From contig NZ_AP022583.1 in the NCBI RefSeq assembly GCF_010731635.1, positions 1,674,001-1,738,000 of the forward strand: a stretch of 64,000 bases of DNA. The letters run 5' to 3'. Positions 1 to 64,000 of this stretch are shown here, piece after piece; the first letter of the stretch is position 1, and each line of letters begins with the position of its first letter. A program made the translations under genes and the position numbers. The DNA is from Mycobacterium noviomagense (GTDB lineage Bacteria > Actinomycetota > Actinomycetes > Mycobacteriales > Mycobacteriaceae). The notes under the pieces are model-generated. The model saw only the letters and a program-made list of their open reading frames with translations, searched no databases and had not been told where the DNA came from.

Positions 1-3000
1 CCCCCACCCCCTACCGCCGATTCATCACCTGGCTGACCCAACGCGACCACAACGCCGCCCGCCAAGCCTGGCAACACGCCCTCCACAACTTCGACACCCC
101 CACCCTCGTCGGACCCGCGCAGAGATTGGGTCTGGGAGCCAAAAGTGTTGCCGCAGTCAACGTTCCCGAACACATCACCCGGGCGGTGAGCGAGCTGGCG
201 CGCCGGCACCAGGTCACCGTCAACACCGTGCTTCAGGCGGCGTGGGCGCAACTGCTGATGTGGCTGACCGGTCAGCACGATGTCGCCTTCGGCACGGCAG
301 TGTCGGGTCGGCCCGCCGACCTGCCCGGCGCCGACTCGATGGTCGGGCTGTTGATCAACACCGTGCCGGTGCGGGCCCGCATCACCCCCACCACCACCCC
401 CGCCGACCTACTCGACCAGCTGCAAGGCACCCACAACCACACCCTCGACCACCAGCACCTGCCGCTCCCCGAAATCCACCGCCTCACCGGCCACGACCGG
501 CTCTTCGACTCCGTTTTCGCCTACGAGAACTACCCGGTCGACGCCGCAGCCCTGTCGGGCGTCGACGGGCTGGCGGTCACCGACATCACCAGCCGCGAAT
601 ACAACCACTACCCGCTTGGGGTGTTGGCCTTGCCGGGGCGTGAAATCGGCGTTCGCATCGAGTACGACACCGAGGTTTTCGACGCCGCCAGCATCGAACA
701 GCTGATGGAGCGGTTCAAGCGGGTGTTGGCGGCCATCACCGCCGACCCCACCCGACCGCTGTCCTCGATTGATCTGCTCGACGAAGCGGAGCATGCACGA
801 CTGGATGAGGTCGGTAACCGGGCGGCACTGACCCGGCCCGCGACGGCGGTGTCGATTCCGGAGGCGTTCGCCGCCCAGGCGGCGCGCACCCCCGAGGCGG
901 TGGCACTGACATGCGGGCAGCATGCGTGCACCTACCGCGAACTCGACGAGGTGTCCAACTGGTTCGCCCACCTGCTGGCCGACCACGGCGTGGGCCGCGG
1001 GCAGCGGGTGGCATTGCTGCTGCCGCGCTCGCCCGGGGCGACCATGGCGATGCTGGCGGTGCTCAAAACCGGGGCGGCCTACCTAGCCATCGACCCCACA
1101 CTGCCCGACGCCCGCATCGACTTCCTGCTCACCGACGCCGCCCCCATCGCCGCAATCACCACCACCGAGCTGCGCCCGCGGCTCGATGGGCACGAGTTGC
1201 CGGTCATCGACATCGACGATCCCCGCATCCCGACGTATCCGGGCACAGCGTTGCCAGGCCCCGCCCCCGAGGACATCGCCTACCTGATCTACACCTCCGG
1301 TACCACCGGGATCCCCAAAGGCGTGGCCGTCGCCCACCACAACGTCACCCAGTTGCTGACGGTGTTGGGTGGCTATCTGCCGGTTGACGGGGTGTGGGCG
1401 CAATGTCATACGTACGGGTTTGACACCTCGGTGTGGGAGACCTTCGGCCCGTTGCTCGGTGGCGGCCAGGTGGTGGTGGTGCCCGACGACGTGGTCCGCT
1501 CACCCGAACAGCTTCACGATGTGCTGGTTGCCGAACACGTCGACGTGTTGACGCAAACCCCCTCGGCGGTGGGCGCGCTCTCGCCAGAGGGTTTGGAGTC
1601 CACGGCGCTGGTGGTGGCCGGTGAGGCCTGCCCGGCTGAGGTGGTGGACCGCTGGGCGCCGGGGCGGGTGATGATCAACGCCTACGGCCCCACCGAGACC
1701 ACGATGGTGGTGCTGCTCAGCGCGCCGTTGACGCCGGGCTCCGGGGCACCGCCGATCGGGGCGCCGGCACCGGGTGCGGCGTTGTTTGTGCTCGACGGGT
1801 GGCTACGCCCCGTCGCCGCCGGAGTCGTCGGTGAGCTGTATGTCTCCGGTGCCGGCGTGACCTACGGCTACGTGCGCCGGGCCGGGCTGACCGCATCCCG
1901 GTTTGTGGCCTGCCCGTTCGGCGGTGACGGCACGCGGATGTATCGCACCGGGGATTTGGTGCGCTGGCGCGCCGATGGGCAGCTGGACTATCTGGGCCGC
2001 GCCGATGAGCAGGTCAAGATCCGCGGGTATCGGATCGAACTCGGCGAAATCCAGACCACCCTGGCCGCTTTGGACGGGGTCCGGCAGGCGGCGGTGATCG
2101 CCCGCGAGGACCGCCCCGGCCACAAACGCCTGGTCGGCTACATCACCGGGTCGGCGGACCCCGCCGCGGTGCGGGCACAGCTGGCTGAGCGGTTGCCGGG
2201 CTACATGGTGCCCGCGGCGATCGTGGCCCTGGATGCGCTGCCGTTGACGGTCAACGGCAAACTCGACACCCGCGCCCTGCCCGCCCCCGAGTACGCCGAC
2301 ACCGCCGGCTACCGGGCCCCCACTAACGCGGTCGAAGAACTGTTGGCCGGCATCTACGCCCAACTCCTCGGCATCGACCGAGTCGGTGTCGACGACTCCT
2401 TCTTCGAACTCGGCGGCGACAGCATTTCCGCGATGCGCCTGATCGCCGCCATCAACACCGCCTTGGACACCAACCTGGTGGTGCGCACTGTCTTCGAGGC
2501 GCCCACCGTGGCCCAGCTCGCACTCCGTATCGGTGGCGCCGCGGGTCGCGTCGAGCCGTTGACACCGGTCGAGCGACCCGCCGTGGTGCCGTTGTCGTTC
2601 GCCCAACAGCGGCTGTGGTTCATCGATCAGTTGCAAGGCCCGTCGCCGATCTACAACATCGCGGTGGCGCTGCAATTGCACGGCACGCTCGACGCCGACG
2701 CGCTCGGCCAAGCGCTCGCCGATGTGGTGGCCCGGCACGAAAGCCTGCGCACACTCTTCCCGACGCTCAAGGGAACACCCCAACAGCTGGTTATCCCCGT
2801 TGAGAGCGCCGACTTCGGGTGGGACGTCGTTGATGCCACCGGCTGGTCGCAAAACCAGCTCCGAGAGGGTATCGAGACCACGACCCGTCAGCCGTTCGAC
2901 CTGGCAACCGAGATCCCGCTAAGGGCAAGGCTTTTCAAAGTCAGCGACGACGATCATGTGCTGGCAGCCGTCGTGCACCACATCGCCGCCGACGGATGGT

Positions 3001-6000
3001 CGATCGCCCCGCTGGTGCGCGACCTGGGTGTGGCCTACGCCAGCCGCCGCCAAGGACACGCCCCCGAGTGGGCGCCGCTGCCGGTGCAGTACGCCGACTA
3101 CACGCTGTGGCAGCGCGCCCAGCTCGGCGAGCTCGACGACCCCGACAGCCGCATCAACGAGCAGCTGGCCTACTGGCAGAACACCCTGGCCGGCATGCCC
3201 GAGCGGCTGGACCTGCCCACCGATCGGCCGTATCCCCCGGTCGCCGACTACCGCGGCGCCCGCATAGCGCTGGAGTGGCCGGCCGAACTGCAGCAGCAGA
3301 TCGCCCGACTGGCCCGCGAACACAACGCCACCAGCTTCATGGTGATGCAAGCCGCTCTAGCGGTACTGCTGGCCAAGCTCAGCGCCAGCACCGACGTCGC
3401 CGTCGGCTTCCCCATCGCCGGGCGCCGCGACCCCGCCCTCGACGAGCTGGTCGGCTTCTTCGTCAACACCTTGGTCCTGCGCGTCGACGTGGCCGGCGAC
3501 CCCAGCGTCGCCGAACTCCTAACCCAAGTACGCTCCCGCAGCCTGGCCGCCTACGAACACCAGGACGTGCCCTTCGAAGTGCTGGTGGAGCGGCTCAACC
3601 CGACCCGCAGCCTCGCCCACCACCCGCTGGTGCAGGTGATGCTGGCCTGGCAGAACTTCGGCGGCCAACCGCAAGAGCTGCCCTTCGCCGATCTTCAGCT
3701 CACTCCTCTGCCCGCAGACACCCAGGTCGCGCGCATGGACCTGACGTTCGCCCTCGGCGAACAATGGACCGAAACCGGTGAGCCCGCCGGCATCAACGGC
3801 GCAGTGGAATTCCGCACCGACGTGTTCGACCCGGCCAGCATCGAAACGCTGATCGAGCGCTTCAAGCGCGTGCTGGTCGCCCTGACCGCCGACGAGAACC
3901 GCCGACTCTCCTCGGTCGATGTCCTCGACTCCGGTGAACACGCCCGCCTAAACACCTGGAGCAACCGCGCAGCCTTAAGCCACCCCACAGCCGCAAAGCA
4001 ATCGATTCCGGCGCTGCTGGCCGCGCAGGCAGCCCAAACTCCGGACGCAGTGGCGGTCACCTGCGGCGAGCGCTCGCTGACCTACCGGGAACTCGACGAG
4101 GCAGCTAACCGGTTGGCGCACCTGTTAACCGCGCACGGGGCAGGCCGCGGGGCGTCGGTGGCGCTGCTGTTCCCCCGCTCCGCCGAGGCGATCGTCGCCA
4201 TCCTGGCAGTGCTTAAGACCGGCGCAGCTTACCTGCCGATCGATCCCGCGCTGCCCGCCGCCCGCATTGAGTTCATGCTCGGCGACGCAAAGCCGATCGC
4301 CGCGGTCAGCACCGCGGAGCTGGCCCATCGACTCGACGGCCACGACCTGCACGTCATCGACATCGCCGACCCGCGCATACCGACCTATCCGGCCACGGCA
4401 CTGCCTGCACCCGCTGCCGATGACCTCGCCTACTTCATCTACACCTCCGGCACCACCGGTGTCCCGAAGGGCGTCGCCATCACCCACTACAACGTCACCC
4501 AACTGCTGGACTCGCTGCGCGCCGATCTCCCCACGGCGGCGGTGTGGTCGCAGTGGCACTCCTACGCCTTCGACGTCTCGGTGTGCGAGATCTGGGGCGC
4601 CCTGTTGGACGGCGGGCGGCTGGTGGTGGTGCCCGACGAGGTGGTGCGCTCACCCGCGGACTTCCACGCCTTGCTGGTCGCCGAACAGGTCAACGTCTTG
4701 AGCCAGACCCCCTCGGCGTTCTACGCGCTGCAAAGCGCCGACACCCTCGCACCCGAGGTCGCCCAACAGCTGCAGCTCGACGCTGTGGTGTTCGCCGGTG
4801 AAGCGCTGGAGCCCCAGCGCCTTCGGCCGTGGCTCGACCACCACCCCGAAGCCCCGCGCCTGCTCAACCTCTACGGCACCACCGAGACCACGGTGCACGC
4901 CTCGTTCCGGGAGATCGTCGCCGGCGACGTCGAGCAAAACACCAGCCCGATCGGTGTGCCGTTGAGCCACCTCGGCTTCTTCGTGCTCGACGGCTGGCTG
5001 CGCCAGGTGCCGGCCGGCGTCGTCGGCGAGCTGTATGTGGCCGGCACCGGACTGGGCTGCGGATATTGGCGCCGGGCCGGGCTGACGGCGACGCGGTTCG
5101 TCGCATGCCCGTTCGACGGAGCGCCCGGAAAACGCATGTATCGCACCGGCGACTTGATGCGCTGGGACGCCGACGGCCAGCTGCACTATCTGGGCCGCGC
5201 CGACGAGCAGGTCAAGATCCGCGGCTACCGCATCGAGCTCGGTGACGTCCGCGCCGCGCTGGCCGAGCTCGACGGCGTGGAGCAGGCGGTGGTGATCGCC
5301 CGCGAAGACCGCCCCGGCGACAAACGCCTGGTCGGCTATGTCACCGGCACCGCCGACCCGGCACACATCCGCGCCCAGCTCGCCGAGCGGCTGCCCGAGT
5401 ACATGGTCCCGGCTGCGGTGATGACGGTGGACGCGTTGCCGCTGACCGTCAACGGCAAACTCGACAAACGCGCCCTGCCGGCACCGGAATACAGCGAAAC
5501 CGATCGGTATCGCGCCCCGGCCAACGCGATCGAGGAAGTCCTGGCCGGCATCTTCGCCCAGGTGCTCGGCGTGCCGCGGGTCGGCGTCGACGACTCCTTC
5601 TTTGACCTGGGTGGGGATTCGCTGTTGGCGATGCGTCTGATCGCCGCGATCAACACGAGTTTGGATGGCAGCCTTTCGGTGCGCGCCGTCTTCGAAGCGC
5701 CCACGGTTGCCCAGCTCGCACTCCAGGTCGGTCGCGACGAGGGTCGGCTGGCGCCGTTGACGCCAGTGCAGCGCCCGTCGGTGGTGCCGTTGTCGTTCGC
5801 CCAGCAGCGGTTGTGGTTTATCGACCAGCTGCAGGGGCCGTCACCGATGTACAACATGGCGGTGGCGTTGCGGCTGCGCGGCACGCTCAACGCCGACGCG
5901 CTCGGCCACGCGCTGGCCGATGTGGTCGCCCGCCACGAAAGCCTGCGCACCCTGTTCCCGGCGGTCGAGGGAATACCCCGGCAGCTGGTGCTGGCCGCCG

Positions 6001-9000
6001 ACCGTGTCGAGCTCGGCTGGCAGATCATCGACGCGACCAGCTGGCCGCCCTCCCGCCTGGAGGAGGCCATCCAGAGCGCCGGACGTCACCCGTTTGACTT
6101 GTCAATCGAAATCCCGCTGCGCGCAATGCTTTTCAAGGTCGGCGACGACGACCACGTGCTGGTTGCCACCGCGCACCATATCGCCGCGGACGGCTGGTCG
6201 ATCACGCCGCTGGTGCGCGACCTGGCCCTCGCCTACGGCAGCCGCTGCCAAGGACAGCACCCCGCGTGGGCGCCGCTGCCCGTGCAGTATGTCGACTACA
6301 CGCTATGGCAGCGCGCCCAACTCGGTGATCTCGACGACCCCGACAGCCGCATCGCTGCCCAGCTGAATTACTGGCAGGACGCGCTGTCCGGCATGCCGGA
6401 ACGTCTGCAGCTGCCCACCGATCGGCCCTATCCCGCGGTCGCCGACCACCGCGGCGCCCAGGTACCGATCAACTGGCCCGCGCAGCTACAGCAGCAAATG
6501 GCGCACGTAGCCCGCGAACACAACGCAACCACGTTCATGGTGCTTCAGGCCGCCCTGGCGGTACTGCTCTCCAAGATCAGCGCCAGCAGCGACGTCGCAG
6601 TCGGGTTCCCGGTCGCCGGCCGGCGCGACCCAGCCCTCAACGAGCTGGTGGGCTGCTTCGTCAACACCTTGGTGCTGCGAGTGGACCTGGCCGGGGATCC
6701 GAGCGTGGCCGAGCTGCTGGACCATGTGCGCGCGCGCAGCCTCGCCGCCTACGAGCACCAGGACGTTCCCTTCGAGGTGCTGGTGGAGCGGCTCAATCCC
6801 ACCCGCAGCCTCGCGTACTCCCCGCTGATCCAGGTGGTGCTGGCCTGGCAGAACTTCGCCGGGCAAGCAACCGGCGCTGCCGGGATGGCATTGGGTGATG
6901 CGCAGGTCACCCCGCTGCCGGTGGACACCCACACCGCCCGCATGGATCTGGCGTTTTTCCTGGGCGAACGTTGGAGCGAAACCGGCGAGGCCGCAGGGAT
7001 TTCCGGCGCGGTGGAATTCCGCACCGATGTGTTCGACGCCGCCAGCATCGAAACGCTAGTCGAACGGTTGCAGCGGGTGTTGACGGCCCTGACCGCCGAC
7101 CCGGCCCGACGGCTGTCCTCGGTGGATCTGCTCGATGCGGCCGAGCAGGCTCGCTTGGCCGAGTGGGGCAACCGGGCGGTGTTGAGCCGTCCGGCCGGCA
7201 CATCGGTGTCGATTCCGGAGTTGTTCGCCACGCAGGTATCCCAGGCACCCGATGCAGCCGCGCTGACATGCGAGGGGGTTTCCTGGACCTACGGCGAGCT
7301 CGACGAGGCCTCCAACCGGTTGGCGCACCTGTTGGCCGGCCACGGCGCAGGCCCTGGAAAGTGCGTCGCACTGCTGTTCCCCCGCTGCGCCGAGGCGATC
7401 GTGGCGATTCTCGCCGTCCTCAAGACCGGGGCCGCCTACCTGCCGATCGACCCGGCGCACCCGTCGGCGCGCATGGAGTTCATGCTGGCCGACGCCACGC
7501 CCGTCGCCGCGGTCACCACCGCCGAGCTGGCCGACCGGCTGGACAGCTCCGAGCTGCCGGTCATCGACGTCAACGACGCCGTCGTGGACACCCAGCCCGC
7601 CGCGGCGCTGCCCGCACCGGCCCCCGACGACATCGCCTACCTGATCTACACCTCAGGCACCACGGGTGTCCCGAAGGGCGTGGCGATCACCCACCGCAAC
7701 GTCGTCCAGCTCATGGGGAAGCTCGACGCGCCCCTACCACCGAGACAGGTGTGGACCCAGTTCCACTCGTTCGCCTTCGACTTCTCGGTCTGGGAGATCT
7801 GGGGCGCGCTGTTGCACGGCGGTCGGTTGCTGGTGGTGCCCGAGTCGGTGGGGACCTCACCGGAAGACGTCCACGATTTGCTGGTTGCCGAACAGGTCGA
7901 TGTCCTGAACCAGACACCGTCTGCGTTGGCGGTCCTTTCGCCGCAGGGGTTGGAGTCGACGGCGTTGCTGGTGGGCGGGGAGGCGTGCTCGGCCGAGCTG
8001 GTGGACCGCTGGGCGCCGGAGCGGGTGATGATCAACGCCTACGGCCCCACCGAGGCGACGGTGTGGGTGGCGATGAGCGCACCGTTGACGGCCGGGGCGG
8101 GTGCGCCGATCGGCTCGCCGCTGTCGGGTGCAGCGTTGTTCGTGCTCGACGAGTGGTTGCGGCCGGTGCCGGCCGGAGTGGTCGGTGAGTTGTACGTCGC
8201 CGGTTCCGGTGTGGGCGTTGGGTATTGGCGGCGATCCGGATTGACCGCGTCGCGGTTTGTGGCGTGCCCGTTCGGTGGCACCGGCGCCCGGATGTATCGC
8301 ACCGGCGACTTGGTGTCGTGGGGCGCCGACGGGCAGCTGCAGTACGTGGCACGCGTCGACGAGCAGGTCAAGATCCGCGGCTACCGCATCGAACTCGGCG
8401 ATATCGAGGCGGCGCTGGCCGAGCTCGACGGAGTGGAGCACGCGGTGGTGCTTGCTCGCGAAGACCGCCCGGGCGACAAGCGCCTCGTCGGCTATGTCAC
8501 CGGCACCGCCGACCCGGCCGAGGTTCGCGCCGCGCTGGCCGACCGGTTGCCGCCGTACATGATTCCGGCCGCGGTGGTGGCCTTGACGGCACTGCCGCTG
8601 ACGCCCAACGGCAAACTCGACAAACGAGCTCTGCCCGCACCGGAATACCGGGATGTCAACCGTTACCGCGCCCCGGCCACCCCCACTGAGCGGATCCTGG
8701 CCGAGATCTACGCCCAGGTCCTCGGGATCGAGCGCGTCGGGGTCGACGACTCGTTCTTCGAGCTCGGCGGGGACTCGCTGTCGGCGATGCGCCTGATCGC
8801 CGCGATCAACAGGGCTCTAGATACGCATCTCGCGGTGCGCACCGTGTTCCAGACGCCGTCGGTGCGCGGCCTCAGCCAGCAGTTGGCCAGGCACGACAGC
8901 GCAGCCGAAGTGGTGCCAGTCGAGGTGCTCAAGGAAGGCACGGGTGTTCCGCTGTGCTGCATTCACGAAGGTACCGGGATCAGCTATCCCTATCGGGGCC

Positions 9001-9692
9001 TGGCCTATTACCTGGATTGCCCGATCATCGGCATCAACCAGATTTCGCATAACGGCGAAGCGAAACCGCGGTCGATCCGCGACATGGCGAAGAACTATGC
9101 GGATCGCCTGCAGGCCCTGTATCCGGCTGGGCCGTACCGGATTCTCGGCTGGTCGTTCGGCGGCGTCGTCGCGCACGAGCTGGCCATCGAGCTTCGCCGC
9201 CGGGGCCACGTCGTCCAACGGCTGATCATGCTCGACCCCGTGCACACCGCCAATGGCTCACCGGCAGAAGAAACTTCAGAAAAACACCAAATCGAGAGCC
9301 ACATCCTTGAGCGCTTCTTGCAGATGAGCGGTATCTCCATTCCCGAACAGTTGGAGCCGCTCACCTATGAGCAGGCAGAGGACCTCGTCCACCAACACCG
9401 CGAAGCGGTGGAGCTGGTTCTTCCGCCGCGAGAGCTCTTCGAGCACATGGTCCAAAGCGCGCACGCCAACCAGTTCTATCTCTCCGAGCACGTTCCTGAC
9501 GTGTTCGACGGCGACGTGGTCATATTCTCTGCCGCGCAAAGCGAGAACGGTTCATCCCACGTCCACAAGTGGCGGCCTTACGTCGCCGGCGACATCACGG
9601 CCTACTCGGTCGACTGCACACACAACGACATGATGAGCAGCGGATGCCTTAGTACCTACGGCGAGCAGCTCAAGGTCACACTAGAGACCTGA
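1..9692 (+). CDS. Non-ribosomal peptide synthetase, C-terminal part: (C)-A-PCP-C-A-PCP-C-A-PCP-TE; 5' end outside window
   Basis: The reading frame is open from base 3, so the gene starts upstream of the window. It begins inside a condensation domain, similar to the last C domain of the large NRPS at 45893. By nucleotide position the order is: C (to about 790), A1 (about 840-2290), PCP1 (Ser codon 2421), C2 (2580-3870, HHIAADG near 2980), A2 (4000-5480), PCP2 (Ser 5619), C3 (5775-7060), A3 (7205-8640), PCP3 (Ser 8775), thioesterase (8930-9690). The TE shows GWSFGG with the nucleophile Ser at 9153, a candidate Asp in LDPVHT and a His in CTHND. Specificity residues read by eye against GrsA: A1 D-T-W-T-V-A-A-M-V, A2 D-V-C-S-V-A-L-V-H, A3 D-F-W-N-L-G-A-V-W. 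A2 looks Ser/Thr-like; the others I cannot assign. It should extend and release a peptide by hydrolysis or cyclisation. Whether it makes the same product as the NRPS at 45893 is unknown. Confidence 0.95.
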
Positions 9693-9720
9693 GCGGCGCG
9701 GTCAAACCACCACGCCCGCG

Positions 9721-9749
9721 TTGATGTGTTTTCGATACACATGTAAATT
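9721..9749 (+). promoter_or_regulatory. Predicted leaderless promoter of vapBC
   Basis: TTGATG at 9721-9726, a 17-bp spacer and TAAATT at 9744-9749 form a good SigA-type promoter. Only six bases separate the -10 box from the ATG at 9756, so the transcript probably starts at or next to the start codon. Short inverted half-sites (ATACA and TGTAT) flank the -10 box and could be an autoregulatory VapBC operator. Confidence 0.6.
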
Positions 9750-9755
9750 CGATGT

Positions 9756-9989
9756 ATGATCCGCACCCAAGTCCAGCTACCCGATGAGCTTTACCGCGAC
9801 GCCAAGCGCGTCGCGCGCGAGCACGAAATGACCCTTGCCGAAGTCGTCCGTCGGGGGCTTGAGCACATGGTGGAAATTTATCCGCCCCGCGACGCGGCGT
9901 CCGACACATGGCAGCCACCCACGCCGCGCCGGCTCGGTTCGTTTCGAGTGACCCAAGAGGCGTGGCGCGAGCTCGCGAACGAGGCGTGA
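9756..9989 (+). CDS. vapB: VapB-family antitoxin (ribbon-helix-helix)
   Basis: A 77-residue protein. Its N-terminal part ([16 protein letters not shown] and the following helices around [15 protein letters not shown]) has the short beta strand and two helices of RHH DNA-binding antitoxins. The C-terminal half is polar with Trp and Pro, as expected for a disordered toxin-binding tail. It lies 7 bp upstream of a PIN-domain gene on the same strand, the standard vapBC order. It should bind its own promoter and neutralise the downstream ribonuclease. It has no evident role in the lipopeptide pathway, but the pair may help to retain the locus. Confidence 0.85.
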
Positions 9990-9996
9990 CTCGCCC

Positions 9997-10434
9997 GTGC
10001 TCTCGATCGATACCAATCTCCTGCTGTATGCCCAAAATCAGGATTGCCCCGAACATGCCGCCGCCGCGGCGTTCCTCGTCGAGTACGCCGGTCGGACTGA
10101 CGTCGCAATCTGTGAGCTGGTACTCATGGAGCTGTACCAATTGCTGCGGAACCCAGCAGTGGTGACGCGACCGCTCGATGGCCCCGATGCGGTGGAGATA
10201 TGTCAGACGTTCCGTCGTAACCGGCGGTGGGCGCTCATCGAGAATGCCCCTGTGATGAACGAAGTGTGGGTGCTGGCGGCCACGCCCGGAATTGCCCGCC
10301 GACGCCTGTTTGATGCCAGGCTGGCGCTGACACTACGCCACCATGGAGTAGATGAGTTCGCTACTCGAAATATCAACGACTTCAGTGACTTTGGCTTCTC
10401 CCGCGTGTGGGACCCGATAATGACCGATCACTGA
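9997..10434 (+). CDS. vapC: VapC-family toxin, PIN-domain ribonuclease
   Basis: A 145-residue protein with a GTG start, preceded by GAGGCGTGA at the end of vapB. The N-terminal SIDTNLLLYA carries the first PIN-domain Asp. An acidic residue follows in ELVLMELYQLL, and DARLALTLRHHG with the NINDFSDF segment gives the distal acidic residues and the usual PIN ending. Length and position behind an RHH antitoxin fit VapC, an Mg2+-dependent RNase that cleaves tRNA or rRNA when free of VapB. It ends 56 bp before the convergent 3' end of htpG. Confidence 0.85.
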   Translation: MLSIDTNLLLYAQNQDCPEHAAAAAFLVEYAGRTDVAICELVLMELYQLLRNPAVVTRPLDGPDAVEICQTFRRNRRWALIENAPVMNEVWVLAATPGIARRRLFDARLALTLRHHGVDEFATRNINDFSDFGFSRVWDPIMTDH

Positions 10435-10490
10435 CCAGTGCAGGAACGACCATCGGCAGACGGCGTTATTTGACGCTGCAGTACCGTCTC

Positions 10491-12416
10491 CTACATGGTC
10501 TTAGCCAGGCGATCGGCCACCAGTCCGGCGAACTTCGCCGGGTCCTCGGGTACGTCGCCTTCCGCGAGAACTGCTGTGCCGTAGAGCAATTCGGCGGTTT
10601 CGGCCAGTGCCGGATCGGCGCCACGATCGTTGTAGGCCTGCTGCAGGCCGGTGACGAGCGGGTGCTTGGGGTTGATTTCCATGATCCGCTTGCTGACGGG
10701 GACCGGCTGCCCGGAAGCCCGGTACATTCGCGCCAGCGCGGGGGTGATGCCGAAGGTCGGGGTGATCAGGCAGGCCGGCGACTCGGTCAGCCGCTTTGAC
10801 AACCGAACTTGCGAGACGTGGGCACTCAACGTCTCGGTCAACCATGTCAGCAAGCCGGCGAAGTCTTTCTCCTGCTGCTCGCGTTCCGCTTCGCTCTTTT
10901 CGTCCTCGGACTCGAGGTCGATCTCACCCCTGGCCACCGACTGCAGCGGCTTGCCGTCGAACTCGCTGACCTGCCCCACCCAGATCTCGTCGACCGGGTC
11001 GGTGAGCAGCAGCACCTCGTAGCCTTTCGCCTTGAATGCCTCCAGATGCGGTGACTTCAGAAGCTGCTCCCGCGAAACGCCGGTGGCGTAGTAAATCTGC
11101 TCCTGACCCTCCTTCATGCGCTCGACGTACTCGGGCAACGTGGTGGGCTCTTCGTCGCTGTGCGTCGAGGCGAACGAGCACAGACGCAACAGGGTGTCCT
11201 GGTTTTCGAAGTCGGACATCAGGCCCTCTTTGAGCACCCTGCCGAACTGAATCCAGAACGTGCGGTAGTCGTCGGGCCGCCCGGACTGCATGTCTTTGAT
11301 CGCCGAGAGCACCTTTTTGGTCAGCCGTCGACGGATCGCCGCGATCTGCCGATCCTGCTGCAGGATTTCGCGGGAAACGTTGAGCGACAAGTCTTCTGCG
11401 TCGACGACGCCCTTGACGAAGCGCAGGTAGTGCGGCATGAGCTGGTCGCAGTCACCCATGACGAACACCCGCTTGACATACAGCTGCACCCCGACCTTGG
11501 CGTCCCGGTTGAACAGGTCGAACGGGGCGATCGAGGGAATGAACAGCAGAGCCTGGTACTCGAAGGTGCCCTCGGCCTTCATCGGGATGACCTCGAGCGG
11601 GTCGTCCCAGGCATGAGCGATGTGCTTGTAGAACTCCTTGTACTCGTCCTCGGAGACTTCGTCTTTGGACTTGGCCCACAGCGCCTTCATCGAGTTGAGG
11701 GTCTGGTTTTCGATGGTGACCTGCTCTTCGCCGCCCTCCTCGCCGGCCGGTTCTCGCCGCTCGACCTCCATTCGGATGGGCCAGGCGATGAAGTCGGAGT
11801 ACTTCTTGACCAGTTCCCTGATCTTCCACTCCGCGGTGTAGTCGTGCAGCCCGTCCTCGGCGTCTTCCGGCTTCAGGTGCAGCGTCACCGACGTTCCCTG
11901 CGGCGCGTCGTCGACGGATTCGATGGTGTAGGTGCCGTCACCGCTCGAGACCCATCGGGTGGCGTCGCTTTCGCCGGCCTTGCGGGTGAGCAACTCGACT
12001 TTGTCGGCCACCATGAACGTCGAGTAGAAACCGATACCAAACTGGCCGATCAGCTCCTCGGAGGCGGCGGCGTTCTTGGCGTCACGCAGCCTCTGGCGCA
12101 GCTCGGCGGTACCCGACTTGGCCAGCGTTCCGATGAGGTCCACGACCTCGTCGCGCGTCATACCGATGCCGTTGTCGCGAACGGTCAGAATGCGGGCTTC
12201 TTTGTCCACCTCGATCTCGATGTGCAGATCGGAGGTGTCGACGTCCAGTTCCTTGTTGCGCAGCGATTCCAGCCGCAGCTTGTCCAGCGCATCGGAGGCG
12301 TTCGAGATCAGCTCCCGTAAAAAGGAGTCCTTGTTGGAGTACACCGAGTGGACCAGCAAATCCAACAGTTGGCGCGCCTCGGCCTGAAACTCCAACTGCT
12401 CGGCATGGGCGGTCAT
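10491..12416 (-). CDS. htpG: Molecular chaperone HtpG (Hsp90 family)
   Basis: A 641-residue cytosolic Hsp90. The N-terminal GHKL ATPase domain shows LRELISNASDALDKLR, DNGIGM and GQFGIGFYS, the ATP-lid and Mg-binding motifs of the family. Middle-domain signatures include the LPHYLRFVKGVVDAEDLSLNVSRE region (catalytic Arg). The C-terminal dimerisation part is complete and ends NPKHPLVTGLQ...LAKTM. Length matches bacterial HtpG. GAAGGGAA lies 5 bp before the ATG. It is a housekeeping-type gene unrelated to its NRPS neighbours and probably marks material placed between parts of the locus. Confidence 0.97.
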   Translation of the reverse strand: MTAHAEQLEFQAEARQLLDLLVHSVYSNKDSFLRELISNASDALDKLRLESLRNKELDVDTSDLHIEIEVDKEARILTVRDNGIGMTRDEVVDLIGTLAKSGTAELRQRLRDAKNAAASEELIGQFGIGFYSTFMVADKVELLTRKAGESDATRWVSSGDGTYTIESVDDAPQGTSVTLHLKPEDAEDGLHDYTAEWKIRELVKKYSDFIAWPIRMEVERREPAGEEGGEEQVTIENQTLNSMKALWAKSKDEVSEDEYKEFYKHIAHAWDDPLEVIPMKAEGTFEYQALLFIPSIAPFDLFNRDAKVGVQLYVKRVFVMGDCDQLMPHYLRFVKGVVDAEDLSLNVSREILQQDRQIAAIRRRLTKKVLSAIKDMQSGRPDDYRTFWIQFGRVLKEGLMSDFENQDTLLRLCSFASTHSDEEPTTLPEYVERMKEGQEQIYYATGVSREQLLKSPHLEAFKAKGYEVLLLTDPVDEIWVGQVSEFDGKPLQSVARGEIDLESEDEKSEAEREQQEKDFAGLLTWLTETLSAHVSQVRLSKRLTESPACLITPTFGITPALARMYRASGQPVPVSKRIMEINPKHPLVTGLQQAYNDRGADPALAETAELLYGTAVLAEGDVPEDPAKFAGLVADRLAKTM

Positions 12417-12521
12417 GCGATTCCCTTCGACAACATAGCGTTCGACTACCGATACTCAGGAAAGATCATACCGAGCGCGTCACGCACCAGTGCCCGCAGC
12501 AACGCGATGAACAGCGTCAGG

Positions 12522-13337
12522 TCAGGCGCTGGTCAGTCCGACGACCAAGAGCCAGGCCCCGCCCACTGTGCACATGGTCACCATGATCTTCCGGCGGTGT
12601 GTGCGCGCCCAGTCGTGCAGCCGTTCCACTAGCGCTTGGGTTTTCGCCGGCCGGGCCAGGTAGCAGCCGAGCGCCATCTCGACGACGACAAGCACCCCGG
12701 CGACAAACGCGATGGCGGAGCTGACCTGCGTGCCGATCGCAGCTCCCGTGGCGACGATGAGAGCGACGACGTAGAGCATCTCGTCGGCTCCCGGCCCCCC
12801 GAAAAGAAAGCCGATCACCCATGAGACCCACAGGGATCCGTTCGCCCACGCATTGCGGACGCGGCCGAGCAGTCGCCGGATGGCAGATCCGCCCTCGGTC
12901 GGCTCGTCCTGCGCGGGCGTTAGCAACCGCGCGATTGGGGGCGGCGTGGCCGAGTCGCGCACCAGAGTCGACGTGGCGCCCACGGATGCCGGCACCTGCG
13001 TACGCTGACGCCGACCCATCAGCGACCGCACGACCGTCACTGCGGCAACCGACAGCACGATCACACCCAAGCCGACTTGAATATGTCGGACGACGGAACT
13101 CGCGCCCGTTCCCGGAGTGGCCACATCATGCACGACAGTTCTAAACCGTGGTGTGACATGCAGTACCAGCAGCGGGACCACCAGGCACGGAATACTTACC
13201 ATCAGGCCGCCGAGCCCGTAGACCAGAAGGTTTTGCACGGGCCGCGGCCGGGAGATCACCAGAAGTGTGAGCCCGACACGGATGGGATTGATCCCGGTGA
13301 AGAGCCCTAACCCGAACATCAGCAGCGCGCTCCCCAC
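12522..13337 (-). CDS. Gap-like (GPL-addressing) integral membrane protein, copy 1
   Basis: About 271 residues with six hydrophobic segments, including SALLMFGLGLFTGINP, LLVYGLGGLMVSIPCLVVP, VGLGVIVLSVAAVTVV, a GGPGADEMLYVVALIV segment and a C-terminal VTMCTVGGAWLLVVGL. LLVISRPRPVQNLL is shared exactly with copy 2 at 33277. The family includes Gap of M. smegmatis, needed to bring GPLs to the cell surface, and Sap of sulfolipid loci. I chose the GTG at 13337 because it aligns with the start of copy 2 and has GGTAGGG upstream. An in-frame GTG at 13427 would add 30 polar residues. It probably assists export of the locus product. Confidence 0.82.
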   Translation of the reverse strand: MGSALLMFGLGLFTGINPIRVGLTLLVISRPRPVQNLLVYGLGGLMVSIPCLVVPLLVLHVTPRFRTVVHDVATPGTGASSVVRHIQVGLGVIVLSVAAVTVVRSLMGRRQRTQVPASVGATSTLVRDSATPPPIARLLTPAQDEPTEGGSAIRRLLGRVRNAWANGSLWVSWVIGFLFGGPGADEMLYVVALIVATGAAIGTQVSSAIAFVAGVLVVVEMALGCYLARPAKTQALVERLHDWARTHRRKIMVTMCTVGGAWLLVVGLTSA

Positions 13338-13478
13338 GGTCGGAAACCCTACCGGTTGGTCGTTGTCGGTTGGCTTCTTTTCAAGCTTCCCTGGTTGTTT
13401 CGTGACAGCTGGCGCACGGCGGAGCACGGATGAGGTCGGCTACCCGTCGCCCAGCGGGAGAGGACCTGCTGGGGCTAG

Positions 13479-14321
13479 CTAGTCGGCGAGTTCAGCGCGA
13501 AGGCCGAAGTTCGTCATCACGATCTGTCTGTCGACGCTTTCAGAATCAGTCACAGGCGTGCTTTTTGCGTCTTGCCATATGACGACCAGGTCCGAAGAGT
13601 CCGGACCAAACCCTATCTCCGCAGGATCGTACGGAATCGATTCGGCATAGATCCTGCTTAGTGTCGGAGAGCTGTCGAATATGTTGCCCCACACCGGGTT
13701 GATGTAGACAACCCAAATGTTGCTAGGCCCCGTTCGTAGAGCGGACTCAATGCGCGCCAAGAGCTTTGTGACCAGGTCTTCGCCAAAAGGGTTGTACAAA
13801 AAAATGACAAGCTTGCCGCCGGGAAGTTCGTAATCGAGAGCATCCCCGTTGACAACGGTTATCGGCGGCCGCTGCGGCCAATTCTGAGCGATCACACGAG
13901 CATTCTCTTGAGCAACTTTCGCCAGCTCTGGCGTTATCTCCACACCTACGACTTCTCGAAAAGGAAATTCTGAGGCCACTACTAAAGCACGTCCTTTACC
14001 GCACCCCAGATCGAGGAAAGTGGCGTCATTGTGGAGCGGGAGAATGTTCAACGCCCGGCGAACGATACTCGGTTGCACGCCGAGATACCCGACGTAAGCC
14101 GTGGTGTCTTTGAGAGAATACCCGAGCCGAAGAACGGATCCGGGCAGAGCTCCGCTCGTTCTTACTCCGTATTGATTGTCAAATGGGTGGACGGGAGCTA
14201 AACGCATCAGCCTTTTATCGTAGTAGTCAAAAAGCACTCGACGGATCGGCTCAAAACGGGCAGCAAGCTCGATGCTGCGAAAAAGCCACCTGGCTGGTCT
14301 GGGTAGGCTAGTCGCCTGCAT
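13479..14321 (-). CDS. Class I SAM-dependent methyltransferase (substrate unknown)
   Basis: 280 residues. Motif I is FLDLGCGKGRALVVAS near residue 105, followed by the acidic GVEITPEL loop and NGDALDYELPGG, so the SAM-binding Rossmann fold is intact. The first 100 residues are a family-specific N-terminal region without a domain I recognise. VIFLYNPFGEDLVTKLL after strand 4 may mark the active site. The gene looks less G+C-rich than its neighbours. It is codirectional with the Gap-like gene, 141 bp upstream of it, and may be cotranscribed. Within a GPL-like locus an O- or N-methyltransferase on peptide or sugar is plausible, but nothing in the sequence fixes the acceptor. Confidence 0.75.
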   Translation of the reverse strand: MQATSLPRPARWLFRSIELAARFEPIRRVLFDYYDKRLMRLAPVHPFDNQYGVRTSGALPGSVLRLGYSLKDTTAYVGYLGVQPSIVRRALNILPLHNDATFLDLGCGKGRALVVASEFPFREVVGVEITPELAKVAQENARVIAQNWPQRPPITVVNGDALDYELPGGKLVIFLYNPFGEDLVTKLLARIESALRTGPSNIWVVYINPVWGNIFDSSPTLSRIYAESIPYDPAEIGFGPDSSDLVVIWQDAKSTPVTDSESVDRQIVMTNFGLRAELAD

Positions 14322-14737
14322 ATAACCGCCTCACGTGATGCGCGCCCGTCTTGTCTTGGCCGATAGCCAAGCCTTCCCAGCAGATTAACGGAGGAAGCTA
14401 CAGGCGCAACCGGTTACGCGGATGACGAGAACTTCGAGATTGCCCACGAGTGTAGTAATAAGAGATCGGTGATCTTGATGCGCAATATTTGCGCCGGTTC
14501 GTGCGAGTCATAGCGTCCGGGCTGGCATGAGGTTATCGTTCGTGATGTGTTTGCGGCGGCGGCTTTGGCGTGGCGACGAGTCGACGGCGTGCAAGCAGTT
14601 CGTCACGGAGTCAGCCACATGCACATGAGCTGCGAGCACGCCGACGCGCCCGGCACGAAGGTGCAAACGGTCGGCGGCGGCATCGCCGACGCCGCCCGCG
14701 CCATCGCTCGGGCTGGGCCTAAGGCAGTGGGTTAACC
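14322..14737. other. Intergenic region between divergent genes, upstream of the stand-alone NRPS
   Basis: 416 bp separate the minus-strand methyltransferase and the plus-strand NRPS, so promoters of both should lie here. I see no convincing paired -35/-10 boxes. The right part contains a short open frame at 14547-14735, listed separately. Confidence 0.5.
14547..14735 (+). CDS. Possible small leader ORF, 62 residues, unknown
   Basis: A GTG-initiated frame of 62 codons ends with TAA at 14733-14735, two bases before the GTG of the NRPS at 14738, a spacing that would allow translational coupling. The peptide is Ala-rich with a His/Met/Cys cluster (SHMHMSCEHAD). I recognise no family, and it is not MbtH-like. 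It could equally be a chance open frame or the decayed tail of an older gene. Confidence 0.25.
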   Translation: MFAAAALAWRRVDGVQAVRHGVSHMHMSCEHADAPGTKVQTVGGGIADAARAIARAGPKAVG

Positions 14738-17700
14738 GTGGCATCGCCAGAATCGGGCCGGAACGGGGCGGCTGCTAAGGCTGTCCAAGCGCTCGGTGGG
14801 CACTCCACGGCCGAGACGCATTCGGTCACCGCGCGACCAGAATCGGACTTGCTGCCACTGTCGATTGCGCAAACCCGGGTCTGGTATCTGACCCAGCTGG
14901 CGCCGGACTCACCGGCCTACAACGAGTTGATCACGATCCGCAAGGCGGGCCCGCTCGACGTGGAAGCGCTACGCCGTGCGCTCACCGAGGTGGTCGCGAG
15001 GCATGAAGCATGGCGCACCACGTTCAGGACCGTTGACGGCGTGCCTCATCAATTTGTCCGGGACGCAGCGGATCTCGACCTGCCGCTCACCGATTTGTCA
15101 ACCCTGGGGCGCGAAGAGGCTATTCAGCGGGCCGCCGAGATCGCAGCGGCCGACGCGCTGCATCCGTACAACCTTGTCGAGGGGCCACTGATTCGCCCGA
15201 GGCTGATTCGCATCACCGAGGCTGACCACCGGCTCCAGCTAGGACTACACCAGCTGGTTTTCGACGGGCCAACGTTGCAGCGCGTGCTGTTCCCAGAGCT
15301 GATAGCCCTGTACGGAAGCTACGCCGGCGGCCCGCCGTCGTCGTTGCCCGACCCGCAGGCACAGTACGCCGACTACACGATGTGGGAACTCGAGTGGGTC
15401 CGCGCGCCTGAAGTAGCTGGGCGAATCACCAACTGGCGCAAGCGGATTGCTGACAGCACGCCGATTCAGGTGCCACTCGATCACCCCCGGCCACCGCATC
15501 AGAGCTTTGCCGGCGGGACGATCCCGCTGACGATCGAACACACCACCGTCGAAGGGCTGCGTGAGGCGGCTCGGACCGCCGGCGGCACCCTGTTCCACGC
15601 GTTGGCCGCTGCATACGCGTGGTGGCTACATCTTTACGCCGACTCCACCGACGTCGTCTTCGGCAGCATGCATGATCTGCGCGAACGTAACGACCTGCGG
15701 GCGGTGGCCGGCCACTGCGTCACCCCGGTGGTCCTGCGGTGTCATGTGTCGGGCGAAGAGACCTTCACCGCCTTGGTGGACCAAATTCGGCGCGTGGTCA
15801 CCGAAGCGTTCAGCGAGGTGGTTCCGTTCGATACGTTGGTGGCCGGCCTGGGCGTACCACGAGATCCGCGCAGCGATCCGCTTTTTCAAGCCGCGTTGCT
15901 GTTTGAGCCGGCGATCACGTCCGCGGCTGATGGATGGTCACTGCACGTGATGGACGCCGATGTTCGCGATGCCGTGGGCTCGGCGAAGTTCGACATCAGT
16001 TTCGAGCTGGACGAGCGGCCTGAAGGACACATCGCCGGCGGACTAGCCTTCAGCACCGATTTGTTCGACCGTGAGACGGCGCGCGAGATGGCGTTGCATT
16101 GGCGTCGCCTGCTCGACGCTGTCGCCGCGTCGCCTGGCATTCCGATGTCCGACCATGATCTGGTCAGCCCAGATGAGCATCGCTGTCAGCTCAGCTGGAA
16201 TCGTACGAGCGAACAAGGTATTTCGTCTCAATGCGTGCACCAGATCATCAGGTCCCAGGTCGAACAGACACCCGACGCGGTGGCGGTACAGGTCGGCGAC
16301 ACGACACTGACCTACCGACAACTGGACGACCGCGCGGCAGCCATTGCGGCACGGTTGCTGCAGGAGGGCGCAGGGCCCGACACGGTGGTGGCGGTGCTCC
16401 TCGACCGCACGCCCGACCTGGTGGCGGCCATTCTGGCAGCCCTCCGATCCGGCGCCGCCGTCCTCCCGCTGGACCCTCGTCAGCCCTCCACCCGAAACGC
16501 CTTCTGCATCAACGACGCCGGCGCGAACATCGTTCTCACCGACAACCAACTGCCCGCCACCGCGGACGCGGTCACGGCAACCACCATCAAGCTCGGCGAT
16601 CTAGGGCCGCATAGCTATGGCCAGGATGCCGATTCCCGCGCAGTGTCTTACGACGACGTCGCCTACATGATCTACACGTCCGGTTCCACGGGTCGGCCCA
16701 AGGGCGTGATGATCGAGCATCGGGGCGTCGCAAACCTGATGCACACCATGTTTCGTGAGTTCGGTGTGGCTGACTCCGACACCGTGCTCTCAGTGGCTTC
16801 CATCAGCTTCGACATGGCGCTGGGCGACATCTTTTGTGCCCTGGCGTGTGGCGCACGCATAGTGCTGGCCACGGCGGCGCAGGCGACGAATCCCTCTGCG
16901 CTTGGCCGGCTTATCGCCGAGAGCGATGCGACCTACATGATGGCGACACCGACCACCTGGGGAGCCCTGCTCGGTGCCGGCTGGCCCGGCAGCCGTCGTC
17001 TCACCGTGGTGTGCGCCGGCGAAGCGCTCAGCGACGGGCTGGCCGCGGCGCTGCTGCAACGGTGCGCAGCGGTCTGGAACGCCTACGGCCCCACCGAAAC
17101 CACGGTCGTCACAAACGTCGCGCGGCTGGCGCAGGGAGACACTGTCACCGTAGGCAGACCATTGCCGAACGTGCGCGCGTACATCACCGACTCCCGCGGG
17201 CGGCTCCAACCGATCGGAGTGCCCGGCGAGATCGCCATCGGCGGTGTGGGAGTGGGCCGCGGCTACTTCAATCGCCCTGACGAGCATGCGCGTCGATTCG
17301 GCGACGACCCGTTCCATGGCGGCGGGCGGCTCTACCGCACAGGTGATCGTGGCAGGTTCTTGCCCGATGGGCGAATCCAGCATTTGGGCCGCTACGATGA
17401 GCAGCTCAAGATTCGCGGCTTTCGCATAGAGCCGGGCGAGATCGAGTCCATCTTGTGTGAGCACCCAGACGTGGGGTCATGCGCGCTAGTCGCTCGCGAG
17501 GCGTTCAACCGCGAACAACAGTTGGTCGCATATATCGTGGGCGAGCCCGGCCACCCAAGCGACGCCGAGGCGCGCGAATGGCTGCGTCGCCGCCTCCCTG
17601 AATACATGGTCCCCAGCGTGTTCGTGCATCTGAGCGAGTTCCCCACCACCGCAGGGGGCAAGCTCGACAAAGCAGCGCTGCCCGTACCGTCGCGGTGGGC

Positions 17701-18709
17701 AACAGCCCGCGTCGATTCCGAGCCTCCGCGTAACGACACCGAAAAACGCGTCGCCGCGCTGTGGGCCAATCTGCTGGGCAGGCCGGTCGCCGACGTCCAT
17801 TCGGACTTCTTTGATATCGGCGGTCATTCCCTGCTGGCCGCCCGCCTGATCTCCGAAGTTCAGCGAGTGTTTGGTGTGGCACTGCCCCTCACGGCTTTCC
17901 TCGATAACGGCAGGACCGTCGCAGAACTCGCCGAGTTAATCGGTGCCGAAAACCCCAGCGCTTACGAAGCATTAACCTTCGAGCCACCGCTGCATTTCAT
18001 CTCCTCCGAAGCCGTCTCGGCCATGAGTCTGAGACACTTCACGGCGCAGTGGGGGCGTGCACAGCCTATCCACGCGTTGATTCCCGAACAGCCGGGTGGA
18101 CGCTTCGATAGATCTGTAACCATCGAACAGCATGCCAGCCAAGCCATTTCGACGATCCGCAAGCGGCAGCCGGAAGGTCCGCTTGCGTTGGCCGGTTATT
18201 CGCTGGGGGGCCTCATAGCCTATGAGGTGGCTCGTCAGGCCGTCGCTACCGGCCAGCAGGTCAACTGGCTGGGCATTGTCGACACTGTGGCACCACCGCT
18301 GCGGGAGACGCTGACGTTGCGATGGCAGCGTCGCCGGTTACGCCAACAGCCCGCGCGTGAGCGCTGGGCGAAATACGCCGAAGTCGCGCTGCAGGTGCTG
18401 CGCGCCGGCCCGAGTTCGCTGTGGCGAAGCCGCGACGACTTTGACTATGGCGGTGCCGTCAATCTCGTATTCCGCTATCAGCAGGCGGGCCATGAGGTGC
18501 CGCTGCACCTCTTCGTGAGCGAGGTCTCTGCAGACTATGCCGAGGCAAAGTTATTGGGCTGGGACGAATTTCACAAAGGGACGTTAACGGTGGATCGTTT
18601 TGCTGAAGACCACCTTGCCCTGCTCGATCAACCCGCGGTGGAGCAGCTTGCACGGAGGATGCTCAAGTCGATTCGCCACGCAAGGACAACGTTCGACGTG
18701 CGGTACTGA
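14738..18709 (+). CDS. Stand-alone NRPS module C*-A-PCP-TE with degenerate condensation motif
   Basis: 1323 residues with a GTG start. The condensation domain (about residues 40-470) opens with SIAQTRVWYLTQLAP. Its active-site motif reads HQLVFDG instead of HHxxxDG: the catalytic second His is Gln172 (codon 15251-15253). The A domain (about 500-990) has [23 protein letters not shown] and YRTGDRGRF. Its pocket residues read roughly D-M-G-M-V-A-A-V-V, which I cannot assign. The PCP (DFFDIGGHSLLAAR) carries the phosphopantetheine Ser. The TE has GYSLGG, GIVDTVAPP and EDHLALLDQP as candidate triad positions. It differs in style from the two large NRPSs (SGSTG rather than SGTTG; GGHS rather than GGDS), so it has a separate ancestry. 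It ends 12 bp before the convergent acyltransferase. It may load and release one residue, or act in trans. Confidence 0.93.
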   Translation: MASPESGRNGAAAKAVQALGGHSTAETHSVTARPESDLLPLSIAQTRVWYLTQLAPDSPAYNELITIRKAGPLDVEALRRALTEVVARHEAWRTTFRTVDGVPHQFVRDAADLDLPLTDLSTLGREEAIQRAAEIAAADALHPYNLVEGPLIRPRLIRITEADHRLQLGLHQLVFDGPTLQRVLFPELIALYGSYAGGPPSSLPDPQAQYADYTMWELEWVRAPEVAGRITNWRKRIADSTPIQVPLDHPRPPHQSFAGGTIPLTIEHTTVEGLREAARTAGGTLFHALAAAYAWWLHLYADSTDVVFGSMHDLRERNDLRAVAGHCVTPVVLRCHVSGEETFTALVDQIRRVVTEAFSEVVPFDTLVAGLGVPRDPRSDPLFQAALLFEPAITSAADGWSLHVMDADVRDAVGSAKFDISFELDERPEGHIAGGLAFSTDLFDRETAREMALHWRRLLDAVAASPGIPMSDHDLVSPDEHRCQLSWNRTSEQGISSQCVHQIIRSQVEQTPDAVAVQVGDTTLTYRQLDDRAAAIAARLLQEGAGPDTVVAVLLDRTPDLVAAILAALRSGAAVLPLDPRQPSTRNAFCINDAGANIVLTDNQLPATADAVTATTIKLGDLGPHSYGQDADSRAVSYDDVAYMIYTSGSTGRPKGVMIEHRGVANLMHTMFREFGVADSDTVLSVASISFDMALGDIFCALACGARIVLATAAQATNPSALGRLIAESDATYMMATPTTWGALLGAGWPGSRRLTVVCAGEALSDGLAAALLQRCAAVWNAYGPTETTVVTNVARLAQGDTVTVGRPLPNVRAYITDSRGRLQPIGVPGEIAIGGVGVGRGYFNRPDEHARRFGDDPFHGGGRLYRTGDRGRFLPDGRIQHLGRYDEQLKIRGFRIEPGEIESILCEHPDVGSCALVAREAFNREQQLVAYIVGEPGHPSDAEAREWLRRRLPEYMVPSVFVHLSEFPTTAGGKLDKAALPVPSRWATARVDSEPPRNDTEKRVAALWANLLGRPVADVHSDFFDIGGHSLLAARLISEVQRVFGVALPLTAFLDNGRTVAELAELIGAENPSAYEALTFEPPLHFISSEAVSAMSLRHFTAQWGRAQPIHALIPEQPGGRFDRSVTIEQHASQAISTIRKRQPEGPLALAGYSLGGLIAYEVARQAVATGQQVNWLGIVDTVAPPLRETLTLRWQRRRLRQQPARERWAKYAEVALQVLRAGPSSLWRSRDDFDYGGAVNLVFRYQQAGHEVPLHLFVSEVSADYAEAKLLGWDEFHKGTLTVDRFAEDHLALLDQPAVEQLARRMLKSIRHARTTFDVRY

Positions 18710-18721
18710 CCCCGGCGACCG

Positions 18722-20131
18722 CTATTCAATCTTGCCGGTCAGGCCGAAGTCGGCAAGTGTGTGCGCCGCAAGCTCACGTAAAGCCGGCTTCGTGTTCTCG
18801 CCGCCAGGTTGGTAGGCGAGGACCGTGATGACGATCTTGCCGGCGAGGCGCATAGACAGCACGTTCAATTGGCCGCCTATTCGCTCGATCCACTGTCGCC
18901 TTACGTCTTGCCTAGGCCCACGTGCCGATGCGTACTCGGCGTCAGTGCCGTCGAGGCGGCACACCACCGAGCCGAGGCCGCCGAGGTTGGAGAAAAACAC
19001 CGGGCGCTCGGGATCGCTGAGCGCCGCATCGGCCAGCCGTTTCAACACCGGCTTCGGCATGAACAGGGTCAGCCACAGGGGCTGCTGCTCGCTTCCCTTC
19101 TGCCGCAGACTCGTCAACGCCTGGTTGATCTCGGTGCGGGCGTCACGCAGATCCGTCGTTACCCTCGTCGGGTCGACGCTGACGCGTGCAAACGACACCG
19201 CGACGGCGCGCGTATCCCCCTCGGCGCGTTCGCTTATCGGGAGTTGCAAGACAACGGCGCCGTCATCGGCACGGCGACGGCCCATGCGCTCCGCGAGTTT
19301 CGCGGCCAACCCGCCGACCAAGGTGTTGCTGGTTCCGCCAAGAGCGGTGGCACGGGCGTCCCACTCATCCACGTCAATAGAGATCGTGATACCTGGCACG
19401 ATGATCACGTCATCGCCGTCGTCGCCGCTGCCGGCGACGGGGCTCGATGCGGGCAATCGGGCGCTGTTGCGCCGCCGACCAGCCTGTTCCCTGGCCAGCT
19501 TTGCTGCCGCGCCGACCGCTCGGGCAACCTGCGGTGCGTCTTGGACCGTTTGGCGGACATCCTCAACCACCGCGCGCAGCCGGCTGCGTGAACGCGGCGG
19601 CGGGTAGCCAAGCTCACGCGTGTTGCCCATGACCGCATCGATCAGCGCGACGACAAGTCCCAGGCCGTCAAGCACGTAATGCGAAACCACTAGACTGACC
19701 GCGGTCGAACCGTCTGTCAGTGGAAGTACGCCAACATGCCAGCCTGGCCCCGATTCCGGGTCAACAGGTAGTTGTGAGCGTTCATCGGCCCAGTCGCTGA
19801 GTTCAGACCGCGGGCGCGCGTGCTCAGCGATATCGATGTCGGACGGCCCCCGGTCTAACACCCACCGATGCCTGCCGAACGGCAGCGGCGAACGCTCAAT
19901 GCGCCGTCCCAACAAACCATGACCCAGATTGTGGTGAAAACGACGCAGCCCATCGAAATCGATAGCGTGCTCATAAACCCATACGACCTGCATGATTTCC
20001 TTCTGGCCGGCGGCGCGATGGCTATCAAACAAGGTCTGGTCCAGCAACGCGAGCCGGTTGTCCGGCCGCGCGTCACCGTCGGATGCGCGGCTCTTGAATG
20101 ATGAACGCGCAGGACGTATCCGCACAGGCAC
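18722..20131 (-). CDS. Condensation/WS-DGAT-superfamily acyltransferase, copy 1
   Basis: 469 residues with a GTG start; a second GTG is two codons in, and a TTG at 20047 would align better with the starts of the two paralogues at 21873 and 43982. The core has GRHRWV, SGPGWHVGVLPL and SHYVLDGLG (xHxxxDG catalytic motif of CoA-dependent acyltransferases and C domains), and ends with the shared VLAYQPGGENTKPALRELAAHTLADFGL. It should transfer an acyl group from acyl-CoA to a hydroxyl, probably of a sugar in the lipopeptide. It is the most divergent of the three and is divergently oriented to the glycosyltransferase at 20333 across a 201-bp shared upstream region. Confidence 0.8.
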   Translation of the reverse strand: MPVRIRPARSSFKSRASDGDARPDNRLALLDQTLFDSHRAAGQKEIMQVVWVYEHAIDFDGLRRFHHNLGHGLLGRRIERSPLPFGRHRWVLDRGPSDIDIAEHARPRSELSDWADERSQLPVDPESGPGWHVGVLPLTDGSTAVSLVVSHYVLDGLGLVVALIDAVMGNTRELGYPPPRSRSRLRAVVEDVRQTVQDAPQVARAVGAAAKLAREQAGRRRNSARLPASSPVAGSGDDGDDVIIVPGITISIDVDEWDARATALGGTSNTLVGGLAAKLAERMGRRRADDGAVVLQLPISERAEGDTRAVAVSFARVSVDPTRVTTDLRDARTEINQALTSLRQKGSEQQPLWLTLFMPKPVLKRLADAALSDPERPVFFSNLGGLGSVVCRLDGTDAEYASARGPRQDVRRQWIERIGGQLNVLSMRLAGKIVITVLAYQPGGENTKPALRELAAHTLADFGLTGKIE

Positions 20132-20332
20132 TGATCAGGCTCCGACGCCAGGGGCGAAGCGACGCATCGAATCAGAAATTCGAGTCTGATTCGATGAAAC
20201 CGCGTCGGGTCGTTGCCCGAACGCACCGCTTCCACATATCTGCCCCACAATCATGTCGACCATTATCTACATGTGACACTGGGGGCCGGACGCCAGCATT
20301 GGGGGCTAGGAAGCGATGGGCAAGGGCACGCA

Positions 20333-21601
20333 ATGAAATTTGTGCTGGCATGCTATGGAACTCGCGGCGATGTCGAGCCTTGCGCCGCTGTCGGCCGTGA
20401 ACTCCTGCGCCGCGGACACGACGTGCGCGTGGCCGTCTCCCCCGACCTGGTTGGCTTCGCCGAGTTGGCTGGGCTGTCTGCAACCGCCTATGGGCCAGTT
20501 TTGCAGTCATTCGTGGAAGCGCAGCGCAAGCTCCTGACGTGTTTCCGCCACAGCCCCTGGAGGATCCAAGAGCTGCGCAGGTTGGGCCGCGAAGTAAGAG
20601 AGCTCGGCTCCCAGTGGCGGAGGGAAGTGATCACGAATCTCGCTTCGCTGGCGGAGAGTGCCGACCTTCTTCTCACCGGACTCATTTTCGACGACGCCGC
20701 TGTCAACGTTGCGGAGTACTACGACATTCCGCTGGCCACCCTGCATTTCGTCCCGGTGCGGGCCAACGGTCAACTCGTTCCATTCCTGCCGTCGCCGGTG
20801 ATCCGCTCCGCAATGACGGTGAATGAATGGGCGCAATGGCGTATCGCGAAAAAACTCGACGACGCGCAGCGCCGTGAATTGGGCCTGCCGAAGACGACGG
20901 TCCCACCGCCGCGACGGATCGCGGAACGCGGATCGTTGGAAATCCAGGCCTATGACGAGGTGTGCTTTCCCGGGCTGGCGGCCGAATGGGCCAGATTCAA
21001 CGGCCAACGGCCCTTCGTCGGGGCGCTGACGCTGCAGTTGCCCACCGACGCCGACGAGGAGGTCGCCGCCTGGATCGGCGAGGGAACACCACCGGTGTTC
21101 TTCGGGTTCGGCAGCATCGCGGTCGACTCGGCCGCCGACACCCTGACCATGATCAGCACCGCGTGCGCGGAGCTGGGCCGGCGCGCCTTGGTGTGCGCCG
21201 CCGGCACCGACTACAGCCAGGCCCCCTGTTTCGAGCACGCCAAGGTGGTGGACACGATGAACTTCGCCGCCGCCTTCCCGTCGTGTGCCGCGCTGGTACA
21301 CCACGGCGGGGCGGGCACCACCGCCGCGGGCCTGCGCGCCGGCGTGCCCCAACTGATCCTGTCCACCGACCTGGATCAGTCGCTGTGGGGAACTCGGGTC
21401 AAACGGCTGCAGGTCGGCACCGCCCGACGCTTTTCCACCACCACCGAGCAATCACTCGTCGCCGATCTGCGCACCATTTTGACCCCCGACTACGCCGCCC
21501 GAGCCCGCCAGATCGCCTCCCAAATGACCCCACCGGCCCAAAGCGTGGCCACCGCCGCCAACCTTCTCGAAGATTTCGCCCGCCGTCGACGCGTTAGCTG
21601 A
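20333..21601 (+). CDS. GPL-type glycosyltransferase 1 (GT1 family, 422 aa)
   Basis: 422 residues from the ATG at 20333, which has AAGGG eight bases upstream and aligns with all four paralogues. An upstream in-frame start would add 40 non-homologous residues. The N-terminal Rossmann half begins MKFVLACYGTRGDVEP and should hold the acceptor site. The C-terminal half has VHHGGAGTTAAGLRAG and the DQ pair in STDLDQSLWG that typically contacts the nucleotide-sugar. It belongs with the Gtf/Rtf enzymes of mycobacterial GPL loci, which add 6-deoxytalose, rhamnose or other sugars. Its C-terminal half is nearly identical to that of the copy at 42589 while the N-terminal halves differ, suggesting the same donor with a different acceptor. 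An acyltransferase follows on the same strand. Confidence 0.92.
   Translation: MKFVLACYGTRGDVEPCAAVGRELLRRGHDVRVAVSPDLVGFAELAGLSATAYGPVLQSFVEAQRKLLTCFRHSPWRIQELRRLGREVRELGSQWRREVITNLASLAESADLLLTGLIFDDAAVNVAEYYDIPLATLHFVPVRANGQLVPFLPSPVIRSAMTVNEWAQWRIAKKLDDAQRRELGLPKTTVPPPRRIAERGSLEIQAYDEVCFPGLAAEWARFNGQRPFVGALTLQLPTDADEEVAAWIGEGTPPVFFGFGSIAVDSAADTLTMISTACAELGRRALVCAAGTDYSQAPCFEHAKVVDTMNFAAAFPSCAALVHHGGAGTTAAGLRAGVPQLILSTDLDQSLWGTRVKRLQVGTARRFSTTTEQSLVADLRTILTPDYAARARQIASQMTPPAQSVATAANLLEDFARRRRVS
20910..21560 (+). repeat. Near-identical 650-bp tract shared with 43166-43816 (glycosyltransferase 3' half)
   Basis: From about codon 192, this stretch matches the corresponding part of the gene at 42589 almost base for base. 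Only about ten residues differ over some 210. The upstream halves of the two genes are clearly more diverged. This is the pattern of gene conversion or a recombinational domain swap. Confidence 0.75.
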
Positions 21602-21860
21602 CCGGCGAAACCGGGCCGTTGTGGAGAATGAAACTCGCCAGGGTCGATATTTTTTGCAACCTCGTGCTGACATGAGCTTGTGACGCAACCCGTTGTCCTC
21701 CTTAGGTTTTGGACCGTTAAACGAGTTCAGTGGAAGAAGCAACGACGCACCGTATTTTCGGGGGTGGCTGCGGCCTCGAGCTGTACCCGAAATCTTGCGG
21801 GTGTCCTGCGATTTCGTCGCCCTTGGAGGGGTAACCGCCTTATAGGCAGGTGGGAAGAAG

Positions 21861-21866
21861 TACGTT
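21861..21866 (+). promoter_or_regulatory. Predicted -10 box of a leaderless acyltransferase promoter (copy 2)
   Basis: TACGTT fits TANNNT and lies six bases before the ATG at 21873. The same block (AGAAGTACGTT) lies seven bases before the ATG of the paralogue at 43982. No convincing -35 box is visible, which is common for mycobacterial promoters. Confidence 0.45.
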
Positions 21867-21872
21867 GAGCAA

Positions 21873-23201
21873 ATGGACACCGTACTCGATCCGCTCGATC
21901 AGTTCTTGTTCGACCTCGGGCGAGTGGCAGGAGTAACCATCCTGCTGCAATGTTTCTGGGCGTACGACCGTCCGATCGATATCGATGGTCTGCTGCAGTT
22001 CCATGACCATCTTCAGCGGGGACGGTTGTCCCGCCGCATCGAACCATCACCACTGCGGTTCGGCCGACACCGCTGGATATCTCCCAACGGCTCACCCAAC
22101 ATCGAGCTCGTCGCGTCGCCCCGGCCGCGTGAGGAATTCGACGCCTGGCTCAACGAACAGGCCCGCACCCCGTTGGATCCCGCGCATGGGCCCGGATGGC
22201 ACCTTGCCGCGCTCCCCTTCAGCGACGGCGGCGGCGGGGTTAGCTTGGTCATTTCCCATTGCCTCACCGACGGTCTGGGGCTTATCGAGGCGCTGGCGGA
22301 TGCGTCGCTTGGCCGCGACGACCCGATCAGCTGGCCTGCCGCCGGGTCGCGCCGGCGGTGGCAGGCCGTGCGTGAAGACGCCCGACAAACCGCGCGCGAT
22401 ACCCGAGCTATGGGTCGCGCCGTCGCCACCGCGGTACGGTCGGCCCGCCGTCGTCGCAATAGTGCCGAAGCTGCCGCCCGGCGCCCCACGACGCCGCCTG
22501 TGTTGCGCGATGGCGCCGATGAAACGATCACGCTTCCAATGGCGACGATTTTCGTCGATGCCGACGAGTGGGAGGGACGCGCACAGTCGCTCGGCGGTAC
22601 CGGCAGCGCACTGCTTGCGGGGTTGGCAGCTCGCCTCGCCCACAGACTCGGACGCGTCACGACAGACGGCTCAGTCGCAGTGCAAATCCCGGTCGACGAG
22701 CGCACCCCCGGCGATACTCGCGCCAACGCCACCGGCAATATAGGCATCACAGTCGACCCTGAATCTGCCACGACGGACTTGCGCGAGATCCGGTCCGCCA
22801 TCAAGCAAGCGCTGATTCAGCACCGCCAGGAGCCCGACGAAGAGCGGGCAATGATGGCCATCCTTCCGCTGTTGCCCCTCTTGCCCAAGCGGCTCCTCAG
22901 GCCCGCCGGAAATGCGACCACCGTCGTCTCATCCACTCTCGGTCTGGTCAACCCGGCCGCCGCCCGACCAGATGGCACAGACGCCGACCGCGTCGCCGGG
23001 CGGCTTCTCTACCCTGGCGTGACCACGACGATGATGGACCGGTTCGGCGGCCTTCTGATGGTGCTGTCTGGAGTAGTGCACCGACAGGTGTTTGTCTCGG
23101 TCACCGCGTATCAGCCGGGCCGTCCCAACTCGGATGACGACCTACGGCAAGAGCTTTCGAGCACCTTGGACGACTTCTCGCTACCCGGCGCATTTCTCTG
23201 A
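21873..23201 (+). CDS. Condensation/WS-DGAT-superfamily acyltransferase, copy 2
   Basis: 442 residues, the same length as the paralogue at 43982. Shared signatures are IDIDGLLQFHDHLQRGRLSRRIE, LRFGRHRW, HGPGWHLAALPF and the catalytic SHCLTDGLG (xHxxxDG, Asp and Gly present). It ends VFVSVTAYQPGRPN followed by a LDDFSL tail. No signal peptide is visible, so it should act in the cytosol or at the inner membrane face on acyl-CoA. In a GPL-like pathway its job is probably O-acylation of a sugar hydroxyl. It follows the glycosyltransferase at 20333 by 271 bp and precedes a Gfo/Idh gene by 42 bp. The GT-acyltransferase pair is duplicated at 42589-45310. Confidence 0.82.
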   Translation: MDTVLDPLDQFLFDLGRVAGVTILLQCFWAYDRPIDIDGLLQFHDHLQRGRLSRRIEPSPLRFGRHRWISPNGSPNIELVASPRPREEFDAWLNEQARTPLDPAHGPGWHLAALPFSDGGGGVSLVISHCLTDGLGLIEALADASLGRDDPISWPAAGSRRRWQAVREDARQTARDTRAMGRAVATAVRSARRRRNSAEAAARRPTTPPVLRDGADETITLPMATIFVDADEWEGRAQSLGGTGSALLAGLAARLAHRLGRVTTDGSVAVQIPVDERTPGDTRANATGNIGITVDPESATTDLREIRSAIKQALIQHRQEPDEERAMMAILPLLPLLPKRLLRPAGNATTVVSSTLGLVNPAAARPDGTDADRVAGRLLYPGVTTTMMDRFGGLLMVLSGVVHRQVFVSVTAYQPGRPNSDDDLRQELSSTLDDFSLPGAFL

Positions 23202-23230
23202 GCAATTCGATGCCGAATCCGGCCAGCTGC

Positions 23231-23236
23231 TAGCAT
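23231..23236 (+). promoter_or_regulatory. Predicted -10 box of a leaderless Gfo/Idh promoter (copy 1)
   Basis: TAGCAT lies exactly seven bases before the GTG start at 23244. The paralogue has the same hexamer at the same distance (35155-35160), within a conserved CAGCTGCTAGCATC block. Transcription starting at the GTG would give a leaderless mRNA. Confidence 0.55.
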
Positions 23237-23243
23237 CACGTCC

Positions 23244-24242
23244 GTGTCTGGACGCGGGGCCCCGGTGCGGATCGGCATCCTCGGGGCAGCGCGCATCGCA
23301 CCGTTGGCCCTCGTCAAGCCAGCGCGGGACAGCACCGAAGTCACGGTGTCCGCGGTGGCCGCACGAGATGCGTCCCGTGGTCAAGCCTTTGCCGAAAAGC
23401 ATGGGATTCCTCGGGTGCACGACAGCTACGACGCGCTGATCGCCGATCCAAACCTGGATGCTGTGTACATCCCGCTGCCGAATAGCTTGCACGGGCGGTG
23501 GACTCGGGCTGCGATTGCTGCGGGCAAGCACGTCTTGTGTGAAAAGCCGTTTACTGCCAACGCCTCCGAGGCCCGCGTGATCGCTGACCTGGCTAGGAAA
23601 TCAGATCTCGTTGTGATGGAGGCATTTCATTACCGCTACCATCCGTTGACATTGCGCATTGAGCAGATCATCGCTTCAGGAGAGCTGGGCAAGCTTGAAC
23701 GGGTGGAGGCCGCCTTGTGCTTTCCCCTCCCGAAGTTCTCCGACATCCGCTACAACTACTCCCTTGGGGGTGGCGCGACAATGGATGCCGGGTGCTATGC
23801 GGTCCACATGGTGCGCACGTTCGGTGGTTCGACGCCGGAAGTCGTTGCGGCACAGGCTAAACTGCGTGATCCTGAGGTGGACCGGGCGATGAGCGCCGAG
23901 GTGCGCTTTGCGGGCGGACACACCGGTCGGGTCCGCTGCTCGATGTGGTCGTCGGATCTGCTGCGGTTGAGCGCCAAGGTGATTGGCGACCGCGGCGAGC
24001 TGCGTGTGCTCAACCCGGCGACACCTCAGTTTTTTCATCGGCTGTCGATCCGATCAGGCCACGGCAATCGTAGAGAGCGCTTCCCGCGAAGGGCCTCCTA
24101 TGCGTATCAACTTGACGCTTTCGCCGCAGCGGTGTTGCGCGGTGAGCCGGTGAAGACGGCGCCGGAAGACGCGGTCGAGAACATGGCCGTCATCGATGCG
24201 ATCTATCGCGCTGCCGGCCTCCCCCTCCGCGAGCCGGGTTGA
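23244..24242 (+). CDS. Gfo/Idh/MocA-family NAD(P)-dependent sugar oxidoreductase, copy 1
   Basis: 332 residues with a GTG start supported by alignment to copy 2 and the upstream promoter-like block. The N-terminal Rossmann fold begins with a VRIGILGAARIAP loop. CEKPFTAN is the EKP motif with the catalytic-site Lys, and MEAFHYRYHP and GGGATMDAGCYAVH form the substrate half with a candidate catalytic His. Family members oxidise or reduce sugar ring carbons. In this locus it may work with the convergent GMC oxidoreductase through a keto-sugar intermediate. The gene pair is duplicated at 35168-37826. Here, unlike there, a DUF222/HNH gene separates the two. Confidence 0.88.
   Translation: MSGRGAPVRIGILGAARIAPLALVKPARDSTEVTVSAVAARDASRGQAFAEKHGIPRVHDSYDALIADPNLDAVYIPLPNSLHGRWTRAAIAAGKHVLCEKPFTANASEARVIADLARKSDLVVMEAFHYRYHPLTLRIEQIIASGELGKLERVEAALCFPLPKFSDIRYNYSLGGGATMDAGCYAVHMVRTFGGSTPEVVAAQAKLRDPEVDRAMSAEVRFAGGHTGRVRCSMWSSDLLRLSAKVIGDRGELRVLNPATPQFFHRLSIRSGHGNRRERFPRRASYAYQLDAFAAAVLRGEPVKTAPEDAVENMAVIDAIYRAAGLPLREPG
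24203..24242 (+). repeat. 3' end of Gfo/Idh copy 1, left arm of the imperfect repeat flanking the HNH insertion
   Basis: The last 40 bp of the dehydrogenase gene match 25801-25840 at 34 of 40 positions, both ending in TTGA. The two arms bracket the DUF222/HNH gene. Confidence 0.7.
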
Positions 24243-24483
24243 ACGTAATGCGTTCGAGGAGTTGACAACGCGCTCCGCATTCGCGTTGGACACCCCACTT
24301 GGCTCAAATTGGTGCGCACTGTTACCGCGGGTGGTGGTTAGTGGTTGTCGAGGTCTTGAGCTCGCGGGTCGACGACGGTGTGGGTTTGGTTGTCAACCCT
24401 GATGTGTCCGCGACGCGGTAGGTAGCTGGGTGGCATGAATGAATCCCTTGATGCACCAACGTGTTTGACCTCGACCAAGCAGG

Positions 24484-25734
24484 CTAGTTGCTTGTCGGTG
24501 GTGGTTGGGGTTGGAAGGGGTCATACCACCACCAGTCGGCGCGCTCGCCGGTCGGTCCGGGACAGGGCGGCACCGCGGGTAGGGGTTGGGTGGGTGGGCG
24601 CGCCAGCGAGCCCGGGCTTAGTGGCCGCTCGTCCTGGTCGGTGACGAGCAGCGTGTCGGCCGGGCCGGTGATGGTGATCAAGCCACGATGGTGCAACCGA
24701 TGGTGGTAAGGACAGAGCAACACAATGTTGGCCAGCTCGGTGGGCCCGCCGTCTTCCCAGTGCCGGATGTGATGGGCGTGCAGACCACGGGTGGCGCCAC
24801 AACCGGGGACCGCGCACATGCGGTCGCGATGCTCCAGTGCGCGCCGCAGCCGCCGGTTGATCAACCGGGTGGCCCGGCCGGCACCAATAACCTCGCCGTG
24901 CCGTTCGAACCAGACTTCACACGTGGCATCACAGGTCAGGTAGCGGCGTTCGGCATCGGACAGTAGCGGACCCAGATGCAGCCCGGCCACGCGCTTCTCG
25001 ACGTCGAGGTGCACCACCACGGTGGTGTGCTGCCCGTGGGGGCGCCGGGCCGCCTCGGTATCCCATCCCGCATCGACCAGACGCATAAACGCATCGACCG
25101 TGGTCGGAAACGGCGGCCGCTGATCTGCATCACCCGCGCCATCGCCATGGTCGCGTTTCCATTCAGCGATCAGCGCATCACGATGCGACGCCAACGCCGC
25201 ATCGAACTTCGCCGCGTCCAGGTGACCCAGCCTGATCCGATAACAACTGCCCTGCTCGTCACTGGTTTTGCTGAACGAGCGCTCCGGCTCCGGGCGCCGG
25301 TCGGGTTCGGGTCGCGGCTCCAGCTTGATCGCGGTGCGCAACTGAGTCACCGTCGCCACGCTGGCCAACTGCGCATAATGCTCATCGGATCCCTGCCCGG
25401 CACGTTCCGCGATCACCCCGACCTGATCCAGCGACAACCGGCCCTCGCGCATCCCCTTTGCGCAGCGCGGGAACTCCGCCAGCCGGCCCGCGATCGTGGT
25501 GATGGTGTGGGCGTTGGCCGGTGAGCAGCCGGTCTTCCAGGCCACCAACGCCGGCACCGACCGCGCCCCGGTCATTCCGCACAACTCGTCGCGGTCGATC
25601 TCGGCGACGATCTCCACGATGCGCCCATCAATCGCGTTGCGCTGACCCGTCAGTTCCGCCATCTCCTCAAAGAGCACCTCAAGGCGCTCTTTAGGACTGG
25701 CCGCCACGGCGTCAGCAGATGCGATCGACGACAT
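24484..25734 (-). CDS. DUF222/HNH-endonuclease domain protein (13E12 repeat family)
   Basis: 416 residues. The N-terminal DUF222 region (about 10-280) includes GMTGARSVPALVAWKTG and the low-complexity KLEPRPEPDRRPEPERS. A C-terminal HNH domain has CAVPGCGATRGLHAHHI, HWEDGGPTELAN and LLCPYHHRLHHRG, with the metal-binding Cys and His residues intact. This is the repeated 13E12-type family of mycobacterial genomes. Some members carry the integration site of phage-like element phiRv1, and they behave as dispersed repeats. It lies between the ends of a Gfo/Idh and a GMC gene that are only 25 bp apart in the other copy, so it arrived by insertion and probably has no role in the lipopeptide. Confidence 0.92.
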   Translation of the reverse strand: MSSIASADAVAASPKERLEVLFEEMAELTGQRNAIDGRIVEIVAEIDRDELCGMTGARSVPALVAWKTGCSPANAHTITTIAGRLAEFPRCAKGMREGRLSLDQVGVIAERAGQGSDEHYAQLASVATVTQLRTAIKLEPRPEPDRRPEPERSFSKTSDEQGSCYRIRLGHLDAAKFDAALASHRDALIAEWKRDHGDGAGDADQRPPFPTTVDAFMRLVDAGWDTEAARRPHGQHTTVVVHLDVEKRVAGLHLGPLLSDAERRYLTCDATCEVWFERHGEVIGAGRATRLINRRLRRALEHRDRMCAVPGCGATRGLHAHHIRHWEDGGPTELANIVLLCPYHHRLHHRGLITITGPADTLLVTDQDERPLSPGSLARPPTQPLPAVPPCPGPTGERADWWWYDPFQPQPPPTSN

Positions 25735-25800
25735 GACAACATCATCGCAGCCACCTCTGACAAAAATGGGCTACGCGATCCCGGCTCCAGAACACGGCAG

Positions 25801-25840
25801 GTATCGCGCTACCGGCCTCCCGCTCCGCAAGCGGGCTTGA
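25801..25840 (+). pseudogene. Relic of a Gfo/Idh 3' end beside the GMC gene
   Basis: These 40 bp repeat the end of the dehydrogenase gene (34 of 40 identical to 24203-24242). In frame they read YRATGLPLRKRA and a stop, compared with YRAAGLPLREPG in the intact gene. A weaker match continues upstream (AGAACACGGC against AGAACATGGC) after a short deletion. It lies 15 bp from the GMC stop codon, where the intact gene would end in the undisturbed arrangement. Confidence 0.65.
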
Positions 25841-25855
25841 CCGGTTTTGCGGTTG

Positions 25856-27496
25856 TCAGGTCGCAAAATGCACTTGGTTCACGTGGGCGGCGACCCGCAA
25901 GGCGTTGGCCGCGACCGTTAAGCCAGGATTCAAACCGGCGCTCGAAGGGAAGAACGAGGCGTCCACCACATAGAGGTTATCCACTTCATGTGCTCGGTTA
26001 TGCGCATCTAGCACACTGGTTTTCGGATCGGGACCGAAGCGGCACGTGCCGCAGACGTGGGCCAGAGCCTCGTTGTTGTCAGCGGCCCGCAGGGCGATTT
26101 TACGGAAAGGCTTCAACACCTCTTTCAACTGCCGCAAAAACACTGCCCGGCGCTCGATCTCACTGGCGTGAAAGCGGTACTGAATTCGCAGCCGCTGGCG
26201 CCCATCCGAGCCTGGACGCTCCGATGGCAGCACACGGTTGTCCAGATACGGCAGGTCTTCCATGATCAGTGCCAGCACCAGCCCACCGGTGTAGTAGCGC
26301 TCGTAGATCCGACGCGCAGCAGGGCTCATCAGCCGCAGCATCCTCGGCCGCAAGCCGGGGCGGTTGACCAACATCTCCATTGGTGCCATCGCACCGAATG
26401 ACTGGACGGTGCCGTATTTTTGGCCCTCGAAGAAATAGAAATCGTTGAGGCCGATCTCTTTGTTCTCGGCAGTGATCTTGTGGTCGGGTTGCGGCCAGAT
26501 TTCGACGAGGTCGATGAGGTGGCGCATCAGATTGCGTCCCACCAAGTCTGAGCTGTTGGCCAACCCGTGCGGCCAATCACCGGACCGGGAATTGAGCAAC
26601 AGTACCGGGGTGACCAACGCACCGGCGGCCAGCACCACCACCTTCGCGTTCAGCGTCAGCACGCCGGAATGGTGCTCGCAGATCACTTGCCGGACGTGGG
26701 TGCGGTCCGCATCTAGACGTACCGCCCGACATTGCGATAGCAGACTCGCTCCGTGCTCGGCAACGGCGGGGAGCACGCCATTGCGCGCGGCGTCGTTCTT
26801 GCAAGACCGATGACAGAGATAGCCTTGACATACAGCACAGCCATCGGTGTAATCGCAGGCCATCGGCAGGTGGTAGGGATGCAATCCGCGACCTGCCAAG
26901 TAGTCCACCAGCGGTTGGTTGTCTGCCGAAAACGGCGGCGCCGGAAGCAGATCGACCTCGGCCGCCTCAGGCCGAAGCGGATCGGGCTGACCACGGACCC
27001 CCAGCAGCTTTTCGGCCGCGACGTACCAGGGCCGCATCTGGTCGTACGTGACCGGCCAGGCATCCGGCACAGTGGAATCGCCGGGATCGCAGAAGTTTTC
27101 GCGGGGAGTGAAGTCGCGAACGAAGAATCGCTCGCAGACCATTCCGTAGAGCGCCGACGAGCCCCCCGTTCCGCTGCCGATAAACGGAACGAACCGCCGC
27201 GGAAAGCCCTTGCTGATGTCAACGATTTCGTCGGTCGAGCGCCCGGCCCGCGCCAAGGCGTCGTAGTACGCCTCTGCCGAACGGGCGGCCCTCGGCTCGG
27301 CGACTTCCGGCATCAGGGAGCGAATGGTTCCCGGCACCCCGGCCAGTGTCGATCGCCCTTTCTCGACGAACAGCACCCGACGGCCGGATCGGGCCAGCGA
27401 GTAGCCCATCATGCCGCCACCCATCCCCGTGCCCACGACAATCACGTCCCAGACAACGCGTTCGGCCTCGCGGGCATCCAGCTCGCCGTCAGCCAA
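25856..27496 (-). CDS. GMC-family FAD-dependent oxidoreductase, copy 1
   Basis: 546 residues starting at TTG (27496) with GAGGAG seven bases upstream; the start aligns with copy 2. The N-terminal FAD-binding motif is VVGTGMGGG near residue 22, with FVEKG as the acidic strand-2 end. GSGTGGSSALYG is the family flavin loop. The C-terminal HVCGTCRFG, VVDASFFPS and LNPGLTVAANALR match the GMC_oxred_C signature, with a His and Asn in the usual catalytic region. A Cys-rich stretch (CAVCQGYLCHRSCKND, about residue 230) is unusual and is kept in copy 2. The family includes choline, cholesterol and glucoside-3-dehydrogenases. Pairing with a Gfo/Idh gene suggests oxidation of a sugar hydroxyl, which is inference. 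Confidence 0.88.
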   Translation of the reverse strand: MADGELDAREAERVVWDVIVVGTGMGGGMMGYSLARSGRRVLFVEKGRSTLAGVPGTIRSLMPEVAEPRAARSAEAYYDALARAGRSTDEIVDISKGFPRRFVPFIGSGTGGSSALYGMVCERFFVRDFTPRENFCDPGDSTVPDAWPVTYDQMRPWYVAAEKLLGVRGQPDPLRPEAAEVDLLPAPPFSADNQPLVDYLAGRGLHPYHLPMACDYTDGCAVCQGYLCHRSCKNDAARNGVLPAVAEHGASLLSQCRAVRLDADRTHVRQVICEHHSGVLTLNAKVVVLAAGALVTPVLLLNSRSGDWPHGLANSSDLVGRNLMRHLIDLVEIWPQPDHKITAENKEIGLNDFYFFEGQKYGTVQSFGAMAPMEMLVNRPGLRPRMLRLMSPAARRIYERYYTGGLVLALIMEDLPYLDNRVLPSERPGSDGRQRLRIQYRFHASEIERRAVFLRQLKEVLKPFRKIALRAADNNEALAHVCGTCRFGPDPKTSVLDAHNRAHEVDNLYVVDASFFPSSAGLNPGLTVAANALRVAAHVNQVHFAT

Positions 27497-27547
27497 ATCG
27501 AGCTCCTCAGCGGTGGTACAGCATCTGCCCGGATTGGGCGAACCACG

Positions 27548-27553
27548 AAGCTA
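27548..27553 (-). promoter_or_regulatory. Conserved -10-like box upstream of GMC copy 1
   Basis: On the minus strand TAGCTT lies 51 bp before the TTG start, inside a block (GGGTGGTA, TTCGTGG, TTCGCCCAA) also present upstream of GMC copy 2. Conservation of this block in otherwise diverged sequence suggests a shared promoter. Confidence 0.35.
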
Positions 27554-27767
27554 CCACCCGCTGTCACCCGAAGGGTCCGCCGCTAAATGTTCCGCAACGT
27601 CTCCCCTGACGTTTCTGTCTTCGCACGGCGGCTGCGCAGTGTTGGCAACGGAGAAAGATCAGCGGAATACATGGGCGAACGCCCAGCCGAGAGTGTCAGA
27701 AACAGGAATAATCACCGATGCCTGACGTCGCCCACGTGCACGACCACCGAAAGGCTCGGACCCGCGA

Positions 27768-29036
27768 ATGAAGTTTGTGCTGGCAAGCTATGGGACTCGC
27801 GGCGATGTCGAGCCATGCATCGCTGTGGGCCATGAGCTGCAGCGGCGCGGGCACGACGTGCGTGTGGCCGTCCCACCCGACATGGTTGGCTTCGCCCAGT
27901 CGGCTGAGCTTTCTGCGGTCGCTTACGGAGCGGATGCGCGGGTGTGGCAGGAAGTGCACCGCGCCTTTGTGACGCGTTTATACCGCAGCCCCTGGCGAAC
28001 CGGTGATCTGATCAGATTGGGGCGCGAAGATTGGAAGTTGTTTACCCAGTGCTGGCAGGAGGTCAACGCGACGCTGACGTCGCTTGCAGCCGGGGCCGAC
28101 CTGCTGCTCACTGGAGTGATCGCCGAGCAGTCTGCTGCCAACGTCGCGGAGTGCTACGACATTCCATTGGCCACACTGCACACGTTCCCCATGCGTGCGA
28201 ACGGCAAGCTGCTACCGAATCTGCCGTCGCCATTAAGCCGCTCCCTGATGACCGTTAGCGAACGGCTGCAATGGCTGATCACGAAAAAGATCGAGGACGC
28301 ACAGCGTTACGAGCTGGGCCTGCCGAAGGCTACGAGCCGCGCGCAGCGACGGCTCACCGAACGTGGATCGCTGGAAATTCAGGCCTACGACGAGGTTTGC
28401 TTTCCGGGGCTCGGGCTCGAATGGGCGAAATGGAATGGGCTGCGGCCCTTTGTCGGCGCGCTGACGATGGAGTTGTCGACCGATGCCGACGAGGAGGTCG
28501 CGTCGTGGATTGCCGCGGGAACACCGCCGATTTTCTTCGGATTTGGCAGCATGCCGGTCGAATCTGCCGCCGACACCATCGCGATGATAAGCGCGGCCTG
28601 CGCGCAGTTAGGGGAGCGTGCGTTGGTGTCCGCCGGCTGGAGCGATTTCAGCCATGCCCCGCATTGCGAGCAGGTCAAGGTGGTAGCCACGATGAATTAC
28701 GCGGCCGCCTTTCCCGCTTGCCGGGCGGTTGTGCACCACGGCGGCGTGGGCACCACGGCTGCAGGACTGCGCGCTGGAGTCCCCACGTTGATTCTTCCGA
28801 CCTGGGGAGATCAGAAGCTCTGGGGAGCGTGTGTCAAACGATTGAAAGTCGGTACTACGCGGCTGTTTTCGAACACTACGCAGCAATCGTTGGTGGCCGA
28901 CCTTCGCACCATCATGAGCCCCGAATATGAAACCCGAGCCCGTGAAATTGCCGCCCGCATGAGCAAACCCGCCGAAAGCGTCGTGGCTGCCGCTGATACG
29001 GTGGAGGACTTCGCATCTCTGCGGCGGGTCGGGTGA
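27768..29036 (+). CDS. GPL-type glycosyltransferase 2 (GT1 family, 422 aa)
   Basis: 422 residues starting MKFVLASYGTRGDVEP, with GAAAGG 13 bases upstream of the ATG. The region between upstream and start is conserved with the copy at 39241. The donor-site half has VHHGGVGTTAAGLRAG and TWGDQKLWG with the DQ pair intact. Most differences from the paralogues are in the acceptor half, residues 55-190, suggesting a different acceptor. It follows GMC copy 1 in divergent orientation, as the copy at 39241 follows GMC copy 2 (there with a methyltransferase between). It should add a sugar to the lipopeptide core or to a previously attached sugar. Confidence 0.92.
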   Translation: MKFVLASYGTRGDVEPCIAVGHELQRRGHDVRVAVPPDMVGFAQSAELSAVAYGADARVWQEVHRAFVTRLYRSPWRTGDLIRLGREDWKLFTQCWQEVNATLTSLAAGADLLLTGVIAEQSAANVAECYDIPLATLHTFPMRANGKLLPNLPSPLSRSLMTVSERLQWLITKKIEDAQRYELGLPKATSRAQRRLTERGSLEIQAYDEVCFPGLGLEWAKWNGLRPFVGALTMELSTDADEEVASWIAAGTPPIFFGFGSMPVESAADTIAMISAACAQLGERALVSAGWSDFSHAPHCEQVKVVATMNYAAAFPACRAVVHHGGVGTTAAGLRAGVPTLILPTWGDQKLWGACVKRLKVGTTRLFSNTTQQSLVADLRTIMSPEYETRAREIAARMSKPAESVVAAADTVEDFASLRRVG

Positions 29037-29271
29037 TCGACCTGCACGGCGAGTTGCTCTCATGCCGAGCGCCAAGCATTCAGGCGGCATCCCGTCCCAG
29101 TGGGACGCCTCGCCGTCGTGATCGTGAGCGTGTTGTCCGGGCATGCCAGAACCGACGGTCGGAAATCTACAAAAAGACCGATGTGGCCAAACCGTTGCGG
29201 CTAGGCCGTTAGGGTGTCGAGATCAACGCAATCACTTTGCGCTGCCGTGGCACCGATCTTGGGAAACATGA

Positions 29272-30213
29272 ATGACCCGTCTTGGCGCCGTCAAGGAAGA
29301 TTCGCGCGGCCTGGTGGTCCGCTCAATGCGCGCCTGTGTAGCGCGTGATCGCCTCCCATACCTTGTTAAAGCCCTCTACGTGAGCGGATGCCGGCTGCTG
29401 CTGCCGGCGCTGGGCATCGACTCTGATGAGACTCCGCTGGTTTCGGAGTACGGCACAAAGTTTGTCGCCGGGCCGGGCGGCGCTTGGCTCAATTCGATTC
29501 TGCGCTATCGCGGGGTGTGGGAGCCGGCGCTTTCGCAGTTCATTGTCCGACACGTGCAGCCCGGTGACGTGTGCGTCGACGCGGGCGCCAACTGCGGATA
29601 CTTTTCTCTTCTGCTCGCGCAGCAGGTGGGCCCGTCGGGAAAGGTCATCGCGATCGAGGCCGTCCCGGACAACGTGCGGCGGCTGCGCGCCAACCTCGAG
29701 CTCAACGACGCCGCCGGCATCGTCGAGGTGGTCATGGCGGCATGCGCCCAGCACAAGGGCGAGATCACGTTACACGTGCATCCGCGCAATGATGCCTGGG
29801 CCCGGCTGCGCCCCCCGACCAAGGGCGAGGCCGACCGCCTCTACATGGGCCACACCTGGATTCCGGTGACCGTGCCTGCCGACACGCTCGGCGCCCTGGT
29901 CGGCGCCGACACGGCGCGGGTCTCGTTCATCAAGCTGCACATCGAGGGCGCCGAGGCGCTCGTGGCACCCGAGATCCCCGATACGTTCCCCCACCCCAGG
30001 CTCGTCGTCGCCTTGCTCGCCAAGGAGCCGCATATCCACGACACGCTGAAACCGTTCGCAGACCAGGGATTTCATGTCTACGACCGGCACAACGACTACC
30101 GCTGGCTTTATGAGCGCAAGGTACCAGCTATCACCGAGGCGGCCTACGACGACTTCTACAACCAGCACACCGCGTACGTACTTCTGAGCCGCCAACCGCT
30201 CGCGCTGTCGTAG
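29272..30213 (+). CDS. FkbM-family SAM-dependent methyltransferase
   Basis: 313 residues; GGGAA lies just upstream of the ATG. Motif I is CVDAGANCGYFSLLLA near residue 100, followed by IAIEAVPDNVRRLRANL and the FkbM-type FIKLHIEGAEALV. The first 75 residues form an N-terminal extension. FkbM proteins are mostly O-methyltransferases; in GPL loci such enzymes methylate rhamnose or talose hydroxyls. It lies 235 bp downstream of glycosyltransferase 2 on the same strand, so it may methylate the sugar that enzyme adds. The position (2-, 3- or 4-OH) cannot be predicted. Confidence 0.85.
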   Translation: MTRLGAVKEDSRGLVVRSMRACVARDRLPYLVKALYVSGCRLLLPALGIDSDETPLVSEYGTKFVAGPGGAWLNSILRYRGVWEPALSQFIVRHVQPGDVCVDAGANCGYFSLLLAQQVGPSGKVIAIEAVPDNVRRLRANLELNDAAGIVEVVMAACAQHKGEITLHVHPRNDAWARLRPPTKGEADRLYMGHTWIPVTVPADTLGALVGADTARVSFIKLHIEGAEALVAPEIPDTFPHPRLVVALLAKEPHIHDTLKPFADQGFHVYDRHNDYRWLYERKVPAITEAAYDDFYNQHTAYVLLSRQPLALS

Positions 30214-30678
30214 GAGCGGGACGCTTCCGGCCGGCGCTGCGACCATCGAGTGCGGTGCCATAAGCGACCCGGACCATGAGTCAACGATCGTGCTGACGCG
30301 GTTCATGGGTCCGAAAGCACGATTCGAGCCGCGAGATATCACCGCTGGAACATTGAGAACTCTTTGCGATGAATCATCCGAACGCGAGAGCCGGCAATTG
30401 ATCACAAGAAACTTATTCACCATCAGTACAATGATGGGTTCAGCGAGCGTCGAATTACCGCCGAAGTCTCCGATACTAATTTGCGAATAATCGCGCTCGG
30501 CCAGCAGCGGCCGTTTTAATATCTCAGCGATGTGGACCTCGAAGCAGCTGGGGTCTGAGATCACGCTTAGCCCGACGGGGTGGGTCCCAACATCACTGGT
30601 GCACTGCAGTTCGCAGCGGGCTTTGTAGTGGGCGAGCGGTCGTTGTGGCCGTTCTCTGGAAGGGGGTGAAGGTTCGCG
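30214..30678. other. 465-bp non-coding region before the aminotransferase
   Basis: No open frame here resembles its neighbours. The centre (about 30390-30440) is relatively A+T-rich, with TTGATC at 30398 and TACAAT at 30427. Their 23-bp spacing is too long for a standard promoter, so this is only a weak candidate. I see no tRNA, no obvious terminator hairpin and no mobile-element end. Confidence 0.4.
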
Positions 30679-31866
30679 ATGGTTGGCTCGATGCCTTCTG
30701 AAATTCCCTTTATCCGCCCGAGCTTTCTCAAGCCCGCCGAGCTCGCCGAGGAGTTCGACGAGATTCTCCATGCCAACTGGTACACGAACTTCGGCCCGAA
30801 GGAGCGGCAGTTCGCCGGGGCCTTGGGCGAGTACCTTGGGCGTGACCTGCACGTCGCCACCTTCGCGAACGGCACCCTGGCGCTCATCACCGCACTCCAC
30901 TCCGCTGTGGGCCTCGGAACGCGGGATCGCTATTTGCTGATGCCTTCGTTCACATTCATTGCCGTGGCGCAGGCTGCTCTATGGACCGGGTACCGGCCCT
31001 GGTTCATCGACATTGACGCCGACACGTGGCAGCCGAGCCTTTTCTCTGCCCGCGCAGTCCTAGAGTCCTACCGGGACCGGCTCGCGGGCATTCTGCTTGC
31101 GAACGTGTTCGGGGTCGGCAACCCGCAGATCGGTCAGTGGGAGGATCTCGCAGCCGAGTGGGACTTGCCTATTGTGCTCGACTCGGCGGGCGGCTTCGGC
31201 TCGACGTACCCGGACGGCGAGCACCTCGGCGGGCGCGGCTGCTGTGAGATCTTTTCCTTCCACGCAACGAAGTTGTTAGCGATCGGCGAGGGCGGCGCGC
31301 TCGCCTCTCGCCAACCCCGGGTCGTCGCGCAGGCGCATGCGATACAGAATTTTGGCTTCGCTGGGCCGGGGTGCACGCAGGTAGGGCTGAACGGGAAAAT
31401 GCCTGAGATCAGCGCGGCCATCGGGCTGCGGCAGCTCGCCACTCTCGATCGCCGCCTGGCGAGCCGCCGCGACGTCTTTGACCGCTACCGCACCGAACTT
31501 AGCGGTGTGGGATTGCGGTTCCAGCCCAACGCTGATCTGTCATCGCTTTGCTTCGCGAGCGTGTGCTGCGAGTCGGCTGGTCATAAGGCCGCGGTGCTGG
31601 CCGCCCTACGTCAAGAGGCGATCCGGGCCCACGACTACTACAACCCACCGCTACACCTGCAGCCGTACTTCGTCGCAAATCCGGAACTGGTCAGGTCATC
31701 CGAGCTCGCCGTCACAGAGGACATCTGCTCGCGGATCGTCTCGCTGCCCATCCACGACTACATGGCCCCCGACGACCTCGCACGCGTCATTGCCGCCGTA
31801 CAGCAAGCGGGCTCACAGCGACCGAGACACACGCGCCATGTACGCAACTCGTTGGCCCCAAACTGA
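30679..31866 (+). CDS. DegT/DnrJ/EryC1/StrS-type PLP aminotransferase (amino-sugar synthesis)
   Basis: 395 residues; GAAGG lies six bases upstream of the ATG. The family signatures are FATFANGTLALITALHSA (here with ANGTLAL), PSFTFIAVAQAALWTGYRPWFIDID, VLDSAGGFGS and SFHATK. The last carries the Lys that should form the Schiff base with PLP. The C-terminal small domain is complete (NPPLHLQPYF and SLPIHDYM). These enzymes transaminate 3- or 4-keto nucleotide sugars. Here the keto group could come from the Gfo/Idh or GMC enzymes nearby. It is followed by a glycosyltransferase 104 bp downstream, consistent with transfer of an amino sugar. No N-acyl- or N-formyltransferase of a standard type is visible beside it. 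Confidence 0.88.
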   Translation: MVGSMPSEIPFIRPSFLKPAELAEEFDEILHANWYTNFGPKERQFAGALGEYLGRDLHVATFANGTLALITALHSAVGLGTRDRYLLMPSFTFIAVAQAALWTGYRPWFIDIDADTWQPSLFSARAVLESYRDRLAGILLANVFGVGNPQIGQWEDLAAEWDLPIVLDSAGGFGSTYPDGEHLGGRGCCEIFSFHATKLLAIGEGGALASRQPRVVAQAHAIQNFGFAGPGCTQVGLNGKMPEISAAIGLRQLATLDRRLASRRDVFDRYRTELSGVGLRFQPNADLSSLCFASVCCESAGHKAAVLAALRQEAIRAHDYYNPPLHLQPYFVANPELVRSSELAVTEDICSRIVSLPIHDYMAPDDLARVIAAVQQAGSQRPRHTRHVRNSLAPN

Positions 31867-31970
31867 TCCAGAAGTAGATTTTGATGGCCTGCAACGACAT
31901 CGCCGGATCCAGGGTGCGGCCCCAGCCACTCTGCTCGTGTTCGTAGACAGGAAGGGCTGGGCTCTCCGCG

Positions 31971-33239
31971 ATGAAATTTGTGCTGGCAAGTTATGGAACT
32001 CGTGGCGATATCGAGCCGTGCGCCGCTCTCGGTTGTGAACTTCTGCGCCGTGGGCACGAAGTGCGCATGGCCGTCCCGCCGGACCTAATTGGCTTCGTCG
32101 AGTCGGCTGGACTAGCGGCGGTCGCCTGTGGGGTGGAGATGCAGGCCCTCCTGCGCGCCCAGCGCAAATTCTCGACGTGTCTTTTCCGTAACTGCTGGCG
32201 AATCCCGGACCTGATTAGGTTGGGGCGCGAGGGCGGGGAGCTTATTACCCGGTGCTGTGCAGAAATGAGCACGACCCTAATGTCGCTAGCCGATGAGGCT
32301 GACCTGCTGATCACTAGCATGATGTTCGACCAGACGGCTGCCAACATCGCGGAGTACTACGACGTGCCGTTGGCCATGCTGCATTACTTCCCGATACGGC
32401 CCAACGGCCACTTCGTTCCCATGCTGCCGGCGCCGCTGGGGCGCGCCGGAATGACGTTGTACGAGTGGTTGTCTTGGCGGATGACCAAGCAGCCGGAGGA
32501 CGCGCGGCGCCGTGAACTTCGCCTCCCGAAAGCGACGGGCCCGACGCGGCGACGGGTCACCGAGCGAGGATCGCTGGAAATCCAAGCCTACGACGAGGTG
32601 TGCTTTCCCGGGTTGGCGCGCGAATGGGCAAAATGCAATGACAGGCGGCCCTTCGTCGGTGCACTGACGATGGAGTTGCCAACAGATGCCGACGAGGAGG
32701 TCGGGTCGTGGATCGCTGCGGGAACACCGCCGATTTTCTTCGGGTTCGGCAGCATGCCGATCGAATCGCCCGCCGACACACTTGCCATGATCAGCGCCGC
32801 CTGCACAGAGTTAGGTGAGCGGGCCCTGGTGTGCTCCGGTTGGAGCGATTTCAGCAATGTCCCCCACTTCGAGCATGTCAAGGTGGTGACCACGATGAAT
32901 TACGCGGCCGTCTTCCCCGCCTGTCGCGCGGTTGTCCACCACGGTGGCTCGGGCACCACGGCCGCGGCCCTTCGCGCGGGAGTGCCCCAGTTGATCCTCT
33001 GGATGGACCTGCTTCAGGCGATCCTGGCACCTCAGGTCCAACGGCTGAAGGTGGGCGCCGCACGGCGCTTTTCGAGCGTTACCCAGCAATCGCTGGCCGC
33101 CGAGCTCCGCAACATCCTCGCCCCGCAATACGATGCCCGGGCCCACGAAATCGCCAGCCGGATGACGAAACCCGCCGAGAGCGTCGCAGCGGCGGCTGAT
33201 CTTGTGGAAGGTTTAGCCAGCCGCCGGCGTGTTGGCTGA
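31971..33239 (+). CDS. GPL-type glycosyltransferase 3 (GT1 family, 422 aa, altered donor motif)
   Basis: 422 residues starting MKFVLASYGTRGDIEP, with GGAAGGG upstream of the ATG. VHHGGSGTTAAALRAG is intact. The segment that in the four paralogues carries DQ and Trp (for example LDQSLWG) reads WMDLLQAILAPQ here, so the Asp and Trp are lost. In GT1 enzymes this pair contacts the donor sugar hydroxyls, so this enzyme probably uses a different donor or has impaired activity. It follows the DegT aminotransferase on the same strand, and an amino-sugar donor would be a natural match. It is convergent with Gap-like copy 2 (37 bp between stop codons). Confidence 0.9.
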   Translation: MKFVLASYGTRGDIEPCAALGCELLRRGHEVRMAVPPDLIGFVESAGLAAVACGVEMQALLRAQRKFSTCLFRNCWRIPDLIRLGREGGELITRCCAEMSTTLMSLADEADLLITSMMFDQTAANIAEYYDVPLAMLHYFPIRPNGHFVPMLPAPLGRAGMTLYEWLSWRMTKQPEDARRRELRLPKATGPTRRRVTERGSLEIQAYDEVCFPGLAREWAKCNDRRPFVGALTMELPTDADEEVGSWIAAGTPPIFFGFGSMPIESPADTLAMISAACTELGERALVCSGWSDFSNVPHFEHVKVVTTMNYAAVFPACRAVVHHGGSGTTAAALRAGVPQLILWMDLLQAILAPQVQRLKVGAARRFSSVTQQSLAAELRNILAPQYDARAHEIASRMTKPAESVAAAADLVEGLASRRRVG

Positions 33240-33276
33240 TTGGCAGTCATTGGGAAACAGACGACTTACCACGAAT

Positions 33277-34080
33277 TCAGACGCTGCCCATGCCGTTTGC
33301 CACCAGCGAGACTCCAGCCACTATGCACATGGCTACCAAGATCTTGCGACGGTGAGTCCGCGCCCAGTCGTGCAGCCGTTGCACTAGCGCTTGGGTTTTC
33401 GCCGGTATGACCAGATAGCTGGCGAGCGCGATTTCGACAGCCGCAAGCATCCCGACAACAAACACGATTGCGGCGCTAACCTGCGTGCCAGTCCCTACCC
33501 CGGCGGCCACGACGATTGCCAGGACGTAGAGAACCTCTTCGGGGGCCGGTGGCCCAAAGCCTATGCCGATCACAAACGCGAGCCACAGTGAGCCGCTTTC
33601 CCACGATTTGTGGACACGGCGCAACAGCCGCCGGATTGCAGATCCTCCCTCTGTCTGCGTATCCCGTGCGCGGCCCAGCAGGCGCGCGACTGCACTCGGC
33701 TGATCCGATTCCAGCACCATGGTCGACGTATCGCCGCCCGATGTCGGCAGTTGCGCCCGCGGACGCACCAAGAAGCGCACGATCAGCACCGCGGCGACAG
33801 CTAGTGAGAACACGCCCACGCCAATTTGAATGTGCCGGACAGTGGAGCCGACGGCCGTGGTCGGCTTGGACAAATCTTCTGCGAAAGATTTCAACATCGG
33901 TGTGACGTGTAGGAGCATCAGCGGGACCAGCACGTACGGCACGCTCGGTATCAGGCAGCCGACCCAATAAGCGAGCAGGTTTTGTACGGGACGCGGCCGG
34001 GAGATTACGAGGAGGGTGACGCCCAGACGCACTGGGTTGAGCGCCGCCAGGAGCGTCAGCGCCAGCAGCGTGCTCCACAT
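33277..34080 (-). CDS. Gap-like (GPL-addressing) integral membrane protein, copy 2
   Basis: 267 residues beginning MWSTLLALTLLAALNPVRLG, six hydrophobic segments, and LLVISRPRPVQNLL exactly as in copy 1. Other shared segments are LVPLMLLHVTP, VRHIQIGVGVF, SAIRRLLRRV and KTQALVQRLHDWARTHRRKI. The cytosolic loop between segments 3 and 4 (about residues 110-160) is the most variable part. Membership in the Gap/Sap family suggests a role in moving the glycolipopeptide to the surface. Two copies in one locus may serve two product forms or reflect duplication only. Its start region is divergent to the O-methyltransferase at 34279. Confidence 0.85.
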   Translation of the reverse strand: MWSTLLALTLLAALNPVRLGVTLLVISRPRPVQNLLAYWVGCLIPSVPYVLVPLMLLHVTPMLKSFAEDLSKPTTAVGSTVRHIQIGVGVFSLAVAAVLIVRFLVRPRAQLPTSGGDTSTMVLESDQPSAVARLLGRARDTQTEGGSAIRRLLRRVHKSWESGSLWLAFVIGIGFGPPAPEEVLYVLAIVVAAGVGTGTQVSAAIVFVVGMLAAVEIALASYLVIPAKTQALVQRLHDWARTHRRKILVAMCIVAGVSLVANGMGSV

Positions 34081-34266
34081 GGCCGGAACCTTACCCTGGC
34101 GGCCCTACCGACTCCGATCGGCAATGACTCCAAGAACGTAAACTGGCCAATTTCCTTAGCACTTTCGCGACTGGTCACAAGCGCGAGTTCGCGCTGCCGA
34201 GGAGCCGCTGCAGGGCAGCCGGGGACTATGTAATCCATTCGGCAGCGTTGCCGCCGCGCATCCCGT

Positions 34267-34272
34267 CATACT
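34267..34272 (+). promoter_or_regulatory. Predicted -10 box of a leaderless O-methyltransferase promoter (copy 1)
   Basis: CATACT lies six bases before the GTG at 34279. The paralogue at 41659 has the same hexamer at the same distance within the conserved block GTCATACTCCAC, although sequence further upstream is not conserved. Confidence 0.5.
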
Positions 34273-34278
34273 CCACTG

Positions 34279-35052
34279 GTGAGCCTTACAAACCGCGTTG
34301 CAAACTTCCTAGGAACCTCCAAATTCGTAGCGAAGTACCAATATCCCCTCGTCACCCGCCTCGGCGGTAATGATCTGGTGTTCATGAACTTTGGCTACGA
34401 GGAAGATCCGCCGATGGCCCTTCCGCTGGAGGCGTCCGACGAGGCCAACCGCTTCTGTATTCAGCTCTACCACCGCGTGGCGACCCAGGTCGATCTCAGT
34501 GGCAAACAGGTACTGGAAGTCAGCTGCTTCCACGGCGGCGGAGCCTCATACCTCATGCGGACCCTGCACCCCGCCTCCTACACCGCATTAGATCTGAATC
34601 CGGCCGGCATCGACTTCTGCCGAAAAAGGCACCAACTGCCCGGCCTGAATTTCATGCAAGGCGACGCCGAGAACCTACCCTTCGCAGATCAATCCTTCGA
34701 CGTGGTAATCAATATCGAAGCCTCGTCCTACTACCCTTCGTTCCCCCGGTTCCTCGCGGAGGTGGCCCGCGTGCTGCGGCCTGGAGGCTATTTGTTATAC
34801 GCCGACGTCCGCTACGGCCGCGACCATATCGCCGAGTGGGAAGAAGAGTTGCGCAACGCCCCCATGCGGCTCGTTTCGGAAAGGGACATCAGTAAGGAGG
34901 TTGCACGCGGCGTGGAGACGAACGTGCCGCGGTGGCAGGAATTGAATCGCCGTACTCCGGCATCGTTAGTCAGTAGGTGGCAGCTCAAGATTTCCCAGGA
35001 ACTTCACAAGGGAGAGTTCTCCTACCGCATGTACTGCTTCGCGAACGAGTGA
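34279..35052 (+). CDS. Rv2952/Fmt-type SAM-dependent O-methyltransferase, copy 1 (altered motif I)
   Basis: 257 residues with a GTG start. The family hallmarks are [55 protein letters not shown] and a YRMYCFANE ending, close to mycobacterial phenolphthiocerol and GPL O-methyltransferases. The SAM-binding motif I reads [10 protein letters not shown]. The paralogue at 41659 has [10 protein letters not shown], and Rv2952, as I recall it, has a Gly where this protein has Phe. This could weaken SAM binding. Likely substrates are the 3-OH of the fatty acyl chain or a sugar hydroxyl. It is divergent from Gap-like copy 2 and lies 115 bp upstream of Gfo/Idh copy 2. Confidence 0.85.
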
Positions 35053-35154
35053 ATTTAGATCGCAGAAGTCCGTGGCTTCGGGTTGTCAGCGCGCCATCAG
35101 ACACCGTCACCACCTGAGCCGTGCTCGTCCGTCTGACCAAGCCGGGTCAGCTGC

Positions 35155-35160
35155 TAGCAT
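35155..35160 (+). promoter_or_regulatory. Predicted -10 box of a leaderless Gfo/Idh promoter (copy 2)
   Basis: TAGCAT lies seven bases before the GTG at 35168, the same hexamer and spacing as copy 1. A weak -35 (CTGACC at 35133) is 16 bp upstream. Confidence 0.5.
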
Positions 35161-35167
35161 CCGGTTC

Positions 35168-36160
35168 GTGTCTGGACTTGGCGCCCCGGTGCGGGTCGGT
35201 ATCTTGGGCGCGGCGCGCGTCGCACCGTTGGCGCTGATCAATCCGGCTCGCGGACATGCCGAGGTTGTGGTGGCTGCGGTGGCTGCACGCGATGTGTCCC
35301 GTGCCAAAGCCTTTGCTGCCAAACACAAAATCGCGCAGGTGCACGACAGTTACGAGGCGCTGATCGCGGATCCAGGGCTGGACGCTATCTATAACCCGCT
35401 ACCGAATAGCCTGCACGGCAAATGGACTCGGGCGGCGCTTGCCGCAGGCAAACACGTGCTGTGTGAAAAGCCATTTACCGCCAACGCTGCTGAGGCCCGC
35501 GAGATCGCTGATTTGGCCAAGAAGTCGGGCCGGGTCGTGATGGAGGGATTCCATTACTGCTACCATCCGCTGACATTCCGGGCTAAGCAGATCATCGCGT
35601 CGGGAGAGCTGGGCCAGTTGGAGCGGGTGGAGGCGAGCTTGTGCATGCTGCTGCCGAAGTTCTCCGACATTCGCTACGATTACTCGCTCGCCGGTGGCGC
35701 GACAATGGACCTCGGATGCTATGCGGTCCACATGATTCGCACGTTCGGCGGTTCGTCCCCGGAAGTCGTTTCGGCACAGGCGAAACTGCGTGATCCTCGG
35801 GTAGACCGGGCGATGACAGCCCAGTTGCGGTTCGCGGGCGGACACACCGGTCTGGTCCGTTGTTCGATGTGGTCGTCGGATCTGCTGCGGTTGAGTGTCA
35901 AGGTGTTTGGCGATCGCGGTGAGCTGCGTGTGCTCACTCCGGTGGCCGCTTTCCGTCGGCTGACCGTCCGCTCGGCGAACGGTAATCGGGTGGAGCGCTT
36001 CCCGTCGCGCGCCTCCTACGCGTATCAGCTTGACGCTTTCGCCGGGGCGGTGCTGCGCGGCGAACCGGTGATCACGACGCCGGAAGACTCGGTCGAGAAC
36101 ATGGAAGTCGTCGATGCGATCTATCGCGCTGCGGGCCTCCCGCTCCGAGAGCCGGCCTAG
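35168..36160 (+). CDS. Gfo/Idh/MocA-family sugar oxidoreductase, copy 2
   Basis: 330 residues from the GTG at 35168. A longer frame opens at 35072, but the extra 32 residues do not match copy 1 and would cover the promoter-like block. VRVGILGAARVAP, CEKPFTAN, MEGFHYCYHP and GGATMDLGCYAVH match copy 1 closely; overall most positions are identical. It ends 25 bp from the stop codon of the convergent GMC copy 2, which probably shows the original layout before the HNH insertion in copy 1. The two copies may act on different sugars, or one may be redundant. Confidence 0.87.
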   Translation: MSGLGAPVRVGILGAARVAPLALINPARGHAEVVVAAVAARDVSRAKAFAAKHKIAQVHDSYEALIADPGLDAIYNPLPNSLHGKWTRAALAAGKHVLCEKPFTANAAEAREIADLAKKSGRVVMEGFHYCYHPLTFRAKQIIASGELGQLERVEASLCMLLPKFSDIRYDYSLAGGATMDLGCYAVHMIRTFGGSSPEVVSAQAKLRDPRVDRAMTAQLRFAGGHTGLVRCSMWSSDLLRLSVKVFGDRGELRVLTPVAAFRRLTVRSANGNRVERFPSRASYAYQLDAFAGAVLRGEPVITTPEDSVENMEVVDAIYRAAGLPLREPA

Positions 36161-36185
36161 ACGCTGACAGATTTTCAACCACTTC

Positions 36186-37826
36186 TCAGTTGGCGAAATG
36201 CAGCTGGTTGACGTATGCGGCTACCCTTAAGGCGTTCGCTGCGATCGTTAAGGCGGGATTCAAACCGGCGCTCGAAGGGAAGAACGAGCCGTCGACCACG
36301 TAGAGGTTGTCCACTTCGTGTGCCCGGTTATGTGCGTCCAACACACTGGTTTTCGGATCGGGACCGAAGCGGCACGTGCCGCAGACGTGGCCCAGGTTCT
36401 CGTTGCTTTTTGCGGCCCGCAGGGTGATTTTTCGGAAGGGCTTCAACACCTCTTTCAACTGACGCAGAAACACCGCTCGGCGCTCGATCTCACTGGCGTG
36501 AAAACGATACTGAATTCGCAGCCGCTGGCGCCCATCTGAGCTTGGCTTATCCCAAGGCAGCACACGATTGTCCAGATACGGCAGGTCTTCCATGATCAGT
36601 GCCAGCACCAGCCCACCGGTGAAAAACCGCTCATAAATCGGGCGCGCAGCAGGGCTCGTCAGGCGCAGCATCCTCGGTCCCCAGCCGGGGCGATTCGTTA
36701 ACACCTCCATGGGCGGCACAGGGCTCAACGACTGGACAGTGCCGTATTTTTGGCCCTCGAAGAAATAAAAGTCGTTGAGGCCGATCTCTTTGTTCTCGGC
36801 AGTGATCTTGTGGTCGGGTTGCGGCCAGATCTCGATCCAGTCAGTCAGATGGCGCATCAGGTTGCGTCCCACCAAGTCTGAGCCGTTGGCCAACCCGCGC
36901 GGCCAATCTCCCGACCGGGAATTCAGCAACAGTATCGGAGTGACCAACGCACCGGCGGCCAGCACCACCACCTTGGCCTTCAGCGCCAGCATGCCCGAGC
37001 GATGCTCGCAGATCACTTGCCGGAGGGTGTTGCGGTCCGCATCCAGGCCGACCGCCCGACATTCAGCCAGCAGGTGCGCTCCGTGCTCGGCAACGGCCGG
37101 CAGCACCCCGTTGCGGGCAGCGTCGTGTTTGCACGCCCGGTGGCAGATATAGCCCGCACAGGTGGCACACCCATCTGTGTAATCGCAGGCCATCGGTAGG
37201 CGGTAGGGATGCAATCCGCGACCCCTCAGATAATCAACCAGCGGCTGGTTGTCTGCCGAAAACGGCGGCGCCGGAAGCAGTTCGACGTCGGCCGCCTCGG
37301 GCCGAAGCGGATCGGGCTGGCCGCGAACCCCCAGCAGCTTTTCGGCCGCGGCGTACCAGGGCCGCATCTGGTCGTACGTGACCGGCCAGGCCTCCGGCAC
37401 GGTGGAATCGCCGGGATCGCGGAAGTTTTCGCGGGGAGTGAAGTCGCGAACAAAAAAACGCTCGCAGGCCATCCCGTAGAGGGCCGACGAGCCTCCCGTT
37501 CCGCTGCCGATAAACGGCACAAACCGCCGCGAGAAGCGACCGCTGATGTCTTCGATCTCGTCGGTCGAGCGCCCGGCCCGAGCCAACGCGTCGTAGTACG
37601 CATCTACCGAACGGCCCACCGCCGGCTCGGCCAGTTCTGGCAATGCAGAGCGAATGATTCCCGGTGACCCGGGCAGTGTCGATCGCCCTTTCTCGACGAA
37701 CAGCACCCGACGGCCGGATCGGGCCAGCGAGTAGCCCAGCATGCCGCCCCCCATCCCGGTGCCCACGACAATCACGTCCCAGACAACGCGTTCGGCCTCG
37801 CGGGCATCCAGCTCGCCGTTAGCCAA
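36186..37826 (-). CDS. GMC-family FAD-dependent oxidoreductase, copy 2
   Basis: 546 residues from the TTG at 37826, which has GGGAG seven bases upstream and aligns with copy 1; a TTG two codons earlier is possible. VVGTGMGGG, GSGTGGSSALYG, HVCGTCRFG, VVDGSFFPS and LNPALTIAANALR are all present. The Cys-rich stretch reads CATCAGYICHRACKHD, with the same Cys spacing as copy 1. Most of the sequence is nearly identical to copy 1, so the duplication is fairly recent. Probable role as for copy 1: FAD-dependent oxidation of a hydroxyl on a sugar or lipid intermediate, coupled with the neighbouring Gfo/Idh enzyme. Confidence 0.87.
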   Translation of the reverse strand: MANGELDAREAERVVWDVIVVGTGMGGGMLGYSLARSGRRVLFVEKGRSTLPGSPGIIRSALPELAEPAVGRSVDAYYDALARAGRSTDEIEDISGRFSRRFVPFIGSGTGGSSALYGMACERFFVRDFTPRENFRDPGDSTVPEAWPVTYDQMRPWYAAAEKLLGVRGQPDPLRPEAADVELLPAPPFSADNQPLVDYLRGRGLHPYRLPMACDYTDGCATCAGYICHRACKHDAARNGVLPAVAEHGAHLLAECRAVGLDADRNTLRQVICEHRSGMLALKAKVVVLAAGALVTPILLLNSRSGDWPRGLANGSDLVGRNLMRHLTDWIEIWPQPDHKITAENKEIGLNDFYFFEGQKYGTVQSLSPVPPMEVLTNRPGWGPRMLRLTSPAARPIYERFFTGGLVLALIMEDLPYLDNRVLPWDKPSSDGRQRLRIQYRFHASEIERRAVFLRQLKEVLKPFRKITLRAAKSNENLGHVCGTCRFGPDPKTSVLDAHNRAHEVDNLYVVDGSFFPSSAGLNPALTIAANALRVAAYVNQLHFAN

Positions 37827-37879
37827 AATCAAGCTCCCGGAGGTCGACTCGAAGCATTCCCCGATTTGGGCGAATCACG

Positions 37880-37885
37880 AACGTA
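37880..37885 (-). promoter_or_regulatory. Conserved -10-like box upstream of GMC copy 2
   Basis: On the minus strand TACGTT lies 53 bp before the TTG start, in the same conserved block as for copy 1 (TAGCTT there). Confidence 0.35.
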
Positions 37886-38108
37886 CCACCCGGTGCGACA
37901 GCCGCTTAACGTTTCCGAGGCCACGTCGCGCAAACCCGGGGTATCGAACGTGACCGGCTTCGACACCAACGATCACAGGTACACCTGGGACTCGCTTCCC
38001 GTGATTTGCTTCGCTGTCGTGATTATCAGGGTGTAGTCGGGCCACGTCAGCAAAAGGAATGCGCATGATACGCTTTCGTGCGTCGAATTTCTCGTCGAGA
38101 GGGCCTGC

Positions 38109-39089
38109 GTGAACGAGATTAGAAAAGAATGTCGATTATGCGGATCGGCCGGTCCCCATCGAACTATTATAGTTCGCGAGATGATGTTCGGCACCCGAGA
38201 GCCCTTCGAATATTACAGCTGTAGTGCATGCGACACCTTACAGATTGTGAATGCGCTCGAAGGCGAAGAGCTCATGCGCCATTATCCTGCAAACTATCCT
38301 TGCTTCAATAATTCAACTCAGCCAAGGATTCTCCGATGGCTCACCACGCAGCAGGACCGCTATAAGTTGCACAGTAGCGGCTGGATAGGCGAAGCCCTCA
38401 TGAGGGCGCTCCTGCCCGAAGGTATCTTCCATGCCGTCACTGGGGGCGACGCCGTCGGAATGCTCAGTGAGCTAGGGCTGGAACGCGGTGCCCGAATTCT
38501 AGACGTGGGCTGCGGTGACGGTGCGTTGCTTGACCGGTTGGCCAGAGTCGGCTTTCGCAACCTGTCCGGTGCTGATCCGTTCATCGCAGCCGATAGCGAG
38601 ACGCCCCAAGGCGTGCCGCTAACGAAGCGGTACTTAAGCGAAGTGGCGGGCGAATTCGATCTTATTATGTTCAATCATTCACTTGAACACGTTCCTGACC
38701 CAGTCGGGCTACTTAAGGTCGCGTACGACAAACTCGCTGCCGGAGGCACTTGTTTAGCTCGCCTGCCGACAACCTCATCTGAAGCGTGGACGACTTATGG
38801 GGCAGACTGGGTACAAATCGATGCACCGCGGCATATTGTTATACCTTCACGACAGGGAATGGCGCTGGCAGCTGAGAAGGCCGGCCTGCAAGTCAAGAGA
38901 ACATTCGACGATTCGACTTTAGGGCAATTCTTCGGCAGCGAAGCTTATCGGCGCGATGTGGCATTCGTCGACCCCGGATTCCTTCGGATGTTTGGTCCGA
39001 GGCAAATCTGGGAGTGGAAAAAACGTGCGGAACAGCTCAATCGCGAGGGCCGAGGTGACCAGGCAGGTTTTGTTCTGAGCGCCAAATGA
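38109..39089 (+). CDS. Zinc-ribbon class I methyltransferase, candidate sugar C-methyltransferase
   Basis: 326 residues with a GTG start and GAGAGGG upstream. An N-terminal CRLCGS and CSACDTLQ pair (residues 8-40) should bind zinc. A SAM domain follows, with ILDVGCGDGALLDRLA near residue 135, NHSLEHVPDP and an acceptor-side C-terminal part (APRHIVIPSRQG). This combination is seen in sugar C-methyltransferases and related hypothetical proteins, and NHSLEH..P is common among them. Base composition is visibly lower in G+C than in adjacent genes (for example TTATGCGG, ATTATAG and TATTACAG near the start), so it was probably acquired separately. It has no second copy. A 3-C-methyl or other branched sugar is a possible product; O-methylation cannot be excluded. 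Confidence 0.75.
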   Translation: MNEIRKECRLCGSAGPHRTIIVREMMFGTREPFEYYSCSACDTLQIVNALEGEELMRHYPANYPCFNNSTQPRILRWLTTQQDRYKLHSSGWIGEALMRALLPEGIFHAVTGGDAVGMLSELGLERGARILDVGCGDGALLDRLARVGFRNLSGADPFIAADSETPQGVPLTKRYLSEVAGEFDLIMFNHSLEHVPDPVGLLKVAYDKLAAGGTCLARLPTTSSEAWTTYGADWVQIDAPRHIVIPSRQGMALAAEKAGLQVKRTFDDSTLGQFFGSEAYRRDVAFVDPGFLRMFGPRQIWEWKKRAEQLNREGRGDQAGFVLSAK

Positions 39090-39240
39090 GCTTGGCCGCA
39101 CCACATGAGGTATGTGCGGCACCCAACCACCTGAAAACCAATGGGCTAGCGTGAACCCAACAGCCCAGTAGCTCGCGGCGATGACCGACGCCGCTGATGT
39201 CGCCTACACGCACGAGACACCTGAAAGGCTGGAGTCCGCG

Positions 39241-40509
39241 ATGAAATTTGTGCTGGCCAGCTATGGCATGCGCGGCGATGTCGAGCCCTCCGTCGCCGTC
39301 GGTCGTGAGTTGCTGCGCCGTGGGCACGACGTCCGTATGGCTGTCTCGCCAAACCTGGTTGGCTTCGCCGAGTCGGTAGGCCTGTCTGCGGTCGCCTACG
39401 GACTGGATACCCAAGCCATCGTGGAAGCGCAGCGCAGCTTCTGGACGCGTTTCTTCCGCAGTCCCTGGCAGACCAGGGATTTGATCAGACTGTCGCGCGA
39501 AACTCGGGAGCTCGCCACCCAGTGCTGGGCGGATATGACGAAGACGCTGATCTCTTTGGCGGACGGTGCCGACCTGCTGTCCACCGGGCTGATTTACGAG
39601 TTGCCCGCTGTCAACGTCGCAGAGTATTACGACATCCCGTTGGCCGCGCTGCACTTCTTCCCGGTGCGAGCCAATGGCCAACTACTGCCATTCTTACCGT
39701 CGCCGTTGACCCGCTCCGTGATGACCACGAACGACTGGGTGCAATGGCGGGTGGCTAAAAAACTCGAGGACACACAGCGCCGTGAGCTGGGCCTACCGAA
39801 GGCAACGGGCCCGTCGTCGCAGCGATTCACCGAACGCGGCTGGTTGGAAATCCAAGCCTATGACGAGGTGTGCTTTCCTGGGCTGGCAGCCGAATGGGCG
39901 AAATGGGATGGCCGGCGACCCTTCGTCGGCGCGCTCACCATGGATCTGCCGACGGATGCCGATGAGGAGGTTGCGTCGTGGATCGCCGCGGGAACACCGC
40001 CGATTTGCTTCGGCTTCGGCAGCATGCCGGTTCAATCTCCTACCGACATGCTCGCCATGATCAGCGATGCCTGCGCACAGTTGGGCCATCGGGCCCTAGT
40101 GTGCGCCGGCGGAACTGACTTCAGCCGCGTCCCACTTCCCGAGCACGTAAAGGTCGTGGGCGTGGTGAACTACGCCGCGACATTTCCAGGTTGCCGCGCG
40201 GTCGTGCACCACGGGGGCGCGGGCACCACCGCCGCGGCCCTGCGCGCCGGAGTCCCCCAGTTGATCCTTTCGACACTGCCCGATCAGCCGCTCTGGGCGG
40301 CTCAGATCAAGCGACTGAAAGTTGGCTCAGGGCGCCGCTTTTCGACCACTACCGAGAAATCGCTTGTCGCCGACCTGCGCGCCATACTTGCCCCGCAATA
40401 CGTCACCCGCGCCCGCGAGATCGCCACCCGGATGACCAAGCCCGCCGAAAGCGTCGCGGCCGCTGCCGACCTCGTCGAAAACTTCGCGCGGGTGCGAACT
40501 TTCCGCTGA
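39241..40509 (+). CDS. GPL-type glycosyltransferase 4 (GT1 family, 422 aa)
   Basis: 422 residues from the ATG at 39241, with GGAG seven bases upstream; an in-frame ATG at 39181 would add 20 residues not found in the paralogues. It starts MKFVLASYGMRGDVEP. The donor half has VHHGGAGTTAAALRAG and LPDQPLWAAQ with the DQ-W group intact. The acceptor half resembles that of the copy at 20333 (LLSTGLIYELPAVNVAEYYDIP), the donor half that of 27768. Upstream sequence and the first 20 codons are almost the same as in the copy at 27768. It is convergent with the cupin-like oxygenase (29 bp). Confidence 0.92.
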   Translation: MKFVLASYGMRGDVEPSVAVGRELLRRGHDVRMAVSPNLVGFAESVGLSAVAYGLDTQAIVEAQRSFWTRFFRSPWQTRDLIRLSRETRELATQCWADMTKTLISLADGADLLSTGLIYELPAVNVAEYYDIPLAALHFFPVRANGQLLPFLPSPLTRSVMTTNDWVQWRVAKKLEDTQRRELGLPKATGPSSQRFTERGWLEIQAYDEVCFPGLAAEWAKWDGRRPFVGALTMDLPTDADEEVASWIAAGTPPICFGFGSMPVQSPTDMLAMISDACAQLGHRALVCAGGTDFSRVPLPEHVKVVGVVNYAATFPGCRAVVHHGGAGTTAAALRAGVPQLILSTLPDQPLWAAQIKRLKVGSGRRFSTTTEKSLVADLRAILAPQYVTRAREIATRMTKPAESVAAAADLVENFARVRTFR

Positions 40510-40538
40510 TCAACAAGGGCGCTGCTGGTCACCAGAAG

Positions 40539-41498
40539 TCAAGCTACGGGCGGTAACTCGCTCTTTTTCACCAGCATTCGATGCAGGTCCACTCCCATCG
40601 GCGGCGGACTGAACAAGCGTTGCCGATAGGGCCGACCCAGCATCCCGTACCACACGAAATCGCGCGTGATACGGCCCCACGCGCGCGGACCGGCCCGGAA
40701 AAATACCCTGAGCCATTCCTTGACCGGAAGTACGTCTCCATGCCAAGCGTTGATCGAGATCGACGCGCCCGGGCTGGCAAGGTAGTGCCACCACCCTCGC
40801 GGTATGTAGAGCACGTCGCCAGGATCCAGGGTGGTGCGCCACCGTTCGATTCGGCTGAGCTGCTGATCGTCCTCGGACTCGATCTCCTCGGGTGAAAGTC
40901 CGCTCTTGTGCGGAATGTCCGGCAGGACGCGCAGGGCCCTAATGTATTCGGGCGCAACGAGGACGGCCCGCTTGCTGCCATAGATCTGCGCAAGGACGTT
41001 GTCCGCGGGGTCGAAGTGCAATCCCCCACGGGTCTTCCCACCGATCCAGATGCTGACGAAATAAGGGGAAACCGCTGTCAGATCCGTTAGGTCAATCTCG
41101 TCCAGAAGTCCCTCAAACTGTTCCACTGAAGCCTGGTGCAAATAGCAACGCTCGCCGCGCTCGATCCGGTTCACCAACTCGGAGAAGGGAATCCGCGCAG
41201 CGTGTGCCTTGGCATCGTCCATATAGGGCGCATGTCCGCTAGGCAGGTCAAGGGCAGCGTCAACAGTTATGTCGAACCGCCTCGCCAACGCCTGCGGCGA
41301 CCAATTCCGGACGGCCGTCGACTGCGCCACCCCTCCGGCGATCACCAACGGCATAGCCTCGCCCCGGACCTGATCGCGGACTTCCCGCCAACGCACGACG
41401 TCGATCCGCGGAATTTCCGAGAAGCCGGTCCTTTGTACACCAGTTGAATAATGCTCTCCCGCAAGCACAATGCGCGACGAATCTCCCCACCTCGTCAT
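40539..41498 (-). CDS. Cupin-8/JmjC-like Fe(II)/2-oxoglutarate-dependent oxygenase
   Basis: 319 residues. The double-stranded beta-helix core has GGLHFDPADNVLAQIYG, giving the HxD metal ligands, and about 80 residues later GDVLYIPRGWWHYLAS, giving the distal His with the family's W-H-x-x pattern. SVSPYF-type and AVLVAPEYIRAL segments fit the FIH/JmjC-like hydroxylases. Such enzymes hydroxylate protein or peptide side chains, and related ones act on NRPS-bound amino acids. In this locus it could add the hydroxyl that is later glycosylated, methylated or acylated. It has no second copy here and is divergent to the O-methyltransferase at 41659 across 160 bp. Confidence 0.8.
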   Translation of the reverse strand: MTRWGDSSRIVLAGEHYSTGVQRTGFSEIPRIDVVRWREVRDQVRGEAMPLVIAGGVAQSTAVRNWSPQALARRFDITVDAALDLPSGHAPYMDDAKAHAARIPFSELVNRIERGERCYLHQASVEQFEGLLDEIDLTDLTAVSPYFVSIWIGGKTRGGLHFDPADNVLAQIYGSKRAVLVAPEYIRALRVLPDIPHKSGLSPEEIESEDDQQLSRIERWRTTLDPGDVLYIPRGWWHYLASPGASISINAWHGDVLPVKEWLRVFFRAGPRAWGRITRDFVWYGMLGRPYRQRLFSPPPMGVDLHRMLVKKSELPPVA

Positions 41499-41646
41499 AC
41501 ACGGATAATGCCCCCACGCACCGGCCCAGAAACAGGTTTTCGTGAATTAGCACTGATCGCCGCAACCACTGAGATGGTCGAAATGTCGGTCTGGCCGTGG
41601 CCGCTCCCCCGGATGCAATCCGCTCCCACCGCACCGGCGTTTCTGT

Positions 41647-41652
41647 CATACT
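41647..41652 (+). promoter_or_regulatory. Predicted -10 box of a leaderless O-methyltransferase promoter (copy 2)
   Basis: CATACT, six bases before the GTG at 41659, within GTCATACTCCAC as in copy 1 (34267). Confidence 0.5.
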
Positions 41653-41658
41653 CCACCG

Positions 41659-42435
41659 GTGCCGCTCAACGACCGCATTTGGAAGCTGCAGCAAAAGGCG
41701 ACGAACTACTTCTATCCCTTCGCCACCCGCCGACTCGCCGCCCGCGATGTGTTGTTCATCAACTACGGCTACGAGGAAGATCCGCCGATGGGCCTGCCTC
41801 TCGACGCCGCCGACGAACATAATCGGTATTGCATCCAGCTCTACCACCGCACGGCGACCCAGGTGGATCTCACCGGGAAACGGGTGTTGGAAGTCGGCAG
41901 CGGACACGGCGGTGGAGCCTCATACCTCGCGCGTACCCTGCGCCCCGCCTCCTACACCGGGCTGGACTTGAACCCCGCCGCTGTCGCCTTCTGCCGACAA
42001 CGGCACAACGTGCCGGGCCTCGATTTCGTGCAAGGCGACGCCCAGAACCTGCCTTTCGCGGATCAGTCCTTCGACGCGGTGATCAATGTCGCGTCCGGAG
42101 TGCACTATCCGCAGTTCGAGCGGTTCCTGGCCGAAGTGGCGCGCGTCCTGGTTCCCGGAGGGCATTTTCTTTACTGCGACGCCCGACACCGCGAGCGGAT
42201 TGCCGCCTGGGAGGCGGCGCTGGCGAGCGCGCCATTGCGGATGGTCTCGCAGACAGCGATTGATGCGGAGCTCATGCGGGGAATGGAGAAAAACTCGCTG
42301 ATCGAACAACCCTTGCTGAGATTCCTGATGTTCGGCTTGGCCCGCAAGAGCGCCGGCGTGCAGAAGTCCCAGGTCTATCGCAGCGTGCAAAGCGGGCGAA
42401 GCTCATTCCGGGTGTATTGCTTCATCAAGGATTGA
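41659..42435 (+). CDS. Rv2952/Fmt-type SAM-dependent O-methyltransferase, copy 2
   Basis: 258 residues with a GTG start aligned to copy 1. It has [35 protein letters not shown], a normal motif I ([14 protein letters not shown]), [21 protein letters not shown] and the RVYCFIKD ending. It belongs with the phenolphthiotriol and GPL O-methyltransferases of mycobacteria. Of the two copies this is the one with an intact SAM-binding loop. It lies 153 bp upstream of glycosyltransferase 5 in the same direction and could be cotranscribed with it. Probable acceptor: a lipid or sugar hydroxyl of the glycolipopeptide. Confidence 0.88.
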
Positions 42436-42588
42436 GGCGGGGTCAGACCACTTGGGCCTCCCCTCGTGACAAGTGTTGCCGGTCGCCACGTAGATGCCGT
42501 CGAGTGAGGTTCGAATAGTCTCAATCGCGCGGCAGTGAGAGCTTCTGGTACTGAAGCCCATAGGGCAGTGAAAGGCCACGATCACGTA

Positions 42589-43857
42589 ATGAGATTTGTG
42601 CTGGCGAGCTGGGGAAGCCGTGGCGATATCGAACCGTGCGTCGCTGTTGGCCGTGAGCTCCTGCAGCGTGGGCACGACGTGTGCATGGCCGTCCCACCTG
42701 AGCTGGTTGGCCTCGCCGAATCGGTCGGCCTTTCTGCGGTCGCCTACGGACCGGATGCGCAGACCATTCTGGAAGCGCACCGCCAATTCTGGACTCGCTT
42801 ATTCCGCACCCCGTGGAAGCTGCGGGAGTTGAAGGCGGCTCGGCGCAACGTCAGGGAGCCCGTTGTTCAGCGCTGGCAGGAGATCACCACGACGCTGACC
42901 TCATTGGCGGAGGGTGCCGATCTAGTATTCAGCGGCCTGAATTTCGAGGACGCCGCGCTCAACGTCGCGGAGTACTACGACATTCCGCTGGCCACGCTGC
43001 ATTACTTCCCTCTGCGGCCCAACGGCCAGCTCCTGTCGTTTCTGCCACCGCCGCTGAGCCGTGCCTTGCTGACGGTGTTCGAGTGGCTGACTTGGCGCGT
43101 GACCAAGAAGCTCGAGGACGTGCAGCGCCGTGAACTGGGCCTGCCGAAGACGACCAGCCCCGCGCCGCGACGGATCGCGGAACGCGGATCGTTGGAAATT
43201 CAGGCCTATGACGAGGTGTGCTTTCCCGGGCTGGCGGCTGAATGGGCCGGCTTCAACGGCCAACGGCCCTTCGTCGGGGCGCTGACGCTGCAGTTGCCCA
43301 CCGACGCCGACGAGGAGGTCGGCGCCTGGATCGGCGAGGGAACACCACCGGTGTTCTTCGGGTTCGGCAGCATCGCGGTCGACTCGGCCGCCGACACCTT
43401 GACCATGATCAGCACCGCGTGCGCGGAGCTGGGCCGGCGCGCCTTGGTGTGCGCCGCCGGCACCGACTACCGCCACGCCCCCCGTTTCGAGCACGTCAAG
43501 GTGGTGGACACGATGAACTTCGCCGCCGCCTTCCCGTCGTGTGCCGCGCTGGTACACCACGGCGGGGCGGGCACCACCGCCGCGGGCCTGCGCGCCGGCG
43601 TGCCCCAACTGATCCTGTCCACCGACCTGGATCAGTCGCTGTGGGGCACCCGGGTCAAACGGCTGCAGGTCGGCACCGCCCGACGCTTTTCCACCACCAC
43701 CGAGCAATCGCTCGTCGCTGACCTGCGCACGGTTTTGACCCCCGGCTACGCCGCCCGAGCCCGCCACATCGCCTCCCACATGACCCCACCGGCCCAAAGC
43801 GTGACCACTGCCGCCGACCTCGTAGAAAAGTTCGCCCACGAACGCCATGTCGGCTGA
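42589..43857 (+). CDS. GPL-type glycosyltransferase 5 (GT1 family, 422 aa)
   Basis: 422 residues from the ATG at 42589, AAAGG 13 bases upstream; the longer frame from 42535 adds 18 residues absent from the paralogues. It begins MRFVLASWGSRGDIEP. The C-terminal donor half (VHHGGAGTTAAGLRAG, STDLDQSLWG) is almost identical to the copy at 20333, while the N-terminal acceptor half has diverged strongly. The two enzymes therefore probably use the same nucleotide sugar on different acceptors. It is followed by acyltransferase copy 3, as 20333 is followed by copy 2. Confidence 0.92.
   Translation: MRFVLASWGSRGDIEPCVAVGRELLQRGHDVCMAVPPELVGLAESVGLSAVAYGPDAQTILEAHRQFWTRLFRTPWKLRELKAARRNVREPVVQRWQEITTTLTSLAEGADLVFSGLNFEDAALNVAEYYDIPLATLHYFPLRPNGQLLSFLPPPLSRALLTVFEWLTWRVTKKLEDVQRRELGLPKTTSPAPRRIAERGSLEIQAYDEVCFPGLAAEWAGFNGQRPFVGALTLQLPTDADEEVGAWIGEGTPPVFFGFGSIAVDSAADTLTMISTACAELGRRALVCAAGTDYRHAPRFEHVKVVDTMNFAAAFPSCAALVHHGGAGTTAAGLRAGVPQLILSTDLDQSLWGTRVKRLQVGTARRFSTTTEQSLVADLRTVLTPGYAARARHIASHMTPPAQSVTTAADLVEKFAHERHVG
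43166..43816 (+). repeat. Near-identical 650-bp tract shared with 20910-21560
   Basis: Partner of the conversion tract described at 20910. Even silent positions agree over most of the length. Confidence 0.75.
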
Positions 43858-43968
43858 CCAACCAGACCGGGCCATCAAAGCGACCAGCGCCCGTGCCTGA
43901 TCGCAGGCAAGCACGCGGTCTCGTTGCGAGACGAGCATGAAACCGCCTGCGGCGCATGGGGTAAGAAG

Positions 43969-43974
43969 TACGTT
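43969..43974 (+). promoter_or_regulatory. Predicted -10 box of an acyltransferase promoter (copy 3)
   Basis: TACGTT lies seven bases before the ATG at 43982, in a block shared with copy 2 (21861). AGGAAA between box and ATG could instead act as a short-spaced ribosome binding site. Confidence 0.4.
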
Positions 43975-43981
43975 AGGAAAA

Positions 43982-45310
43982 ATGGACAACGTCCTCGATC
44001 TGCAAGACCAGACCGCGTTTTTCATCGGGCAGGTAGGCGGCACGTGCCTGCTGCAGTGTGTCTGGGTCTACAACCGTGGGATCGATATCGATGGTCTGTG
44101 GCAGTTCCATGACCATCTTCAGCGAGGACGGTTGTCCCGCCGCATTGAACGCTCACCATTGCGGTTCGGCCGACACCGCTGGGTATCGCCCAACGGCTCA
44201 CCTGATATAGAGCTCGTCTCGTCACCCAGGCAGCGTGAGGAATTCGACAGCTGGCTCCACGAGCAGGCCGAAACCCCCCTCGATCCTGAGCACGGCCCCG
44301 GTTGGCACCTTGCCGCGCTCCCGTTCAGTAACGGCGGTACCGGGGTGAGCTTGCTGATCTCCCATTGCCTCACCGACGGTGTGGGGTTGTGCGAGGGGCT
44401 GGCGGATGCGGCGTTTGGCCGCGACGATCCAATCAACTGGCCTGCCGGCGGATCGCGCCGGCGGTGGCAGGCCGTGTGTGAAGACGTCCGCCAAACCGTG
44501 CGTGACGGCCCCGCTATTGGCCGCGCCGTGGTCGCGGCGGCAAGGGTGGCCACGCGTCGCCGCGGTAATGCCGAAGCTGCCACGCCGCCTCCTGCGTCGT
44601 CCGCCGGGGCCGATGAACCAATCACGCTTCCCACGGCGACGGTCTTCGTTGACGCCGACGAGTGGGACGCCCGAGCGGACTCGCTCGGCGGCACCAGCAA
44701 CGCGCTGCTTGTCGGATTCGCGGCCCGCTTGGCCCAGCGACGGGGACGGGCCAGCGCAGACGGCTCGGTTGTTGTCCGAATGCCGGTGAACCAGCGCACC
44801 GAAGGTGATACGCGCGCCAATGCGGTCACCAATGTCGATGTCACCGTCGACCCTTCATCTGCGACGACGGACTTGCGTGAGATCCGTGCCGCAATCAAAC
44901 AAGCGCTGGTTCGCCACCGGCAGGCGCCCGACGAAGAGCTGGCAGCAATGGCTATCGTTCCGCTGCTGGCCCTAGTGCCTGAGCGGTTTCTCCTCAGAGT
45001 TGGCGGTGGCAATACCACCGGCGTCGTCTCATCCAACCTCGGTGCGGTTAACCCCGCCGCTAGCCGTCCAGACGGCACAGACGCCGACCGCTTCGCCGTG
45101 AGATGGCTCTACCAGGGCATCACGAAGGCGACGATGGAGGGATTCGGGGGACTGCAATTTTTGCTTTCGGGACGAGCAGCCCGACATGTCTTTGTCTCGG
45201 TCACCGCGTATCAACCAGGCCGTATCAACTCGAACGACTCCTTGCGCCAAGACATCGTGCGCACCCTGGACGACTTCTCGCTTACCGCCACGTTCCCTGA
45301 CGGGACGTGA
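43982..45310 (+). CDS. Condensation/WS-DGAT-superfamily acyltransferase, copy 3
   Basis: 442 residues from the ATG at 43982, chosen because it aligns exactly with copy 2; an upstream in-frame ATG at 43937 would run over the conserved promoter-like block. It has IDIDGLWQFHDHLQRGRLSRRIE, LRFGRHRW, HGPGWHLAALPF and SHCLTDGVG as catalytic motif, and ends VFVSVTAYQPGRIN. Most of the difference from copy 2 is in the Arg/Ala-rich linker around residues 185-215. It should O-acylate a hydroxyl, possibly with a chain length different from copy 2. It is the last tailoring gene before the MbtH-NRPS operon. Confidence 0.82.
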   Translation: MDNVLDLQDQTAFFIGQVGGTCLLQCVWVYNRGIDIDGLWQFHDHLQRGRLSRRIERSPLRFGRHRWVSPNGSPDIELVSSPRQREEFDSWLHEQAETPLDPEHGPGWHLAALPFSNGGTGVSLLISHCLTDGVGLCEGLADAAFGRDDPINWPAGGSRRRWQAVCEDVRQTVRDGPAIGRAVVAAARVATRRRGNAEAATPPPASSAGADEPITLPTATVFVDADEWDARADSLGGTSNALLVGFAARLAQRRGRASADGSVVVRMPVNQRTEGDTRANAVTNVDVTVDPSSATTDLREIRAAIKQALVRHRQAPDEELAAMAIVPLLALVPERFLLRVGGGNTTGVVSSNLGAVNPAASRPDGTDADRFAVRWLYQGITKATMEGFGGLQFLLSGRAARHVFVSVTAYQPGRINSNDSLRQDIVRTLDDFSLTATFPDGT

Positions 45311-45639
45311 ATCAGGTCCCCTTCGGTGCCGCAGTCAGTGACCTGAAGTCCCGCATCTCGCAGCGAATTTAATGCCAGCATAAGACCTCATTTGTCACTT
45401 CTGTCACACATCAATTTGCATTTCATCGCGATCGAGTGCTAACTGCCCCGTAGCGAACCACAGCTAAGTTCACGGTCGCCGCACGTCAGCGCCGATAGTT
45501 GCGCGGGACTCGGTACGCGATGAAAGACCCATGCGTTGTGCGTCAGATCACAACTTTTTGAAAGCCTGATCCAGCCCCGTTAGACTCCTGTAAAGTTCGC
45601 CACTGTTGCGCACGTGTCAATCCTGGCCTTGGGGAACTA
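45311..45639. other. 329-bp regulatory region before the MbtH-NRPS operon
   Basis: No open frame of interest. It is more A+T-rich than the surroundings and contains the promoter at 45558-45586. The remaining 250 bp could hold regulator sites, but I see no clear palindrome. Confidence 0.5.
45558..45586 (+). promoter_or_regulatory. Predicted SigA-type promoter of the MbtH-NRPS operon
   Basis: TTGAAA (45558-45563), a 17-bp spacer and TAGACT (45581-45586) fit the mycobacterial housekeeping consensus well. A start near 45593 gives a leader of about 47 nt, with GGGGA shortly before the GTG at 45640. This is the clearest promoter among the biosynthetic genes and would drive a transcript of about 17.3 kb. 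Confidence 0.6.
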
Positions 45640-45870
45640 GTGACCATCAATCCGTTTGACGACGACAATGGCACCTTTTTCGTCTTGGTCAACGACGAAG
45701 AGCAGCACAGTCTATGGCCGACCTTCGCCGATGTGCCAGCCGGGTGGCGGGTAGTTTACGGGGAAGCGAACCGGGCTGCATGTCTGGATTACATCGAACA
45801 GAACTGGACCGATATTAGGCCGAAGAGTTTGCGAGACCGGCTCGTACACAGCCGGGCCTCTGACAGCTAA
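45640..45870 (+). CDS. MbtH-like protein, NRPS adenylation-domain partner
   Basis: 76 residues with a GTG start. It shows the family pattern [24 protein letters not shown], then [30 protein letters not shown] with the conserved Trp residues and the final RPKSLRDRL. MbtH-like proteins bind A domains and are needed for their folding or activity. It stops 22 bp before the NRPS start and shares its promoter, so the large NRPS is the obvious partner. It may also serve the other two NRPSs in the window, which have no MbtH gene beside them here. Confidence 0.97.
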
Positions 45871-45892
45871 GCCGTTTGGGTTCGGAATTCCG

Positions 45893-48800
45893 ATGGAACT
45901 GGATGATAAGGCGCTTCCCCTTACGCGCGGACAGCTCGACATATGGCTGGCCCAGGAATCGGGCCACTTAGATGCAGACTGGCATATCGTCGCATTCGTC
46001 GTCATCAACGGCGCGATAAATCGGGATGTACTTGAACAAGCGATCCGGGACGTGGTCGCAGAGGCTGAACCGATCAGGGCCGCCATCTTTGAAGTGGGTG
46101 GTCAGGTCTTCCAGCGGCCGATTGACGACCCGGACGTTGAACTTCCCTTCTACGATCTCAGAGAAGTACAGAATCCCGTCCAGGAAGCCTATCGACGTGC
46201 CGAATCAATCCGGCGCACGCCGATGCCCCCAAGAGGCCCGCTATTCAAATTTGCGCTATTTCGCACGCGGTCGGATCAATTCTACTGGTTCTTGTGCGTC
46301 CATCACTTAGTAACCGATGGATTCGGAATTGCACTTTTTGCTAATCGGGTCGCCGCGGTCTACTCCGCGCTTGTTTCCGGCACGCCCGCGCCGCCTGCTT
46401 TTTTCGGCTCCCTGCGGGAAATGGTCGACCGCGAGGCCGAATACGAGACATCGAAGGATTACACCGAAGATTTAGCGTATTGGAATGCGAATCTTCCCCC
46501 GGATAGCGCGGCGCATTTTAGCCTTTCTCAATCGGCGGACACGCGTGATCCGAGTTCCGTTTCCGAAGCGGTTCAATTGGATCCCCAGGTCATCGACCGT
46601 GTCCATGAGTTGGCCAACGCATTGAATATGCGGCGGTCGTCGGTAATCACCGCGGCCTGTGCCCTGTTGACCCGGGGATGGTGCGCTGAAGACTCCCAAG
46701 TGGCGCTCAATTTCCCCGTCAGTCGGCGAGCGAGCCCGGAATCGGCGACCTTCCCGGGAATGGTTTCCGGCGTTGTACCACTGGTGTTGACCGTTTCCCC
46801 TGACGCTACGGTCGCGGATTTCTGTGGGCATGTCGACACCCGCATACGCGAAGCGGTGCAGCATCAGAGGTTCCCTGTACACGCCCTTGAGCGCAAAGTT
46901 CGGCCCGACCGGCCAAGGCTGGCACGCGAGCGAGTCGGTGTTAACTTCATCCCCTCGATAACGCTCCTGCCTTTCGCTGCTGCTCCTGCGTCCGGCGTGG
47001 TTACCGGTCTGGGCCGCGTAGACCACTTCGGGCTGTTTTTCTTAAGCGCGGACGGGCAGCTTTCTTTGAGCACAGCGGGCGCTGGTCAGCGGTTCGACAA
47101 TTTGGACGTCTCCGATTTAGCGCGACGGTTGCAGCAATTACTGGTGGCGATGACCGCGGATCCAGGGCGGTCATTGTCGTCGGTCGACCTGCTGGGCGAA
47201 GACGAGCACGCTCGGCTGTGGGCCTGGGGGAATCAGGCGGTGTTGAGCCGTCCCGCGACAGCGGCGTCAATCCCAGCGTTGTTCGCGCAGCAGGTGGCCC
47301 TCACGCCGGACGCCGTGGCGATCACCTGCGGCCAGCGTTCGTGGACCTACCTTGAGGTCGAGCAGGCCGCTAACCAGTGGGCGCACCTGCTGGCCGGCCA
47401 TGGAGTGGGCCCCGGCGAGTATGTGGCCCTGCTGTTGTCGCGGTCGGCTGAGGCAATCGTGGCAATCCTGGCGGTGCTGAAGACCGGAGCGGCGTATCTG
47501 CCGATCGACCCGGTGGTACCGCCAGGGCGGGTCGCATTCATGCTCGACGACGCCGCGCCTATAGCCGCAATCACCACCGCGGAGCTGCGCCCACGGCTGG
47601 ACGGCCACGACCTGCTGATCATCGACGTCGACAACCCCGGTGCTGCCACCGAACCCAGCACCGCTTTACCCGCGCCTGCTCCAGACGACATCGCCTACAT
47701 CATCTACACCTCGGGCACCACCGGTGTCCCCAAAGGGGTGGCGATCACCCACCAGAACGTGACTCAGCTGCTCGAATCACTCGATGCGGGGCTGACCGCG
47801 CCAGGGCCGCCAAAGGTGTCGACGCAGTGGCATTCGTTGGCATTCGACGCATCGGTTCGAGAGATCTGGGGTGCGCTTCTGCATGGCGGGCGGCTGGTCG
47901 TTGTGCCGGAGGAAGTCGCCGGCTCACCCGAAGACTTACACGCCTTGTTGGTCGGTGAACGCGTCGACGTGCTGACCCAGACGCCGTCTGCGGCCGGAGT
48001 GCTGTCTCAAGAGAGACTGGACTCGGTGGCGCTGGTGGTGGGCGGAGAGACCTGCCCCGCCGAGCTGGTGAACCGCTGGGCGCCGGGCCGGCTGATGCTC
48101 AACGCCTACGGCCCCACCGAGACCACGATCGACGTGTCGATCAGCGCGCCGCTGACACCGGGTTCGAGCCCGCCACCGATCGGTTCGCCGGTGGCTGGCG
48201 CAGCGTTGTTCGTGCTGGATGGGTGGTTGCGCCCGGTACCGACCGGGGCGGTCGGTGAGTTGTATGTCGCCGGTCGCGGCGTGGCGTACGGATACGTGCG
48301 CCGATCCGGGTTAACTGCTTCGCGGTTCGTCGCCTGCCCGTTCGGCGGCTCGGAAGTGTCAGGCGCACGCATGTATCGAACCGGGGATCTGGTGCGCTGG
48401 CGCGCCGACGGTCAGCTGGACTACCTGGGGCGCGCCGATGAACAGGTGAAGATACGCGGGTACCGCATCGAACTGGGCGAAATCCAGGCAGCACTGGCCG
48501 ACGTTGACGGGATAAATCAGGCGGTGGTGCTCGCTCGCGAGGACCGCCCCGGCGACAAACGCCTGGTCGGCTACGTCACCGGAAGCGCCGACCCGACCGA
48601 CATCCGCGCCGCGCTGGCTGAGCGGTTGCCCGAGTACATGATCCCGGCGGCGGTGGTCGTATTGGAGGCGTTGCCGTTGACGGTCAACGGCAAGCTCGAT
48701 AAACGGGCCCTGCCCGCGCCGGAATACATCCATGCCGACCGTTACCGCGCGCCGGCCAACGCCATCGAGGAGCTTTTGGCCGGCATCTTCGCCGAGGCAC

Positions 48801-51800
48801 TCGGCTTGGAGCGGGTCGGGGTCGACGACTCATTCTTCGAGCTCGGCGGCGACAGCATCTTGTCAATGCAGGTGGCGTCACGGGCGCGTGCCGCCGGCCT
48901 GATGTGTCGGCCCCGCGACATTTTCGTCGAGCAGACGGTGGCGCGGCTGGCCGCGGTTGCCGAGGTGGTCGACGGGGGTGACGAACCGGTCGATGGCGGT
49001 GTCGGCCCCGTGATTGCGACCCCGATCATGCGCTGGCTGCACGACGTGGAGGGCCCGAGGAAGCAGTTCAACCAGACGCTGCTTCTGCAGGCGCCCGCTG
49101 GGGTTACCGAGGCCGATGTGGCGGTAGTGCTGCAAGCGGTGGTGGATCGGCATCCCATGCTGCGGGCCCGTGTCCAGGACGACGGCGCCGGCGGCTGGAC
49201 GTTGCAGGTGCCAAAGGTCGGATCAATAGACGTCCGCAGGTCGGTGCAAGCGGTGGACGCGCTGTCTACCGAGGCGCTGGCCAGCACGCGGTCGCAGCTC
49301 GACCCGGCCGCCGGTGTGATGTTCAGCGGGTTGTGGGTGACCTCCACCAGCCAGCTGATGCTCGTCATTCACCATTTGGTGGTTGATGGGGTGTCGTGGC
49401 GAATCCTGTTGGAAGACTTCAACTCTGCCTGGTCCCAACATCAGAGCGGGCAGCCGCTGGTGTTGCCGGCGACCGGGACGTCGTTTGCTCGGTGGGCGCA
49501 GCTGCTAAGTGAGTACGCACGCCGACCAGACGTGGTGGAGCAGGCTGGCGCGTGGCGGCAGCTGGCGGCGGCGCCGGCCTCGCTGCCCGCGGTGCGGCCG
49601 GAGGTGGACACCTATGCCAGCGCCGGGTTGTTGTCGGCGGCGCTGGACGCCGAGACCACTCGGATGCTGTTGGGTGCGGTGCCGGCGGCGTTCCATGCCG
49701 GAATCCACGACATTTTGTTGATCGGGTTCGCTTTGGCGGTTTCCGAGTTTGTGGGCACCCGCGGACCGGTCGGGATCGACGTCGAAGGCCACGGGCGCCA
49801 CGAGGAATTGGCCGACGGCCTTGACCTTTCGCGCACGGTGGGCTGGTTCACGACCAAATACCCGGTGTCGTTGACGGTCGGCGGGCTGGATTGGGCGCAG
49901 GTGACCGCCGGTGAGCCGGGGTTGGGGACCCTGATCAAGGACGTCAAGGAGCAGCTGCGCGCTCTTCCGGATCCGCTGACCTACGGCGTGTTGCGCTATT
50001 TGAACCCGGAGGTGGACCTTGACGGATCTGATCCGCCAATCGGCTTCAACTATCTAGGGCGCCTCGGCGGCACGGCCGGCCACGCGTCAGATCAGCCGTG
50101 GCGAATCAGCGAGGAGGGCTGGGCGCTCACCAGCGCCGCCGCGGCGATACCCATGCCGTTGGCGCACACGCTAGAGCTCAACGCCGGAACCCTCGACACC
50201 GACGCCGGCCCACAGCTGCACGCGACGTGGACGTGGGCCGCCTCAGCGCTGGGCGACCCAGAGGTCAGTCGGCTGAGCGAGTTGTGGTTTGACGCCTTGC
50301 GCGGTATCTGCGCGCACGTGCGAGCCGGTGGCGGCGGGCTGACGGCGTCGGATATCGCGCCGGCCCGGCTCAGCCAGCAGCAGATCGACGAGCTGTGCCG
50401 GCACTACCGGATAGCTGACATCTTGCCGTTGACGCCACTGCAGCAGGGGCTGCTGTTTCACGTCAGCAGCGGCCAGGACGGCGGCGACGACGTGTACGCG
50501 GTGCAACTGGATCTCACCCTCACCGGCCCGCTTGACCCGCACCGGCTGCAACATGCGGTGCACACCGTCGTCGCCCGGCATCCGAACCTGGTGGCTCGAT
50601 TCTGCGACCAATTCGACGAACCGGTGCAGGTCATTCCGGCTGATCCCGTCGTGCCCTGGCGCTACGCCGAGTTCAACCGTGACGGCGTCGATGTCGAGAA
50701 GCAGATCCAGCAGCTGTGTGCCGTCGAGCGTGACGCCGTCTACGAGCTCGCCGACCAACCAGCTTTTCGGGCGGCGCTGATCCGCATCGCTGCAGACCGG
50801 CACCGGTTCGTGCTGACCAACCACCACATCGTGCTCGACGGCTGGTCACTGCCGATCCTGCTGGGAGAAATCTTCGCCGCGTACTACGGCGAGCGCCTAC
50901 CCGCGCCCGTGCCGTATCGCCGGTTTGTCAGCTGGCTGGCCGATCGCGACCTCGATGCCGCCGGTGCGGCCTGGCGTGAGGTGCTCGCCGGTTTTGACAC
51001 CCCGACACTGGTCGGCCCGCCGGATCGGTTAGGGCTGGGACGGCGAGGCGTTGAATCGTTCCGGGTGCCGGAGCAGACAACCCGCGCCATCAGCGAGCTG
51101 GCGCGATCGCGCCACACCACCCTCAACACCGTGCTGCAGGCTGCTTATGCGCAGCTGCTGATGTCGCTGACGGGCCGCCAGGATGTGGTGTTCGGAACCA
51201 CGGTCTCGGGCCGGCCCGCCGAACTCGGCGGCGCCGACTCAATCGTGGGGCTGTTGATCAACACGGTGCCGGTACGGGCAACCGTCACTCCCACAACCAC
51301 CACCGCCGAACTGCTCGATCAACTGCAAAGCACGCACAACGCCACGCTCGAGCACCAGCACCTAGCGCTACGCGACCTTCACCGCCTCACCGGTCATGAC
51401 CGACTGTTCGACACGGTTTTCGTGTACGAGAACTATCCGCTCGACACGGCCGCGCTGCTCGCAGGCCGAGAATGGGCGGTTACCGAGTTCAGCGTCCGTG
51501 AATACAACCACTACCCGCTTGCGCTCGTAGCGATGCCGGGCGTCGAACTAGAGCTTCGCGTCGAATTCGACAGCGACGTTTTCGACGCCGACGCCGTCGA
51601 GGCGCTGGTCGACCGGTTGCAGGGAGTGTTGGCCGCCATGACGGCCGACCCCGCACGCCGACTTTCCTTGACGGATCTCCTCAATGAGCGTGAGCGCGCC
51701 CGCCTCGGCCAGTGGGGCAATTGGGCGGCGTTGACGCAGCCGACGGCCGCGGCGGCGTCGATTCCGCAGGTCTTCGCTAGCCAGGTCGCGCGTGCTCCGG

Positions 51801-54800
51801 AGGCCGTGGCGGTGAGTTGCCGAGGCCGCACCATGACCTATCGCGATGTTGACGAGGCGTCCAACCGATTGGCGCACCTGCTGGCCGGCCATGGAGTCGG
51901 CCCGGGTGAGTATGTGGCGCTGCTGTTTCCCCGGTCCGCCGAGGCGATCGTCGCGATCCTGGCGGTGCTGAAAACCGGGGCGGCGTACCTACCGATCGAC
52001 CCGGCACACCCGCAGACTCGCATCGAGTTCATGCTTGCCGACGCCGCGCCGATTGCCGCGATCACCGCTACCGAGCTAGCCGACCGGCTGGACGGGTTCG
52101 ATACGGTGACCATCGATCCCGACGACCCGGCCCTCGACCGCCAACCTGCTACGCCGCTACCGGCTCCGGCGCCCGACGACATCGCCTACATCATCTACAC
52201 GTCCGGCACCACCGGGGTTCCGAAAGGGGTGTCGGTCACCCACCACAATGTGATCCGGCTGTTCGATTCGCTGGAAGTCGGCATAGAAGTGGGACCGGAA
52301 CAAGTCTGGTCGCAGTGTCACTCCTACGCGTTTGACTACTCGGTGTGGGAAATCTGGGGTGCCCTGCTGCATGGCGGGCGGCTGCTGGTGGTGCCCGAAG
52401 AGGTGACCGCTTCCCCGGACGACTTCCACGCTTTGTTAGTTGCTGAGCGGGTCAGCGTCTTAAGCCAAACCCCTTCGGCGGTCGGGGTGCTCTCCCCCGA
52501 GGGGTTGGAGTCAACGGCACTGGTGGTTTCCGCGGAGGCGTGTCCGGCCGATGTGGTGGATCGGTGGGCACCCGGGCGGGTGGTGATCAACGGGTGCGGC
52601 CCAACCGAGACCACGGTCTACGCATCGCTCAGTAGACCGCTGGCAGCGGGATCAGGAGAACCGCCGATCGGTTCGCCGGCGCCGGGAGCGGCGTTGTTTG
52701 TGCTCGACGGGTGGCTGCGCCCGCTGCCGGCCGGGGTGGTCGGTGAGTTGTATGTCGCTGGCGCCGGCGTTGGCGCCGGTTATGTGCGCCGGCCGGGGTT
52801 GACCGCGGCGCGGTTTGTGGCGTGTCCGTTCGCCGACGGTGGGGTGCGGATGTATCGGACCGGGGATTTGGTGCGCTGGCGCGCCGACGGTCAGCTGGAT
52901 TATCTGGGCCGTGCCGATGAGCAGGTCAAGATCCGCGGGTATCGCATCGAACTCGGCGAAATCCAGGCCGCCCTCGCGAGTTTGGACGGTGTGGAGCAGG
53001 CGGTGGTGATCGCCCGTGAGGACCGCCCCGGCGACAAACGCCTGGTGGGTTACATCACCGGTACCGCCGACCCGGCCCACCTCCGCTACCAGCTGGTGGA
53101 GCGGCTACCTGCCTACATGGTCCCGGCGGCCGTGGTGGTGGTAGACGCGCTGCCGCTGACGGTCAACGGCAAATTGGACAGGCGTGCCTTGCCGGCACCC
53201 GACTACACCGAGACTGGCGGGCATCGGCCTCCGGCCAACGCGATCGAGGAGATCCTGGCCGGCGTCTACGCCCAGGTACTGGGTGTGGAGCGGGTCGGCG
53301 TCGACGACTCCTTCTTCGAGCTTGGCGGCGACAGCATTTCGGCGATGCGCCTCACCGCGGCGATCAACACCGGCCTGGACGCCAACCTTGCGGTGCGCGC
53401 CGTGTTCGAGGCGCCCACGGTGGCCCAGCTGGCGCTCCGGATCGGTGCTGGAGGTGCGGGTCGCCTCCAGCCGTTGACGTCGGCCGAACGGCCGCCGGTG
53501 ATTCCGTTGTCGTTTGCCCAGCAGCGGTTGTGGTTCCTGGACCAGCTGCAGGGACCGTCACCGATCTACAACATCGCAGCGGCGCTGCGGCTGCACGGGC
53601 CCCTTGACGCCGACGCCCTGCAGGCAGCGCTGGTCGACGTGGTGGGCCGCCACGAAAGCCTGCGCACCGTGATCGCCACGGTCGACGGAACACCCCAACA
53701 GGTAGTGCTTCCGGCACAGCAGGCCGAGTTCGGGTGGGACCTTGTCGATGCCACCGAATGGTCGGCAACTCAGCTGGAGGAGGCACTCGACACCGCGGCC
53801 CGTCACACTTTCGGTCTGGCGACTGACATCCCGTTGCATACACGGCTTTTCAAGCGCGCTGATAACGAACACATCCTGGTGCTCGTGGTCCACCACATTG
53901 CAGCGGACGGCTGGTCGCTCAGACCGCTGGCGCGTGACCTGAGTGTCGCTTATGCCAGCCGCCACCAGGGGCGGGCACCTACCTGGGCGCCGCTGCCGGT
54001 GCAGTACGCCGATTACACGCTCTGGCAGCACAGGCAACTGGGCGACGCCGACGATCCCAGCAGCCAAATCGCGGCGCAGCTGGAGTTTTGGGAGCAGGCG
54101 CTCGCCGGCATGCCGCAACGCCTAGATCTTCCTACCGATCGGCCCTATCCCGCGGTCGCCGACCTGCGCGGCGCGCGGCTGAGTGTGGAGTGGCCGGCCG
54201 AGCTGCAGCAGCAGGTGGCGCGGGTGGCGCGTGAACACAACGCCACCAACTTCATGGTGATGCAAACCGCCCTGGCGGTACTACTTTCCAAGTTGAGCGC
54301 CAGCAGCGACATAGCCGTCGGGTTCCCGATCGCCGGTCGCCGTGACCCCGTCCTCGATGACCTTGTCGGGTTTTTCGTCAATACCTTGGTACTGCGCGTC
54401 GACCTGAGCGGCAATCCCAGCGTCGCCGACCTACTGGCGCAAGTGCGCACCCGCAGCCTGGCCGCCTACGAGCACCAAGACGTGCCGTTCGAAGTGCTCG
54501 TCGAGCGGCTCAACCCCGTCCGAAGCCTGGCCCATCACCCGTTGATCCAGGTGGGGTTGGCCTGGCAGAACAACGCCCCCGCCGAACTCGCCTTGGGCGA
54601 CGTACATGTCAGCCGGCTGCCGGTGGACACCCACACGGCCCGCATGGACCTGGCTATCTTTCTTGAGGAGCACTGGGACGCAGGCGGGCAGCCGGCCGGC
54701 ATCAGTGGGACGGTGGAGTTCCGCACCGATGTCTTCGACGCCCCCAGCATCACAACACTGATCGAGCGGTTGCAGCGGGTATTGGCGGCTATCACTGCCG

Positions 54801-57800
54801 ATCCCAGCCGGCCGTTGTCGGCGATCGATGTACTCGACGAGCCTGAGCAGGCCCGGCTGGATGAGTGGGGTAACCGGGCGGTGCTGACGCAGCCGCCGCC
54901 GACGCGGGTGTCGATTCCGGAGCTGTTCGCCACGCACGTGGCGCATGCTCCGGAAGCAGTAGCGCTGACATGCGATGACGTTTCGTGGACCTACCGCGAG
55001 CTGGACGAAGTATCCAACCGGTTGGCGCACTTGCTAACTGCACATGGGGCGGGTCCGAGAAATTGTGTGGCGCTGCTGTTGCCGCGCTCCGCTGAGGCCG
55101 TCGTGGCGATGCTCGCCGTTCTGAAGACCGGGGCGGCCTATCTGCCGATCGACCTAGCACACCCGGTGGCACGTGTCGGGTTCATGCTCGGCGACGCCGC
55201 CCCGATCGCCGCGCTCACCACCACGGGCTTGCGGTCGCGATTGGACGGGCACGAGCTACCGGTCGTCGAGGTCGACGACCCCCGCATCCCGACCTATCCT
55301 GCCACCGCATTGCCGGCACCGGCCCCGGAGGACATCGCCTACCTCATCTACACCTCGGGCACTACTGGCGTTCCCAAAGGTGTAGCGATCAGCCACCACA
55401 ACGTCACCCAACTGCTGGCGTCGCTAGATGCGGGCTTGCCGGCAGCAGGGGTATGGGCACACAGTCACTCCGCGGCCTTCGACGTCTCGGTATGGGAGAT
55501 TTTCGGAGCGCTGCTGCGGGGCGGACGTCTGGTGGTGGTGCCCGAGTCGGTCGCAGCGTCGCCCGAAGACTTCCACGACCTGCTGGCTGCTGAACACGTC
55601 AGTGTGCTGACCCAAACCCCTTCTGCCGCAAAGGTTCTCTCTCCCGAGGGGCTGGAAGCGGCGACATTGGTGACAGTTGGTGAGGCCTGTCCGGCCGAGG
55701 TGGTGGAGCGGTGGGCACCCGGGCGGGTGATGATCAACGCCTACGGTCCGACCGAGACGACGATGTGCGTAGCGATAAGCACGCCGTTGACGCCCGGCTC
55801 GGTTGTCCCGATCGGTTCGCCGGTGCCAGGGGCGGCGTTGTTTGTGCTCGATGACTGGTTGCGTCCAGTGCCCGCCGGTGTGATCGGAGAGTTGTATGTG
55901 GCCGGCGCCGGGCTGGCGTATGGGTACGTGCGCCGGGCGGGGTTGACCGCATCGCGGTTTGTGGCGTGCCCCTTCGGGAAGCTTGGGGCCCGGATGTATC
56001 GCACCGGCGATCTGGTGCGCTGGCGCCCCGATGGGCAGCTGGACTATCTGGGCCGCGCCGATGAGCAGGTCAAGATCCGCGGCTATCGCATCGAACTCGG
56101 CGAAATACAAGCAGCGCTGGCTGCTTTGGATGGGGTCCAGCAGGCGGCGGTGGTTGCCCGCGAGGACCGCCCCGGCGACAAGCGCCTGGTGGGCTATTTC
56201 ACCGGCTCCGCCGACCCGGCCCAGATCCGCGCACAGCTGAGCGAGCGGCTCCCTCGCTACATGGTGCCGGCCGCAGTAGTGCAGCTCGACGCCTTGCCCT
56301 TGACAGTCAACGGCAAGCTCGACATTCGGGCCCTGCCAGCGCCTGAATACCAGCATGCCGATCGGTATCGCGCGCCGAGCAACGCGGTCGAGGAAATCCT
56401 GGTTGGCATATACGCCGACGTGCTGGGCTTGGAGCGGGTCGGGGTCGACGACTCCTTCTTCGAGTTGGGTGGGGATTCCCTGTCAGCCATGCGCGTGATG
56501 GCCGCAGTCAACGCCAGCCTCGATGCCCATGTCGCGGTCCGGACCCTGTTTGAGGCGCCCACGGTGGCCCAGCTGGCACCGCGGATTGGGGTGGGAGGCG
56601 CAGGACGGCTTGGGCCGTTGACACCGGTGGAGCGGCCGGCGGTGGTGCCCTTGTCGTTCGCCCAGCAGCGATTGTGGTTTATCGACCAGTTGCAGGGGCC
56701 CTCACCGATCTACAACATGGCGGTGGCGTTGCGGCTGCGCGGGCGCCTTGATTCCGACGCACTGCGGGCGGCGCTGACTGATGTGGTGGAGCGCCATGAA
56801 AGCCTGCGGACTTTGTTCGTAGCGGTCGACGGGATACCGCAGCAGGTGGTGGTTCCTGTGGAGCAGGCTGACTTCGGCTGGGAGGTGATCGATGCCAGTG
56901 CCTGGTCGGAAACCCAGCTAGACAAGGGTATCCACGCCACGGTGCGGCACACTTTTGACCTCGCCAGCGAGATCCCTTTGCGGGCAAGGCTTTTCCGAAT
57001 TGCAGACGAAGAGCACGTGGCGGTGGCCGCAGTGCATCATATTGCCGCGGACGGTTGGTCGATCACCCCGCTGGTGCGCGACTTGGGAATGGCCTACGCC
57101 AGCCGGTGTACGGGAATGGCCCCCGAATGGGCGCCATTGCCAGTGCAATACGTCGATTACACGCTGTGGCAGCGAGCTCAGTTCGGTGATCTGGCCGATA
57201 GTGAGAGCCCGATCGCGGCCCAGCTGGCGTACTGGGAACATGCGCTGGCCGGGATGCCCGAACGCCTTGAGTTGCCTACCGATCGGCCTTATCCGGCGGT
57301 CGCGGATCACCGTGGCGCCCGGGTGACCGTTGACTGGCCGGCTGAGCTACAACAGCAGATCGACCATCTGGCCCGCGAGCACAACGCCACTAGCTTCATG
57401 GTGATGCAGGCTGCCCTGGCGATACTGCTTTCCAAGGTCAGCGCCAGCAGCGACATAGCCGTTGGGTTCCCCATCGCCGGGCGCCGCGATTCCGCCCTCG
57501 ATGAGCTCGTCGGATTTTTCGTCAACACCTTGGTGCTGCGCGTTGATCTAACCGGGAACCTCAGTGTGGCAGAGCTTCTCGAGCAGGTACGGGCGCGCGC
57601 CCTGGCCGCCTATGAGCACCAAGACGTCCCCTTTGAGTTGCTGGTAGAGCGGCTGAAACCCACCCGAAGTTTGGCTCATTCCCCGCTGGTGCAGGTGGTG
57701 TTGGGCTGGCAGAACTTCGCATGGGCCGGCGACCCTGTAGCCACGGTGCCGCTGGGTCACCTAGAGGTCACGGGGATGCCGGTTGACACGCGCACCGCTC

Positions 57801-60800
57801 GTATGGATCTCACGTTTGTCCTGGCCGAACAATGGACAGAAACCGGCGAGCCCGCCGGGATCGGCGGGCTGGTGGAGTTTCGCACCGATGTCTTCGACGC
57901 GGCCAGCATCGAGACGTTGATTGAGCGGTTCAGGCGGTTGGTAGCGACCATCACCGCCGACCCGGCTCGGCGGTTGTCGTCGATTGATGTGCTCGATGCC
58001 GCCGACCATGCCCGGTTGGAGGGTTGGGCGAACCGGGCAGTGTTGACTCAGCCGGTGACTGCAGCGGTGTCGATTCCGGAGGTGTTTGCCGCCCGGGTGG
58101 CGCAGGCACCTGAGGCGGTGGCGGTCAGCTTCCAGGGCCGCGCCATGACTTACCGCGAGGTTGATGCGGCGTCTAACCGGTTGGCGCATCTGCTGGTGGA
58201 CCACGGCGTGGGCCCGGGGCAGCGGGTGGCGGTGTTGGTGCCGCGTTCGGGCGAGGCGGTTGTGGCGATTTTGGGGGTGCTCAAGGCGGGGGCGGCGTAT
58301 GTGCCGTTGGATCCGGCGCACCCGGCGGCGCGGATCGAGTTTCTGCTTGATGATGCCGCCCCGATCGCGGCGATCACGACGGCGGACCTGCGCCCGCGGC
58401 TGGACGGCCACAACCTGCTGGTGATCGACATCGACGACCCCGCCATCCGCACCCAGCTCGCGACGGGGCTGGCGGCGCCGGCCCCGGAGGGTATTGCGTA
58501 TTTGATCTACACCTCGGGCACCACCGGTGTGCCCAAAGGCGTGGCGGTGCCGCATGGCAACGTGACGCGGTTGTTGGAGACGTTGGCCGCCGATATCGGG
58601 GGCGCCGGGGTGTGGTCGCAGTGTCATTCGTTGGCGTTCGATTTTTCGGTGTGGGAGATCTTTGGTGCGCTGCTGGGTGGGGGGCGGCTGGTGGTGGTGC
58701 CCGACGCGGTGGTGCGCGCCCCGGAGGAGTTGCACGCGCTGCTGGTGGCCGAGCGGGTCAGTGTGTTGAGCCAGACCCCGTCGGCGTTTTATGCGCTGCA
58801 GTCCGCCGACGCGCTGGCCCCCGAGCTCGGCCAACGGCTGGCGCTTGAGGCGGTGGTGTTTGGTGGGGAGGCGTTGGAGCCGCAGCGGCTGCGCCCGTGG
58901 CTGGGCAACCACCCGGATGCGCCGCGGTTGATCAACATGTATGGCATCACCGAGACCACGGTGCACGCCTCCTACCGGCCGATTACCGCCGGCGATGTGG
59001 AGGCGATGGCCAGCCCGATCGGGGTGCCGTTGGCGCATCTGGGGTTTTTCGTGCTGGATGGCTGGTTGCGTCCGGTGCCCTCGGGGGTGGTGGGCGAGTT
59101 GTATGTGGCCGGCGCCGGGGTGGCGTATGGGTATGTGGGCCGGGCGGGGTTGACCGCGGCGCGGTTTGTGGCGTGTCCGTTCGCCGACACTGGGGTGCGG
59201 ATGTATCGGACCGGGGATTTGGTGCGCTGGCGCGCCGATGGGCAGTTGGATTATCTGGGCCGTGCCGATGAGCAGGTCAAGATCCGCGGCTACCGGATCG
59301 AACTCGGCGAGATCCAGGCCGCCCTCGCGAGTGTGGACGGTGTGGAGCAGGCGGTGGTGATCGCCCGTGAGGACCGCCCCGGCGACAAACGCCTGGTCGG
59401 CTACATCACCGGTACCGCCGACCCGGCCCAAGCGCGCGCCCAGCTGGCCGAGCGGTTGCCGGGCTATATGGTGCCCGCGGCGATCGTGGCCCTGGAGGCG
59501 TTGCCGTTGACGGTCAACGGCAAGCTGGACACCCGCGCCCTGCCGGCCCCCGAGTACGCCGACGCGGCGGGGTATCGCGCCCCCGGTGATGCGGTGGAGC
59601 AGATTTTGGCCGACATTTTCGCCGAGGTGCTGGGCTTGGAGCGGGTGGGGGTGGACGACTCGTTCTTCGAGTTGGGTGGGGACAGCATTTTGTCGATGCA
59701 GGTGGTGGCCCGGGCCCGGGCGGCGGGGGTGGTGTGTCGGCCCCGTGATGTGTTCGTCGAGCAGACGGTGGCCCGGCTGGCCCGGGTGGCCGCGGTGGCC
59801 GACGCCGAAACCGGCGTGGTCGATGAGGGTGTGGGCCGGGTGCCGGCGACCCCGATCATGCGCTGGCTGGCCGGTTTTGACGGCGCCATCGAGCAGTTCA
59901 ACCAGACCATGGTGGTGCAGGCCCCGCCCGGGGTGACCCAAACCGATGTGGTGGTGCTGGTGCAGGCGTTGCTGGATCGCCACGCGATGCTGCGCGCGCG
60001 CCTCGAACACCACGACACGGCAGGCGGGTGGGTGCTGGTGGTGCCCGAGCCCGGATCGGTCGACGCCGCCGAGCGGGTGCACACCGTGGAAGCGCTGTCG
60101 GATGAGGCGTTGGTGGCGGCCCGCTCGGGGTTGGATCCGGCGGCCGGGGTGATGCTGCGCGCGCTGTGGGTGGCTGACACCGGGCGGCTGGTGGTGCTGA
60201 TTCACCATTTGGCCGTGGATGGGGTGTCGTGGCGGATCCTGCTCGAGGACCTCAACGTGGCCTGGGCCCAGCACCGGGCCGGCCAGCCGATCGCGTTGGC
60301 GGCGCCGGGGACCTCGTTTGCCCGCTGGGCCGCCCTGCTGCACGAGCACGCCCAGCGCCCCGAGGTCACCGCCACCGCCCAGACGTGGCGGCAGGTGGCC
60401 GGCGCCCCGGCCGTGCTGCCCGCGCCCGACCCGAGCGTGGATACCTACGCCACGGCCGGGCATTCCTCGGCGCAACTGGATGTGGAGAGCACCCGGATGC
60501 TGCTCGGTGAGGTGCCCGCGGCGTTTCACACCGGCATTGGCGACATCCTGGTGATCGCCTTCGGCATCGCGATCACCGAGTTTGTGGGGGACCCCACCGG
60601 CCCGGTGGGTGTTGATGTGGAGGGTCATGGCCGCCACGAGGAGCAGTTGGGTGCGGAGCTGGATCTGTCCCGCACGGTGGGCTGGTTCACCGCCAAATAC
60701 CCGGTGGCGTTGCGGGTCGCTGGCCTGGACTGGGCGCAGGTGGTCGCCGGTGGGCCCGGGTTGGGGGCGCTGATCAAAGACGCCAAAGAACAACTGCGCG

Positions 60801-62905
60801 CCCTGCCCGAGCCGCTGAGCTACGGGCTGCTGCGCTACCTCAACCCCGACATCGACCTCGACGACCCAGATCCGCCGATCGGGTTCAACTACCTAGGCCG
60901 CCTCGGCGGCGCGTCGGGCGAAGCTTCTAGCGAGCTGTGGCGGATCAGGACGGAAGGGTTGTCGGCGATCGGTGCCACAGCCGCGGCTATCCCGATGGCG
61001 TTGGCGCACACCCTCGAGCTCAACGCCGCCACCGTCGACACCGAGACTGGCCCGGCGCTACAAGCCGGCTGGAGTTGGGCGCCCTCGGTGCTCGACGACA
61101 CCCAGATCACCCGGCTCAGCGAGTTGTGGTTTGAGGCGTTGCGCGGCATCTGCGCGCACGTGCGCGCCGGCGGCGGCGGGCTGACCCCGTCTGACATCGC
61201 CCCCGCCCACCTGAGCCAGCAGCAGCTCGACGAGCTGTGTCGGCACTATCGGGTCGCTGATGTGTTGCCGCTGACCCCGCTGCAGCAGGGCCTGCTGTTT
61301 CACGCCAGAGCCGCCCAGGCCAGCGGCGACGATGTGTATGCCGTGCAGCTGGCCATCACCATCACCGGCCCCCTCGACCCGCACCGGCTGCGCGAGGCCC
61401 TGCACACCGTCATCACCCGCCACCCCAACCTGGTGGCCCGCTTCTGCGAAGAGTTCGACGAGCCGGTGCAAATCATCCCCGCCCAACCCCAAACACCATG
61501 GCGCTACGTCGAACTCGACGGCGTCGACATCGACGAACAGATAAACCAACTCTGTGCCGCCGAACGCGCCGCGGTATGTGAGATGGCTGACCAGCCGGCT
61601 TTTCGGGCCGCGCTCATCCGCACGGCACCCGACCGGCACCGGTTCGTGCTTACCAACCATCACATCGTGCTCGACGGCTGGTCCATGCCCATCCTGATGC
61701 GCGAAATATTCGCCGCGTACTACGGCCAGCGATTGACTGCGCCCGTGCCGTATCGCCGCTTCATCACCTGGCTGGCTGATCGTGACTTCGATGCCGCCCG
61801 CGCGGCGTGGCGCCATGTGCTCGACGGCTTCGACACCCCCACCCTCGTCGGACCGGCGGATCGCTTAGGGCTAGGACGGCGAGGTGTCGAATCGTTCCGG
61901 CTTCCCGAGGAGACCACGCAAGCCGTTGTGGAGTTGGCGCGCTCGCAGCACACCACTGTCAGCACCGTACTGCAGGCCGCTTTCGCCCAACTGCTGATGT
62001 GGCTGACCGGTCAGCACGATGTCGCCTTCGGCACCGTGGTCTCGGGCCGACCCGCCGACTTGGATGGCGCCGACTCGATATTGGGGCTGTTGATCAACAC
62101 CGTGCCGGTGCGAGCACGCATCACCCCCACCACCAGCACCGCCGACCTACTCGACCAGCTGCAGAACACCCACGGTCGCACACTCGAACACGAGCACTTG
62201 GCGCTGCGCGAAATCCATCGCATCGCCGATCAAGAGCAGTTGTTCGACACTGTCTTCGTATACGAGAACTATCCGATTGACCCCGGCCAGATATCGAGCG
62301 TCGACGGCTTGACGATCAGCGACCTCGCCAACCGCGACTGCTACCACTACCCGCTTACGATCCAAGCCGTCCCGGGCAGCGAAATCGGCCTTCGTGTCCA
62401 GTTCCGCACGGACGTTTTCGACGCGGAAAGCATCGAGGCGCTGATTGACCGGTTCCAGCGGATGTTGGTGACCATGACCGCCGACCCGACGCGACCGCTG
62501 ACGACGATGGACCTGCTCGATGAGGCTGAGTACGCCCAGCTGGATGGATTCGGCAATCAGGTACCGACCAAGCCTGCCGATACTGCGATGCCAGAACCGG
62601 GAGACCACGACACAGGCGGTCGCTACCACGGCCCGGCCAACCTAGTCGAGCAAATCTTGGCCGACATCTACGCCCAGGTCTTGGGCATAGAACGCGTCGG
62701 GGTCCATGAGTCGTTCTTTGACTTGGGCGGAGATTCACTGTCTGCCATGCGCGCGATCGCCGCGATAAACACAGCCCTGGATATTCGACTCCCGGTGCCT
62801 GCATTATTCGACGCGCCGTCCGTGAGAAGCCTGAGCCAGCAATTGCACCGGCATGTCGGCGCGGTGGAAGAATCTCCCGCCTCGAGCCGAGCCAACGATC
62901 TGTAG
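45893..62905 (+). CDS. Large NRPS: Cstart-A-PCP-E-C-A-PCP-C-A-PCP-C-A-PCP-E-C-PCP (5670 aa)
   Basis: Approximate residues: starter C 5-420 (HHLVTDG near 137), A1 458-960, PCP1 (Ser988), E1 1043-1480, C2 1510-1930, A2 1955-2450, PCP2 about 2478, C3 2536-2970, A3 3006-3500, PCP3 about 3525, C4 3583-4030, A4 4060-4570, PCP4 about 4595, E2 4650-5095, C5 5124-5540, PCP5 (Ser5615). The N-terminal C domain with no upstream carrier suggests lipid initiation, as in GPL synthetases. PCP1 and PCP4 have the GGDSILSMQ form typical before E domains. Pocket residues read by eye: A1 D-A-R-T-V-G-A-I-D, A2 D-Y-W-S-V-S-G-V-Y, A3 D-V-W-T-V-V-A-M-C (somewhat Phe-like), A4 D-F-W-S-V-G-M-V-H (Thr). The last module has no A domain and the protein has no TE or reductase, so release needs a partner. 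Confidence 0.95.
52800..53088 (+). repeat. A-domain tract nearly identical to 59152-59432
   Basis: The 3' third of A2 (from [13 protein letters not shown] to [10 protein letters not shown]) repeats in A4 with only scattered base differences, although the two A domains differ in their specificity-determining parts. It looks like intragenic gene conversion. Confidence 0.65.
62500..62640 (+). other. In-frame adenylation-domain deletion scar in the terminal module
   Basis: C5 ends normally with the linker [17 protein letters not shown], which in every other module leads into about 500 residues of A domain. Here about 35 residues later the PCP linker begins. The intervening [23 protein letters not shown] resembles the extreme end of an A domain plus linker (ALPAPEY...DRYRAPAN elsewhere). 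So the A-domain body is missing between its first and last few residues. Confidence 0.7.
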
Positions 62906-62951
62906 AGCGCGCCCGTGGATCCAGGGCGAGAGAAGGCCCGGTCGTTGGCGG

Positions 62952-63623
62952 TTACCAGATACCTGGCACCAGGCGATAGCGAACTTCTTGGGCATACTCG
63001 CGGTAACCGGCCAAGTCGTCCTTGAGCAGCTTCTCTTCGTCGCGGATGCGGAAGGCTAACCCGCTGACGCCAGGCACGACGAAGACGAGTCCCCAGTAGG
63101 AGTCCAGCGCCAGCGGTATGCCGACCATCATGATGACATTGCCGGCATACATCGGGTGACGCACAAGCCCATACAAACCGGTGGAGACGAGCTTCTGGCC
63201 GGACTCGACCTGCACGGTCGCGGCCGCGTGGCTGTTTTGGAGCACCACCAGCATCGCTACGCCCAGCCCAACTGCGACCAGGACATCGCCAACCAAAGAG
63301 ATGGCCGTCGGTACCGGCGACCAGCCAAAGCGATGGTCAAGCGCGCTGACCACGAACATCGCCGCCAGCGACAGCCAAAGGGCCGCCATTGCAACCTTTT
63401 GCGCCGTTCTGGTCTCCGCTTTCGGTCCCCCACGCATCCGCCGCTCAAGCACCGCGGGATTCACTCGCAGCAAGTAAGCGCTGAAGATCCGCGTCGAGAT
63501 TGCCAAGACGACCAACACCCATGCTTGCCAGTAAGCGAACGTGCCGGCAGGCAAAAACAGCAGCAAGCCCAACAGGACAAGGAAACCAAGCCCGGACACC
63601 AACATTTTAGGAATGGTCTTCAC
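62952..63623 (-). CDS. ICMT/PEMT-type membrane methyltransferase, copy 1
   Basis: 223 residues with about five hydrophobic segments, starting LVSGLGFLVLLGLLLFLPAG. The C-terminal signature is TGLYGLVRHPMYAGN (RHPMY) followed by FRIRDEEKLLKDDLAGYREYAQEVRYRLVPG. This is the isoprenylcysteine carboxyl methyltransferase/phospholipid methyltransferase superfamily, which binds SAM at the membrane. It is convergent with the large NRPS (46 bp). In this setting methyl-ester formation on a peptide carboxylate or methylation of a lipid is possible, but bacterial members have varied or unknown substrates. Confidence 0.82.
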   Translation of the reverse strand: MKTIPKMLVSGLGFLVLLGLLLFLPAGTFAYWQAWVLVVLAISTRIFSAYLLRVNPAVLERRMRGGPKAETRTAQKVAMAALWLSLAAMFVVSALDHRFGWSPVPTAISLVGDVLVAVGLGVAMLVVLQNSHAAATVQVESGQKLVSTGLYGLVRHPMYAGNVIMMVGIPLALDSYWGLVFVVPGVSGLAFRIRDEEKLLKDDLAGYREYAQEVRYRLVPGIW

Positions 63624-63675
63624 AGGCTTTCTTCCACGTCAATGGCGGTCGGGGCGGGTGCAAGTCGTGCGGCTG

Positions 63676-64000
63676 CTACCACACACTCGGCACCAGCCGA
63701 TAACGCACCTTCTCTGTGTATTCGCGGTATCCGTCCAACTCGTCTCGCAATAGCTTTTCTTCGTCGCGGATACGCAGAGCGAGTATCAGGAGGCAAGGGA
63801 TGACGAAGACGAGTCCCCAGTAGGAACCGAGCGCGAGTGGGACGCCGACCATCGCGATCGCATTGCCGGTGTACATAGGGTGGCGCACCAATTCATATAG
63901 CCCGGTTGAGGCGAGCTTCTGGCCGGTCTCCACGCGGACGACTCCGGCCGCGTAGCTGTTCTGAACGAAAACCAGCACCGCTACACCGAGTCCGACGGCT
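63676..64000 (-). CDS. ICMT/PEMT-type membrane methyltransferase, copy 2 (5' end outside window)
   Basis: The frame is open to the right edge, so only the C-terminal 107 codons are visible. They read TGLYELVRHPMYTGN and RIRDEEKLLRDELDGYREYTEKVRYRLVPSVW, closely matching copy 1, and the edge codons AVGLGVAVLVFVQNS align with AVGLGVAMLVVLQNS there. It lies 52 bp upstream of copy 1 in the same direction, so the two are a tandem duplication and probably one operon. Confidence 0.8.
   Translation of the reverse strand, partial: AVGLGVAVLVFVQNSYAAGVVRVETGQKLASTGLYELVRHPMYTGNAIAMVGVPLALGSYWGLVFVIPCLLILALRIRDEEKLLRDELDGYREYTEKVRYRLVPSVW

Follow-up and report, generated by a model that had tools for sequence, protein, structure and literature searches.

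How an NRPS releases its chain when its last module has neither an A domain nor a thioesterase (TE) is the question raised by a 5670-residue synthetase of Mycobacterium noviomagense, encoded toward the end of the 64,000-nucleotide stretch analysed here (contig NZ_AP022583.1, positions 1,674,001 to 1,738,000; hereafter the window). Domains were called with profiles derived from the domains of the window itself, and Pfam searches of both protein halves (seven Condensation, four AMP-binding and five PP-binding stretches) agreed with the order obtained (Table 1). The profiles and Pfam bore out the first-pass annotation in its central claim of a terminal C domain (HHIVLDG) and carrier (GGDS) joined without an A domain, the linker measuring ca. 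38 residues, whereas the A domains of the remaining modules span ca. 480-500 residues. That annotation had counted five other C-A-PCP modules, and the synthetase has four that contain an A domain; it was right about the C and PCP of the last module and had passed over the E domain (residues 4635-5093) just before this C domain. The frame stops 22 residues beyond the PCP5 match with no TE or reductase, and with no A domain either, the end departs from the generic C-A-T-TE/R termination module. The terminal C domain was assigned to the DCL type, as an E domain precedes it, HHxxxDG is present and its best score was with the DCL profile, which was made from the two DCL domains of the window, the terminal one among them.

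Table 1. Features at the synthetase end and beside it (window positions)
Feature	Position	Strand	Basis or remark
NRPS, 5670 aa, Cs-A-T-E-DCL-A-T-LCL-A-T-LCL-A-T-E-DCL-T	45893..62905	+	window-derived domain profiles and Pfam
MbtH-like gene, 76 aa, directly upstream of NRPS	45640..45870	+	name from sequence reading
Last A domain, residues 4060-4557, Thr-type code DFWSVGMVH(K)	58070..59563	+	motif anchors
E domain preceding terminal module, residues 4635-5093	59795..61171	+	
Terminal DCL-type C domain, residues 5121-5575, HHIVLDG at residue 5256 (61658-61678)	61253..62497	+	
Signature D5482 (62336-62338) and Y5484 (62342-62344)	62336..62344	+	present in 81/86 terminal DCL
Signature Q5503	62399..62401	+	Glu there in 35/37 A-followed DCL and 59/60 sampled LCL
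Linker replacing A domain, 38 residues	62498..62611	+	C-A border recognised; A-PCP border below significance
Terminal carrier PCP5, residues 5574-5648, GGDS, Ser5615 (62735-62737)	62612..62836	+	
ICMT-family methyltransferase next door (METHYLTRANSFERASE), RHPMYAG...RIRDEE	62952..63623	-	PF04140, PF04191, PDB 4a2n
Second ICMT-family gene, running beyond window end	63679..64000	-	69.8% identical to first over 199 residues

The linker had been described as a scar keeping both borders of an excised A domain. Untrimmed border profiles (C-A from 78 examples, A-PCP from 193) gave the window linker 38.4 bits for the C-A border and 18.8 bits for the A-PCP border, the 99th percentile of shuffled sequences being 3.9 in both cases; the two profiles extended into the flanking C and PCP domains, which the protein has, and the scores were inflated for that reason. 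With linker-only profiles, the C-A border still scored 16.2 bits (shuffled 99th percentile 2.2, maximum 14.4 in 1740 shuffles), and the A-PCP border dropped to -2.6 bits against a 99th percentile of 2.7, with a profile only about a dozen residues long. The description held after trimming for the first border and failed for the second, where the likeness rests on resemblance by eye. By retaining the C-A border, the linker suggested that an A domain was there once, and the terminal module probably had one formerly. Revision of the border test leaves our weighing of the explanations unchanged, as that weighing rests on the comparative evidence.

The last 235 residues were searched against 248 genomes of the genus, and a single match spanning the C domain into the PCP was required. 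At least 84 places besides the window gave such a match (47-64% identity); as a rule 11 candidates were scored per genome, so the counts are a lower bound. Stretches were taken for all 84 places (40 of 11.5-19.8 kb, 44 of 3.5-11.6 kb) and for two more, L141 (genome G049) and L140 (genome G301). Synthetases ending in DCL-PCP were thus found at no fewer than 85 other loci in the genus (74 other genomes) and at L140 in another genus of the same family, 87 loci with the window, and at least 75 of the 248 genus genomes, its own included, carry an A-less terminal end. The 84 places had been selected for a C domain running straight to a PCP, and the absence of an A domain from them is therefore no finding.

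The rest of the design recurred with little variation. In all 87 loci the reading frame stops 4-43 residues past the PCP match and the carrier Ser is kept (GGDS in 80, GGNS in six, GGTS in L140); an E domain precedes the terminal DCL in 85, the remaining two being cut by contig ends, and HHxxxDG is intact in the terminal C domain of 85. The preceding A code, read by motif anchors on what we take to be PheA numbering, is of Thr type in 62 of the 71 readable loci (five of the others DTW/DSW, two DGKS..VAY, two DFWS..AIY; 16 loci unreadable). L140 has an E-DCL-T end at 29% identity and, among the matches listed, was the only place outside the genus to span C and PCP (family sample of 301 genomes, 29 of them in the genus); its NRPS stops 7.3 kb short of where the stretch ends. 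Mycobacterial matches among the best 20 of 486 from a plasmid search were partial only, and some Streptomyces plasmids matched at 28-29% across 88-91% of the query.

The first-pass annotation had proposed loss by recombination, with sequencing or assembly collapse as an alternative. Excision of the A domain locally or recently in this strain would fit the clarity of the C-A border, which at 16.2 bits stands out more in the window than in most loci (linker-only profiles placed 17 of the 87 above the shuffled 99th percentile for C-A, and six for A-PCP). However, the same architecture is present in 86 other loci, most of the terminal DCL domains fall in one clade and the linker evolves fast, so that local or recent excision and an assembly artefact were both ruled out, their joint probability being close to nil. 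An equally short linker in distant species, which the annotation had named as telling against its own reading, was found (85 genus loci and L140). No A-bearing copy was found in the terminal DCL clade, which is weak evidence since 84 places were preselected for a straight C-to-PCP match. On these comparisons, the A-less E-DCL-PCP end is an old design common to many mycobacteria and no local accident.

The terminal DCL domains also carry residues of their own. Of the 86 terminal DCL domains, 81 combine D5482, Y5484 and Q5503, and the complete set occurs in none of 37 DCL domains followed by an A domain. In the latter, position 5482 is Glu in 36, position 5484 Asn or Thr in 35, and position 5503 Glu in 35 (Gln in one, Arg in another). 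Sampled LCL domains (n = 60) have Glu5503 in 59 and differ at 5482 and 5484. A tree of the 86 terminal and 37 A-followed domains gave as its best split 80 terminal domains plus one A-followed (support 0.961), with a pure terminal clade of 78 (support 0.893); L045 and L136-L140 fell outside, the triad being present in L045 and absent from L136-L140. A smaller tree placed 81 of the 86 terminal and one of 26 internal domains (L045_int0) in the clade (support 0.973). When 11 DCL domains from TE modules were added, L045_int0 and L045_term left the split and the first DCL of the genome's own upstream NRPS entered it; the terminal clade is imperfect, as its membership shifts between the two trees. 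The internal and terminal DCL domains of L045 swap places between the trees, as if sequence had been exchanged.

Position 5503 may lie where a condensation domain receives its acceptor. According to the available text on the FscG structure, M2917, S2919, Q2921, P2941 and E2950 could line the acceptor pocket, docking to a mutant placed the acceptor amine on E2950, and the pocket residues showed no correlation with substrate (PMC8097023). Going by a strand motif, our guess is that residue 5503 corresponds to E2950; a 28-residue search for the FscG counterpart of the signature residues returned no match.

The carriers pointed to where this end came from. In a tree of 316 distinct carriers, the 87 terminal ones and 30 that precede a TE formed one clade with two of 199 others (support 0.956); with a 66-residue carrier core and 315 sequences, the clade held 86 terminal, 29 TE-preceding and two others (support 0.804). 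As the terminal carrier groups with TE-preceding carriers, the TE was probably lost too. Of 40 TE-ended synthetases taken from the genus, 11 end E-DCL-A-T-TE, and one in the window's own genome does so across two overlapping frames. The simplest history to which the sequences point is descent of the terminal module from an E-DCL-A-T-TE end through loss of both A and TE; L136-L140 would be either separate cases or earlier ones. The ends at L136-L139 are E-DCL-T without the D/Y/Q signature, have non-Thr codes and no ICMT gene within ca. 4 kb, and occur as two A-less ends per genome in G112 and G215; they possibly reflect an independent loss of the A domain.

A module that had lost A and TE could be an inactive remnant, with the chain leaving PCP4 by hydrolysis or through a trans enzyme while DCL and PCP fade. 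Over 17 close pairs picked by eye, median pN/pS was lowest in the preceding carrier (0.045); the terminal DCL gave 0.154, the terminal carrier 0.184, the E domain 0.193 and the linker 0.512. The loose linker, and purifying selection on PCP5 ca. four times weaker than on the carrier before it, would suit decay; the DCL value, which is like that of the E domain, the new signature residues in 81/86 and the carrier Ser in 87/87 argue against it, and we hold this explanation to be very improbable. By these measures selection maintains the terminal module, with PCP5 held less tightly than PCP4 and the linker far looser.

A clue to the fate of the chain came from the gene next door (62952-63623). Its protein scored 36.3 bits with PF04140 (cut-off 24) and higher, 43.4 bits, with PF04191 PEMT (cut-off 25), matched PDB 4a2n at E 3.1e-7 and stayed below the isoprenylcysteine O-methyltransferase equivalog NF040696 (52.2 bits, cut-off 160). 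In 71 of the 87 loci, the window included, an ICMT homologue lies no more than 2.5 kb from the synthetase stop (59 convergent on the opposite strand, 12 on the same strand); of the 70 signature loci with ICMT, 47 have it within 100 b, and the pattern RHPxYxG...R(I/V)xxEE is present in 64 of the 71. Beside the TE-ended synthetases taken from the genus, the gene was found in two of 40 cases (38 with at least 1300 b downstream). Within a limit of 800 b, the proportions were 54/85 A-less ends and 2/30 TE-ended loci (Fisher p 2.6e-8), a comparison between related and hence non-independent genomes in which the 30 loci are an earlier set overlapping with the 40 and the TE flanks are shorter, down to 183 b. 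ICMT homologues are present in 220 of the 248 genomes, so the link is one of place and not of presence. Among the titles and abstracts listed in literature searches, none dealt with this terminal module or with ICMT beside a mycobacterial NRPS.

No ICMT gene was seen within 2.5 kb in 16 of the 87 loci (L045, L053, L057, L058, L062, L065, L071, L101, L102, L112, L115 and L136-L140, with 2369 b seen at L101 and 367 b at L115). The closest relatives of the window's cluster, L058, L062, L065 and L071, are all among these, and further flanks from three of the four genomes (L142-L145) contained no ICMT either. In its place these four loci carry a homologue of the window gene at 18722-20131, which has no Pfam match and is related to an acyltransferase-like protein. 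In two of the genomes with these loci, G185 and G121, an ICMT gene adjoins a TE-ended synthetase (L177 and L196), and the x-x-Phe-Thr synthetase that each genome also has is without a nearby ICMT.

Our leading explanation, to which we give a little under an even chance, is that E-DCL-PCP followed by a stop serves mycobacterial lipopeptide and glycopeptidolipid (GPL) synthetases as a conserved termination module without an A domain, releasing a chain that ends in D-allo-Thr and is later methyl-esterified. The peptide would be complete after module 4 as acyl-X-X-Phe-like-Thr, its last residue being epimerised to D-allo-Thr by the E domain, and the terminal DCL would accept only the epimerised chain from PCP4. 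As this DCL has no A-supplied acceptor, attack would be left to water, to the PCP5 thiol or to a substrate brought in trans; by off-loading the chain onto water directly, or by way of the free PCP5 thiol, the DCL would yield the D-allo-Thr acid. The linked methyltransferase suggests a free carboxylate turned methyl ester, and the ICMT-family enzyme would thus produce a lipopeptide methyl ester, while the E-DCL pair would stand in for a thioesterase and act as a stereochemical gate. We infer the release step itself from what can be read in the sequences, namely the domain order, how widely it occurs, the common signature residues, the selection acting on DCL and PCP, and the nearby methyltransferase gene in most loci. 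The release platform, one of the options in the first-pass annotation, is kept in this form.

The more specific version, that a DCL lacking the acceptor Glu replaces the thioesterase, frees only epimerised chains and, with the linked ICMT, produces a D-allo-threonine methyl ester, the device being reused in dozens of unlike synthetases, is advanced more tentatively still. Release is favoured by the stop after DCL-PCP in 87/87 loci, the Thr-type codes, ICMT in 71/87, the change from Glu to Gln5503 in 81/86, the lack of a common stand-alone A gene, the kinship with TE-type carriers, the IvoA precedent and the four-residue Ser-GPL of M. xenopi. Against it, a C domain serving release alone could do without a carrier, yet PCP5 retains its Ser and shows purifying selection; the intact HHxxxDG permits normal condensation; and 16/87 loci have no ICMT within 2.5 kb. 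Retention of PCP5 with its Ser is the weakest step of the release explanation, and would be explained better by transfer to PCP5 or by trans loading than by release onto water.

Release by C-like domains has been described elsewhere. The crocacin synthetase reportedly ends in a hydrolytic release domain similar to C domains (Muller 2014), a C-like terminal domain acting by hydrolysis that we liken to the mycobacterial one by title. The mycobacterial end shares with IvoA- and crocacin-type release a terminal C domain with no A domain following, and differs from it in the carrier behind (PCP5). According to the available text of two reports, the terminal DCL-clade C domain of IvoA, which follows an E domain, releases a D-amino acid as the free acid (D-Trp, PMC12751119; D-Tyr, PMC11546977). 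In that single-module synthetase of Aspergillus nidulans, C likewise stands straight after E with no A or TE behind it, and we liken the two by description; IvoA differs in being fungal and having one module, and the available text names no carrier after the C domain and mentions no linked methyltransferase. Fungal CT macrocyclisation ends are alike in that a terminal C-family domain releases the chain in place of a TE (available text of PMC11546977). They cyclise with a terminal amine, whereas a linear methyl ester is proposed for the mycobacterial module.

The intact catalytic motifs are equally what a working elongation module would show. PCP5 could be loaded in trans by a separate A domain, or by the Thr-type A domain of module 4 acting twice; the DCL would then add a bond, and an unlinked hydrolase or TE would free the peptide. 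Both DCL and PCP keep their motifs and are under selection, as expected of such a module. A-less modules charged in trans are known from syringomycin and viomycin. For WS9326A, the available text likewise describes C-T modules lacking A that are charged by trans A domains (PMC7539972). Such systems have identified A partners, and none is conserved near the 87 loci: no common stand-alone A gene was found, A-only open reading frames occurring in 3/87 stretches, which mostly cover 4-5 kb downstream, most flanks being short, so that a partner could be elsewhere. The window's own C-A-T-TE gene (14738-18709) was rejected as the partner, as it found just generic 29-34% NRPS matches in the stretches of four related clusters. 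The change from Glu to Gln at 5503 would be unexpected with an amine acceptor, and the M. xenopi core has four residues in the available text of PMC7261415; we consider trans loading, the chief rival to release, unlikely, at about one chance in four.

Alternatively, the chain might be moved to PCP5 by thiol exchange with no residue added, and PCP5 would then dock glycosyl-, acyl- or methyltransferases or a trans TE. This would account for the kept Ser and for the likeness to TE-docking carriers, and the window offers five EryCIII-like glycosyltransferase genes as well as several that encode methyltransferases. However, the neighbouring genes vary between loci while the module is constant, and we know of no C domains whose main reaction is thiol exchange onto a carrier; we regard this explanation as improbable.

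Among known products, the Ser-GPL of M. xenopi is the GPL nearest in predicted order. Relative to its Ser-Ser-Phe-alloThr core, window modules 3 and 4 fit Phe-like and Thr-E, and the A codes of modules 1 and 2 are not Ser-like. The M. xenopi lipid reportedly ends as a methyl ester. It has four residues with D-allo-Thr last, according to the available text (PMC7261415); window module 1 has an E domain, whereas the review, as available, gives L-Ser for this lipid. The GL8P system of M. abscessus (MAB_4690c/4691c), likewise a mycobacterial glycolipopeptide with E domains and an MbtH-type gene, has a TE end according to the available part of PMC11978893, and classical GPL, also a mycobacterial glycolipopeptide, has a core ending in alaninol (available part of PMC5996870).

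The core observation of a C-PCP end without an A domain is true, and it is better explained as a variant way of ending NRPS chains that is maintained across the genus, whose reaction we infer. By this explanation, one testable rule would cover TE-less chain ending in the mycobacterial synthetases of surface lipopeptides, a large group that has for the most part not been studied, and C-terminal chemistry (D-allo-Thr, methyl ester) could be predicted from the gene. Tools that count the C-PCP pair as a module, or as truncated, would mispredict peptide length.

The surroundings of the synthetase are those of a GPL cluster. The window holds NRPS, GPL-type glycosyltransferase, methyltransferase, acyltransferase-like and SfLAP genes, which we take to be the set defining a mycobacterial GPL cluster, with homologues in L142-L145; the acyltransferase-like label is weak (38.4 bits, cut-off 310). 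The 76-aa MbtH-like protein had no NCBIfam match and has homologues at 84-88% in L142 and L084. The C-A-T-TE gene at 14738-18709 encodes 1323 aa and is distant in sequence from the other modules, with 29-36% identity to NRPS modules in the compared stretches. A second, TE-ended synthetase system starts upstream and reaches into the window (1-9692, with L083-L084), having its own MbtH-like gene (L084 10383-10610). At the contig ends of the genome's own assembly (G000; L086 and L088), nearly the whole of the final 17.8 kb is a repeat of bases 2440-20000 (99.5% identity); the overlap of ca. 17.5 kb has 51 gap openings and two mismatches, with NRPS frames in pieces there, and seems to be a circular overlap that was left untrimmed and carries indel errors. 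Within the window, the GMC oxidoreductase genes at 25856-27496 and 36186-37832 are 86% identical and stand beside duplicated glycosyltransferase, GFO/IDH and acyltransferase-like genes; from these sequences, the GPL cluster looks segmentally duplicated.
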